From the NCBI GenBank assembly GCA_934504065.1, contig CAKSVQ010000007.1:1-43479 (forward strand): DNA of 43,479 nt. Reading direction: 5' to 3'. The notes beneath the pieces were generated by a model. It saw only the letters and a list, made by a program, of their open reading frames with translations, was not told where the DNA came from and made no database searches. This stretch comes from an uncultured Dysosmobacter sp. Lineage in GTDB: Bacteria; Bacillota; Clostridia; Oscillospirales; Oscillospiraceae. The translations under genes and the position numbers were made by a program. Of this stretch, positions 1 through 43,479 are shown one piece after another (the first letter of the stretch is position 1; each line of letters opens with the position of its first letter).

Positions 1-229
1 CCGCGCAAGGAGGAACCAGTGAAACGCTTTTCACTGGTGACGGAAATACTGGGAGGCCCGCAGGCCGAGACAGTAAAGGTGTTTTCTGCCACGCACATGT
101 CGCGGCAGAAAACAGATTCCATACCTTTCACGTCTGCGGACGTGAAACTCTGCGAGGCTTTTTCCACAAGCTGAAGGAGGCGGCGACCGCGTCGCCGTCT
201 CCTCTATTCTTTGAAAGGAGGTTCTTCCC
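1..229 (+). other. Unassigned leader with four tandem hairpins upstream of rbfA
   Basis: No convincing gene is seen here. Four perfect or near-perfect stem-loops follow each other: 16-24 with 29-37 (9 bp), 81-90 with 104-113 (10 bp), 126-134 with 139-147 (9 bp, loop TGCG), and 175-187 with 191-203 (13 bp with one G-T pair, loop CGC). A short AAAGGT (76-81) can also pair with ACCTTT (123-128), enclosing the second hairpin. The last hairpin ends 10 bases before the rbfA ribosome binding site (AAAGGAGG, 214-221). By family context infB would be expected just upstream, outside the window, so this is an intercistronic spacer. Its role is unknown; a processing site, an attenuator or a small RNA are all possible. 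Confidence 0.5.
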
Positions 230-622
230 ATGCCCAGTAATCGGATCGGAAGGATCAACGAAGAGATCCAACGGGAACTGTCGGAACAGTTCCGCCGTTT
301 GAAAGACCCCCGCGTTTCCTCCGGCATGGTCTCCATCACCCGGGTGGACACCACCGGGGACCTGCGCTATGCCCGCGTATATATCAGTGCGCTGGACAAA
401 GGGCAGGAAAACGAAGTTTTGAAGGGCCTCAAATCCGCCGCCGGATTCCTCCGGCATGAGCTGGGGCAGGCGCTTCAGCTGCGTTACACGCCCCAGCTGC
501 AATTTATCCCCGACGATTCCATTGAGTACGGCGCGCACATTCTGGAAATGCTGCGGGACCCTGACCGGGTGAAGCCCGTCAATCCGGATAACACCGCCGT
601 GCTGCCTGACGAGGAGGAATGA
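230..622 (+). CDS. rbfA: Ribosome-binding factor A
   Basis: RbfA is a small KH-fold protein that binds the 30S subunit and helps mature the 5' end of 16S rRNA, and is needed for growth in the cold. The 130-residue product has the family's typical start, an arginine-rich helix followed by IQRELSEQFRRLKDPRV, and the central segment GDLRYARVYISAL. The length is normal for the family, with a short acidic tail (residues about 115-130, ending DEEE). The start is fixed by AAAGGAGG at 214-221. Its stop overlaps the start of the next gene in an ATGA, so the two are probably translationally coupled. It is the first gene of an rbfA-nrnA-truB-ribF run, as in many Firmicutes. Identification is secure. Confidence 0.96.
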   Translation: MPSNRIGRINEEIQRELSEQFRRLKDPRVSSGMVSITRVDTTGDLRYARVYISALDKGQENEVLKGLKSAAGFLRHELGQALQLRYTPQLQFIPDDSIEYGAHILEMLRDPDRVKPVNPDNTAVLPDEEE

Positions 623-1608
623 TGATGCTGCGTGTTGCCGAGGCCGCCGAACTGCTGCGGCGCTTCGATCAGATTTTGATCCTCACCCACGTCCGCCCGG
701 ACGGCGACACGGTGGGCTGCGCCGCCGCGCTGTGCGCAGGGCTGCGGGCCATGGGGAAGCAGGCCTTCCTGCTGCCGAATCCCGGCCTGACGGACACCAC
801 CACTCCCTATTTCGCCCCCTATGCCGTCCCAGCGGACTTTACGCCGCGCTTTATCGTCTCCACAGACATTGCCACGGTGGAGCTGCTGCCGGAAAACGCC
901 CGGCGCTATGCCGACTCCATTGACCTTGCCATCGACCACCATCCCTCCTTTGAGCACTTCGGCAAGGCCAACATCGTCCGCCCGGAGGCCGCCGCCTGCG
1001 CGGAGCTGGTGTATGACCTTCTCTGCGAGCTGGGCCCCATCACGCCGGAGATTGCCCTGCCGCTGTATGTGGGCATCTCCACGGACACGGGCGGCTTTAT
1101 TTACTCCAACGTCACCGCCGCCACCCACTTTGTGGCGGCCAAGCTGATGGAAACGGGCATCGACTACCGCTCCGTCAACAAAATTTTCTTCCAGACCAAG
1201 TCCCGGGTGCGGATGCAGCTGGAGGCCGCCATGCTGGCCGCCGCCCGGTTCTATGACGGCAACCGGGTGGCTGTTCTGGCTGTGCCCCGGGCGCTTTTAG
1301 AGCAGTTCCACGCCACGGAGAGCGACGCGGAGGACCTCTCCTCCCTCGGCCCACAGATCCAGGGGGTGGACTGCGCCGTGACCATGCGGGAGCTGGAGCC
1401 GGACGTGTGGAAGTTCTCCGTGCGCACCGGGGACCGGGTGAACGCCACGGAGGTCTGCCGGGTCCTTGGCGGTGGCGGCCACGCCCGCGCCGCTGGCGCC
1501 ACGCTGCGCGGCGTGACGCAGTCGCAGGCTGAGGAAGCCATGCTGGGTGTCATTGCCCAGCTCGTCCCCGATTTTCACCGGGATACCCCGCCGAAAGCCG
1601 CGCTCTGA
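619..1608 (+). CDS. nrnA: DHH-family phosphoesterase, NrnA-like oligoribonuclease/pAp phosphatase
   Basis: NrnA-type enzymes degrade short RNA oligonucleotides and dephosphorylate 3'-phosphoadenosine 5'-phosphate (pAp), and some act on cyclic dinucleotide breakdown products, with Mn ions in the cytoplasm. The 329-residue protein shows the DHH motif I HVRPDGDTVGC (about residues 24-34), the signature DHH within AIDHHPS (about 110), and the C-terminal DHHA1 glycine motif GGGGHARAAG (about 289). All key acidic and histidine residues seem present, so it should be active. The ATG overlaps the rbfA stop (ATGA), with GAGGAGG lying in the end of rbfA as ribosome binding site. Several ATG codons sit in a row, so the exact start could be one or two codons later. 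The exact substrate cannot be told from sequence. Confidence 0.9.
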   Translation: MMMLRVAEAAELLRRFDQILILTHVRPDGDTVGCAAALCAGLRAMGKQAFLLPNPGLTDTTTPYFAPYAVPADFTPRFIVSTDIATVELLPENARRYADSIDLAIDHHPSFEHFGKANIVRPEAAACAELVYDLLCELGPITPEIALPLYVGISTDTGGFIYSNVTAATHFVAAKLMETGIDYRSVNKIFFQTKSRVRMQLEAAMLAAARFYDGNRVAVLAVPRALLEQFHATESDAEDLSSLGPQIQGVDCAVTMRELEPDVWKFSVRTGDRVNATEVCRVLGGGGHARAAGATLRGVTQSQAEEAMLGVIAQLVPDFHRDTPPKAAL

Positions 1609-1641
1609 CGCCGCTTCCCGCCTGACGAAAGGAGAAGCCTC

Positions 1642-2508
1642 ATGCCCAATGGTATCATCATCATCGACAAACCCGCCGGGTGGACAAGCATGGATGTCTG
1701 CGCCAAGGTGCGCGGCATCCTCCACGAAAAGCGGGTGGGGCACGGCGGCACGCTGGACCCCATGGCCACCGGAGTGCTGCCCGTTTTCGTGGGGCAGGCC
1801 ACCCGGGCCGTGGAATTTGCGGAAAACAGCCGCAAGGAATATGTGGCGGGGCTGCGGCTGGGCCTTGTCACCAACACGCAGGATACCTCCGGCGAAACGC
1901 TGGAGACCCGCCCCGTCACCGTGGGACGCTCGGAGGTCGAGGCGGCGCTGGAGCGCTTTACCGGGCCCATCCAGCAGATACCGCCCATGTTCTCCGCCAT
2001 CAAGATCGGCGGCCAGAAGCTCTATGACCTTGCCCGCAGGGGCAAAGAGATAGAGCGCAAACCCCGCAGCATCACCATCTATGAGCTGGAGCTTTTGCAG
2101 CAGGTCAATGAGACGGATTACCTCCTCCGCTGCCTTTGCTCCAAGGGCACCTACATCCGCACCCTCTGCCACGACATTGGGCAGGCGCTGGGCTGCGGCG
2201 GCACGCTTTACAGCCTGCGGCGCACCATGGCGGCGGATTACACCGCCGCGCAGACCCACACGCTGGAGGAGGTACAGGCGCAGGGCGAGGCGCTGCTGCT
2301 GCCGCCAGAGACCATGTTTTCCCGCCACCCCGCCTATGTGCTGCCCTCTGCCGGAAAGGAAAAGCGGGTACGCAACGGCGGCTCCGTTACCGACGACACG
2401 CTCTCAGACGGTGTTTACCGCGTATACGGCAGGAACGGGGACTTTCTCTGCCTCTCCCGCGCCGAAGGCGGCGTGCTGACATCCATTAAGAATTTCTTTG
2501 GAGCGTAA
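1642..2508 (+). CDS. truB: tRNA pseudouridine(55) synthase
   Basis: TruB converts uridine 55 in the T-loop of tRNAs to pseudouridine. The 288-residue protein begins with the family pattern GIIIIDKPAGWTSMDV and carries the catalytic aspartate at residue 39 in GGTLDPMATGVLP. Further family blocks are FTGPIQQIPPMFSAIK (about residue 105) and CSKGTYIRTLCHDIG (about 166). The length fits the bacterial short type. A ribosome binding site (AAAGGAG, 1627-1633) precedes the ATG. It lies 33 bases after nrnA and 5 bases before ribF in the same operon, the usual order in Firmicutes. No anomaly is seen. Confidence 0.96.
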   Translation: MPNGIIIIDKPAGWTSMDVCAKVRGILHEKRVGHGGTLDPMATGVLPVFVGQATRAVEFAENSRKEYVAGLRLGLVTNTQDTSGETLETRPVTVGRSEVEAALERFTGPIQQIPPMFSAIKIGGQKLYDLARRGKEIERKPRSITIYELELLQQVNETDYLLRCLCSKGTYIRTLCHDIGQALGCGGTLYSLRRTMAADYTAAQTHTLEEVQAQGEALLLPPETMFSRHPAYVLPSAGKEKRVRNGGSVTDDTLSDGVYRVYGRNGDFLCLSRAEGGVLTSIKNFFGA

Positions 2509-2513
2509 TACCC

Positions 2514-3410
2514 ATGAAAGAACGAGTTATTGCCCTTGGCTTTTTTGACGGCGTCCATCTGGGCCACGCCGCCCTGCTGCGCCGCACTGCGGAGGAAGCC
2601 GCCGCGCGCGGCGCCGTTCCGTCGGTCTTCACCTTTGACCGGGTACCCAAGGAAGTGGTCACCGGGATCCCCTGTCCGCTTGTCAACTCCCCGGAGGACC
2701 GTGCGGGCCTGATGCGCCGCCTGTACGGCATTCAGGATGTCATCATGGTCCCCTTTGACCATGAGATGATGACCACCAGCTGGGAGGACTTTGTGACCAG
2801 AATTCTGGTGGAGCGCTACCACGCTGTGCATCTGGTGGCGGGACACGACCACCACTTTGGCCACAAAAATCAGGGCTCGCCGGAACTGCTGCAGCAAAAG
2901 TGCGCCCAGCTGGGGCTGGGGTGCGACATCATCCCCAAGGTGGAAGTAGGCGGCATCACTGTCAGCTCCACCTATATCCGCCGTCTGGTGGAGCTGGGGC
3001 AGATCGAGCGGGCCAACGCCTTTCTGGGCCACCCCCACACCCTGACGCAGGTGGTACGCCACGGCCACCGCATTGGCCGCACCATCGGCATCCCCACGGT
3101 GAATCTCACCGTGCCGCCCCACGTGCTGGTGCCCAGCCACGGTGTATACGCCACCCGCGTCCACCTGCAGGACGGCTCCTGTTACAGCGCCGTCACCAAT
3201 GTGGGCACCCGCCCCACGGTGAACAACGGCACGGATGTGACCGTGGAGGCATGGCTCCTGGACTTTGACGGCGACCTGTACGGCCAGACCGTGCGGCTGG
3301 AATTTTACCGCCACATCCGGGACGAGATCCGTTTCGATTCGCTGGATTCCATGAAAGCGGAAATTCAGTCCAACGCGGAGACCACCCGGCAGTATTTCGC
3401 CGCTCTTTGA
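2514..3410 (+). CDS. ribF: Bifunctional riboflavin kinase / FAD synthetase
   Basis: RibF phosphorylates riboflavin to FMN and adenylylates FMN to FAD in the cytoplasm. The 298-residue protein has the N-terminal nucleotidyl-transferase motif ALGFFDGVHLGH (residues 7-18) and the segment TVSSTYIRRLVELGQIE (about 144). The C-terminal flavokinase domain includes GRTIGIPTVNL (about 182) and TNVGTRPTVNNG (about 225). The length is typical, though the N-terminus is slightly short because the protein starts right at the nucleotide-binding strand. It follows truB by 5 bases and is closed by a strong terminator at 3431-3461, so it is the last gene of this operon; rpsO, a common next neighbour, is absent here. 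Confidence 0.95.
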   Translation: MKERVIALGFFDGVHLGHAALLRRTAEEAAARGAVPSVFTFDRVPKEVVTGIPCPLVNSPEDRAGLMRRLYGIQDVIMVPFDHEMMTTSWEDFVTRILVERYHAVHLVAGHDHHFGHKNQGSPELLQQKCAQLGLGCDIIPKVEVGGITVSSTYIRRLVELGQIERANAFLGHPHTLTQVVRHGHRIGRTIGIPTVNLTVPPHVLVPSHGVYATRVHLQDGSCYSAVTNVGTRPTVNNGTDVTVEAWLLDFDGDLYGQTVRLEFYRHIRDEIRFDSLDSMKAEIQSNAETTRQYFAAL

Positions 3411-3430
3411 TCCAACATTTGTTTATAAAA

Positions 3431-3461
3431 AAGCCGTTCCCATTTTGGATGGGAACGGCTT
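3431..3461. terminator. Bidirectional terminator between ribF and the TRAP permease gene
   Basis: A 13-bp perfect stem, 3431-3443 with 3449-3461, has a 5-base loop, A-tracts on the left and T-tracts on the right. It can stop ribF transcription from the left and the convergent TRAP operon from the right. Confidence 0.92.
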
Positions 3462-3493
3462 TTTTATTGCTTTTTCTGTTGCTCTGTGCCAGC

Positions 3494-5536
3494 TTATGCA
3501 GCCTGCCGCTTGAAGGACATCTTTTGCAACACCACGATCGCGGCCACCACGATCAAGCCCACCGCATCGGTGAGGGTGCCGGGCACCATCATTCCAAGGC
3601 CGCCAGCCACCAGCAGCAGGCGGAACAGGGGATTGATCTTGCAGTAAAGGAAGCCGTTGAGGGCCGCAGCCACGCCGAACAGGCCGATCAGAGCGCTGAT
3701 GACGATCTGCACCACCTGGAAGGGGCTGGTCACATTCACCAGCAGCATGGCCGGGTTCATGGCGAAGATATAAGGCACGATAAAGGCCGCGATGGCCAGC
3801 TTGGTGGCGTTGATGGCCGTTTTCATCGGCGGCGCCTTGGCGATGGCGGAGCCTGCGTAGGCTGCCAGCGCCACGGGAGGCGTGATGTCGGCCACAATGC
3901 CGAAGTAGAACACGAAGAAGTGGGCGGCCATGGCGGTCACGCCGATGGCGGGGTTCATCAGGATGGGGGCGCAGGTCGCGGCCATGATGCAGTAGTTGGC
4001 CGTGGTGGGCACGCCCATGCCCAGCACGATGCAGCACAGCATGGTCAGCACCAGCGCGATCATCATGTGGCCCGCGGAGACGGAGACGATGGCGGTGATG
4101 AGCTTGGAGGCAAGTCCGGTCACGGTAATGCAGCCCGCCACGATGCCAGCCATGGCGCAGGCCACCGCCACGGTGATGGTGCCCTTGCCGCCAGCTTCCA
4201 GCGCGTCGATGATCTTATAGATGGAAATATTTTCGGATGCGTCGTCCCGATGCACCAGAGATGCCGCAAAGTGGGACACGGCGCTCTCGCCCTGCCGCCC
4301 GGCGGCCATGGCATCTGCCGCGTTGTTCACCAGACCCACAAGGATGGTCACAAGGATGGCCACGGCGGCGGAGAACTGCATGGTCTTCATATTGGTGGAG
4401 ACCATTACCACCAGCACCACCAGCGGGGCCAGCAGATAAATGCGCTTCATCAGGTGGCCGAGCTTGGGCAGCTGGTCTCTGGGAATGCCCTTGAGACCCA
4501 GCTTCTTGGCTTCCAGATGGACGGCAATGTAAATTCCGGTGAAATACAGCACGGCGGGCAGGATAGCCGTGACCGCCACAGTGGCATAGGGCACGTCCAT
4601 ATACTCCGCCATCAAAAACGCGGCGGCACCCATGATGGGGGGCATGATCTGGCCGCCGGTGGATGCGGCGGCTTCCACCGCGCCCGCAAACTCTCCGGCA
4701 TATCCGGTCTTCTTCATCATGGGGATGGTGACAGAGCCGGTGGTCACGGTGTTGCCCACGGAGGAGCCGGACACCATGCCGCACAGTGCTGAGGAAATGA
4801 CAGCCACCTTGGCAGGGCCGCCAGCGGAAGAGCCCGCGATAGCGTTAGCCAGACTGATGAAGAACTGGGCAATGCCCGTACGCTCCAAAAACGCGCCGAA
4901 GATGATGAACACCACGATATACTTGGCGCACACATTCACCGGGGTGTTCATCACGCCCGTGGTCGTGTAAAACAGGTTATAAATGACCAGCCGCCACTGC
5001 ACCTTGGTGAAGGTATAGACCAGCAGCACGCCCACCACGCACAGAATGGGCAGGCCCACGCTGCGGCGGCACAGCTCGATCAGCGCCAGAATGCCCACGA
5101 TGCCCACCACGATCAAAAACGTATCCTTGGAGGCCCGCAGGGACAGCTTGATGATCCGCTGGGCGTTGGCGGCATAGTAGAAAAACGCCCCCGCGCCCAG
5201 CACCATGATGACCGCGTCGTACCACGGCATGGAGTTGGGCTTGACATGGCTCTTGCTCACCGGGAAGTTCAGATATCCCATGATGAGGATGGAGGCAAGA
5301 AAAATGGACAGCCGGATCTCCGGCAGGGCCGTGCTGAACAGCGTGACATAAATGCTGTACAGCGAGAAAATGGCCATCAGCGCCTTGACGATCAGCTTGG
5401 GCGTTCCCTCCCAGATGCGAACATTGGATTCCCGGTCGTACTTTTTCATCACCGCTTCCACATCGGCGGCGGTGCCCACCCCGGTGTCGTTTACCGGAAG
5501 GTCGGGAGTTTTCTCGTGCTTTTTCAAAAAGCTCAT
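3494..5536 (-). CDS. TRAP transporter, fused DctQ-DctM permease of the TAXI type
   Basis: This is the membrane part of a tripartite ATP-independent periplasmic-type (TRAP) importer, which uses an ion gradient to bring in a substrate delivered by a binding protein. The 680-residue product is almost entirely hydrophobic and fuses the small (4TM) and large (12TM) subunits, as is usual in the TAXI branch. The large-subunit signature region holds SGSSVGNTVTTGSVTIPMM (about residue 252) and GGQIMPPIMGAAAF (about 286). The start at 5536 (protein beginning MSFLKKHEK) is preferred over an ATG seven codons upstream because GAGGAG lies 8 bases before it. The gene follows its binding-protein partner by 188 bases. 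Substrate is unknown: TAXI systems are linked to small carboxylates, but sequence alone does not decide. Confidence 0.92.
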   Translation of the reverse strand: MSFLKKHEKTPDLPVNDTGVGTAADVEAVMKKYDRESNVRIWEGTPKLIVKALMAIFSLYSIYVTLFSTALPEIRLSIFLASILIMGYLNFPVSKSHVKPNSMPWYDAVIMVLGAGAFFYYAANAQRIIKLSLRASKDTFLIVVGIVGILALIELCRRSVGLPILCVVGVLLVYTFTKVQWRLVIYNLFYTTTGVMNTPVNVCAKYIVVFIIFGAFLERTGIAQFFISLANAIAGSSAGGPAKVAVISSALCGMVSGSSVGNTVTTGSVTIPMMKKTGYAGEFAGAVEAAASTGGQIMPPIMGAAAFLMAEYMDVPYATVAVTAILPAVLYFTGIYIAVHLEAKKLGLKGIPRDQLPKLGHLMKRIYLLAPLVVLVVMVSTNMKTMQFSAAVAILVTILVGLVNNAADAMAAGRQGESAVSHFAASLVHRDDASENISIYKIIDALEAGGKGTITVAVACAMAGIVAGCITVTGLASKLITAIVSVSAGHMMIALVLTMLCCIVLGMGVPTTANYCIMAATCAPILMNPAIGVTAMAAHFFVFYFGIVADITPPVALAAYAGSAIAKAPPMKTAINATKLAIAAFIVPYIFAMNPAMLLVNVTSPFQVVQIVISALIGLFGVAAALNGFLYCKINPLFRLLLVAGGLGMMVPGTLTDAVGLIVVAAIVVLQKMSFKRQAA

Positions 5537-5634
5537 ACGTTTTCTCCTCGCTTTCACACAGATTCATACTACGAAACGCATGACTTTGCGCCTTTCGCAG
5601 CGCAAACTCATCTGCCTCGTAAAACCGCAAGGGA

Positions 5635-5659
5635 CTGCGGCGGGTTTTGCCCGCCGCAG
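5635..5659. repeat. 10-bp inverted repeat between TAXI binding protein and permease genes
   Basis: Perfect stem 5635-5644 with 5650-5659 and a 5-base loop, in the 188-base spacer of the two TRAP genes. On the transcribed (minus) strand no proper U-tract follows, so it is more likely an mRNA stability or partial attenuation element that lets the binding protein be made in excess than a full terminator. That role is inferred from position. Confidence 0.5.
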
Positions 5660-5724
5660 CCTCCCGGATGGGTCATTTTTCAGAATTTTAACGGCTCCTG
5701 AACAGTGTTACCAAAAGCCGCAAA

Positions 5725-6747
5725 TTACTTCGTGGGAACAGTGAAGCCCTTCTCAGCGAAATACTTGGCCGCGCCGGGATGATACGGCACGGAGGTCACG
5801 GAGGTGGCGAAGTCCAGATTCAGCTCCGCGCCCTTGGCGTGCACGGCGGCGATGGCGTCGATATTGTCAAACACGCCAGCGCAGAAGTTGTAAATATCGT
5901 CGTCGGAGACATCGTCCCGGGCCACGACCACGGCGCTGACGGCCACGGTGGTGGTGTCAGAATCCAGACCGTACACATCGGCGGGGATGACATACTTACT
6001 GTAATAGGGGGACTCGGCCATCAGGGCGTCGATATGCTCGTCGTCCAGACTGACAAGGTAGGTGGGCTTGGAGGAGGACAGCTCCACGATCGCGGTGGTG
6101 GGAGCGCCCGCAACCACGAAGGCGGCGTCGATCTTACCGTCCTTCAGCGCCTCAGCGCTGTCGCCGAAGCCCTGATAGGTGGGGTTGATGTCCTCTTCGG
6201 TCAGGCCGTAAGCGCCCAGCACATCGATAGCGTTGTACCACACGCCGGAGCCGGAGTCACCGATGGAGACGTTCTTGCCCTTCAGGTCAGCCACGGTCTT
6301 GATGCTGGGATCCACGGTGACGATCTGCACCTGCTCGGTATACAGGGCGGCCACGGTGGAGAAGCAGTCCACCTTGCCCGTCTCGGCAAAGAGGTTGGTG
6401 CCGTCATAGGCATAGCTCATCACGTCGGACTGGACGAAGCCCAGCTGGGCGCCTTCCATGTCCATCAGCTCAATGTTGCCCTGAGAGCCCTTGCCCTCCA
6501 CGGCGGTGACCTTGGTCCCGGTGGAGCTGGAGACCTGACCTGCCAGCACGGAGCCGAAAGCGAAATATGTACCGGAGGAACCGCCGGTGGTGAAGGTCAG
6601 CTCCGCGCCAGTAGAAGCGGGGGCCTGCGTATCGCCGGAGCCCTGAGAATCCGCGGGCTGATCCGCGGCACCCTGACTGCCGCCGCAGCCGGAGAGCACC
6701 CCGGCCATCATCATGGCAGCCATCAGCAGAGACATCAACTTTTTCAT
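5725..6747 (-). CDS. TAXI-family TRAP transporter substrate-binding lipoprotein
   Basis: This extracytoplasmic receptor captures the substrate and hands it to the fused permease encoded next. The 340-residue protein has a lipoprotein signal peptide with lipobox LSGC and the lipidated cysteine at residue 21. A Ser/Gly/Gln/Ala-rich linker follows, then the TAXI hallmark GGSSGTYFAFGSVLAG (about residues 54-69). The segment GKNVSIGDSGSGVWYNA (about 152) is the usual ligand-loop region. Length is normal. The gene is first in its operon, with a good promoter at 6797-6825. In a Gram-positive cell the protein would be tethered to the outer face of the membrane. Family assignment is firm; the ligand is not known. 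Confidence 0.93.
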   Translation of the reverse strand: MKKLMSLLMAAMMMAGVLSGCGGSQGAADQPADSQGSGDTQAPASTGAELTFTTGGSSGTYFAFGSVLAGQVSSSTGTKVTAVEGKGSQGNIELMDMEGAQLGFVQSDVMSYAYDGTNLFAETGKVDCFSTVAALYTEQVQIVTVDPSIKTVADLKGKNVSIGDSGSGVWYNAIDVLGAYGLTEEDINPTYQGFGDSAEALKDGKIDAAFVVAGAPTTAIVELSSSKPTYLVSLDDEHIDALMAESPYYSKYVIPADVYGLDSDTTTVAVSAVVVARDDVSDDDIYNFCAGVFDNIDAIAAVHAKGAELNLDFATSVTSVPYHPGAAKYFAEKGFTVPTK

Positions 6748-6796
6748 TGCAAAATCCTCTTTTCATCTTGGTATGGTGTTCAGTAATACCTTGCAC

Positions 6797-6825
6797 ATCA
6801 TATCGCATTCCAATGCATTTTTCAA
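6797..6825 (-). promoter_or_regulatory. Promoter of the TAXI-TRAP operon
   Basis: On the minus strand TTGAAA (6820-6825), a 17-base spacer and TATGAT (6797-6802), about 50 bases before the start codon. Several TGCAA/TTGCA words surround it (6748-6910) and may be regulator sites. Confidence 0.75.
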
Positions 6826-6940
6826 GTCTTTTTTCGCATCATTTTTCTTTTTTTGCAAGTTAGCAGGATTCTCCTTGCATTTTGCCGGATATTTTCCACT
6901 TTTTTGCATCCCGCCCACCCACGGCAGTACAATTAAAACA

Positions 6941-6970
6941 AAAGGGACGGAGATTTTCCTCCGTCCCTTT
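6941..6970. terminator. Terminator downstream of pyc
   Basis: A 12-bp perfect stem (6941-6952 with 6959-6970) with a 6-base loop. On the minus strand it follows the pyc stop by about 30 bases and ends in a T-rich stretch, separating pyc from the TRAP operon. Confidence 0.85.
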
Positions 6971-7001
6971 GTGCAAAACAGTTCTCTTTCCCAGACGGGC
7001 A

Positions 7002-10000
7002 TCACTTGATGGTCAGCAGCAGCTGGCCGCCCTTGACGGTGTCGCCCTCCCTGACCTCCACGGTGGCCACCGTGCCGTCCATCCGGGCGGTGATGGCGGT
7101 CTCCATCTTCATGGCCTCGATGGTGACCAGCGTCTGGTTTTTCTCCACACGGTCGCCCACCTTCACGGCGATCTTGCTCACCGCGCCGGGGATGGACGCG
7201 CCCACCTGACTCTTGTCCTCCGGGTCGGCCATGGGGACCTTGACGATGCTCTTCTGCGCCGCCTCGTCCGGCACCTGCACATCCCGGCGGATGCCGTTGA
7301 GCTCGAAGCTGACGGTGCGCATGCCGTCCTTGTCCACCTCGCCAAGGCCCAGATACTTGATGACCAGCGTTTTACCGTCGGCAATGTTGACCTTGTTCGT
7401 CTCGCCCACGGCCAGCCCGTGGAAGAACACGTGGCTGCCCAGCCGCATGATATAGCCGTACTCCCGGCGCTGCTTCACATAGTCCTCGATCACCTTGGGA
7501 TAGAGGCAGTAGCTCAGCACCGCCCGCCACGAGGGATCGGGATCAAATGCCTGCATCTCCTTTTTCTTCGCCTCGAAATCCACTGCGGGCAGCAGCTCGC
7601 CGGGGCGGCAGGTGATGGCCTCCTTCCCCTTGAGCACCACCCGCTGCAAGTCCCTTGGGAAACCGCCTGCAGGCTGGCCCATCATGCCGGAGAAATAGCT
7701 GACGGCGCTGTCCGGGAAGGCAAGGCCCTCGCCCTTTTCCACAATGGTCTGGGGCGTCAGGCCGTTCTGGGTCATGAAGATGGCAAGGTCGCCCACCATC
7801 TTGCTGGAGGGGGTCACCTTCACAATGTCGCCCAGCATCTGGTTGACCACCCGGTAATTCTCCTTCACCTCGGTAAAGCGGCTGCCAAGGCCCAGCGACT
7901 CCACCTGAGGCTTGAGGTTGGTATACTGGCCGCCGGGGATCTCATAGCGGTAAATATCCGTGCTGTTGCACCGGATGCCGCCCTCGAAGGAATCGTAGCG
8001 CTTGCGCACATCCTCCCAGTAATCCGTAAGCAGCTGCAAGCGGTCCAGATCCAGCCCGGTGTCCCGTTCGGTGCCCTGCAGGGCCGCCACCACGGCGTTC
8101 ATGGAGGGCTGGCTGGTCATGCCCGCCATGGAGCTGATGGCAAGGTCCACCACGTCCACTCCAGCCTCCGCCGCCAGCAGGCAGGCGGCCACCTGATTGC
8201 CGGAGGTATCATGAGTATGGAGTTGGATGGGGATGCCGATCTCCTGCTTGAGGGTGGAGACCAGCTTTTTTGCGGCGTAGGGTTTGAGGATGCCGGACAT
8301 ATCCTTGATGGCCAGCATGTGGGCGCCCCGGTGCTCCAGCTCTTTGGCCAGCTTCACATAGTACTCCAGCGGATACTTGTCCCGGCTGGGGTCCAGAATA
8401 TCCCCGGTATAGCAGATGGTGGCCTGACAGATCTTGTCCTGCTTGAGCACCTCGTCCATGGCCACCTCCATGCCGGGCAGCCAGTTCAGCGAATCGAACA
8501 CGCGGAACACGTCCACGCCGGAGCGGGCAGCTTCCTTGATAAACTCCCGGATCACATTGTCGGGATAGTTGGTATAGCCCACGGCGTTGGCGCCCCGCAG
8601 CAGCATTTGCAGCAGCAGATTGGGCGCTTTCTGGCGGATGAGGTCCAGCCGCTCCCACGGGGACTCATGGAGGAAGCGGTAGGCCACGTCGAAGGTCGCG
8701 CCGCCCCAGCATTCCAGAGAGAAGGCGTCGGCCAGAATCTCGCTGGTGCCCTCCATGCCCTTGACAATGTCCCGGGTGCGGACGCGGGTGGCCAGCAGGG
8801 ACTGGTGGGCATCGCGGCAGGTGGTGTCGCACACCAGCAGCTTTTTCTGGGCCAGCACCCAGTCCGCCACTGCCTTGGGGCCCTTGGCGTCCAGCAGCTG
8901 CTTGAGCCCGTCGGGCCGATGGCCCGTCACAGGCGGGAAACGGCACTCATCATAAAGCTTGTGCTCCCCCTGCTCCTTGACCACGATGTTGCCAATGTAT
9001 TTGAGCATCTTGGTGGCCCGGTCCTGACTCTGGTCCAGTTCGAAGAGCTCCGGTGTCTCGTCGATGAACTTCGTATGGCACTTGCCCGCAATGAATGTGG
9101 GGTTTTTCAGGATGTTGGTGATGAAAGCGATGTTGGTCTTCACACCGCGCACGTGCACCTCGTTGATGGCCCGGGCCGCCTTGCGGCACACGCCGGGGAA
9201 GGTGTTGTCCCACGTGGTGATCTTCACCAGCAGCGAGTCATAATACGGGGAGATCACCGCCCCGGTATAGGCGTTGCCGCCGTCCAGACGGATGCCGAAG
9301 CCGCCCGCAGAGCGGTACGAGGTGATCTTTCCGGTGTCCGGCGCGAAGTTGTTGGCCGGGTCCTCGGTGGTCACGCGGCACTGGATGGCATAGCCGTTCT
9401 GGTGCACGTCCGCCTGAGAGGCAATGCCAATCTCCGGGTCGCTGAGGGGCTTGCCCTCGGCGATGAGGATCTGCGAGCGTACCAGATCGATGCCCGTCAC
9501 CATCTCCGTGACCGTGTGCTCCACCTGAATGCGGGGGTTCATCTCGATAAAGTAGTGGTGGCCATCCCGGTCCACCAGAAATTCCAGTGTTCCGGCGTTG
9601 ACATAGCCCACGTGCCGGGCGATCTTTACCGCGTCGTCATACAGCGCCTGCCGCACCTCCGGCGCAACGGAGAAAGCCGGGGTAAACTCCACCACCTTCT
9701 GATAGCGGCGCTGCAGCGAGCAGTCCCGCTCGTACAGATGCACCACATTGCCGTATTCGTCGCCCAGCACCTGCACTTCGATGTGCTTGGGCTCCACCAG
9801 AAACTTTTCCATGAAGATGTCGTCATTGCCGAAGGCTTTTCTGGCCTCGGCCTTGACCAGATCATAGTTCAATCCCACCTCTTCCACGGTGTCGCAGCGG
9901 CGCATTCCGCGCCCGCCGCCGCCTGCGGCGGCCTTCAGGATCACGGGGAAGCCAAACTCCACAGCCAGCTTCTGGGCCTCTTCCCGGCTCTTCAGCGGCT

Positions 10001-10418
10001 CCGCCGTGCCGGGGGTGGTGGGCACACCGCACTCCAGCGCCATCTGCTTGGCCGAGAGCTTGTCGCCCATCATATCCAGAATCTTGGAGCTGGGGCCGAT
10101 GAACTGGATGCCCGCCGCTTCGCAGGCCCGGGCAAAGTCGCCGTTTTCACTCAAAAAGCCGTAGCCGGGGTGAATGGCGTCCGCCCCGTGCTTTTTGGCA
10201 AGACGAATGATCCGGTCGATGTTCAGATAGGCTCCCAGTGGGCTTTCGTTCTTGCCAATGAGATAGGATTCATCCGCCGCCGTGCGGAACAGGCTGTACG
10301 TATCCTCATTGGAATAGATGGCCACGGTCTGCAATCCCAGATCATGGCAGGCCCGGAAGATCCGCATGGCGATCTCGCCCCGGTTTGCAACCAGAACCTT
10401 TTTGAACGCTCTTTCCAT
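7002..10418 (-). CDS. pyc: Pyruvate carboxylase
   Basis: Biotin-dependent enzyme making oxaloacetate from pyruvate, bicarbonate and ATP; an anaplerotic step that here can feed the citrate synthase found at 33-34.5 kb. The 1,138-residue protein has the full single-chain layout. It runs biotin carboxylase (residues about 1-450, with VANRGEIAMRIFRA near the start and the ATP-grasp loop AAAGGGGRGMR), carboxyltransferase (about 530-800, CDTTCRDAHQS at its start), a tetramerisation/PYC_OADA region, and a C-terminal biotinyl domain with EAMKMET whose lysine 1104 would carry biotin. The start at 10418 is chosen because GGAGGAG sits 7 bases upstream; an in-frame ATG six codons earlier has no such site. 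It appears monocistronic, with a promoter at 10464-10493 and a terminator at 6941-6970. Length and domains are complete. Confidence 0.97.
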   Translation of the reverse strand: MERAFKKVLVANRGEIAMRIFRACHDLGLQTVAIYSNEDTYSLFRTAADESYLIGKNESPLGAYLNIDRIIRLAKKHGADAIHPGYGFLSENGDFARACEAAGIQFIGPSSKILDMMGDKLSAKQMALECGVPTTPGTAEPLKSREEAQKLAVEFGFPVILKAAAGGGGRGMRRCDTVEEVGLNYDLVKAEARKAFGNDDIFMEKFLVEPKHIEVQVLGDEYGNVVHLYERDCSLQRRYQKVVEFTPAFSVAPEVRQALYDDAVKIARHVGYVNAGTLEFLVDRDGHHYFIEMNPRIQVEHTVTEMVTGIDLVRSQILIAEGKPLSDPEIGIASQADVHQNGYAIQCRVTTEDPANNFAPDTGKITSYRSAGGFGIRLDGGNAYTGAVISPYYDSLLVKITTWDNTFPGVCRKAARAINEVHVRGVKTNIAFITNILKNPTFIAGKCHTKFIDETPELFELDQSQDRATKMLKYIGNIVVKEQGEHKLYDECRFPPVTGHRPDGLKQLLDAKGPKAVADWVLAQKKLLVCDTTCRDAHQSLLATRVRTRDIVKGMEGTSEILADAFSLECWGGATFDVAYRFLHESPWERLDLIRQKAPNLLLQMLLRGANAVGYTNYPDNVIREFIKEAARSGVDVFRVFDSLNWLPGMEVAMDEVLKQDKICQATICYTGDILDPSRDKYPLEYYVKLAKELEHRGAHMLAIKDMSGILKPYAAKKLVSTLKQEIGIPIQLHTHDTSGNQVAACLLAAEAGVDVVDLAISSMAGMTSQPSMNAVVAALQGTERDTGLDLDRLQLLTDYWEDVRKRYDSFEGGIRCNSTDIYRYEIPGGQYTNLKPQVESLGLGSRFTEVKENYRVVNQMLGDIVKVTPSSKMVGDLAIFMTQNGLTPQTIVEKGEGLAFPDSAVSYFSGMMGQPAGGFPRDLQRVVLKGKEAITCRPGELLPAVDFEAKKKEMQAFDPDPSWRAVLSYCLYPKVIEDYVKQRREYGYIMRLGSHVFFHGLAVGETNKVNIADGKTLVIKYLGLGEVDKDGMRTVSFELNGIRRDVQVPDEAAQKSIVKVPMADPEDKSQVGASIPGAVSKIAVKVGDRVEKNQTLVTIEAMKMETAITARMDGTVATVEVREGDTVKGGQLLLTIK

Positions 10419-10463
10419 ATTGTCTCCTCCTGTCAAACGCCCTCAGCGTCTCGGTTTTTTCCC

Positions 10464-10493
10464 AGTATACGCTACCAAATCCGCAGCCTGCAA
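10464..10493 (-). promoter_or_regulatory. Likely pyc promoter
   Basis: Minus-strand TTGCAG (10488-10493), an 18-base spacer and TATACT (10464-10469), about 45 bases before the pyc start. An 8-base palindrome TTACGTAA lies at 10530-10537, upstream of the -35, and could be an operator; no regulator is identified. Confidence 0.6.
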
Positions 10494-10610
10494 CGGTTTT
10501 CTTTCCTGTTTTATCATTTTCAGAAAAACAAACAGTTTATTACGTAACATTACTTGTGTTTCTTGTTTATTTCAACAGTACCATTGTCTCTCTACCGCGG
10601 ACACTTTCGT

Positions 10611-10644
10611 AAAAAAGCCCCCAGGACCACTGTCCGGGGGGCTT
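10611..10644 (-). terminator. Terminator of thrS
   Basis: Stem 10615-10627 with 10632-10644 (13 positions, one mismatch, loop CACT), followed on the minus strand by TTTTTT. It lies just after the thrS stop codon. Confidence 0.88.
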
Positions 10645-10655
10645 GCCGCTGTTTT

Positions 10656-12449
10656 TTACTTTTTTGCCTTGGAGTCCACCACATCCTTGAGCAGGGCGGT
10701 GAAAGCATCCATGGACATGGCGCCCAGATCGCCGTCGGCCCGGTGGCGGGGAGAAACGGTACCGTTTTCCATATCCCGGTCGCCTACCACCAGCATGTAG
10801 GGGATCTTGTCCAGCTGGGCTTCCCGGATCTTCTTGCCGATCTTCTCGTTGCGGTAGTCCACCTCTACGCGGTAGCCCAGCGCCTCCAGCTTTTTGGCCT
10901 GCTCGGCGCAGTAATCGCTGGCGCGGTCAGTGACGGGCAGGAAGCGCACCTGCTCCGGGGCCATCCACGTGGGCAGCGCGCCGGCATACTCCTCGATGAG
11001 GTAGGCCAGCGTCCGCTCGTAGCAGCCAAGGCTGGTGCGGTGAATGATATAGGGCAGCTTCTTCTCGCCGTTTTCATCGATATAGTACATGCCAAACCGC
11101 TCGGCCAGCAGCATATCGATCTGAATGGTAACCAGCGTATCTTCCTTGCCGTAAACGTTCTTATATTGAATGTCCAGCTTCGGGCCGTAGAACGCGGCCT
11201 CGTCAATGCCCACGGTATACTTCACGTCCAGATCGTCCAAAATCTGGGCCATGACGCGCTGGGCCTCTTCCCACTGCTCGGCCGTGCCCTCATACTTGTT
11301 GTTGGGGTTGGAGGGGTCCCACTGAGAGAAGCGGAAGGTGCACTTATCCAGCAGGCCCACGGTGCCAAGGCAGTACTTGGCGAGGTCCAGGCACTGCTTG
11401 AACTCCTCTTCCAGCTGGTCGGGGCGCAGCACCAGATGGCCCTCGGAAATGGTGAACTGGCGGACGCGGATCAGGCCGTGCATCTCGCCGGAATCCTCGT
11501 TGCGGAACAGCGTGGAGGTCTCACCCAAGCGCATGGGCAGGTCGCGGTAAGAGCGCTGACGGTTGAGATACACCTGATACTGGAACGGGCAGGTCATGGG
11601 ACGCAGGGCGAAGCACTCCTTGGTCTCATCGTGGGGGTCGCCCAGAATGAACATGCCGTCCAGATAGTGGTCCCAGTGGCCGGAAATGCGGTAAAGGTCC
11701 CGCTTGGCCATAAGCGGGGTCTTGGTCAGAAGATAGCCCCGCTTCTGCTCGGTGTCTTCCACCCAGCGCTGCAAAAGCTGAATGACCCGCGCACCCTTGG
11801 GCAGCAGGATAGGCAGGCCCTGACCGATGCAGTCCACCGTGGTGAAATACTCCAGCTCCCGGCCCAGCTTGTTGTGGTCGCGCTTGAGGGCCTCGGCCTG
11901 CTTGGCAAGATACTCGTCCAGCTCTTCCTTCTTGGGGAAGGCGATGCCATAAATGCGCTGGAGCTGCTTGCGGGAGGAATCACCCCGCCAATAGGCGGCG
12001 TTGCAGGCGGTGAGCTTGATGCCGTTGCCCTTGATGCGTCCAGTGGAATCCAGATGGGGGCCCGCGCACAGGTCAGTGAAGTCGCCCTGCTTATAGAAGG
12101 AGATCACAGCGTCCTCCGGCAGATCGTTGATAAGCTCCACTTTATAGGGTTCGCCCTTTTCCTCCATGAACTTCACAGCCTCTTCCCGGGGCAGCTCAAA
12201 ACGCTCCAGCTTCAGCTTTTCCTTGCAGATCTTGCGCATCTCGGCCTCGATCTTTTCAAGGTCCTCCGTGGTGAAGGTCTCCTCGCTGTCCAGATCGTAA
12301 TAGAAGCCGTTTTCAATGCTGGGGCCGATGGCCAGCTTCGTCTCCGGCCACAGCCGCTTCACGGCCTGCGCTAGCACATGGGAGCAGGTATGCCAATAGG
12401 TGCGGCGGTACTGCTCGTTTTCAAAGGTATACTGGTTCTCTTCGCTCAT
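10656..12449 (-). CDS. thrS: Threonyl-tRNA synthetase lacking the N-terminal TGS domain
   Basis: Charges tRNA-Thr with threonine. The 597-residue protein starts directly with the editing (N2/SAD) domain. HxxxH (H20 and H24, in HTCSHVLAQA) and CAGPH supply the four usual residues that clear mis-charged Ser-tRNA-Thr. The catalytic core keeps the zinc ligands: Cys in MTCPFQ, His in SEGH, and His in IIHRTSLGC. The family's common DDAH block reads SEGH here. The C-terminal anticodon-binding domain is present. The usual 60-residue N-terminal TGS (N1) domain is missing, and no upstream in-frame extension exists before the leader, so this is a natural short form and not a mis-called start. Expression is controlled by the T-box leader immediately upstream. 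Confidence 0.94.
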   Translation of the reverse strand: MSEENQYTFENEQYRRTYWHTCSHVLAQAVKRLWPETKLAIGPSIENGFYYDLDSEETFTTEDLEKIEAEMRKICKEKLKLERFELPREEAVKFMEEKGEPYKVELINDLPEDAVISFYKQGDFTDLCAGPHLDSTGRIKGNGIKLTACNAAYWRGDSSRKQLQRIYGIAFPKKEELDEYLAKQAEALKRDHNKLGRELEYFTTVDCIGQGLPILLPKGARVIQLLQRWVEDTEQKRGYLLTKTPLMAKRDLYRISGHWDHYLDGMFILGDPHDETKECFALRPMTCPFQYQVYLNRQRSYRDLPMRLGETSTLFRNEDSGEMHGLIRVRQFTISEGHLVLRPDQLEEEFKQCLDLAKYCLGTVGLLDKCTFRFSQWDPSNPNNKYEGTAEQWEEAQRVMAQILDDLDVKYTVGIDEAAFYGPKLDIQYKNVYGKEDTLVTIQIDMLLAERFGMYYIDENGEKKLPYIIHRTSLGCYERTLAYLIEEYAGALPTWMAPEQVRFLPVTDRASDYCAEQAKKLEALGYRVEVDYRNEKIGKKIREAQLDKIPYMLVVGDRDMENGTVSPRHRADGDLGAMSMDAFTALLKDVVDSKAKK

Positions 12450-12481
12450 GATAAGCTCCTCCTTTAATGAGGGGTGAACGT

Positions 12482-12517
12482 AAAAAATCTCACCCCTGAC
12501 CAGATCAGGGGTGAGAT
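12482..12517 (-). terminator. T-box terminator stem of thrS leader
   Basis: Perfect 13-bp stem (12487-12499 with 12505-12517), loop of 5 bases, followed on the minus strand by TTTTTT. This is the termination arm of the T-box expression platform; the antiterminator uses the T-box sequence just upstream. Confidence 0.92.
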
Positions 12518-12739
12518 ACGAAAAACGTATTCCACGGTTCCACCCTGCTTACGGCCCCATGGGCCGTCGCTTGTGTCCTCTGTAACGGGAGGGCCCGTCC
12601 CAGCCTACATATCGGTGGGCGGCTCCAAGGCGGTGGCTGGTCCCGGTTCCGACCGGGGCCGTTTGCAGCCAACGGCGGCCCCTCTCTGCTGCGTTCTCCG
12701 GACAGCGTCCTTTTCGATGCCTTTTTGTGATTAGAACAC
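12482..12739 (-). promoter_or_regulatory. T-box riboswitch leader controlling thrS
   Basis: The minus strand carries the conserved T-box AGGGTGGAACCGTGG (12531-12545), the sequence that pairs with the NCCA end of uncharged tRNA, followed by an intrinsic terminator. Upstream is a stem I region with AGAGAG and GGCTG words. An ACC triplet (12632-12634 on the plus strand as GGT), followed a few bases on by GGAGC, is a good candidate for the threonine specifier codon. By the known mechanism, uncharged tRNA-Thr stabilises the antiterminator and allows thrS expression. Placement of the specifier is my inference. Confidence 0.92.
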
Positions 12740-12768
12740 ATGATAGCACTCTGTTTTGTCCCTGTCAA
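12740..12768 (-). promoter_or_regulatory. Promoter of the thrS T-box transcript
   Basis: Consensus-like minus-strand TTGACA (12763-12768), a 17-base spacer and TATCAT (12740-12745), just before the leader RNA and just after the end of pgsA. Confidence 0.88.
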
Positions 12769-12790
12769 GAGGACAATCCCGTCATTTTCC

Positions 12791-13312
12791 TCAAAAAGAT
12801 GCAATGATGTCCTTGTTTTTCACGAAATACTCCACACCGGAATACAGCGTGGTCAGCGTGATGACCCAGACGCAGGCGGTGTTCAGCAGCGCGGGGATGG
12901 GCAGGAACATCAGCACCACGCACACCATGGTGCTGGCGGTCTTCACCTTGCCGGACCATCCGGCGGCAATGACCCGCCCCTTGTCGCTTGCGATCATTCT
13001 CAGACCGCTGACGGCGAACTCCCGGCAGATCACGATCAGCAGCGCCCACGCGGGCATCTGGCCGATCTCCACGAACCACAGCATGGCCGCCGTGACCAGC
13101 ATTTTATCCGCCAGAGGGTCGGCGAATTTGCCGAAATCCGTGACCATATTGTACTTCCGGGCGATCTTGCCATCCAGCAGGTCAGTGATACTGGCCAGAA
13201 CGAAAATGACCAGCGCCGCCCAGTTCGCCCCGGGAAAGCCCCAATACAAAACGCCCATGAAAACAGGGATGAGCACAATGCGCAGAAGGGTCAGTTTATT
13301 TGGTAAATTCAT
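12791..13312 (-). CDS. pgsA: CDP-diacylglycerol--glycerol-3-phosphate 3-phosphatidyltransferase
   Basis: Makes phosphatidylglycerol phosphate, the committed step to phosphatidylglycerol and cardiolipin, in the membrane. The 173-residue protein has four or five hydrophobic segments. It carries the complete CDP-alcohol phosphotransferase motif, DLLDGKIARKY followed by DFGKFADPLAD (about residues 43-67), with all catalytic aspartates. The length is typical. The ATG overlaps the stop of the DUF4491 gene, so it is translated as the last member of the rimO cluster; the rimO-pgsA pairing is common in Firmicutes. No clear terminator follows it before the thrS promoter. Confidence 0.95.
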   Translation of the reverse strand: MNLPNKLTLLRIVLIPVFMGVLYWGFPGANWAALVIFVLASITDLLDGKIARKYNMVTDFGKFADPLADKMLVTAAMLWFVEIGQMPAWALLIVICREFAVSGLRMIASDKGRVIAAGWSGKVKTASTMVCVVLMFLPIPALLNTACVWVITLTTLYSGVEYFVKNKDIIASF

Positions 13313-13599
13313 GGTTTGTTCCTCTTTTCATTTTTCGGAAACCAGCCTTTGCGCACCCGCTCCTCCTGCTCGAACAGTTCCCGGATGCTCCACAGGCACG
13401 CACACGCCAGCACGCCCAAAATCGCGCTGCCAACGGTGTTTTTCACAAAGAGCGACACCGCCGCAAGGCAAAGCCCCGCCGCGAGAAACGCGGGCCAGAC
13501 CCCTTTTCCGAAATAATACTCCGCCTTGATGACAATGGGGTGAAACGCCCCGATCAGCAAAAAGGCCGCACCGCCCAGCAAAATGCCGACCCCGTTCAT
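13309..13599 (-). CDS. DUF4491 small membrane protein
   Basis: A 96-residue protein with three hydrophobic segments (about residues 1-19, 34-51 and 55-70) and a basic cytoplasmic tail. The pattern GAFHPIVIKAEYYFG near the start, and ELFEQEERVRKGWFPKN near the end, match what I recall of the DUF4491 family, whose function is unknown. It overlaps rimO by four bases (ATGA) upstream and pgsA by four bases downstream, so the three genes are tightly coupled. A role in membrane lipid or envelope biology is only a guess from the neighbour pgsA. Confidence 0.8.
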   Translation of the reverse strand: MNGVGILLGGAAFLLIGAFHPIVIKAEYYFGKGVWPAFLAAGLCLAAVSLFVKNTVGSAILGVLACACLWSIRELFEQEERVRKGWFPKNEKRNKP

Positions 13600-14924
13600 G
13601 CTTCCACGGCCTCGCCCGTCAGCTCGCCGTCCATAGTCCCGGTCATGCGGACGGTGACAAACGTGCCGGGGACGATCTCCCCGTCGGCGGTGAAATAAAT
13701 ACGCCCGTCAATATCCGGTGACTCGGCATAGCTGCGGCCATAGAACATCTGCGCCTGCGCGTCAAAGCCTTCGCACAAAACCTCCCGTTCCATGCCCAGC
13801 AGGGATTCATTATAGGCGTCGATGATGTCGGACTGCACGTCCACCACCAGCTCCGCCCGCCGCCGGGCCTCTTCGGCGTCCACATGCTCCATCCGCGCCG
13901 CGGGCGTGCCCTCCTCTGGGGAGAAGGGGAACACCCCCGCCCGCTCGATGTGGGTCATCCGCAGGAAGGCGCACAACTCCTCCAGCGCGGCGTCATCCTC
14001 ATAGGGAAGGCCCGTGATGATGCTGGTGCGCAGCACCAGTCCGGGGATCCGGTCGCGGAGCTTTTCAAGCATCTCCGTCAGGGACGCCTTGGTGTCTCTG
14101 CGGTTCATGGCCTTTAAGATCTGGTCGTTGCAGTGCTGGATGGGAATATCCAGATACTTCACGATTTTCGGCTCCCCGGCAATGGTGTCGATCAGCTCAT
14201 CGGTGATCTCGTCGGGATAGAGATAGTGCAGGCGGATCCAGTGGAAGTCCAGCTTGCAAAGCTCCTTCAAAAGCGCCGCCAGCTGGTGCTCGCCGTTCAG
14301 ATCGGTGCCGTAGCGGGTGATGTCCTGCGCGATCACCAGCAGCTCCTTCACTCCGGCGGAGGCCAGCTCCGCTGCCTCGTCCAGCAGTTCGTTCATGGGG
14401 CGGCTGCGGTACTTGCCCCGCAGAGAGGGGATCACGCAATAGGCGCAGTGATTGTCGCACCCCTCGGCAATGCGCAGATAGGCGTACCACGGCGGCGTGG
14501 ACAAAATGCGCTCGCCGCTCTGGTTTGCGGTGTGGATGTTGCCAATGTGGCAGGGCCGCAGGCCCTTGTCCATCACCTCGGCCACGGCGCCTGCGATCTG
14601 GTCATAGCTTCCAGTGCCCAGCACGCCGTCCACCTCCGGCAGCTCCTTTAAAACGTCCTCTTTATAGCGCTGCGCCATGCATCCGGTGACCAGAATTTTC
14701 TTGATCTTCCCCGCCTTTTTCAGCTCCGCCATTTCCAGAATGTTGTCGATGGCCTCCTCACAGGCGGAGGACAAAAATCCACAGGTGTTCACCACCACCA
14801 CGTCCGCGCCCTCCGGCGCGGTCTGGATCTGGTGGCCCGCACTCTGGCAGGCGGCCATCATCTGCTCGCAGTTCACCTGATTCTTCGCGCAGCCCAGCGA
14901 AATAAACGATATGTTATAAGCCAT
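13596..14924 (-). CDS. rimO: Ribosomal protein S12 methylthiotransferase
   Basis: RimO is a radical-SAM enzyme with two iron-sulfur clusters that adds a methylthio group to an aspartate of ribosomal protein S12. The 442-residue protein has the N-terminal UPF0004 domain with its three cluster cysteines (in GCAKNQVN, NTCGFLSSAC and TGCMAQRY). The radical-SAM motif CDNHCAYC lies at about residue 155, and a C-terminal TRAM domain follows. NTCGFL favours RimO over MiaB. The start lies 20 bases after the methyltransferase gene; GGAAAG about 8 bases upstream, and an AAGGAG overlapping the methyltransferase stop, can serve as ribosome binding sites. The pgsA and DUF4491 genes follow with overlaps. 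Confidence 0.94.
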   Translation of the reverse strand: MAYNISFISLGCAKNQVNCEQMMAACQSAGHQIQTAPEGADVVVVNTCGFLSSACEEAIDNILEMAELKKAGKIKKILVTGCMAQRYKEDVLKELPEVDGVLGTGSYDQIAGAVAEVMDKGLRPCHIGNIHTANQSGERILSTPPWYAYLRIAEGCDNHCAYCVIPSLRGKYRSRPMNELLDEAAELASAGVKELLVIAQDITRYGTDLNGEHQLAALLKELCKLDFHWIRLHYLYPDEITDELIDTIAGEPKIVKYLDIPIQHCNDQILKAMNRRDTKASLTEMLEKLRDRIPGLVLRTSIITGLPYEDDAALEELCAFLRMTHIERAGVFPFSPEEGTPAARMEHVDAEEARRRAELVVDVQSDIIDAYNESLLGMEREVLCEGFDAQAQMFYGRSYAESPDIDGRIYFTADGEIVPGTFVTVRMTGTMDGELTGEAVEA

Positions 14925-14944
14925 AGAATTCTTTCCGACACTCC

Positions 14945-15583
14945 TTACAGAGCAACCGCTCCTTTATAAGTTGGCCAATCCGGCTCATAGTCCGTATTTG
15001 CCTGATTTCCCCACAGTGTCCACCCATCTCGTTTTCCTCTGGCAAAAAGCTCCAAATACGGTCCCGGGCTGCACTGTTCAATCAGGGTAATGATTTCATC
15101 CGGTTTTCTGGAATGCTCCCGTTTCTGGCTCCGGATCAGATTTACTTGTGTCCTCCCGGGTGCTAATGTGCGCATATTACTTCCCCGAACGCCAAACAAC
15201 AACAATTCTGTAACATTACGAAAGTAAAAACCGACTCCTCTGCCGTCCGGGCCTCCGTCCTTCCGTACTTTTTCCCAAACGATATTTGTTTTATATTGAA
15301 AGCCCCATGCTTTCATAACTTCCAGCCCCTCAGGCAAGAGTGCATTGGGAACCCACAAATATAAGTGTGCTCCATCGTCTGCCGCCTTACTTACTGGTAA
15401 GGTCTTGATCTCATCCAGCGGCATCGTTGGATATCGGTTTAACCGTTTATGTTCCGGTGCCATTTTCCCTGTTCGATTCTGAAATTGCCACGGCGGATCT
15501 GCCAAAATGGTTTTAAACCTTCTCCCCGCGCAAAACTGGATTAATTCATGCTCCTCATGATAATGCTGATTCAAATCTGCCAT
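14945..15583 (-). CDS. MT-A70-family adenine-N6 DNA methyltransferase of a restriction-modification pair
   Basis: The 212-residue protein has the DPPW catalytic motif (residues 29-32, in TILADPPWQF) and the MT-A70 fold order, with the segments LYLWVPNALL and NIVWEKVRKDG and the C-terminal ELFARGKRDGW. MT-A70 proteins transfer methyl to adenine N6 in DNA or RNA; next to an endonuclease gene this one is most likely the protective DNA methylase. The start at 15583 is chosen because GGAGGG lies upstream and earlier in-frame sequence overlaps the endonuclease gene in another frame. It starts 4 bases after the endonuclease stop, so the genes are coupled with the nuclease first. Base composition is lower in GC than neighbours. 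The recognition sequence cannot be read from the protein. Confidence 0.85.
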   Translation of the reverse strand: MADLNQHYHEEHELIQFCAGRRFKTILADPPWQFQNRTGKMAPEHKRLNRYPTMPLDEIKTLPVSKAADDGAHLYLWVPNALLPEGLEVMKAWGFQYKTNIVWEKVRKDGGPDGRGVGFYFRNVTELLLFGVRGSNMRTLAPGRTQVNLIRSQKREHSRKPDEIITLIEQCSPGPYLELFARGKRDGWTLWGNQANTDYEPDWPTYKGAVAL

Positions 15584-15587
15584 TACA

Positions 15588-16244
15588 TCATCCCTCCCAA
15601 TCTGAAATCGTCTTGGGAGTAATTCCAATGGCCAGTATGGGACATCCGCCATGCCTTCTCGCATGGATCCTTGGAAGCAATTTCCCCATCCATGTGGTAC
15701 TCGCCCCATATTTCTTCTTGATTTCGCTGCCCAGCTTTTCAAAAACGGCATTCAACTGTTCGCTGCGCGTAATAATGATGCCGCAGGTGATTACACCGCA
15801 CTCATAAAATGTGCGGAATGCATACAAATCCCGGTCGAATGTCTGGTCTTTGCTGTTCCACTCCAGATCCAACGCGACTTCGCCCTTCACATAATCGATT
15901 TTATGTCCGCTGATAAACTCTTTTAAAGTAAACTCTCTGCTTGCTTCTTTCGTCTTTTTTCCCTCGAGCAGCCGGACAATCAGGTCGCCGGAAATCTCGA
16001 GTTCTTTCCAATTTAACGGTCGCAGTAAGGCACTCAGCTTTTTCGGGACTTGGGATTCATTTCCACCCTTTTTCAGAATATCATCCGTTTCCACGGAAAA
16101 ATCGCTTAATGCTCGCACTATTTCAGAAAATTCCTCCACATGTGTTTGCGTCAGAATCTCTAATGCACCATTAAAATTATAAAACTCGTATTTTTCTGCA
16201 ATCACATCAGGGATCAATGCTCTCCACATCTCTTCCGTACTCAT
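15588..16244 (-). CDS. BglII/BstYI-family type II restriction endonuclease
   Basis: The 218-residue protein resembles the BglII-type endonuclease family. The central stretch HKIDYVKGEVALDLEWN (about 114-130) gives D117-x8-D126-x-E128, the same spacing as the metal-binding acidic residues of that fold, followed by the conserved-looking FDRDLYAFR. It would cut DNA at a short palindrome; related enzymes recognise GATC-centred sites, but the specificity here is unknown. It begins inside the 3' end of recX (38-base overlap), using GGAGG in recX as ribosome binding site. The region is AT-rich: 20 G/C of 60 in 15901-15960, against 38 of 60 in recX at 16801-16860 (hand counts). This points to horizontal acquisition. 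Confidence 0.78.
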   Translation of the reverse strand: MSTEEMWRALIPDVIAEKYEFYNFNGALEILTQTHVEEFSEIVRALSDFSVETDDILKKGGNESQVPKKLSALLRPLNWKELEISGDLIVRLLEGKKTKEASREFTLKEFISGHKIDYVKGEVALDLEWNSKDQTFDRDLYAFRTFYECGVITCGIIITRSEQLNAVFEKLGSEIKKKYGASTTWMGKLLPRIHARRHGGCPILAIGITPKTISDWEG

Positions 16245-16861
16245 CCAAATCTCCTCCCTCCTGTATCTCGCTGCCCAGACGGCTCCATGCGCTGCGGATC
16301 TCGCTCCACGGATAGCCCCGGCGCAGCAGCGCGTTGGTCACGCGGCGCTTTTCCGCCTCGTCCGGCTGCCGCCCCCGCAGCCTGGTGCGCAGGAAGCGGT
16401 CGATCGGGCCGCCCATTTCCGGCATGGCGTCCAGCGCGTCGTCCCAAAGCTCCCGGGGCACGCCCCTTTCATAGAGCTTTTCCCGGATGCGGGCAGGACC
16501 GTACAGCGCTTCGGCATAGTGGCGCACCAGCAGCGCGGCATACTCTGCGTCGTTCAGCGCGCCGATGGCCTCCAGCCACTCTCCGGCGTAGCGGGCATCG
16601 GCCTCGCTGGCTCCTTTTTCCCGCAGCTTCTTTTCCAGCGCGGCGCGGCTCATGGCCCGTCTGCCGATCAGATCGGCGGCGGCCGTTTTCACGTGGGAGA
16701 GCCCCGCCGCGCTCTTCAGCCGCTCCAGCATGGCGTCATCCAGCTGGTCCCCGGCGCGCAGGCCGAAATCCAGCAACTCCTGCTCCGTGATCTTCAGGCA
16801 GGCCCCGTCTTCCAGAAAGACCAGCACCCGTCCCCGCTTATGTCTGGATGCCTCGATGCGC

Positions 16862-16872
<11 letters not shown>
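16207..16872 (-). CDS. recX: Recombination regulator RecX, with a changed C-terminal tail
   Basis: RecX binds RecA filaments and dampens their activity. The 221-residue protein is mostly helical and basic, with three-helix repeats and family-like segments such as [18 protein letters not shown] (about 68) and [13 protein letters not shown] (about 188). It overlaps the end of recA by 11 bases. The last dozen or so residues (from about EYGRDV) are read from DNA that also encodes the start of the endonuclease in another frame, so the original recX end seems to have been replaced when the restriction-modification genes arrived. The core is complete, so the protein is probably functional. Confidence 0.88.
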
Positions 16873-17968
<1,096 letters not shown>

Positions 17969-17998
17969 ATGTTCTCGTCCTCCTAAACGTAAAATTCT

Positions 17999-18865
17999 TT
18001 ATATCTCGGTGCACAGCGTGCCGAATACCACCCGGGGGATGCCGTTGTGGTCCTTGACGATCTGAATATCGCCGAAGCCCTGCGCCCGCATGACGCGCAG
18101 CACGGTGTCCGCCTGACCGATGCCGACCTCAAAATACAGCCGTCCGCCGGGCACCAGCGCTTCTTTCCACATGCCGGAAATGGTCTGGTAAAAGTCCATT
18201 CCGTCCTCGCCGCCGTCCAGCGCCAGATGCGGCTCGTAGTCCCGGACGGACACATCCAACTGCGCAATGTCCCCATGGGGGATATAGGGCGGGTTGGAGA
18301 CGATACACTGGAACTCGCCCAGCGTCCGCTCCGGCTTTTCCCGGGCGTCCACCCGCATGGGCACCCCCCGGCCCGTCAGGCCGTTGCGCCGGATATTCTG
18401 GCGGCACACCCGCAGCGCCGCGTCGGAATATTCGCCCAACACCACCCGGGCCTGGGGCGCCTGCGACGCCACCGCCAGCCCGATGCAGCCGCTTCCGGCA
18501 CACAGGTCCAGCACCCGGCACTCGCCCAGCGTCTTCACATACTCGATTGCCTGCTCCGCCAGCACTTCGGTATCCGGCCGGGGGATGAGCACATCCGGCG
18601 AAATGTCCAGCGGCAGGCCGTAAAACTCCCACTCGCCGATCAGATACGCCACCGGTTCGCCCCGCAGATGCCGCGCCACCAGCTCCCGCACCTGCTGCTC
18701 CAACTCCGGAGAGGCATACAGCCCCCCGTCTCTTGCCAGCTCCTCCCGGCTTTTCCCGGTGCCGAAGCACACCAGCTCCCGGGCCTCCAGCGTGGAGGCC
18801 TCAATGCCCGCCTGCCGCAGCTCCCGGCGGATATCCAAATACAGATTGTTATATGTCGTTGCCAT
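17999..18865 (-). CDS. prmC: Peptide chain release factor N5-glutamine methyltransferase
   Basis: PrmC methylates the glutamine of the GGQ motif in release factors RF1 and RF2, speeding termination. The 288-residue protein has an N-terminal helical domain, the SAM-binding motif VLDLCAGSGCIGLAVA, and the substrate motif NPPY (in IVSNPPYIPHGD). The start at 18865 is preferred because GGGGTG lies just upstream; an ATG six codons earlier lacks a site. It follows DUF1385 by 54 bases and precedes recA by 30. DUF1385 and prmC are often neighbours in Clostridia, usually next to prfA, which is not here. Confidence 0.94.
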   Translation of the reverse strand: MATTYNNLYLDIRRELRQAGIEASTLEARELVCFGTGKSREELARDGGLYASPELEQQVRELVARHLRGEPVAYLIGEWEFYGLPLDISPDVLIPRPDTEVLAEQAIEYVKTLGECRVLDLCAGSGCIGLAVASQAPQARVVLGEYSDAALRVCRQNIRRNGLTGRGVPMRVDAREKPERTLGEFQCIVSNPPYIPHGDIAQLDVSVRDYEPHLALDGGEDGMDFYQTISGMWKEALVPGGRLYFEVGIGQADTVLRVMRAQGFGDIQIVKDHNGIPRVVFGTLCTEI

Positions 18866-18919
18866 AGTACACCCCGGTGTCATTTTTTGGGGAAATACAG
18901 CGCTTAAAGGCGCTGGGAA

Positions 18920-19888
18920 TCACCACGTGTCCTTGCCCTTTTCGCTGGGCAGCACCAGCTCCAAAGAGCGGATGGCGCATTCGATCATGCTGTCGTCCGG
19001 CTCGTTAGTGGTGAAGTTCTGCATCCACAGTCCCGGGGCAGTCAGCACCCGGGCAATGGCGCTGTCCTGCGCGTGGCGGCCCACCCAGCGGTTGAATTCA
19101 TAGGTCACGCCCACCACCAGCGGCAGCAGCACCAGATGCACCGCCGTGCGCAGCCACACGTTGGTCACAGGCCAGATGCCAAACACCAGACTGGAAAACA
19201 GGATGGACACGAAAATGACCACAAAGAGAAAGCTGGTGCCGCAGCGGGGATGGTGCCGGGGCTGGATGCGGACGTTTTCCACCGTCAGCGGCAGTCCGGC
19301 CTCATAGCAGAAAATGGTCTTGTGCTCGGCGCCGTGGTACTGGAACACCCGGTAAATATCCTTTTGCTTGGAGCAGGCGATAAGGTAGACCATGAAGATC
19401 ACGATCTTCAGCGCACCCTCCACCAGATTCCGCCCCCACAGGGGAAAGCCGGGGAAAAAGTGCAGCAGCCCTCCGGTGAGGAAGGTGGGCAGCACCATGA
19501 ACAAAAACACGCTCATACCCACGCCCAGGATCACCGCCAGCGTCACCAGCGCGCTCTCCAGTTTTTTGCTGGAAAGATGCTTTTCCAGCCACAGCTCAAA
19601 GCGGGAGGGCTGGCTGGCTTCTTCCTCCGGGTAAAAGTCGGCGGAATACATCAGCGCTTTCACGCCGTTGACCATAGCCGCAAGAAAATTAACGGTGCCC
19701 CGCACCAGCGGCAGCCCAAGGACCGGATAGCGGTCCTTGATAAATTTCAGTTCCTCGACCTTTTCCACAAGCTGGCCGTCCTTATCCCGGACGACGATGG
19801 CCTGCTTTTCCGGGCCGCGCATCATAATGCCCTCGATCAATGCCTGTCCGCCGATGCTGGTGCGGAAGGGCTGCTTTTCTTCTGCCAT
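18920..19888 (-). CDS. DUF1385 membrane protein (YqhQ-like)
   Basis: The 322-residue protein starts with the family hallmark GGQALIEGIMMRGPEK (about residues 12-27) and has several hydrophobic segments in its middle (about 113-136, 154-166, 221-240) and a conserved QYHGAEHKTIFCYE stretch (about 182). DUF1385 proteins are common in Firmicutes next to prmC/prfA; their biochemical role is not established to my knowledge. A good ribosome binding site (AAAGGGAACC) precedes the ATG. It is the first gene of the unit running through recA, so it would share any damage-dependent control exerted at its promoter. Confidence 0.88.
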   Translation of the reverse strand: MAEEKQPFRTSIGGQALIEGIMMRGPEKQAIVVRDKDGQLVEKVEELKFIKDRYPVLGLPLVRGTVNFLAAMVNGVKALMYSADFYPEEEASQPSRFELWLEKHLSSKKLESALVTLAVILGVGMSVFLFMVLPTFLTGGLLHFFPGFPLWGRNLVEGALKIVIFMVYLIACSKQKDIYRVFQYHGAEHKTIFCYEAGLPLTVENVRIQPRHHPRCGTSFLFVVIFVSILFSSLVFGIWPVTNVWLRTAVHLVLLPLVVGVTYEFNRWVGRHAQDSAIARVLTAPGLWMQNFTTNEPDDSMIECAIRSLELVLPSEKGKDTW

Positions 19889-19912
19889 GTGGTTCCCTTT
19901 CTATGTTCTGAT

Positions 19913-19941
19913 AGTATAACACGTTCGGTTTTTAAAATCAA
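19913..19941 (-). promoter_or_regulatory. Promoter of the DUF1385-prmC-recA unit
   Basis: Minus-strand TTGATT (19936-19941), a 17-base spacer and TATACT (19913-19918), with a start site expected about 20 bases before the DUF1385 start codon. Confidence 0.75.
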
Positions 19942-19951
19942 ACGTTTGTTC
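19940..19951 (-). promoter_or_regulatory. LexA-like (SOS) box overlapping the -35 element
   Basis: The minus strand reads GAACAAACGTTT, which fits the GAAC-N4-GTTY form described for LexA sites in Clostridia and Bacillus. It overlaps the -35 hexamer, a position where a repressor would block transcription of the recA-containing unit. Assignment rests on sequence match and on recA being downstream. Confidence 0.6.
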
Positions 19952-19956
19952 TAATT

Positions 19957-21405
19957 TTATTCATGCTCCGGCAGTCGGATGGTGACCACCGCACCGCCGC
20001 CCTCGGCGTTGCCGATGTCGAATGTGCCCCCGTGGAGCTTGACGATCTCGTCGCACACGGCAAGGCCACTGCCGCTGCCCCGGGCCTTGGAGGAGCCTTT
20101 GTAAAACTTCTGCTTCACATAGGGCAGCTCTTCCTCCGGCACGCCGGGACCGTAGTCCCGGATGCGGATGACCTGCCAGCCCCCCTCCGGGGCGATGGAC
20201 GCGTCGATCCGCCTGCCCGCGCCGCCGTGCTTGGCGGCATTGTCCAGCACGTTGCAGAAAACCTGTTTGAGCCGCTCCGGATCGCCGGAGATGGTGGGCA
20301 TCACCTCGTCCTGTGGGACATAGTGCAGCTCAATGCCCTCCTGCCGGAACAGCTCCCGGTACGTGAAGATCGCGTCCTCAAACTCCGCCTGCAGGTCCAC
20401 CTGCTCAATGCGCAGGGTGAAGCGGCCATCCTCCATCTTGGAAAATTCCAGCAGCTCCTCCACCATGGTGGAAAGGCGGCGGGACTCATTGAGAATGATG
20501 CGGATGCCCCTGCGCATCTGCACCGGGTCCCCGGTGGGGTCCTCCAAGATCGTTTCTCCCCAGCCGTTGATGGCGGTAAGGGGCGTGCGCAGCTCATGGG
20601 AAACGGAGGAGATAAACTCGGTCTTCATCTTCTCATTCTGGCCGATCTGCAGCGACATATCGTTGATATTGTCCACCAGCTCGCCCAGCTCATCGCTGTA
20701 CTTCTTCTCGATCTGAAAGCCGTAGCTGCCCGCCGCGATACGCTTGGCCGCGTCTGACACCACCGCCACCGGCTCGACCACGTTGTTGATGAACAGCAGA
20801 TTGCTCATCACAATAAGCCCCATGCACAAAAGCGCCACAAGGCAAATGGCAAGGCTGGTCAGCATCACCTGACGGCTGGCCCATTTCAGCGAGGTCACCA
20901 GCCGCATCACCCCCACCACGTTGCCGTGGAAGATGAGGGGATGGGAGACGGCCATGATATTCTCGCCCGTCTCCGGGTCGCGGCCCCGGTAGGCGGACAT
21001 GGACGCGGTCTCAATGGCCTGCGTGATGTCCCCCGTGCCGGGGGAGGTTCCTGCCGTCAGCCCGGAGGTGGAGACCTGTATCCGCCCGCCGCTGCCGATG
21101 AATTGCAGCTCAATGCGGTCCTTGTCCTCAAAGCTGTCCGCCGTCTGCACGGCCTTGGGATAAAAGCCCACATAACCGCTGTCCATAAAATACTCGTTGA
21201 ACGAGTTGGCAATGGCCTGCGCCCGGGTCTCCAGTCCCTTTTGCATCGTGCCGTAATAATAGCTGAATGCGCCTGCGGAGAACAGCACCACGATCAGCAG
21301 CACCAATGCAAACACTGGCATCACCGTGTTGAAGATCCACTTCTGCCGCAGGCCCCGCAGCTGAAGCGCCCGGAATTTAAAGTTTTTTTCTTCCGCCACG
21401 GACAC
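19957..21405 (-). CDS. Membrane sensor histidine kinase
   Basis: Two-component sensor. The 482-residue protein has a transmembrane segment at about 27-47, an extracellular sensor region of about 130 residues, a second membrane segment at about 178-206 and a HAMP linker. A HisKA domain follows with the phosphorylated His270 (SVSHELRTPL), then a HATPase domain with N-box DNAAKHGG, G1 DYGPGVPEEE and G2 GSGLAVC. All motifs are intact. The start is a GTG at 21405; another GTG two codons later (21399) is better spaced from GGGAGG and may be the true start. It is 24 bases after its response regulator. What it senses is unknown; the preceding lipoprotein gene is a candidate partner. Confidence 0.93.
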   Translation of the reverse strand: MSVAEEKNFKFRALQLRGLRQKWIFNTVMPVFALVLLIVVLFSAGAFSYYYGTMQKGLETRAQAIANSFNEYFMDSGYVGFYPKAVQTADSFEDKDRIELQFIGSGGRIQVSTSGLTAGTSPGTGDITQAIETASMSAYRGRDPETGENIMAVSHPLIFHGNVVGVMRLVTSLKWASRQVMLTSLAICLVALLCMGLIVMSNLLFINNVVEPVAVVSDAAKRIAAGSYGFQIEKKYSDELGELVDNINDMSLQIGQNEKMKTEFISSVSHELRTPLTAINGWGETILEDPTGDPVQMRRGIRIILNESRRLSTMVEELLEFSKMEDGRFTLRIEQVDLQAEFEDAIFTYRELFRQEGIELHYVPQDEVMPTISGDPERLKQVFCNVLDNAAKHGGAGRRIDASIAPEGGWQVIRIRDYGPGVPEEELPYVKQKFYKGSSKARGSGSGLAVCDEIVKLHGGTFDIGNAEGGGAVVTIRLPEHE

Positions 21406-21429
21406 TTCCTCCCGTTCCCGCAGAGTGCG

Positions 21430-22116
21430 TTACAGTCCCCATTTATAGCCATAGCCCCAAATCGTGGTGATATAGGTGGGGTTTTGCACGTTGTCCTCAA
21501 TCTTCAGCCGAAGACGGCGGACATTCACGTCCACGATCTTCAGTTCCCCGAAATAATCCCGGCCCCACACCCGGTCCAGAATCTCCTCCCGGGAAAGGGC
21601 TTTGCCGGGGTTTTCCATAAACACCCGCATAATGGTGTATTCTACCTGCGTCAGCTTGATGCGCTGGCCGTTTTTTTCCAGCGTGCGGTTGCGGGTGTTC
21701 AGCAAAAACGGCGACTGCCATATCTCCCCGGAGGGGGCGGGCTCCTCGCCGCCTGTGCGGCGGAACAGCGCGTCCACCCGGGCGGTCAGCTCCGCCGGGG
21801 AGAAGGGCTTGGTCACATAATCGTCCGCCCCGGTCATCAGTCCTGTCACCTTGTCCATCTCCTGTGAACGGGCGGTGAGCATGATGATGCCGATGCGGGT
21901 GTTGGTGGCCCGGATGCGGCGGCAGACCTCAAATCCGTCAATGCCGGGCAGCATAATGTCCAGCAGGGCCACCCGGGTATCCGGGTTCTCTTTCAGCCGC
22001 TCCAGCGCGTCCTCGCCTGTTTCGGCCTCGATCACGTCATAGCCCGCCCGCCGCAGATTGATGACGATAAAGCTGCGGATGCTGGACTCATCCTCCAAAA
22101 CCAATACCTTTTTCAT
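21430..22116 (-). CDS. OmpR/PhoB-type response regulator
   Basis: The 228-residue protein has a receiver domain with the acidic pocket E8/D9, the phosphorylated Asp53 (VALLDIMLPG), and the conserved TAR and K of YVTKPFSPAELTARV. A winged-helix DNA-binding domain follows, with LTQVEYTIMRVFMENPG and an end typical of PhoB-like proteins (TIWGYGYKW). It works with the histidine kinase encoded 24 bases downstream. It starts 19 bases after the lipoprotein gene, so all three are probably one operon. The regulated genes cannot be told from sequence. Confidence 0.95.
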   Translation of the reverse strand: MKKVLVLEDESSIRSFIVINLRRAGYDVIEAETGEDALERLKENPDTRVALLDIMLPGIDGFEVCRRIRATNTRIGIIMLTARSQEMDKVTGLMTGADDYVTKPFSPAELTARVDALFRRTGGEEPAPSGEIWQSPFLLNTRNRTLEKNGQRIKLTQVEYTIMRVFMENPGKALSREEILDRVWGRDYFGELKIVDVNVRRLRLKIEDNVQNPTYITTIWGYGYKWGL

Positions 22117-22135
22117 GGCTTGATCCTTTCTGACG

Positions 22136-23485
22136 TTAAGTTTCTCCGGCGATCCAATCCGCCTGGATCAGGCTGAAGGCGGAGCGCACCTCGTCCGCCG
22201 TCACGCCGGACTGCCACTCCCCGTTTCCGGGCAGCAGCTCCGCAACATACAGCGTTTTGGGCTGGCGGCTGAGCAAAAACCGTTCGCCCCGGACGGCCCG
22301 GACCTCCCGATCCGGCCCGGTGAGGGCGCTGATGCGCAAAAACGGGGTGTTCTTCCCGCTGCCGCGGATGGAAAAGGTCACCCCCGCCTCGCTCTGCGTG
22401 GCGGAGCGGGAGATATAAATACCGTCTGTCCACGCCTCCGGCAGTTGGAGATACCAGCCGTCCTCCACGCAGTGGAACGTCCGCACGGCCACCTCGCCGC
22501 GGCCCGCCGCGTCGTAAGAGTACCAGTCGATCCGCTGGGACGGTGCGTCATCCTCGCTCTGCACCGGAAGCAGCACAGGCACCGGGACCTCCGTCACACC
22601 GTCGTTATTGATGTCCGTGGGATACAGCCCGCTGAAGGGATGCACCAGTTCGGACACCCCCGTCTGGCTGGAAATGGCAGCATTGCTCAGTTCACCGGAG
22701 CGCAGGGTCAGCACGTCCGTCACCGCCCCGGCCAGCTCCGTCACTCCGGTGACGAATATCGCGGGTTCACCGGAGCGCAGTGCGCCCTTTTTCACCCGGC
22801 CCTGCTGGCTCAGCTCCGCCATGGTGACGGACAGCCGGACAGAGGACTGCACATCCAGTCCACCGTCGTCGCGCCAGCCGTAATAATCGGCCACACCGCC
22901 CTGCTCGTCCGCCCGGAGCACCACCAGCTCCTGCCGCTGGTCGCGGTCCATGTCCTGCACGGTATAGCGGGCGTAGTTGGTGCGCAGCAGCATTCTGGCA
23001 CCGCCGCCGGAGAGGGTATAGACCTCCAGCACCTGCAATTCCGTGGCGGCCTTCCAGCCCACAGCGATCTCCTTACGGCCATCGCCGTCCAAATCGATAT
23101 AGTCAATGCTGTAAATCGCGGTGCCGCTGCCCTCGATCAGGTCCGTCTGCTCATAGGTATCTCCTCTGGCGGAGAAAATGTAGATCTTCATGGGCTTTTC
23201 GTCCCCGGGGGCACGGAAAAAGGCCAGCGCCTCCTCCCGGCCATCGCCGTCCAGGTCCACCATCTGCACCGACTGGATATTGGCCCCGGAGGTGGGGGCC
23301 GCGTACTCCGCGCCGCCGGAGAGTATCTCGTTGATGCGCTGGTTCAGCGCCGTGTATTTCATCGGCAGGGACGGCAGGCTGTAAAGGTCCTGCGGGCTGG
23401 CGGAAAGCTTGGGAAAGCCGCCGCAGCCGCTCAGGCTTACCGCCAGCACCGCCGCCAGTGCCGCCGCGCGCCACCGTTTTTTCAT
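22136..23485 (-). CDS. Lipoprotein with FG-GAP/VCBS-like repeats, first gene of a two-component operon
   Basis: A 449-residue lipoprotein with lipobox LSGC and lipidated Cys21. After it come several calcium-loop-like repeats of the FG-GAP/VCBS type: DLDGDGREEALAFF, DLDGDGRKEIAVGW, DMDRDQRQELVVL and DINNDGVTEVPV. These usually fold as blades of a beta-propeller. The start at 23485 is chosen because it opens a clear signal peptide and GGAG lies 8 bases upstream. It sits 19 bases before the response regulator gene. I infer that it may be an outside ligand-binding or signal-modulating partner of the kinase; that is not proven. No enzymatic motif is recognised. Confidence 0.82.
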   Translation of the reverse strand: MKKRWRAAALAAVLAVSLSGCGGFPKLSASPQDLYSLPSLPMKYTALNQRINEILSGGAEYAAPTSGANIQSVQMVDLDGDGREEALAFFRAPGDEKPMKIYIFSARGDTYEQTDLIEGSGTAIYSIDYIDLDGDGRKEIAVGWKAATELQVLEVYTLSGGGARMLLRTNYARYTVQDMDRDQRQELVVLRADEQGGVADYYGWRDDGGLDVQSSVRLSVTMAELSQQGRVKKGALRSGEPAIFVTGVTELAGAVTDVLTLRSGELSNAAISSQTGVSELVHPFSGLYPTDINNDGVTEVPVPVLLPVQSEDDAPSQRIDWYSYDAAGRGEVAVRTFHCVEDGWYLQLPEAWTDGIYISRSATQSEAGVTFSIRGSGKNTPFLRISALTGPDREVRAVRGERFLLSRQPKTLYVAELLPGNGEWQSGVTADEVRSAFSLIQADWIAGET

Positions 23486-23652
23486 GCTCTCCGCCCCCTT
23501 TGTCCCGCGTATAAGGTAATACGCATAATTTAACACATATATGATACCACGTTTCCCCCGCCTTGGGTAGCCCCTCTGCCGATTTTCCCCGTTTTTTACG
23601 GTTCGTTCATTTTCTCCCCGGCAAAAAAGCGGGGAAAGAGGAAAACTTTCTC

Positions 23653-23681
23653 TTGAATTTTCTGAATGCTTCTTGTATACT
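23653..23681 (+). promoter_or_regulatory. Promoter of tRNA-Leu(CAA)
   Basis: TTGAAT (23653-23658), a 17-base spacer and TATACT (23676-23681), 14 bases before the tRNA. Confidence 0.85.
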
Positions 23682-23695
23682 AAACAAGTAACCAC

Positions 23696-23782
23696 GCCGA
23701 TGTGATGGAATTGGTAGACGTGACGGACTCAAAATCCGTTGGTAGCGATACCGTGTGGGTTCGAGTCCCACCATCGGCACCA
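23696..23782 (+). tRNA. tRNA-Leu (anticodon CAA)
   Basis: Acceptor stem GCCGATG (23696-23702) pairs with CATCGGC (23772-23778), followed by an encoded CCA. The anticodon stem ACGGA/TCCGT holds the loop CTCAAAA, giving anticodon CAA for UUG codons. The long variable arm and the TTCGAGTCC T-arm fit a class II leucine tRNA. Confidence 0.97.
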
Positions 23783-23783
23783 C

Positions 23784-23822
23784 GTCGGAGCAAGCTGTAT
23801 ATCGCTTGCTCCGACTTTTTTT
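23784..23822 (+). terminator. Terminator after tRNA-Leu(CAA)
   Basis: Perfect 12-bp stem (23784-23795 with 23804-23815), 8-base loop, then a run of seven T. Confidence 0.93.
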
Positions 23823-24032
23823 GCAAAAAAGTCAGAGTGCGCTCATTCCGCTGCTCCTCCTTTTCAACCCGCAAACGCTCCGCTGGTTTGCGGGTTGAAG
23901 AAATGGGAGCTTTAGAGTGGGTGCATCTTTTTCATCAACACAATGCCAAAAGGCAAAGGCGGCTTGCGGTGCAAGCGCCTTTGCCGCTTGGTGTAATTCC
24001 GCCTGCGAAGAAAAATTCCCTTTAAACAAAGC
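23823..24032. repeat. Gene-free stretch with two inverted repeats
   Basis: No gene is seen between the tRNA terminator and the surface-protein terminator. Two strong inverted repeats are present: 23863-23876 with 23886-23899 (14 bp perfect), and 23952-23967 with 23971-23985 (15 bp with one bulged base, loop GGT). Neither has a T-tract. They could be remnants of a mobile element or mRNA 3' structures; nothing more can be supported. Confidence 0.55.
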
Positions 24033-24059
24033 GAGCCCCCGGCCGACGGCCGGGGGCTC
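24033..24059 (-). terminator. Probable terminator of the giant SLH protein gene
   Basis: A GC-rich, nearly loopless 27-base palindrome (24033-24045 with 24047-24059) lies just after the stop codon. On the minus strand it is followed by a modest T-rich stretch (CGCTTTGTTT). Confidence 0.7.
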
Positions 24060-24083
24060 TGCTTGCTTATTTGGATGTTTGCT

Positions 24084-27000
24084 TTACTTCCCAGCGTACA
24101 GCCGCCACAGGAAGGTGACGATCTGGGCGCGGGTGCAGGGGTTATTGGAGCCAAACAGGCCGTTGCCGATACCATTGGTGATGCCGTTGTCCGTGGCCCA
24201 CTTGACCGCCTGCGCGTAATACGCGCCGGAAGCCACGTCGCTGAACGCGGACGTGCCGCTGGCGGACGCCTTGACCGCCCGGAACAGGAACGCCATGCCC
24301 TGGGCGCGGGTGCAGGAGGCGTTGGGACTGAACGTGGTGCCGGTCGTGCCCAGCGTGATGCCGTTTTCCACGGCCCACGCCACGGCCTTGGCACAGTAGC
24401 TGTCCGCGGCAACATCCGTGAAGTTTGCCGCGTCCTCAGGCTCGGGAGAGCCCGCGGCGCGCCACAGGAACGTCACGATCTGGCCCCGGGTGCAGGGATC
24501 GTTGGACCCGAACAGGCTGTTGCCCTTGCCGCCCGTGATGCCCTTGTCCGCCGCCCACTTGACGGCCTCGAAATAATAAGCGTTGGTTGCCACGTCGGCA
24601 AACGGGCTGGCCACTTCCGCCGTTTCCTCAGCGAACGCGGCGCTGACTTCGACCTTGCCCTCCGGCATGGTGAAGGTATACACGCCGTTGCCCTTGTCCG
24701 TGAGCTTCAGGGCGTTGCCCTTGCTGTCAGTCACGGTGAGGCCGTCCAGCTTGTAGCCCACGTCGGGCTTGACGGTGATGGTCACGGTGCTGCCCTTGGC
24801 GGCATTCTTCACGTTGGAAGAAATACTGCCGTTATCTGCCTTGCTGGGGGTGTTCACAGGGTAAGTCGGTGCGGAGCTTCCGCCGCCACCGCCGGAGGGC
24901 CGCGCGGAAACCGTCAGCTTGCCGTCCACATAGGTGATGGCATAGTTCTCGCCTGCCGATGCGCCGCTGGCGCGGATGGCCGTCTCTCCGGCCTTGGTCA
25001 TGTCCGGATCGCCGACATACGCCACGGTGGGCGCGGTCGTCAGGGTCTCACCCTCGATCAAGCCCGCAACGGTATAGCTCTCGCCGTCCAGCGCGGGGGC
25101 CGCGTCGCCCACATAGGCGGTCTGGTCCTTCACCGTGATGGTGACCACGGCCTTTTTGATAACGAAGGAATAGGTCTTGTCGGCGGTCGTACCGTCGGCC
25201 CACTGGGTGTTGTCCGTATCCTTCAGCGCAACGGTAACGGTGTAGCCCGTCTCGTTGGCGTTGGTCTGGACATTGCCCGTGATGGTGTAGGCCGCATCCT
25301 CCGCCAGAGCGTAAGTCTGCTCGCTTCCGTTATAGGTGAAGACTGTTGCGTCCTCCTTGGGGATGACGATGGGCTTCTTGCTGATAACGAAGATGTAAGT
25401 CTTCTCGGCAGTCGTGCCGTCGGCCCACTGGGTGTTCTCGGTGTCCTTCAGCGCGACGGTGACGGTGTAGCCCGCCTCGTTGGCATTGATCTGGACGTTG
25501 CCCGTGATGGTGTAGGCTTCGTTCTCCGTCAGAGTGTAGGTCTGAGGTTGACCGTTGTAAGTGAAAGCCGTCGTGTCCTCCTCAGGGATGGCGATGGACT
25601 TCTTGGCAACGGTCAGGGTATAGCTGACGGAAGCCGCTTCGTAGTCCGCCGTCCCGGTCGCCGCAGCGGTGATAACGGTCATGCCCGCCTTGAGGATGGT
25701 CACCTTGCCGTTTTCGTCCACGGTGGCCACAGTCTCGTCGCTGCTGGTATAGGTCACGCTGCTGCCCGTGGCCGCGCCCGTGGCGGCAAAGTCGAATGCC
25801 GCGTCGCCGTAGATCTTCTCCACAGTGCTCTTCGCAAACTTGAAGCCGTCCTGCGTCAGCTTATCCGTCACGGTATACGTGCCGTCAACAAAGATAAGCT
25901 TGTAATTGTCGCTCAGCGCCAGATTGCCCCGCGTGATGGGATAGGTGCCCACGGTGTCCTTATCCGCCGTGGTCGCCAGTGCGCCGCTGAACGCGTCGCC
26001 CGCGACCAGTTCCGGTGCGTAGGTGTAAGTCAGCTCATCCAGCGCCTTCCCCACGCGGGTGGACTGGTTCTCCGCCGTCACGGTGATGTTCCTTTTGCCG
26101 ACAGTCAAGTCGTAAGACGCGACAGCCTCGGCATAGACATCCGTCTCGGACGCCGTGGCGGTGATGGTGGCCGTGCCCGCCTTGCGGATGGTCACCTTGC
26201 CGTTTCCATCCACAGTGGCAACTTCCTCGTTGCTGCTGGCATAGGTCACGGTGCTGCCCTCTTCCGCGCCCTCGGCGGCAAGGGTGAACGCTTCGTCGCC
26301 GTAGGTCTTCTTCTCAGCGTTCTTCGCGAACTTAAAGTTGTCCTGCGCCGTGCGGTCAGAGAGCGTAACGGTGAAAGTCTCCTCCGCTGCCTCGTAGTTC
26401 TGCGTGGCCGCAGCCGCCACCTTGACGGTGATGCTGGACAGCGTGGCGTTCTTCGCGACGGTCAGCGTCGTTCCCTCCAGCGTGACGTCCGCGTAACTCG
26501 CGACCAGCGTGTAGGTCAGCGCGCCCGGCTCACTGCCGCCCGCAATGCCCTTCACTTCGGTCCCATCGGCAATGTTAACGCCCTTGCCGTTCTTGGTGAC
26601 GGTCTTGCCCGCCGGGACGGTGATGGTCTGCCGGGCCGGGGTGATGGAGGCCGCCCCCCAAGTTCCCTCTTCCGTCCGGCGGACGTTTGTTCCCACAATA
26701 GCGAAGGCATAGTTCGGATTGGTCAACTCGACCGTGTAATTGATCTCGCAGTCGACCGTATTCTGCGGAACATTCTGGTCCGTGTAGGCGGCCTCGAGCG
26801 TGTAATCCTTACCCTTGACGAGATCGTATCTGACGTTGCCGTCAACGTCGGTGAAATAGTCGATCGCAAGGTTAGATTTCGTCGTGCCGTCATAGACCTT
26901 TGTGATCGTCGCGGTATCAAAGACGCTGCTCAACAGGCGCGGAGTAATGGTGAAGTTCTTCACCGCGTCGCCCGTGTAATTGCCCCGGCCAGTGACAGTC

Positions 27001-30000
27001 ACCTTGGCCGTGCCCGCGTTGGTGTTGTCCGCATAGGCAACGGTATAATCCGTGTCCAGCACCAGCACCGTTTCGCCGTCCTTGACCGTTACCGTCGGCT
27101 CGATGGCGCTTCCGGTATAGGCCACGTCGGCAATGTCCGCAATGCTCTCCGCCGTCAGCGCCTTGGGGCTGATGGCGAAGTCCGCCGTTCCGTAGTGGGT
27201 CTCCGTATCCGTCTCATACTCAACTCTGACGATGTAGCTGCCCACGCTGGCCGTGGCAAGGTCAGCCGCATCGACTGCCGTACCGTCGGCTTTCGTGTAG
27301 GTGACCGTGTACTTCACGCCCGCCGCTGCCTGATACTTCGGCTCTTGGGGAGTGCCGTAAGTCCAGTCTGCCATGGCGACCGCGAGGTCTTCCACAGTCT
27401 GCTTTGCAACGACCTCCATGTCAAAGGTCAGCGGAATCTGCTGGTAGTTTCTGCTGCTCAGGCCCACATTCACACTGCCCGCATGGCTTCCCGGTGCGAT
27501 CTGCGACACCGGATTCATGGTGATTTTTACCTTGCCGTCTTCCACAACAGCGGACTTTACCTGACCGTAGCAGTTGATCCCGTACTGGTTGACTGCCAAC
27601 TCGTCGCCGGAGCGAATGCTGTTGTTTGTCATGACATCGGCCAGAGAATATTCATAGGTGCGCTCGCTGGCGGCGGGATAGATGTTGATAGTCGTGGTGA
27701 ACGGAACACCCGTGCCTGCAAGCGCTGCCTTGTTGATGGTCAGCTCCTGTCTGCGGGAAACCGCATTGGTGTTCTCAGTTGCTTTAAACTGGGCCTCAAT
27801 GATATAGCTGCCTGCATCAATGGGGGCTTCATCCAGTTTTGCGCCCGTTGTGGCGTCATACCAGACAAAAGTGATCTCGTCATACAAATCCAGAGCATTG
27901 TGTTTGCCGTCATGAATTTGGATGTCACCCTCTGCGGGGGAATCGATCTTGCTGCCAGTAAAGCTCTTCCCGTAGGGATAACCGTTCCACGAGATCACCG
28001 GATCGACCTTGGTGATCTCATACTCCGTGCTGGCAGTCTGGCCGCCCAGCGTGATGCTGGCGGTGTAGGTACCCGCGTTGGTGGGAGCGGTGGTGCTCTC
28101 GGCATAGGTCGTGCCGTTTACACCCTTATAGGTAACGGTGATGCTATCCACCGCCGTGCCCTGCCAATCGTCGCTGGCCGTGACCGTCGCCGTCTTGGCC
28201 GTGCGGTCATAGGGCGCGCTGGCCGCGGAAACGGTCACGCTGCCGCCGTCCGTATTGGGGCAGCCATTCGCGGTGCAGGCGGCAGAGATGGTCTTGCCGT
28301 CCGCGCTGACGGTATAGGTCCAGTCATGCTGATGGATGCCAAGGGACAGGGTGCCGTCCTCGCCGCGAGTGACAACGTAGTTCTGACCCGTCACGTCCGG
28401 GGTAAAGATGGTGCTGTAGTCCAGCTTCGTATCCGTCGCGCCAGTGGCGAACGGAACCGAATCAGTCTCCGAAGGCGTGTCATAGGTGATAATGCCGAAC
28501 TTCGCGCCGCCTTTCAACCCGTCTCCGTTAATAGCAATGGTGGTATCCTTGGACAGACAGACATTGTTCGCGGTGCTGTTTGGGGCGCTGCCCAACACGT
28601 TCCCAATGACCTTTGCATCGCCGCTGACGGTAAAGGTGCTGCCGTTTTCGACATACACACCGCCGCCGGTAGCATCGTTCGTGCCATATACTCCACCGAG
28701 TACCGTATTTCCGGAGATGCTGCCGCCCTTCATGGTAAACACAGCACCGTTGTTACCTCCGCGTAGATATACGCCGCCGCCGTAGCGCATGGCGGTATTG
28801 TTGGAGATCGTGCCGCCATACATATTGAAGGCTGCGTAGTACCAGACAAATACGCCGCCGCCAAAAGAGGCACTGCTGCCGCCCAGCGTGTTGCCGGAGA
28901 CCGCGCCGCCGTACATATTAAAGGTGGTCGTACTGCCGCTCTGGCCGCTGACATACACACCGGTGCCCTGCCAACTGCTGCTCGTGTTGCCAGAGATGCT
29001 GCCGCCGTACAGGTTGAAGGTCGTGGTGGCTTTCTCGGAGCTGCCCTTGGGGGCGTTTACATACACGCCGCCGCTGGTGTATTTTGTATCATCGTCCTTC
29101 ATCCCATGGGTAACTGTTCCGGTTTGATCCTCCGAGCAGTCCGCCAAGCTGAGGGTCGCGTTCAGATCAACCGTAATAGCGTAGTTGTTGAAATTCGCCA
29201 CGATGCTGTGGCCGTTGAGGCAGAGCTTCACATCACCGCTGATCGTCAGCGTTTTGCTCAGGATCAGGTCATCCGTGAGGAAGTAGCTGCCCGTGGTCAG
29301 CGGATCGCCGTTATAAACGCCGCCCAGAGGAATTGTAAACTCCACCGATGGATGCTCTCCCTGATGCGCCGGGTCGGTGCAGTTGGCCTTGTCGCACAGA
29401 GGATGCGCGTCATGTTTGGCAGCAGACAGTACAACGGTACTGTCCTCGCCGTTCCATGTAAACGCATAATTGCTCAAAGGTTCATCGGTATGGAAGTATT
29501 TCTGTGCGCCGTCCTCCGCATTGGTGGCAACGGCCTTCGATGTAGCACCGGAAAGGCTTTCCTTGTTGATATAGAGGGATGCGCCATCGCTCAGCGGAAC
29601 GGCGATGGTGATGGCAGTGTCACTGCCATTCAGCAGGATGTTGTCGGCGCGGCCGCTGCCCTGCTCATACACATCGCCGGAAAGCGTGCCGTTTTTCCAG
29701 TTCTTCTCGACTTTTGCGGCGCCGGATACGGTAAATTTCCCTGCGGTTTTATTAGTCGAAGAATACTCCACATACACACCGCCGCCGCTGCTGGCGGAAT
29801 TATTCCCGGTAACAGCCGCGCTGCCGGACATGGTAAGGGAGCCGTCGGAAGCCACATACACGCCGCCGCCCTCTTTTTTGGCGGCGCTGTTTCCGGTCAC
29901 AGCCGCGTTGCCGGACATGGTAAAGGCGCCACTTGCGTACACGCCGCCGCCTTCCCGCGTTTTGGCAACATTCCCTGTGACAGTCGCATTGTCGGACATG

Positions 30001-31451
30001 GTAAAGGTGCTTGGCTTACCCTTGTAGTCGCTGCAAACAACCACGCCGCCGCCAAATCCATTGGCGATATTCCCCACGATTTTGGCCGTGCCGGACATAT
30101 TAAAGCTTGTATAAACGCCGGGGGTAGCGTCTACATACACGCCGCCGCCGTTGTATGTGGTCTGATTCGCGTCGTTCTCACCTGTGCCGCCGATGATGCC
30201 GCCGGACATGGTAAACGCCCCGTTGCAGAGCACAAACACACCGCCGCCATTGCCCTTTTGGACAGTGTTGCCGGTGATGCTGCCGCCGTACATATGAAAG
30301 GTAGCGCCCACACTCCTGGCACTGCCCACATATACACCACCACCGCTACCGTTTTGGGTAGTGTTGCCGGATATGCTACCGCCGTACAGATTGAAGGTAC
30401 CATCTGAGCCGTTTACACGCACGCCGCCGCCAAACCGGGCATTGTTGTTCGTGATACTGCCGCCGTACATATTGAAAGTACCAGCCTTTGAATCGTATCC
30501 GCCCACATACACACCGCCGCCGGTTGCGCTGTCGCCGTCTACGAAACCCGTATTGCCGGTGATACTGCCGCCATACAGGTTAAAGGTGCCCTTGTACACA
30601 TTCACACCGCAGCCAGTGTAATCCATGCCGCTGTAGTGGGTGATAGTGCCGCTGTTTTTGCAATCGGTAATAGTCAGTTCCGCACCCTCGCCTACAGAGA
30701 AAACATCGAAGCTGCCAAAGGCTCTGATGGGCATTCCGTTCAGGCAAATGGTGACTTTTCCGGTGATTTTGATCTGCTTCTCCGGAGATAGCCAATCTCC
30801 AAGATAATAATTGCCGCTGGAAAGGGTATAGTTATTACTTGTCAGTACCTCCTCGGTCAACTTTGTTTCAAAGTCTACCGCTCCGCTGTGCTTGCTGTCA
30901 TGGTCAGGGGCCGGGCAGTCATCCAGATGCGAGCAGAGCGTATGGCTATGCTCTGCCGCTGCCTGCACGGTCAGCGCCGCCGCCAGGGCTTCACAGAGCG
31001 CCTCATACCGCGCCATATCCAGCATGGCGGTCTGCTCCTCGGTCAGCGCCTCCAGCGCCTCGTCAATGGCAACCAGCCGTGCCGCGATCTCGTCTGCGTT
31101 CTCCGCCGTCACGTCCGTCGGCAGCGCGTTGATCTGCTCTTGAACAGCAGCTAACGCCCCGTCTGTTTGTTTCCATGGGGACTTCCGCACTTCTGCCGCA
31201 GGGGTCGCCTCTTCCTGCTCCGGCTGCTCCGGTTCTTTCGGCTGGGTGGGCTGTTCGTCCTCGTCCCCCGGCTGCTCCGGCGAAGCAGGCTGTTCGTCCT
31301 CGTCCCCCGGCGCTGCGGGGGCGGGGACGGTCTCGCCCTGCCCGGTCGGCTCCGGTGTGGGCTCTGGCGTTTCCTCGGCCAGCGCCGCTGTTGGCAACAG
31401 CGTCAGGCACAGGGCCAGCGCCAGAAGCCAGCTCATTGCGCGTTTTTTCAT
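24084..31451 (-). CDS. Giant SLH-anchored surface protein with beta-helix and Ig/MBG-like repeats
   Basis: A 2,455-residue exported protein. Order of parts: signal peptide (1-25, cleavage after LALA-like TAALA), Pro/Glu/Thr-rich linker (about 26-95), helical segment, then a first beta-helix block (about 270-590) built of GGSITGNT and GGGVYV-type turns. A second, shorter beta-helix block spans about 717-965. A long array of Ig-like and MBG-type modules follows, including two Big2-like units with SSNEEVATVDGNGKVTI and SSDETVATVDENGKVTI, and then a GGGGSSAP linker. Three SLH motifs at the end (about 2281-2455; CTRAQIVTFLWR) would hold it to cell-wall polymer. The start at 31451 has GGAGGAG upstream. 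No enzyme motif is seen; an adhesin or surface-coat role is inferred. It is flanked by tRNA-Leu genes and accessory elements, suggesting a variable locus. Confidence 0.93.
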   Translation of the reverse strand: MKKRAMSWLLALALCLTLLPTAALAEETPEPTPEPTGQGETVPAPAAPGDEDEQPASPEQPGDEDEQPTQPKEPEQPEQEEATPAAEVRKSPWKQTDGALAAVQEQINALPTDVTAENADEIAARLVAIDEALEALTEEQTAMLDMARYEALCEALAAALTVQAAAEHSHTLCSHLDDCPAPDHDSKHSGAVDFETKLTEEVLTSNNYTLSSGNYYLGDWLSPEKQIKITGKVTICLNGMPIRAFGSFDVFSVGEGAELTITDCKNSGTITHYSGMDYTGCGVNVYKGTFNLYGGSITGNTGFVDGDSATGGGVYVGGYDSKAGTFNMYGGSITNNNARFGGGVRVNGSDGTFNLYGGSISGNTTQNGSGGGVYVGSARSVGATFHMYGGSITGNTVQKGNGGGVFVLCNGAFTMSGGIIGGTGENDANQTTYNGGGVYVDATPGVYTSFNMSGTAKIVGNIANGFGGGVVVCSDYKGKPSTFTMSDNATVTGNVAKTREGGGVYASGAFTMSGNAAVTGNSAAKKEGGGVYVASDGSLTMSGSAAVTGNNSASSGGGVYVEYSSTNKTAGKFTVSGAAKVEKNWKNGTLSGDVYEQGSGRADNILLNGSDTAITIAVPLSDGASLYINKESLSGATSKAVATNAEDGAQKYFHTDEPLSNYAFTWNGEDSTVVLSAAKHDAHPLCDKANCTDPAHQGEHPSVEFTIPLGGVYNGDPLTTGSYFLTDDLILSKTLTISGDVKLCLNGHSIVANFNNYAITVDLNATLSLADCSEDQTGTVTHGMKDDDTKYTSGGVYVNAPKGSSEKATTTFNLYGGSISGNTSSSWQGTGVYVSGQSGSTTTFNMYGGAVSGNTLGGSSASFGGGVFVWYYAAFNMYGGTISNNTAMRYGGGVYLRGGNNGAVFTMKGGSISGNTVLGGVYGTNDATGGGVYVENGSTFTVSGDAKVIGNVLGSAPNSTANNVCLSKDTTIAINGDGLKGGAKFGIITYDTPSETDSVPFATGATDTKLDYSTIFTPDVTGQNYVVTRGEDGTLSLGIHQHDWTYTVSADGKTISAACTANGCPNTDGGSVTVSAASAPYDRTAKTATVTASDDWQGTAVDSITVTYKGVNGTTYAESTTAPTNAGTYTASITLGGQTASTEYEITKVDPVISWNGYPYGKSFTGSKIDSPAEGDIQIHDGKHNALDLYDEITFVWYDATTGAKLDEAPIDAGSYIIEAQFKATENTNAVSRRQELTINKAALAGTGVPFTTTINIYPAASERTYEYSLADVMTNNSIRSGDELAVNQYGINCYGQVKSAVVEDGKVKITMNPVSQIAPGSHAGSVNVGLSSRNYQQIPLTFDMEVVAKQTVEDLAVAMADWTYGTPQEPKYQAAAGVKYTVTYTKADGTAVDAADLATASVGSYIVRVEYETDTETHYGTADFAISPKALTAESIADIADVAYTGSAIEPTVTVKDGETVLVLDTDYTVAYADNTNAGTAKVTVTGRGNYTGDAVKNFTITPRLLSSVFDTATITKVYDGTTKSNLAIDYFTDVDGNVRYDLVKGKDYTLEAAYTDQNVPQNTVDCEINYTVELTNPNYAFAIVGTNVRRTEEGTWGAASITPARQTITVPAGKTVTKNGKGVNIADGTEVKGIAGGSEPGALTYTLVASYADVTLEGTTLTVAKNATLSSITVKVAAAATQNYEAAEETFTVTLSDRTAQDNFKFAKNAEKKTYGDEAFTLAAEGAEEGSTVTYASSNEEVATVDGNGKVTIRKAGTATITATASETDVYAEAVASYDLTVGKRNITVTAENQSTRVGKALDELTYTYAPELVAGDAFSGALATTADKDTVGTYPITRGNLALSDNYKLIFVDGTYTVTDKLTQDGFKFAKSTVEKIYGDAAFDFAATGAATGSSVTYTSSDETVATVDENGKVTILKAGMTVITAAATGTADYEAASVSYTLTVAKKSIAIPEEDTTAFTYNGQPQTYTLTENEAYTITGNVQINANEAGYTVTVALKDTENTQWADGTTAEKTYIFVISKKPIVIPKEDATVFTYNGSEQTYALAEDAAYTITGNVQTNANETGYTVTVALKDTDNTQWADGTTADKTYSFVIKKAVVTITVKDQTAYVGDAAPALDGESYTVAGLIEGETLTTAPTVAYVGDPDMTKAGETAIRASGASAGENYAITYVDGKLTVSARPSGGGGGSSAPTYPVNTPSKADNGSISSNVKNAAKGSTVTITVKPDVGYKLDGLTVTDSKGNALKLTDKGNGVYTFTMPEGKVEVSAAFAEETAEVASPFADVATNAYYFEAVKWAADKGITGGKGNSLFGSNDPCTRGQIVTFLWRAAGSPEPEDAANFTDVAADSYCAKAVAWAVENGITLGTTGTTFSPNASCTRAQGMAFLFRAVKASASGTSAFSDVASGAYYAQAVKWATDNGITNGIGNGLFGSNNPCTRAQIVTFLWRLYAGK
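25148..25597 (-). repeat. Tandem 225-bp repeat coding for two 75-residue modules
   Basis: Two adjacent copies (about 25148-25372 and 25373-25597) are offset by exactly 225 bases. Both encode modules with FTYNG, AYTITGNVQ, GYTVTVALKDT and NTQWADGTT. The DNA is highly similar, implying recent duplication or ongoing recombination. The outer boundaries are approximate. Confidence 0.85.
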
Positions 31452-31504
31452 TCGCTCTCCTCCTCTGTTTTTCGTCTTCGCCGCCGGACTGCGCGGCCCT
31501 TGGG

Positions 31505-31616
31505 CAAAGCGTTTCCCGCAGGGCCACCCTGCGGGCCCGGGGGCGCCCCCGGTTTGGTATGTGTCCATTTTGCCATGGCTACCATACCACACTTTCCCGC
31601 CCCGCAGGGCGCTTTG
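31505..31616 (-). other. Closed multi-branch inverted-repeat structure in the leader of the giant surface protein gene
   Basis: An outer 7-bp stem (31505-31511 with 31610-31616) encloses four successive hairpins. They are 31515-31523 with 31527-31535 (9 bp, loop CCA), the 16-base perfect palindrome 31537-31552, 31555-31561 with 31583-31589 (7 bp, holding an inner CCAT/ATGG pair), and 31599-31602 with 31607-31610. On the minus strand it lies 54 bases before the start codon, within the probable untranslated leader. It looks like a structured RNA or a palindromic mobile element. It matches no riboswitch family I can name. Confidence 0.6.
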
Positions 31617-31769
31617 TCCTGAAAGGTACGTTTTTTTGTCTGAATCGCACTTGAGGGAGCGAATGATGTAAAAAATGCAGTTGCTTTCCTGCGTTTTCCA
31701 TGGTGTGGTGTCGTCAGGCGCTGCACGAACGGCAGGCGGCCGGCACTTCCCGGAAGGGAGGTGATGTCT

Positions 31770-31842
31770 ATGGTTACATATAGTGAGCTTTGTACTGATA
31801 GGCGTTGCAACTCTGGTTTTCCAGTTTTGCAAACGAAAATGA
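31770..31842 (+). pseudogene. Frame-disrupted Hol-Tox-like small membrane toxin
   Basis: A strong ribosome binding site (GGGAGGTGATG, 31756-31766) precedes ATG and MVTYSEL, the usual start of the putative holin-like toxin family. The reading frame then leaves the expected path. In another frame from about 31791 the DNA reads VLIGVATLVFQFCKRK-stop, the hydrophobic helix and basic tail typical of such toxins. A one-base insertion relative to frame, or a two-base loss (for example TGTGTA to TGTA), explains it. In the zero frame a 42-residue unrelated peptide would be made (stop at 31896-31898). A 3' hairpin spans 31831-31845 with 31864-31877. By family, such toxins are type I toxins held by an antisense RNA, and an antisense promoter is present. 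Confidence 0.65.
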
Positions 31843-31896
31843 CCGCCCCTAGCCAAAGGAAGACGGTCATTTCGTTTGAAATCCTCTTTTTAGGCT

Positions 31897-31920
31897 GACC
31901 GCTTGTCGCAGCGCCTTTTT
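31897..31920 (+). terminator. Weak terminator after the Hol-Tox-like gene
   Basis: A short stem (CGCT with AGCG) at about 31901-31913 is followed by CCTTTTTG. It is the kind of weak 3' end seen after such small toxin genes. Confidence 0.4.
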
Positions 31921-31929
31921 GTATCATTT

Positions 31930-31957
31930 ATTATAGCAAATTATCCCGTCCTGTCAA
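31930..31957 (-). promoter_or_regulatory. Strong minus-strand promoter facing the Hol-Tox locus and the giant protein gene
   Basis: Consensus TTGACA (31952-31957), a 16-base spacer and TATAAT (31930-31935) on the minus strand; start expected near 31923. The RNA would be antisense to the 3' part of the Hol-Tox-like gene. If not terminated, it would continue through the multi-branch structure into the surface protein gene as a leader of about 470 bases. Confidence 0.85.
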
Positions 31958-31998
31958 GTCATAACCCGCAGCGAACTTACCGTCAAAAGGCTGACTCC

Positions 31999-32027
31999 TT
32001 GCAATTCATGAATGATTCTGATAAAAT
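31999..32027 (+). promoter_or_regulatory. Promoter and palindromic operator of the toxin-antitoxin pair
   Basis: TTGCAA (31999-32004), a 17-base spacer and TAAAAT (32022-32027). A perfect 10-base palindrome ATTCATGAAT (32004-32013) lies between them, a likely binding site for autorepression by the antitoxin complex (inferred from the family). Confidence 0.7.
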
Positions 32028-32058
32028 TACCACAGAATTATGCAGGAGGTGTTGATCT

Positions 32059-32325
32059 GTGATCATCAAATCTTCGACCACGCTGCGCAACGACTATGGC
32101 ACGATCTCCGATCTGGCGCACAAGGGCGCGGAACCTATTTATATCACCAAAAACGGCGAGGGCGATCTGGTCGTGATGAGCATTGAAGCCTTTGAACAGC
32201 GCGAGGAGACCCTGAAGCTGCGCGCAAAGCTGGAGGCTGCGGAAACGGCCCGGCTTTGCGGCGCACCCACCTATACGATGGAGGAATCCAGAAAACGGTT
32301 GGAGGCGATCTTCCAGCGTGGCTGA
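32059..32325 (+). CDS. Phd/YefM-family antitoxin
   Basis: The 88-residue protein starts with a region of the Phd/YefM DNA-binding fold (STTLRNDYGTISDLAH, then EPIYITKNGEGDLVVMSIEAFEQ), which recognises an operator palindrome. A helical, charged C-terminal half follows that would wrap the toxin. The start is a GTG at 32059, with AGGAGGT (32044-32050) in front. It overlaps the toxin gene by 8 bases. Such pairs stabilise genomic regions or respond to stress; here it borders an accessory block. Confidence 0.9.
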   Translation: MIIKSSTTLRNDYGTISDLAHKGAEPIYITKNGEGDLVVMSIEAFEQREETLKLRAKLEAAETARLCGAPTYTMEESRKRLEAIFQRG

Positions 32326-32641
32326 CCTTGTGATTCTGGAACCCGCCCAGTGGGAGTTGGAGGAAATCGCGCAGCTTCATAAAAACCTTGTAGGGCCAAA
32401 CTCTGCAAGAAATATCACCAACCTGATTTTGGATACGCTTTCCCGTTTGGAGCGGTTTCCGCTGTCCGGCCATATCCCGTGGGATAAGGAACTGCGAACC
32501 ATGGGATACCGCTATGTGATCGCGGGAAAATATATCTGCGTGTATCGGCTGATCGCCGAGACGGTCTATGTCTACCACATCGCCCACGGCGCAAGCAATT
32601 ACCCCACGCTGTTCAAAAAACTTCTGAAAGATGCCCCATAG
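32318..32641 (+). CDS. RelE/ParE-family toxin
   Basis: The 107-residue protein has the RelE/ParE superfamily fold pattern: an N-terminal strand (DLVILEPAQWELEEIAQL), two helices, and a C-terminal sheet with GYRYVIAGKYICVYRL and VYVYHIAHGASNY. RelE members cut mRNA on ribosomes and ParE members poison gyrase; the sequence alone does not decide which, although the arginine and tyrosine in RYV...YRL and the late histidine lean toward the RelE side. The start is a GTG at 32318, inside the end of the antitoxin gene. Length is normal and there are no disruptions. Confidence 0.88.
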   Translation: MADLVILEPAQWELEEIAQLHKNLVGPNSARNITNLILDTLSRLERFPLSGHIPWDKELRTMGYRYVIAGKYICVYRLIAETVYVYHIAHGASNYPTLFKKLLKDAP

Positions 32642-32682
32642 CAGCAGGCAACGCGCAGGGTAATTTGCGTAAAAAACAATAA

Positions 32683-32714
32683 AACCCCCAAAGTCTCAAC
32701 GACTTCGGGGGGTT
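32683..32714 (-). terminator. Terminator after the tRNA-Leu pair
   Basis: Stem 32683-32695 with 32701-32714 (one bulge), loop of about 5 bases, then TTTTA on the minus strand, directly after the CCA end of tRNA-Leu(CAG). Confidence 0.8.
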
Positions 32715-32802
32715 GGTGCGCGAGGCGGGACTTGAACCCGCACGTCCGTAATGGACACTAGAACCTGAATCTAGCGAGTCTGCCAATTCCACCACTCGCG
32801 CA
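32714..32802 (-). tRNA. tRNA-Leu (anticodon CAG)
   Basis: Acceptor TGCGCGA pairs with TCGCGCA and CCA is encoded. The anticodon stem CTAGA/TCTAG holds the loop TTCAGGT, giving CAG for CUG codons. A long variable arm and the T-arm GGGTTCAAGTCCC fit a leucine tRNA. It is the second tRNA of a pair. Confidence 0.97.
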
Positions 32803-32823
32803 TTTGGCATGGAAAAGGGATCA

Positions 32824-32910
32824 TGGTGCGGCTGACGGGACTTGAACCCACACGTCGATACGACACCAGCACCTCAAGCTGGCCTGTCTACCAGTTCCAG
32901 CACAGCCGCA
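32824..32910 (-). tRNA. tRNA-Leu (anticodon GAG)
   Basis: Acceptor TGCGGCT pairs with AGCCGCA and CCA is encoded. The anticodon stem CCAGC/GCTGG holds the loop TTGAGGT, giving GAG for CUC/CUU codons. It has a class II variable arm and is the first of the pair, behind a consensus promoter. Confidence 0.97.
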
Positions 32911-32943
32911 AATCAACTCTTCCTTGGAAAAGACTGCTTGATT

Positions 32944-32972
32944 ATTATAGCCAGAACTGCAGTGGTTGTCAA
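32944..32972 (-). promoter_or_regulatory. Promoter of the tRNA-Leu pair
   Basis: Perfect consensus on the minus strand: TTGACA (32967-32972), a 17-base spacer and TATAAT (32944-32949). Confidence 0.95.
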
Positions 32973-33003
32973 CACCTAATTTCAACTTTTTTCGAAAAAC
33001 AAC

Positions 33004-33049
33004 TTTCACCGGGGCGGCGGAGGGGGTCCTCTCTGCCGCCCCGGTGAAA
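33004..33049 (-). terminator. Terminator of gltA
   Basis: A perfect 15-bp GC-rich stem (33004-33018 with 33035-33049), followed on the minus strand by a T-rich tract (GTTGTTTTTC). Confidence 0.88.
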
Positions 33050-33064
33050 AACCGCTTCGTGCCC

Positions 33065-34456
33065 TCAGCGCTGCTCCATGGGCGTGTAGGAGCGGTGCTC
33101 TTCCACACACTCGTACCGGGGACGGATCAGCTTTCCTCCGGCGGTCAGCTCTTCCATGCGGTGGGCGCTCCAGCCCGCAATACGGGCCACGGCGAACAGG
33201 GGCGTGTACAGCTCCATGGGCAGGCCCAGCATCTCATAGACAAAGCCGCTGTAAAAATCGATGTTGGTGGACAGCGCGTCCTTATGCTGCCGCTCCATCA
33301 GCAGCGCCTTGCCCATTTTCTCCACATTGGTGTACAGCGTCAGCTCCTGTTCCCGGCCCTTTTCCGCCGCCAGACGGTGCACGTAATCCCGGAACACCTC
33401 GCAGCGGGGGTCCGACCGGGTGTAGACCGCGTGGCCCAGGCCGTAGATCAGGCCGCTGCGGTCGAAGGCCTCTTTGTTCAGAATTTTGGTCAGATAATCC
33501 GCAACGCAGCCCTCGTCCGACCAGTCCTTCACGTGGGTCTTGATATCGTCCATCATGGTCATGACCTTGCTGTTGGCGCCGCCGTGGCGGGGGCCCTTCA
33601 GCGAAGCCATGGCCGCCGCCATGGCGGAATAGGTATCCGTGCCGGAGGAGGTGACCACGTGGTTGGTGAAGGTGGAGTTGTTGCCGCCGCCGTGGTCGGC
33701 GTGCAGCACCAGCGCCACGTCCAGCACCCGGGCCTCCAGATCGGTGTAGCTGCAATCCTCCCGCAGCATCCGCAGGAAATTTTCCGCCGTGCTCAGTTCG
33801 GGCCTGGGCACGTGGATGAACAGGCTCTCACCCGGCAGGCTGTAACGCCACGCCTGATAGGCATAGATGGCGAGGACGGGCATATTGGCCGTGAGCTGCA
33901 GGCACTGGCGCAGCACGTTTTCAAGGCCGATGTCGTTGGGCTTATCGTCATAGCAGAACAGCGTCAGGATGGCGCGCTGCATGGTGTTCATCAGGTCCTT
34001 GGGCGGGGCCTTCATGATCACGTCCCGGAAAAAGTTGGACGGCAGTGTGCGGTAGGAGGCCAGCTGCACGCAGAAATCCTGCAACTGCTCCTGCGTGGGC
34101 AGCTCGCCGAACAGCAGCAGGTAGGCGGCCTCCTCAAAGGCATAGCGCCCGCGGGCGGCGGAGCCCTTCACGATCTCCCGGCAGTCGATGCCGCGATAGT
34201 ACAAAATACCGTCCGCCGGGGTGATATACTCCCGGTCGGCCGCAGTGGTCACCACGTTATAGGACTGGATCTCCGCCACGCGGGTCAGTCCGGTGAGCAC
34301 GCCGCGGCCATCCTCGTCGCGCAATCCGCGCTTGACGTTATATTCCTTATAAAGACGGGGGTCGATATAGTTCTTCTTCTCCCACTGCTCCTTCAGCGCA
34401 AGGATGGCAGGGGTGATCTCACAGTAAGCATTCTCCCGGTTTTCTTTCCAGATCAT
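33065..34456 (-). CDS. gltA: Citrate synthase (citrate/2-methylcitrate synthase family)
   Basis: Condenses oxaloacetate and acetyl-CoA to citrate. The 463-residue protein shows the core blocks GILYYRGIDCREIV (about 75), the catalytic-histidine region LHADHGGGNNSTFTNHVV (about 241), SLKGPRHGGANSKVM (about 277) and GLGHAVYTRSDPRCE (about 339). It is longer than Gram-negative forms, as usual for clostridial proteins. AAAGGAG lies in front of the ATG and a promoter at 34490-34518. Together with pyruvate carboxylase it suggests a partial oxidative branch towards 2-oxoglutarate and glutamate. A methylcitrate function cannot be excluded. Confidence 0.95.
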   Translation of the reverse strand: MIWKENRENAYCEITPAILALKEQWEKKNYIDPRLYKEYNVKRGLRDEDGRGVLTGLTRVAEIQSYNVVTTAADREYITPADGILYYRGIDCREIVKGSAARGRYAFEEAAYLLLFGELPTQEQLQDFCVQLASYRTLPSNFFRDVIMKAPPKDLMNTMQRAILTLFCYDDKPNDIGLENVLRQCLQLTANMPVLAIYAYQAWRYSLPGESLFIHVPRPELSTAENFLRMLREDCSYTDLEARVLDVALVLHADHGGGNNSTFTNHVVTSSGTDTYSAMAAAMASLKGPRHGGANSKVMTMMDDIKTHVKDWSDEGCVADYLTKILNKEAFDRSGLIYGLGHAVYTRSDPRCEVFRDYVHRLAAEKGREQELTLYTNVEKMGKALLMERQHKDALSTNIDFYSGFVYEMLGLPMELYTPLFAVARIAGWSAHRMEELTAGGKLIRPRYECVEEHRSYTPMEQR

Positions 34457-34489
34457 GGTGTGGACTCCTTTCGCCCTTTTCGTGATGCA

Positions 34490-34518
34490 ATATTAACATG
34501 TCTAACTTTCATTTTCAA
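34490..34518 (-). promoter_or_regulatory. Promoter of gltA
   Basis: Minus-strand TTGAAA (34513-34518), a 17-base spacer and TAATAT (34490-34495), about 35 bases before the start codon. The 34457-34600 stretch is AT-rich and otherwise empty. Confidence 0.75.
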
Positions 34519-34603
34519 TGGTAAAAGTCCTAAAAATTCAAAAAATATCTTTTGATTTTGCATGATTAAAATAGTCGCTTGCATTTTTGCTTGTCCGTCT
34601 TGT

Positions 34604-34641
34604 AAAAAACGACGCCCTCCGCCGCCGGAGAACGCCGTTTT
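34604..34641 (-). terminator. Terminator of the sirtuin gene
   Basis: An imperfect stem (AAAACG and CTCCG arms against CGGAG and CGTTTT) spanning about 34606-34641, ending in TTTTTT on the minus strand. Confidence 0.7.
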
Positions 34642-34664
34642 CTGTGGAATTTTCACAAAGGCCC

Positions 34665-35381
34665 TTAAAGCTGGTCCAGCACCTCGCCGATAGGATCGGT
34701 GATGATCAGCCCTGCGGACAGGTCCCGGCTGACCGCCGTTTTGTTGATGAGCACCAGCTTATGCCCCCGATAGTAATTGATGAGCCCTGCCGCCGGATAG
34801 ACATTGAGAGACGTGCCGCCGATGATGAGCACATCCGCAAGGGCGATGGCCCGGACGGCAGCGTCCAGCGTTTTGGAATCCAGCCCTTCTTCATATAATA
34901 CCACATCGGGCTTGATGATGCCGCCGCAGCAGCACCGGGGCACGTCCTGCGTTGCAAGAATGTCCTCGAGACTATAAAACTTCCTGCATTTCTCGCAGTG
35001 GTTGCGGTGCACGCTGCCATGGAGCTCCAGCACGTTTTTGCTGCCCGCCGCCTGATGCAGCCCGTCGATATTCTGGGTGATGACGGCTTTCAGTTTTCCC
35101 TCCCGCTCCCACTGGGCAAGCTTGCGGTGGGCGGCGTTGGGCTTCGCCTCCGGCGCGAGCAGCTTGGCCCGGTAAAAGCGGAAAAATTCTTCGGGGTTGC
35201 TTTCGTAGAAGGTATGGCTTAAAATCGTCTCAGGCGGATAGCGCCACTGCTGATGGTACAGCCCGTCGGTGCTGCGGAAGTCCGGAATGCCGCTTTCGGT
35301 AGAGACTCCGGCTCCGCCGAAAAAGACGATGTTGTCCGACCCGTCCACCAGTTCTTTCAGCCGTTTTACCTGTTCGGTCAT
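34665..35381 (-). CDS. cobB: Sir2-family NAD-dependent protein deacylase
   Basis: Removes acyl groups from protein lysines using NAD. The 238-residue protein has the NAD-binding motif FGGAGVSTESGIPDFRS (residues 21-37), TQNIDGLHQ (102-110), the catalytic His121 (LELHGSVH) and four zinc cysteines (C129, C132, C150, C152). Length matches class U/III bacterial sirtuins. GGAGGGG precedes the ATG. It diverges from the ArsC-like gene with only 38 bases between start codons, so at least one promoter must lie inside neighbouring coding sequence. Targets are not predictable; acetyl-CoA enzymes are common ones. Confidence 0.93.
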   Translation of the reverse strand: MTEQVKRLKELVDGSDNIVFFGGAGVSTESGIPDFRSTDGLYHQQWRYPPETILSHTFYESNPEEFFRFYRAKLLAPEAKPNAAHRKLAQWEREGKLKAVITQNIDGLHQAAGSKNVLELHGSVHRNHCEKCRKFYSLEDILATQDVPRCCCGGIIKPDVVLYEEGLDSKTLDAAVRAIALADVLIIGGTSLNVYPAAGLINYYRGHKLVLINKTAVSRDLSAGLIITDPIGEVLDQL

Positions 35382-35419
35382 ATCGACCCCTCCATTTCAT
35401 CATCAAGGAGAATTTTCCC

Positions 35420-35755
35420 ATGAACATCCAGATCTTCGGTTCCTCAAAGTCCTTCGACACGAAGAAAGCGGAACGCTGGTTCAAAGAGCGCCGCATCAAA
35501 TATCAGTATATCGACGTGCCCTCAAAGGGATTATCCCCCCGGGAATACCAGTCCGTCAAGCAAAAAGTGGGCTTTAACGCGCTGGTGAACACCAAATGCC
35601 GGGCATATGAGGACCTGTTCATGGCCTATATCACCCCCGACGCGCAGGAGGAAAAGCTGCTGGAGCACCCGGAGCTGTTCCAAACGCCCATCGTCCGCAA
35701 CGGAAAAGAGGCAACCGTGGGCTATTGCCCGGATATCTGGGCAAAATGGGAGTGA
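35420..35755 (+). CDS. ArsC/Spx-family thioredoxin-fold protein lacking the active cysteine
   Basis: The 111-residue protein has the ArsC/Spx fold pattern: MNIQIFG strand, then FDTKKAERWFKER helix, IDVPSKGLS, and late TPIVRNGKEATVGY. Where family members carry a cysteine (usually KKCFDTKKAE or CxxC), this one has Ser11 (SSKSFDTKK), so the usual reductase chemistry should be absent. The only cysteines are later in the chain (NTKCRAYED and GYCPD). It may be a binding or regulatory protein. AAGGAG lies 10 bases before the ATG. It is followed after 5 bases by the BrkB/YihY gene, so they are likely coupled. Confidence 0.85.
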   Translation: MNIQIFGSSKSFDTKKAERWFKERRIKYQYIDVPSKGLSPREYQSVKQKVGFNALVNTKCRAYEDLFMAYITPDAQEEKLLEHPELFQTPIVRNGKEATVGYCPDIWAKWE

Positions 35756-35760
35756 CGCGG

Positions 35761-36624
35761 ATGCGGAAGTTTCAGCCCTTTGCCCCGCCGAAAAATCCGT
35801 TTTTCCGGGCAGTCTATCTGCTGGTGCGGCGGTTCCTGCGCCACAACGTGGGGGCCCAGAGCGCAGCGCTGGCCTTTTACCTGCTGTTCATGCTCTTCCC
35901 CTTTCTGATTTTCATCAGCGCCCTGCTGGGCCTGCTGCATCTGGATGTGGCGGGCATCCTCACCTCCCTGCGGGACTTTCTGCCGGAGGAGATTCTGGAG
36001 ATCGCCGGGATGTACCTCACCTATGTGGGGGACAATCCCAGCCCCCAGCTGCTGGTCTTTGGGCTGGTCTTCTCTATTTACTTCCCCATGCGGGCCGCCA
36101 ACTCGCTGATGGGGGCCGTGCGCACGGCCTATCACCTGGGCCCCGCCCACGGTCCGGTGCAGCTGATCAAGACCCTGCTCTATACCGTGATGCTGATCGT
36201 GACCATTGCGCTGACGCTGGTTTTGATGACGGTGAGCGACCGCATCCTGCTCTACTGCGTGTCCCATTTCGGCCTGCCCTACGGCATTGCCGACCTCTGG
36301 AGCGGGCTGCGCTTCCCCGTGGCGGCGGTGGTGGGGTACTTTGCCCTGTTTTTCCTCTATGCGCTCTCGCAGGACAGCCGCCAGAGCTGGAAGAACATCT
36401 GGCCGGGCACGCTGGGCGCACTGGGCGCGTGGCTGGTGCTGAGCTGGCTGTATGCGTGGTATGTGGAGCACATCGCTCACTATTCCCTGCTGTACGGCTC
36501 CATCGGCACGGTGATCGTGCTGTTGATCTGGCTGAACATGACCGCCATGGTGCTCATCATGGGCGCGGAGGTAAACGGCATGCTGATCGGCCTGCGCAAG
36601 GAGCGCACGGAAACGCGGAGTTGA
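35761..36624 (+). CDS. YihY/BrkB-family inner-membrane protein
   Basis: The 287-residue protein has about six membrane segments and the family's opening pattern NVGAQSAALAFYLLFMLFPFLIF (shown here in two parts: NVGAQSAALAFY at about 33 and LLFMLFPFLIF next to it). Late motifs such as LYGSIGTVIVLLIWLNMTA also fit. Family members were once called ribonuclease BN by mistake; a transport or permease-like role is suspected but unproven. The start at 35761 is preferred to an in-frame ATG 12 codons earlier that overlaps the previous gene, because GGGAG lies before it. Confidence 0.88.
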   Translation: MRKFQPFAPPKNPFFRAVYLLVRRFLRHNVGAQSAALAFYLLFMLFPFLIFISALLGLLHLDVAGILTSLRDFLPEEILEIAGMYLTYVGDNPSPQLLVFGLVFSIYFPMRAANSLMGAVRTAYHLGPAHGPVQLIKTLLYTVMLIVTIALTLVLMTVSDRILLYCVSHFGLPYGIADLWSGLRFPVAAVVGYFALFFLYALSQDSRQSWKNIWPGTLGALGAWLVLSWLYAWYVEHIAHYSLLYGSIGTVIVLLIWLNMTAMVLIMGAEVNGMLIGLRKERTETRS

Positions 36625-36655
36625 TGTCCAAACCGTAAATTCCTCCGTTTTTTCC

Positions 36656-36719
36656 TTGCTTTTCCACCGCTGCAGGATAAAATAAACGTGAAAAGAGGGC
36701 CCCGCCAGCACGCGGGGCC
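36656..36719 (+). promoter_or_regulatory. Possible promoter and leader hairpin of the aminopeptidase gene
   Basis: TTGCTT (36656-36661), a 16-base spacer and TAAAAT (36678-36683). An 8-bp hairpin (36698-36705 with 36712-36719) then lies just before GGAAAGGA. The hairpin could influence translation. Confidence 0.5.
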
Positions 36720-36732
36720 GGAAAGGACTTTT

Positions 36733-37968
36733 ATGATGAACGAAAAATTGCAGGAATACGCCGCGCTGCTGGTGCGGGTGGGGCTGAACGTGCAGAAGGG
36801 GCAGACGCTGGTGATCTCCTCCCCGGTGGAGTGCGCCTACTTTGCCCGGATGTGCGCGGAGGAGGCCTACGCCGTGGGCTGCCGGGAGGTCGTGATGAAC
36901 TGGCATGACGACGCCATGGCCCGCCTGAAATACCTCCACGCCGACGATGCCATCTTCGACGAGGTGCCCCTGTGGCGGCGGCACTTCTTCAACGACCACG
37001 CGCTGGAGGGCGCGGCATACCTTGCCATCTCCGCCTCCGACCCAGAGAACTTCCGGGGCGTGGAGCACAAGCGTCTGGTGCGGGCGCAGCAGGCCAGCGG
37101 CAAGACCCTCACGGACTTTGACCGTTTGCAGATGTGCAGCGGCTTCCCGTGGTGCATCGCCTCCATCCCCATCCCCAGCTGGGCCAAAACCGTGTTCCCC
37201 GGCGAATCCGAGGAGCGCGCCATGGAAAAGCTGTGGGACGCGATCTTCGCCGCCGTGCGCATCAGCGGCGACGGCAGGGCCGTGGAAAAGTGGCACGCGC
37301 ATCTGGACACCCTCCACGAGCGGATGGAAAAGATGAACGCCCTGAACTTCAAGTCCCTGCACTACACCAACTCCCTTGGCACCGACCTGACGGTGGAGCT
37401 GCCGGAGGGCCACATCTGGGAGGCCGGAAACGACGTGACCCTCTCCGGGCAGGAGTATATTGCCAACATCCCCACAGAGGAGCTCTTCACCTCCCCCCTG
37501 AAAACCGGGGTGAACGGCGTGGTGTATTCCGCCCTCCCGCTCTCGCATGACGGCACCATCATCGACAAATTCCACTTTGTGGTCAGGGACGGAAAGATCG
37601 TGGAGGCCCACGCCGAAAAGGGTGAGGAGGCCCTGCGGGGGGCCATCACCGTGGACGAGGGCGCCAGCTACTTTGGCGAGGTGGCGCTGGTCCCCTACGA
37701 CAGCCCCATTTCCAACCAGAAGATCCTGTTCTACAACACTCTTTTTGACGAAAACGCCGCCTGCCACATTGCCTTCGGCGAGGCCTATCCCTGTCTCAGG
37801 GGCGGCCAGCAGATGAGCAAGGACGAGCTGAAGGCCCGCGGGCTGAACGATTCCATCACCCATGTGGACTTCATGGTGGGCACTCCCGACCTTTCCATTA
37901 CGGGCCTGACCCACGACGGTCGGGAGATCCCCGTGTTTATTGACGGCAACTTTGCACCCAACATCTGA
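36733..37968 (+). CDS. ampS: M29-family metallo-aminopeptidase
   Basis: Releases N-terminal amino acids from peptides using two metal ions, in the cytoplasm. The 411-residue protein matches the AmpS/PepS/AmpT type. It shows LGTDLTVELPEGHIWEAG (about 214), SGQEYIANIPTEELFTSP (about 238), the segment LYNTLFDENAACHIAFGEAYP in its late part (shortened: FDENAACHIAFG), and the near-terminal HVDFMVGTPDLSITG. The expected Glu, His, Tyr and Asp metal ligands appear present. The start at 36733 (ATGATG) follows GGAAAGGA; the second ATG (36736) is also possible. It precedes the gamma carbonic anhydrase gene by 15 bases. Confidence 0.94.
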   Translation: MMNEKLQEYAALLVRVGLNVQKGQTLVISSPVECAYFARMCAEEAYAVGCREVVMNWHDDAMARLKYLHADDAIFDEVPLWRRHFFNDHALEGAAYLAISASDPENFRGVEHKRLVRAQQASGKTLTDFDRLQMCSGFPWCIASIPIPSWAKTVFPGESEERAMEKLWDAIFAAVRISGDGRAVEKWHAHLDTLHERMEKMNALNFKSLHYTNSLGTDLTVELPEGHIWEAGNDVTLSGQEYIANIPTEELFTSPLKTGVNGVVYSALPLSHDGTIIDKFHFVVRDGKIVEAHAEKGEEALRGAITVDEGASYFGEVALVPYDSPISNQKILFYNTLFDENAACHIAFGEAYPCLRGGQQMSKDELKARGLNDSITHVDFMVGTPDLSITGLTHDGREIPVFIDGNFAPNI

Positions 37969-37983
37969 AAAGGAGAGAAAGAC

Positions 37984-38466
37984 ATGACATACAAGCTGAT
38001 GAAAACGGATGAAAACGTATTGATCTGCGAGGGAGCCCGGGTGGCAGGCGACGTGACGCTGGGCAAGGGCGTGAACATCTGGTACAACGCCGTGCTGCGG
38101 GGCGACGAGGGTGCCATCACCGTGGGCGAGGACACCAATATTCAAGACGGCGCTGTGATGCATGAGAAAACCGTGGTGGGCCGGGGCTGCACCATCGGCC
38201 ACAACGCCATTGTCCATGGCTGCACCGTGGGCGATAATGTGCTCATCGGCATGGGCGCGGTGGTGCTCAACGGTGCCCGCATCGGCAACGACTGCATCGT
38301 GGGCGCAGGGGCGCTGGTCACCGGAAAAACGGACGCCCCCGCGGGGTCCATGCTGCTGGGCAGCCCCGCCAGAGTGGTGCGCCCCCTGACGGAGGCGGAG
38401 ATCGAAGGCAACCGGGAATCCGCCCGGGGCTATCTCCACATTGCCGAGCTTTACCGCAAGGGCTGA
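37984..38466 (+). CDS. Gamma-class carbonic anhydrase family protein
   Basis: The 160-residue protein is a left-handed beta-helix of hexapeptide repeats (such as VTLGKGVNIWYNAV and GAVVLNGARIGND). The three histidines that bind metal in the gamma class are present: H60 (AVMHE), H73 and H78 (TIGHNAIVHG). Length fits the short YrdA/PaaY group, where enzymatic activity varies. AAAAGGAGAG precedes the ATG. It is likely co-transcribed with the aminopeptidase. Bicarbonate supply for pyruvate carboxylase is a possible but unproven link. Confidence 0.92.
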   Translation: MTYKLMKTDENVLICEGARVAGDVTLGKGVNIWYNAVLRGDEGAITVGEDTNIQDGAVMHEKTVVGRGCTIGHNAIVHGCTVGDNVLIGMGAVVLNGARIGNDCIVGAGALVTGKTDAPAGSMLLGSPARVVRPLTEAEIEGNRESARGYLHIAELYRKG

Positions 38467-38487
38467 GGCGCTGTCAAAACCGATGAA

Positions 38488-38508
38488 AGAGGGCGCGCCG
38501 CGCCCTCT
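38488..38508 (+). terminator. Terminator after the gamma carbonic anhydrase gene
   Basis: A GC-rich palindrome (AGAGGGCGCG with CGCGCCCTCT, nearly no loop), followed by GATTTT. The T-tract is weak. Confidence 0.55.
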
Positions 38509-38529
38509 GATTTTCAGCGAAACCCGCAC

Positions 38530-38557
38530 TTGAAACCTGCCGCAAGGGTGATATACT
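38530..38557 (+). promoter_or_regulatory. Promoter of the MATE exporter gene
   Basis: TTGAAA (38530-38535), a 16-base spacer and TATACT (38552-38557), about 45 bases before the start codon. Confidence 0.75.
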
Positions 38558-38603
38558 GGCTTCCATGCGAAATTTTCCATCTACACATAAAGGAGCATCC
38601 GCT

Positions 38604-39944
38604 ATGAAGCTGTCTCCCCAGACCCGCCGGGTCTTTTTCCTGTCCCTGCCGATCTTTGCCGAGCTGCTGCTGCAGCTGCTGGTGGGCAATGTGGACCAGT
38701 TCATGCTCTCCCGCTTCGGCAAGGCCGCCGTCTCCGCCGTGGGCAACGGCAATCAGGTGATGAACGTGGTCATCATCGTGCTGCAAACCATGTCCTCCGC
38801 CACCACCATCCTGCTCACCCAGAATCTGGGCGCGGGCAAGGTGGGGGAAAAGTGCGGTGAGATCGCCACGGTGGGCGTGGCGGTCAGTGCGGCGTTTGGC
38901 GCGGTGATGAGCGTGTTCCTGCTGCTGTTCCCCCATGTGGTGTTCACCGTTCTGCGCACCCCGGCCGAGGCCTTTGACGGCGCGTGCATCTACCTCCGCC
39001 TTGTGGGCGGTACGGTGCTGCTGCAGGGACTGTACATTGAAATTTGCGCCATCCTGCGCAGCCGGACGCTGCTCAAGGAAGTCGTCACCCTGTCGCTTGT
39101 GATGAACTGCCTGAATGTGGCGGGCAATGCCATCCTCATCAACGGCTATTTCGGCCTGCCCCAGATGGGTGTGGCCGGGGCGGCGGTATCCACCGTGTTT
39201 TCCAAGGCGGTGGGGCTGGTGCTGGCCGTGTACATCCTCCGCCGTCGGTGCGACATCCGTCTGGCCCTCCGGCACCTGCAGCCCTTCCCGGTAAAGACCT
39301 GCCGCCAGCTGTTGTCCATCGCCCTGCCCTCCGGCACGGAGTCGCTTTCCTATAACGTGTCCCAGACCTTTATCCTGCGCTTTATCAACCTGATGGGCAC
39401 CACCGTCATCGCCACCAAGGTCTATGCCAGTATGCTGGCGAACGTGGCCTATGTCTACTCCATCGCCGTGGCGCAGGCCACCCAGATCCTTATCGGCTAT
39501 CTGCTGGGGGCCCGGAAGCTGGACGAGGTGGACCGCCGGGTGTGGTCCACCATCCGCATTGCGCTGCTGGTGTCGGAATGCCTGACGCTGACTATCTTTC
39601 TGCTGCACGACCCGGTCTATTCTCTCTTCACCGCCGATCCCGCCATCCACGCGCTGGGGCGGCAGATCCTGATGGTGGAATTCTTCCTGGAGATTGGCCG
39701 CTCGGTCAACATCGTCATGACTCGCGCCCTGACCACCGCCGGAGACGTGTGGTATCCCGTGGGGGTGGGCATTGTGAGCATGTGGCTGGTGGCGGTCATC
39801 GGCGGCTATGCGCTGGGCCACGGCCTTGCGCTGGGCCTGATCGGCATCTGGATCGCCATGGGCTGCGACGAGTGCGTCCGGGGCATCATGTTCGTGCGGC
39901 GCTGGCGCAAGGGTGGCTGGCGGCAGCGCCGACTGGTGGATTGA
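38604..39944 (+). CDS. MATE-family efflux transporter
   Basis: The 446-residue protein has about 12 membrane segments in two similar halves. It shows typical MATE stretches such as LPIFAELLLQLLVGNVDQFM (about 13-32, written here in exactly its core), TILLTQNLGAGKV (about 73) and QATQILIGYLLGARKLDEV (about 293). MATE proteins expel cationic drugs or metabolites using Na or H gradients. The start at 38604 follows AAAGGAG and gives a normal length; an in-frame ATG 13 codons earlier lies too near the promoter. The AI-2E family gene follows by 43 bases. Its substrate is unknown. Confidence 0.92.
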   Translation: MKLSPQTRRVFFLSLPIFAELLLQLLVGNVDQFMLSRFGKAAVSAVGNGNQVMNVVIIVLQTMSSATTILLTQNLGAGKVGEKCGEIATVGVAVSAAFGAVMSVFLLLFPHVVFTVLRTPAEAFDGACIYLRLVGGTVLLQGLYIEICAILRSRTLLKEVVTLSLVMNCLNVAGNAILINGYFGLPQMGVAGAAVSTVFSKAVGLVLAVYILRRRCDIRLALRHLQPFPVKTCRQLLSIALPSGTESLSYNVSQTFILRFINLMGTTVIATKVYASMLANVAYVYSIAVAQATQILIGYLLGARKLDEVDRRVWSTIRIALLVSECLTLTIFLLHDPVYSLFTADPAIHALGRQILMVEFFLEIGRSVNIVMTRALTTAGDVWYPVGVGIVSMWLVAVIGGYALGHGLALGLIGIWIAMGCDECVRGIMFVRRWRKGGWRQRRLVD

Positions 39945-39987
39945 CCCCACCGGGCCGGAAAACCGCCTGCTTTGGGAAAGGAGCCTT

Positions 39988-41145
39988 ATGAAATGGAACC
40001 GTGACGCGGTGAAGGAGCCGCTGTTGGTTTTGTGCGGTGCGGGGGCGTTTTACGCCGCGCTGCAGCATCTTGGGGCCGTGGCCGCCGCGCTGGAGTGGCT
40101 CATCGGCATCCTTGCCCCGTTCCTTTTAGGCGCGGGCATCGCCTTTATTCTGAATGTTCCCATGCGCGCCATTGAAACCGCGCTCTTCCCCCGGGCCAGA
40201 CGGGGCGCGGCGGCACGCCGCCCGCTGGCGCTGGTGCTGACACTGACGGCGCTGGTCGGCGTGCTGGTGCTAGCCTCCTGCGTCATCGCCCCCGGTGTGC
40301 GCGGCGCGGTGCGTACCATCGCCGCGCAGGCCCCTGCCGCGCTGGACCGCCTTTCCCGGCAGCTTCTCCAGTTGGAACAGTATCTTCCGCAAATTCAGGA
40401 CATCGTCTCCGCGCTGGACATCAACTGGGCTTCCCTCTCGCAAAAGGCCGTGCAGCAGCTGCAAGCCTGGGGCGGCAGCCTGCTCTCCTCCGGCGGCGGA
40501 CTGATGCTGGGCATGGTCAGCGGCGTGAGCACCTTTGTCATCGCTTTGGTCTTTTCGTTTTACATTCTGCTGCAAAAGGAGCAGCTGGCCCGACAGTGCC
40601 GCAAGGCACTGTATGCCCTGCTGCCCCTGCGCCGGGCCGATCAGGCGCTGGAGGTGGCGCGGCTGGCCGGGCGCACCTTTTCCAGCTTTCTCTCCGGCCA
40701 GTGCACCGAGGCGGTGATCTTAGGCGGGCTGTTCGTGGTGTCCATGACAGTCCTGCGCCTGCCCTACGCCGTACTGGTGGGCGTACTGGTGGCCCTGACG
40801 GCCCTTATCCCCATTGTGGGGGCGTTTATCGGCTGCGGCGTGGGGGCGCTGCTCATCGCCGTCACTGACCCGTGGAAGGCCGTCGTGTTCGTGATCCTCT
40901 TTCTGGTACTCCAGCAGATCGAGGGAAATCTGATCTATCCCCATGTGGTGGGTTCCTCCGTGGGTCTGCCGTCCATCTGGGTGCTGGCGGCGGTGACGCT
41001 GGGCGGCAAGCTGATGGGCATTGCGGGCATGGTGTTTTTCATTCCCCTGTGCTCCGTGCTCTATGCGCTGTTCCGTCGCTTTGTGGCCCGGCGGCTACGG
41101 GAAAAGCAGGTGCCGGACGACAAATGGATCGGCCCGCCGTCATGA
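39988..41145 (+). CDS. AI-2E/PerM-family transporter
   Basis: The 385-residue protein has seven or eight membrane segments and the family layout: two N-terminal membrane helices, a soluble helical region (about 95-165), then a C-terminal block with TEAVILGGLFVVSMTVLRLP (about 237) and LTALIPIVGAFIGCGVGA (about 270). LQQIEGNLIYPHVVGSSVGL (about 310) completes the signature. Members export small signals such as AI-2 or act as ion antiporters; the role here is open. AAAGGAG precedes the ATG. It is the last gene before a shared terminator. Confidence 0.92.
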   Translation: MKWNRDAVKEPLLVLCGAGAFYAALQHLGAVAAALEWLIGILAPFLLGAGIAFILNVPMRAIETALFPRARRGAAARRPLALVLTLTALVGVLVLASCVIAPGVRGAVRTIAAQAPAALDRLSRQLLQLEQYLPQIQDIVSALDINWASLSQKAVQQLQAWGGSLLSSGGGLMLGMVSGVSTFVIALVFSFYILLQKEQLARQCRKALYALLPLRRADQALEVARLAGRTFSSFLSGQCTEAVILGGLFVVSMTVLRLPYAVLVGVLVALTALIPIVGAFIGCGVGALLIAVTDPWKAVVFVILFLVLQQIEGNLIYPHVVGSSVGLPSIWVLAAVTLGGKLMGIAGMVFFIPLCSVLYALFRRFVARRLREKQVPDDKWIGPPS

Positions 41146-41154
41146 AAGCTATCT

Positions 41155-41194
41155 AAAAAAATCTCCCTGCCGGATTTCGGCAGGGAGATTTTTT
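41155..41194. terminator. Bidirectional terminator between the AI-2E family gene and prfC
   Basis: A long stem (41155-41172 with 41178-41194), loop of 5 bases, A-tract left and T-tract right. It serves the two convergent genes. Confidence 0.95.
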
Positions 41195-41253
41195 CAACAA
41201 AGTTTCGCTTCGCTCTGCGCCTTGGAACCACATCCCACGGCGGGCTGCTTTTC

Positions 41254-42834
41254 TCAGACTGACAGGGAATCCGCCAGTTCCAGACCGGGGTTGTGCTTGG
41301 TGAGGAAGCCCACGCTCCACTCACCGCCAAAGGCCACCAGCAGACGGTCGCGGAAATCCTCCAAAATGGCCGCTCCCGTGCACAGCACCAGATCCTCCGG
41401 CGGGCAGGAGCAGTTTGCGATCAGCCTCAGATGATCGTAGGGCAGCCCGGTCATGTACAGCTCCACGCCGTACTCATTTTTCATCCGGTATTCAAACACG
41501 TCGAATTGCAGCGTGCCCACCACGCCCACGATGACCTCTTCCAGACCCGCGCCGGGGATCTTGAAGATCTGGATGGCGCCCTCCTGCGCGATCTGTTCCG
41601 TGCCCTTGATGAACTGCTTGCGCTTCATGGTGTCCTTGGGGCTCACGCGCATGAAATGCTCCGGCTCGAAGGTGGGGATGCCGGAAAATCTGAATTTCTT
41701 CCCCGGCACGGTAATGGTGTCGCCAATGGCGAACAATCCGGGATCGAACACGCCGATGATGTCCCCGGCGTAGGCCTCCTCCACGATCTCCCGCTCGGCG
41801 GCCATCATCTGCTGGGGCTGGCTCAGGCGCAGCTTTTTGCCGCTTTGCACGTGGTAATACTCCGTGTCCCGCTGGAACTTGCCCGAGCAGATGCGCATAA
41901 AGGCCAGACGGTCCCGATGGGCCTTATTCATGTTGGCCTGAATCTTAAAAACGAAAGCGGAGAAATCCGGCGTGAACACGTCCACCTCGCCCTGGTCACT
42001 GACGCGGGACAGCGGCGCGGTGGTCATGCGCAAAAACTCCTCCAAAAACGGCTCCACGCCGAAGGTAGTCAAAGCGGAGCCAAAGAACACCGGGGACAGT
42101 GTGCCGTTGCGCACGGCTTCCAGATCAAACTCCCGGCCCGCGCCCAGCAGCTCTACCTCGTCGCGCAGCGTGGCTGCCTTTTCCGCGCCCAGCATTTCAT
42201 CCAGCGCGGGGTCATCCAGCGCCACCTCGGCAGAGCTGACCTTCTTGCCCCGCTCCTCTGCCTGGAAGAAGAGGATGCGCTGCTTTTCCCGGTCGTAAAC
42301 ACCCTGAAATTCCTTACCGCAGCCAATGGGCCAGTTCACGGCATAGGTGTCGATGCCCAGCTCCCGCTCCACCTCTTCGCAAAGCTCCAGCGGGTCCCGG
42401 GTCTCCCGGTCCATTTTGTTGATGAACGTGAAAATGGGGATGTGGCGCAGGGCGCAGACCTTGAACAGCTTCCGGGTCTGGGGCTCCACGCCCTTGGCGC
42501 CGTCAATGACCATCACGGCGCTGTCCGCCGCCATCAGCGTGCGGTAGGTATCCTCCGAGAAGTCCTGATGGCCGGGGGTATCCAGAATGTTGATGCAAAA
42601 GCCGTCGTGCTGGAACTGCATGACAGAGCTGGTCACGGAAATGCCGCGCTGCTTTTCGATCTCCATCCAGTCCGACGTGGCGGCCTTGGCCCGCTTGCCC
42701 TTGACCTCTCCAGCCTGAGCGATGGCGCCGCCGTAGAGCAGGAATTTTTCCGTCAGGGTGGTTTTGCCGGCATCGGGGTGGGAGATGATGGCAAATGTCC
42801 GCCGCCGGGTGATCTCTTCTTGTAAAGTGGGCAT
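41254..42834 (-). CDS. prfC: Peptide chain release factor 3
   Basis: RF3 is a GTPase that recycles RF1/RF2 after peptide release. The 526-residue protein has G1 HPDAGKTTLTEKF (about 19), G3 DTPGHQDF (about 87), G4 NKMDRETRDPLEL (about 141), and the RF3-specific late block GVVGTLQFDVFEYRM (about 441). Its length is standard and motifs are complete. GAAGGAGG precedes the ATG. It shares a terminator with the AI-2E family gene and seems to be transcribed alone. Confidence 0.97.
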   Translation of the reverse strand: MPTLQEEITRRRTFAIISHPDAGKTTLTEKFLLYGGAIAQAGEVKGKRAKAATSDWMEIEKQRGISVTSSVMQFQHDGFCINILDTPGHQDFSEDTYRTLMAADSAVMVIDGAKGVEPQTRKLFKVCALRHIPIFTFINKMDRETRDPLELCEEVERELGIDTYAVNWPIGCGKEFQGVYDREKQRILFFQAEERGKKVSSAEVALDDPALDEMLGAEKAATLRDEVELLGAGREFDLEAVRNGTLSPVFFGSALTTFGVEPFLEEFLRMTTAPLSRVSDQGEVDVFTPDFSAFVFKIQANMNKAHRDRLAFMRICSGKFQRDTEYYHVQSGKKLRLSQPQQMMAAEREIVEEAYAGDIIGVFDPGLFAIGDTITVPGKKFRFSGIPTFEPEHFMRVSPKDTMKRKQFIKGTEQIAQEGAIQIFKIPGAGLEEVIVGVVGTLQFDVFEYRMKNEYGVELYMTGLPYDHLRLIANCSCPPEDLVLCTGAAILEDFRDRLLVAFGGEWSVGFLTKHNPGLELADSLSV

Positions 42835-42964
42835 GAAACTGCCTCCTTCGATTCACAAATGTACAGACTTAGTAAGGATACCACAAGGCATCCGCATTTG
42901 CAAGGCTTTCGCCCCGCTTCCGCCTCCGCTTTCCGCCGATCGGATGGAAAACCGAAAAAGGCGC

Positions 42965-42993
42965 TTGCTTTTTTCCTCCATCCGGCGTATGCT
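42965..42993 (+). promoter_or_regulatory. Promoter of the fluoride riboswitch transcript
   Basis: TTGCTT (42965-42970), a 17-base spacer and TATGCT (42988-42993), placing the start close to the first base of the aptamer. Confidence 0.65.
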
Positions 42994-43000
42994 TGCCATC

Positions 43001-43066
43001 AGGGAATGAGGTTCTCCCCCAGCGCAAGCTGAAACCGCCGTTTTGGGCTGATGACTTCTGCATCTT
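43001..43066 (+). promoter_or_regulatory. Fluoride (crcB-type) riboswitch
   Basis: The aptamer pattern GGGAATGAGGTTCTCCC (43002-43018) and, after a variable stem, GGGCTGATGACTTCTGC (43045-43061) match the known fluoride riboswitch blocks (such as GATGAGG with C...CC, and CTGATGRCYTCT). A short stem-loop (43071-43093) with TTTT follows and can act as the terminator half. Established fluoride riboswitches control fluoride exporters and also antiporters; here the gene downstream is a cation:proton antiporter. Confidence 0.85.
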
Positions 43067-43070
43067 ATGT

Positions 43071-43098
43071 GCGGAAGGCGTCGGCCTTTTCGCGTTTT
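43071..43098 (+). terminator. Expression-platform hairpin of the fluoride riboswitch
   Basis: GCG and AAGGC pair with GCCTT and CGC around GTCG (43071-43093), then GTTTT. It is imperfect but well placed between aptamer and ribosome binding site. Confidence 0.5.
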
Positions 43099-43113
43099 CA
43101 GGAGGGTCTTTTC

Positions 43114-43479
43114 ATGTTAACATCCCTGTCGCTCATTTTCCTTGTGGGGCTTGCGCTGGCGGCGCTGTGTCAAGCGCTGAAGCTGCCCCGCATGATCGGT
43201 ATGCTGGCTGTGGGCATCCTTCTCGGCCCGTATGGGCTGAATTTGCTGGATGCATCCATTCTCGGCATTTCTGCATAGCTGCGGCAAATGGCGCTGGTCA
43301 TCATCCTTCTCAAGGCCAGGTTGTCTCTGGAGCTTTCTGATTTGAAGAAGGTGGACCGTCCGGCGGTGCTGCTGTCCTTTGTTCCTGCATCCTTTGAAAT
43401 ATTGGGCTATACCCTGCTGGCCCCCGTGATGCTGGGTGTAACGACGATCGAAGCCGCCGTGATGGGCGCAGTGCTGGGT
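43114..43479 (+). pseudogene. Cation:proton antiporter interrupted by an in-frame amber codon (partial at window end)
   Basis: AGGAGGG (43100-43106) precedes an ATG that opens a CPA-type antiporter: MLTSLSLIFLVGLALAAL, then LKLPRMIGMLAVGILLGPYG, typical of the first two helices. Codon 55 (43276-43278) is TAG. The same frame continues without another stop to the window end with clearly matching sequence (LRQMALVIILLKARLSLEL, then PAVLLSFVPASFEILGY). So a single nonsense change, not a frameshift, splits the gene. No new start with a good ribosome binding site is evident right after it. It could be a true pseudogene, a sequencing error or a read-through case. Confidence 0.8.

Follow-up and report, generated by a model that had tools for sequence, protein, structure and literature searches.

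Gene content of the locus

The window, a stretch of 43,479 nucleotides of DNA from an uncultured Dysosmobacter species, carries a predicted restriction-modification pair between recX and rimO. The genes from recA to rimO lie on the minus strand. In the order of reading, recA (16862-17968; TIGR02012, 565.6 bits, cut-off 325.3) overlaps recX (16207-16872), whose product has three RecX Pfam domains, by 11 bp. The leading gene of the pair (15588-16244) encodes a restriction endonuclease of the BglII/BstYI family with 218 amino acids, and the second (14945-15583) an MT-A70 family DNA adenine methyltransferase (MTase) with 212 amino acids, counted from the ATG at 15583. This ATG is the most likely start within an open reading frame that spans 14945-15751 and is open from 15751. 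The right flank of the slot is formed by rimO (13596-14924; TIGR01125, 451.6 bits, cut-off 356.95), which is followed by a DUF4491 gene (13309-13599) in the gap before pgsA; an earlier sequence-only reading had described the rimO-DUF4491-pgsA set as overlapping, and the overlaps indeed measure four bases each.

The endonuclease matches the Pfam family PF09195 (Endonuc-BglII) with 149.4 bits (cut-off 26), a profile comparison pairs it with BstYI (E 2.5e-4), and a fold comparison assigns it the same fold as BglII and BstYI. A single-sequence search of the PDB returned neither of these two enzymes and a single chance hit. The MTase, searched as the longer open reading frame, matches PF05063 (MT-A70; E 3.4e-31, 108.9 bits, cut-off 23.9) as well as the PADLOC model for Type II MTases (MTase_II; E 2e-90), and its translation contains DPPW. 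Neither protein was matched in NCBIfam; in PHROGs, the MTase was matched and the endonuclease was not. Across 28 endonuclease sequences, D117, D126 and E128 are invariant, and the profile alignment places them opposite D119, E128 and Q130 of BstYI, which we take to be the catalytic residues of that enzyme; the putative acidic catalytic residues are in place. As judged from its sequence, the pair is a Type II restriction-modification system, composed of a BglII/BstYI-fold endonuclease and an MT-A70 adenine methyltransferase, and both enzymes are presumably active. AGATCT occurs eight times in the window against 20.4 expected, but since six of the 64 six-base palindromes are even lower, we did not take this scarcity to indicate the recognition site. 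A site centered on GATC, as BglII and BstYI have, would suit the family.

Gene junctions and expression signals

The pair fits tightly between its neighbors. The recX frame continues for 38 bp into the endonuclease gene, and RecX is accordingly 221 amino acids long, whereas it measures 206 in each of five relatives. Both the endonuclease ATG and the likely ribosome-binding site of this gene lie within the 3' end of recX; the latter is GGAGGGAGGAG (16251-16261), proposed from its position and its likeness to the consensus. The endonuclease stop codon (TGA, 15588-15590) and the MTase ATG (15581-15583) are 4 bp apart, with a likely MTase ribosome-binding site, GGAGGGATGATGTAATG (15581-15597), in the 3' end of the endonuclease gene. 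At the other end, the MTase stop codon (TAA, 14945-14947) merges into AAGGAG, the likely ribosome-binding site of rimO (together 14935-14947).

Promoter-like and terminator-like signals were scanned from 12400 to 22400, where we found seven of the former (3.2 in shuffled sequences) and 16 of the latter (9.2 in shuffled sequences). Upstream of recX, the nearest promoter-like sites on the same strand lie at 19821-19941, and prmC ends 30 bp before recA; the operon may therefore reach beyond recA-recX, with a start before recA. From recX to rimO, the same strand has promoter-like sites that score 9 of 12 and one weak terminator-like stem of six pairs (15833-15814) within the endonuclease gene. The absence of strong signals and the tight overlaps are consistent with cotranscription of the pair with recA-recX, and read-through from the housekeeping operon is a plausible and the simplest reading.

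A candidate internal promoter for the MTase was also considered and rejected. In the window and in two relatives with the same pair, L026 and L034, a promoter-like site is found at one position inside the endonuclease gene; it also occurs there in one of 20 other homologs (L047). Since shuffling of synonymous codons produced a site at this position in 40%, 68% and 60% of cases (window, L026 and L034, respectively), we do not claim such a promoter.

Elsewhere in the window, the leader upstream of thrS (12504-12726) resembles the Rfam T-box family (E 7.7e-15; its 68.8 bits fall short of the gathering score, 93) and has a terminator-like stem (12517-12487), and a fluoride riboswitch at 42993-43067 scores above its gathering score.

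Base composition and mobility features

The pair stands out by its composition. The 1300 bases from 14945 to 16244 have a G+C content of 0.460, compared with 0.598 for the whole window, and the lowest value among 844 segments of this length, taken in 50-base steps, is 0.456 for the one starting at 14901. At third codon positions, the two genes have G+C contents of 0.50 and 0.46, whereas 11 other genes measured range from 0.73 to 0.86. The values that had originally been counted by hand are exact (0.333 for 15901-15960 and 0.633 for 16801-16860). The slot content is similarly poor in G+C in L026 (0.48) and L034 (0.47), against about 0.62 for their loci.

The earlier reading had stated that the pair comes without an integrase of its own, and none was seen: the eight window proteins from pgsA to prmC match no integrase or transposase family of Pfam. 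The same is true for eight cargo reading frames of relatives and for that of relative L103, described below, in a scan that covered a minority of the reading frames of 11 other slot fillings. Repeats or duplications of at least 12 nt that bracket the pair were found neither in the window nor in L026 or L034, a threshold below which shorter duplications would be missed; weak partial repeats exist inside these regions.

Variability of the recX-rimO junction

To see how this junction looks in relatives, we scanned public genomes for RecX, which yielded 44 loci, and extended the survey to a genus set of 86 genomes. Of these, 79 had a match to recX and 78 one to rimO. The two genes shared a contig and a strand in 71 genomes; eight of the 79 recX genomes were dropped as rimO was absent or on another contig. 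For G043 and G450, in which recX is split over two contigs, the piece sharing a contig with rimO was used. In G023, G027, G457 and G476 (L136-L141), contigs end near recX or rimO at this very junction, as if the cargo were repetitive.

The recX and rimO matches are separated by at most 100 bp in 34 of the 71 genomes, by 101-250 bp in six and by 251-3000 bp in 31. A sorting by content, for which the match ends differ slightly, gives 35 empty slots, 17 with an XRE/DUF6809-like pair, five with a nitroreductase gene, two with the same restriction-modification pair as the window, one with a DUF559 gene and 11 with other DNA. The composition-based proposal that foreign restriction-modification genes were inserted between recX and rimO is therefore supported by relatives with an empty site, namely by the 34 genomes with at most 100 bp between the two matches, and likewise by the nearest seven-member group on the tree (L001-L005, L009 and L014). 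The site is not peculiar to restriction systems, since the slot is variable, holds several kinds of cargo and carries the same pair in two of 71 congeneric genomes.

The commonest cargo consists of a divergent XRE regulator and a DUF6809-like gene (L006, L007, L008, L010, L012, L013, L015, L017, L018, L020, L021, L031, L037, L038, L044, L109 and L113). The second name is tentative, given that one of four proteins tested scores above the Pfam cut-off; a C-terminal STDYL(L/V)G.TDDP stretch is present in most copies read, and L020 and L037 have two XRE genes in the slot. Short DUF6809 matches in seven slots classified as empty (L001-L005, L011 and L014) were disregarded; they lie at the recX end, with which the reading frame from L006 that served as query overlaps on the other strand. 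Among the 11 other fillings, four (L103-L106) have DNA in common, with 68-72% identity over about 300 bp. The gap of L103, the nearest of these to the window, contains a reading frame of about 120 amino acids with no Pfam match and aligns with the gaps of L104-L106 over about 296-299 bp at 68-72% identity; a remnant of the restriction-modification pair was looked for there and not found.

Neighboring junctions, measured in the 44 loci and the window, served as controls. The recA-recX junction is never wider than 2 bp, so that none of 45 exceeds 250 bp. Of 41 prmC-recA junctions, 15 are wider than 250 bp and three of these wider than 450 bp, and 13 of the 15 inserts belong to one cluster. Between rimO and pgsA, 23 of 39 gaps exceed 250 bp and none 450 bp, and tblastx groups the 22 wide gaps found in relatives into one cluster, whereas the window has its DUF4491 gene there. 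At recX-rimO, 23 of 41 exceed 250 bp, all of them also 450 bp, and four clusters are needed to accommodate the 22 inserts found in relatives. The recX-rimO junction is hence the most variable of the four compared but not the sole variable one, as prmC-recA varies too. As for the rimO-pgsA gap itself, a tblastn search with the DUF4491 gene of the window found nothing in the 44 loci; of six relatives read (L002, L006, L012, L026, L034 and L042), four (L006, L012, L026 and L034) have instead a frame that stays open for about 98-108 codons and is helix-hairpin-helix-like by eye, and L002 has no gene.

Distribution of the pair on the tree

A tree of RecA, RecX and RimO was calculated with FastTree for 72 rows, on which changes of slot content may be gains or losses. 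The three carriers of the pair, i.e. the window, L026 and L034, are scattered over this tree. The pair requires three changes, and the starred branches force all three; for all cargo classes together, 20 changes are required, compared with a mean of 33.5 for shuffled labels. The nearest rows to the window are L103, with its other cargo, and the empty-slot group mentioned above.

The clearest case of differing cargo is the sister pair of L026, a carrier, and L013, which has the XRE pair. Their alignment ends about 50 bp before the end of recX, after 66 identical bases, and restarts at codon 6 of rimO, while the DNA between these two ends is unrelated. Breakpoints inside recX and rimO fit the trace expected of an exchange through the flanks. 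The two sisters are 98.7% identical far upstream, 90.0% and 90.8% in the adjoining upstream parts and 96.6% downstream; in blocks of 250 bp, identities run at 0.94-1.00, then at 0.75-0.99 (4501 to 8500) and then at 0.92-0.996. The drop in identity next to the slot, on its upstream side, fits an imported tract, although ordinary rate differences would give the same picture.

Gene order, orientation and place of the pair are the same in all three carriers; the exact left junction differs among them. The endonuclease of the window is 78% identical to that of L026 and 73% to that of L034, with corresponding values of 80% and 76% for RimO and of 83-84% for the MTase (window MTase as query). The window segments that flank the slot on both sides have their best matches in non-carriers, not in L026 or L034, and no donor for the pair of the window was found.

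Together, a junction that is empty or differently filled in relatives, carriers that are scattered on the tree and a sister with other cargo lead us to regard recX/rimO as a cargo slot, and they support an insertion of the pair between the two genes.

Family members away from the slot

The endonuclease family is present in five of the 86 congeneric genomes, in two of them at recX-rimO; a sample of 400 genomes from the taxonomic family contained it in 18. A tblastn search for recX and rimO found neither at the 19 loci of those 18 genomes, within flanks of no more than about 1.5 kb. Longer flanks were read for ten loci outside the slot. Some of these look like bare two-gene units set among apparent housekeeping genes, for instance after an RNase H gene (L097, by Pfam) or between genes that resemble comEC and holA (L101, by eye), and one relative (L099) is situated near a gene of the phage-integrase family. 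More distant relatives, all below 60% identity, occur in five phage and 13 plasmid records. Of 25 viral-contig loci retrieved with the endonuclease, 24 have a matching MTase. Among the best 120 of 7717 metagenomic matches, two endonucleases are 100% and nine are 90-93% identical.

In a relative of the pair in G072 (L093, 7222-8563), the endonuclease frame is broken while that of the MTase is open, and the break may reflect a pseudogene or an assembly error. The neighbors of this relative look like genes of an FAD-dependent enzyme and of a molybdopterin oxidoreductase by eye.

Origin of the pair

We consider it probable that the Type II pair was horizontally transferred into a variable recX-rimO slot, that the cargo of this slot is exchanged, most likely, via homologous recombination in its flanks, and that the pair is read with the housekeeping operon; of these elements, the recombination route and the cotranscription are what we infer. 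DNA would be taken up from a relative bearing cargo, and double homologous recombination in recA-recX and in rimO would place, remove or swap this cargo. Once placed, the pair would be read within the housekeeping operon; the signals for its start and stop are nested in the end of recX and in the ribosome-binding site of rimO. Because the flanks of the window match non-carriers best and no donor was found, the recombination route is put forward here as a fit to a published model.

The main rival is an old residence of the pair, which would have occupied the slot in the ancestor of the genus and later have been lost or replaced in most lineages. That the two genes have the same order, orientation and position in every carrier would follow from this, and so would the similar identities of endonuclease and RimO between carriers, as vertical descent predicts; the number of changes on the tree, moreover, cannot separate gains from losses. 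Yet the lineages around the three carriers have an empty slot or different cargo, and the exact left junctions of the carriers vary. The G+C content of the slot in L026 and L034 lies well below that of their loci and therefore has not drifted to that of the host. The sister of L026 holds other cargo, though a replacement in L013 would look alike. On balance, we regard an ancestral pair as unlikely, if less so than the remaining alternatives.

Some restriction-modification systems have been proposed to enter genomes as autonomous transposable or site-specific units, and a review (PMC3874152) states that some of them insert with target duplications and carry imperfect inverted repeats. The bare-looking two-gene units in other genomes and the relative near a phage-integrase family gene would agree with such an entry, which we nevertheless hold to be very improbable at recX-rimO, where the left junctions differ, no mobility gene is seen in the slot and no repeat of at least 12 nt brackets the pair in any carrier, shorter ones being beyond this search. 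Slightly less probable still is that the genes are kept mainly as an epigenetic regulator, with the MTase as the part that counts and a weak or inactive endonuclease. In some distant plasmids, conservation is higher for the MTase than for the endonuclease (75.3% versus 24.0% in one Xanthomonas plasmid), and the broken endonuclease frame beside an open MTase frame in the G072 relative points the same way; in the window, however, the frames of both genes are open, and 28 homologs share the putative catalytic residues without exception.

In a further reading, recX/rimO and a few other gaps in housekeeping operons, among them the comEC-holA-like one and the one after an RNase H gene, might be favored landing sites because a promoterless pair would be expressed there at once, jointly with RecA and RecX, so that break repair and restriction would co-vary and the repair operon would buffer self-cutting during establishment. 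We think this reading improbable. The locus offers a small, countable example of the entry of defense genes into a housekeeping operon where no mobility machinery is seen, and combines one slot, several types of cargo, a sister pair with different cargo and neighboring junctions as controls. Should the flanking-recombination route hold, recX/rimO in this genus would lend itself to measuring how fast cargo is swapped, and could be used to ask whether the transcript of a repair operon can sustain a restriction system.

Comparison with known systems

Both the enzyme pair and the hotspot belong to known kinds. The endonuclease is 17-20% identical to BstYI and BglII, and where BstYI has E128 and Q130, it has D126 and E128. 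The MTase resembles the MT-A70 methyltransferases of Type II systems, as reflected in its PADLOC match (MTase_II), and we saw no notable difference from them; like its counterparts at 24 of the 25 viral-contig loci, it lies beside an endonuclease of the BglII family, although gene order and strand vary at some of these loci. The solved structures of MT-A70 and METTL3 are distant relatives.

For the slot itself, we found nothing in the literature, judged by titles and the openings of abstracts. The study by Oliveira et al. 2017 (PMC5635113) describes many chromosomal hotspots without mobility genes, whose flanking core genes recombine more, and an over-representation of replication and recombination/repair genes beside them, which makes the place next to recX less odd. 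Compared with the hotspots as described there, the recX/rimO slot is tiny (up to about 1.5 kb), lies inside an apparent single operon and was compared across the species of a genus instead of within one species. By its count of states and changes, with five recognized states and 11 other fillings in 71 genomes and 20 changes on the tree, its turnover is high. It shares with them this turnover of cargo between two core genes and a recombination gene as its neighbor, and no integrase was seen among the slot proteins scanned.
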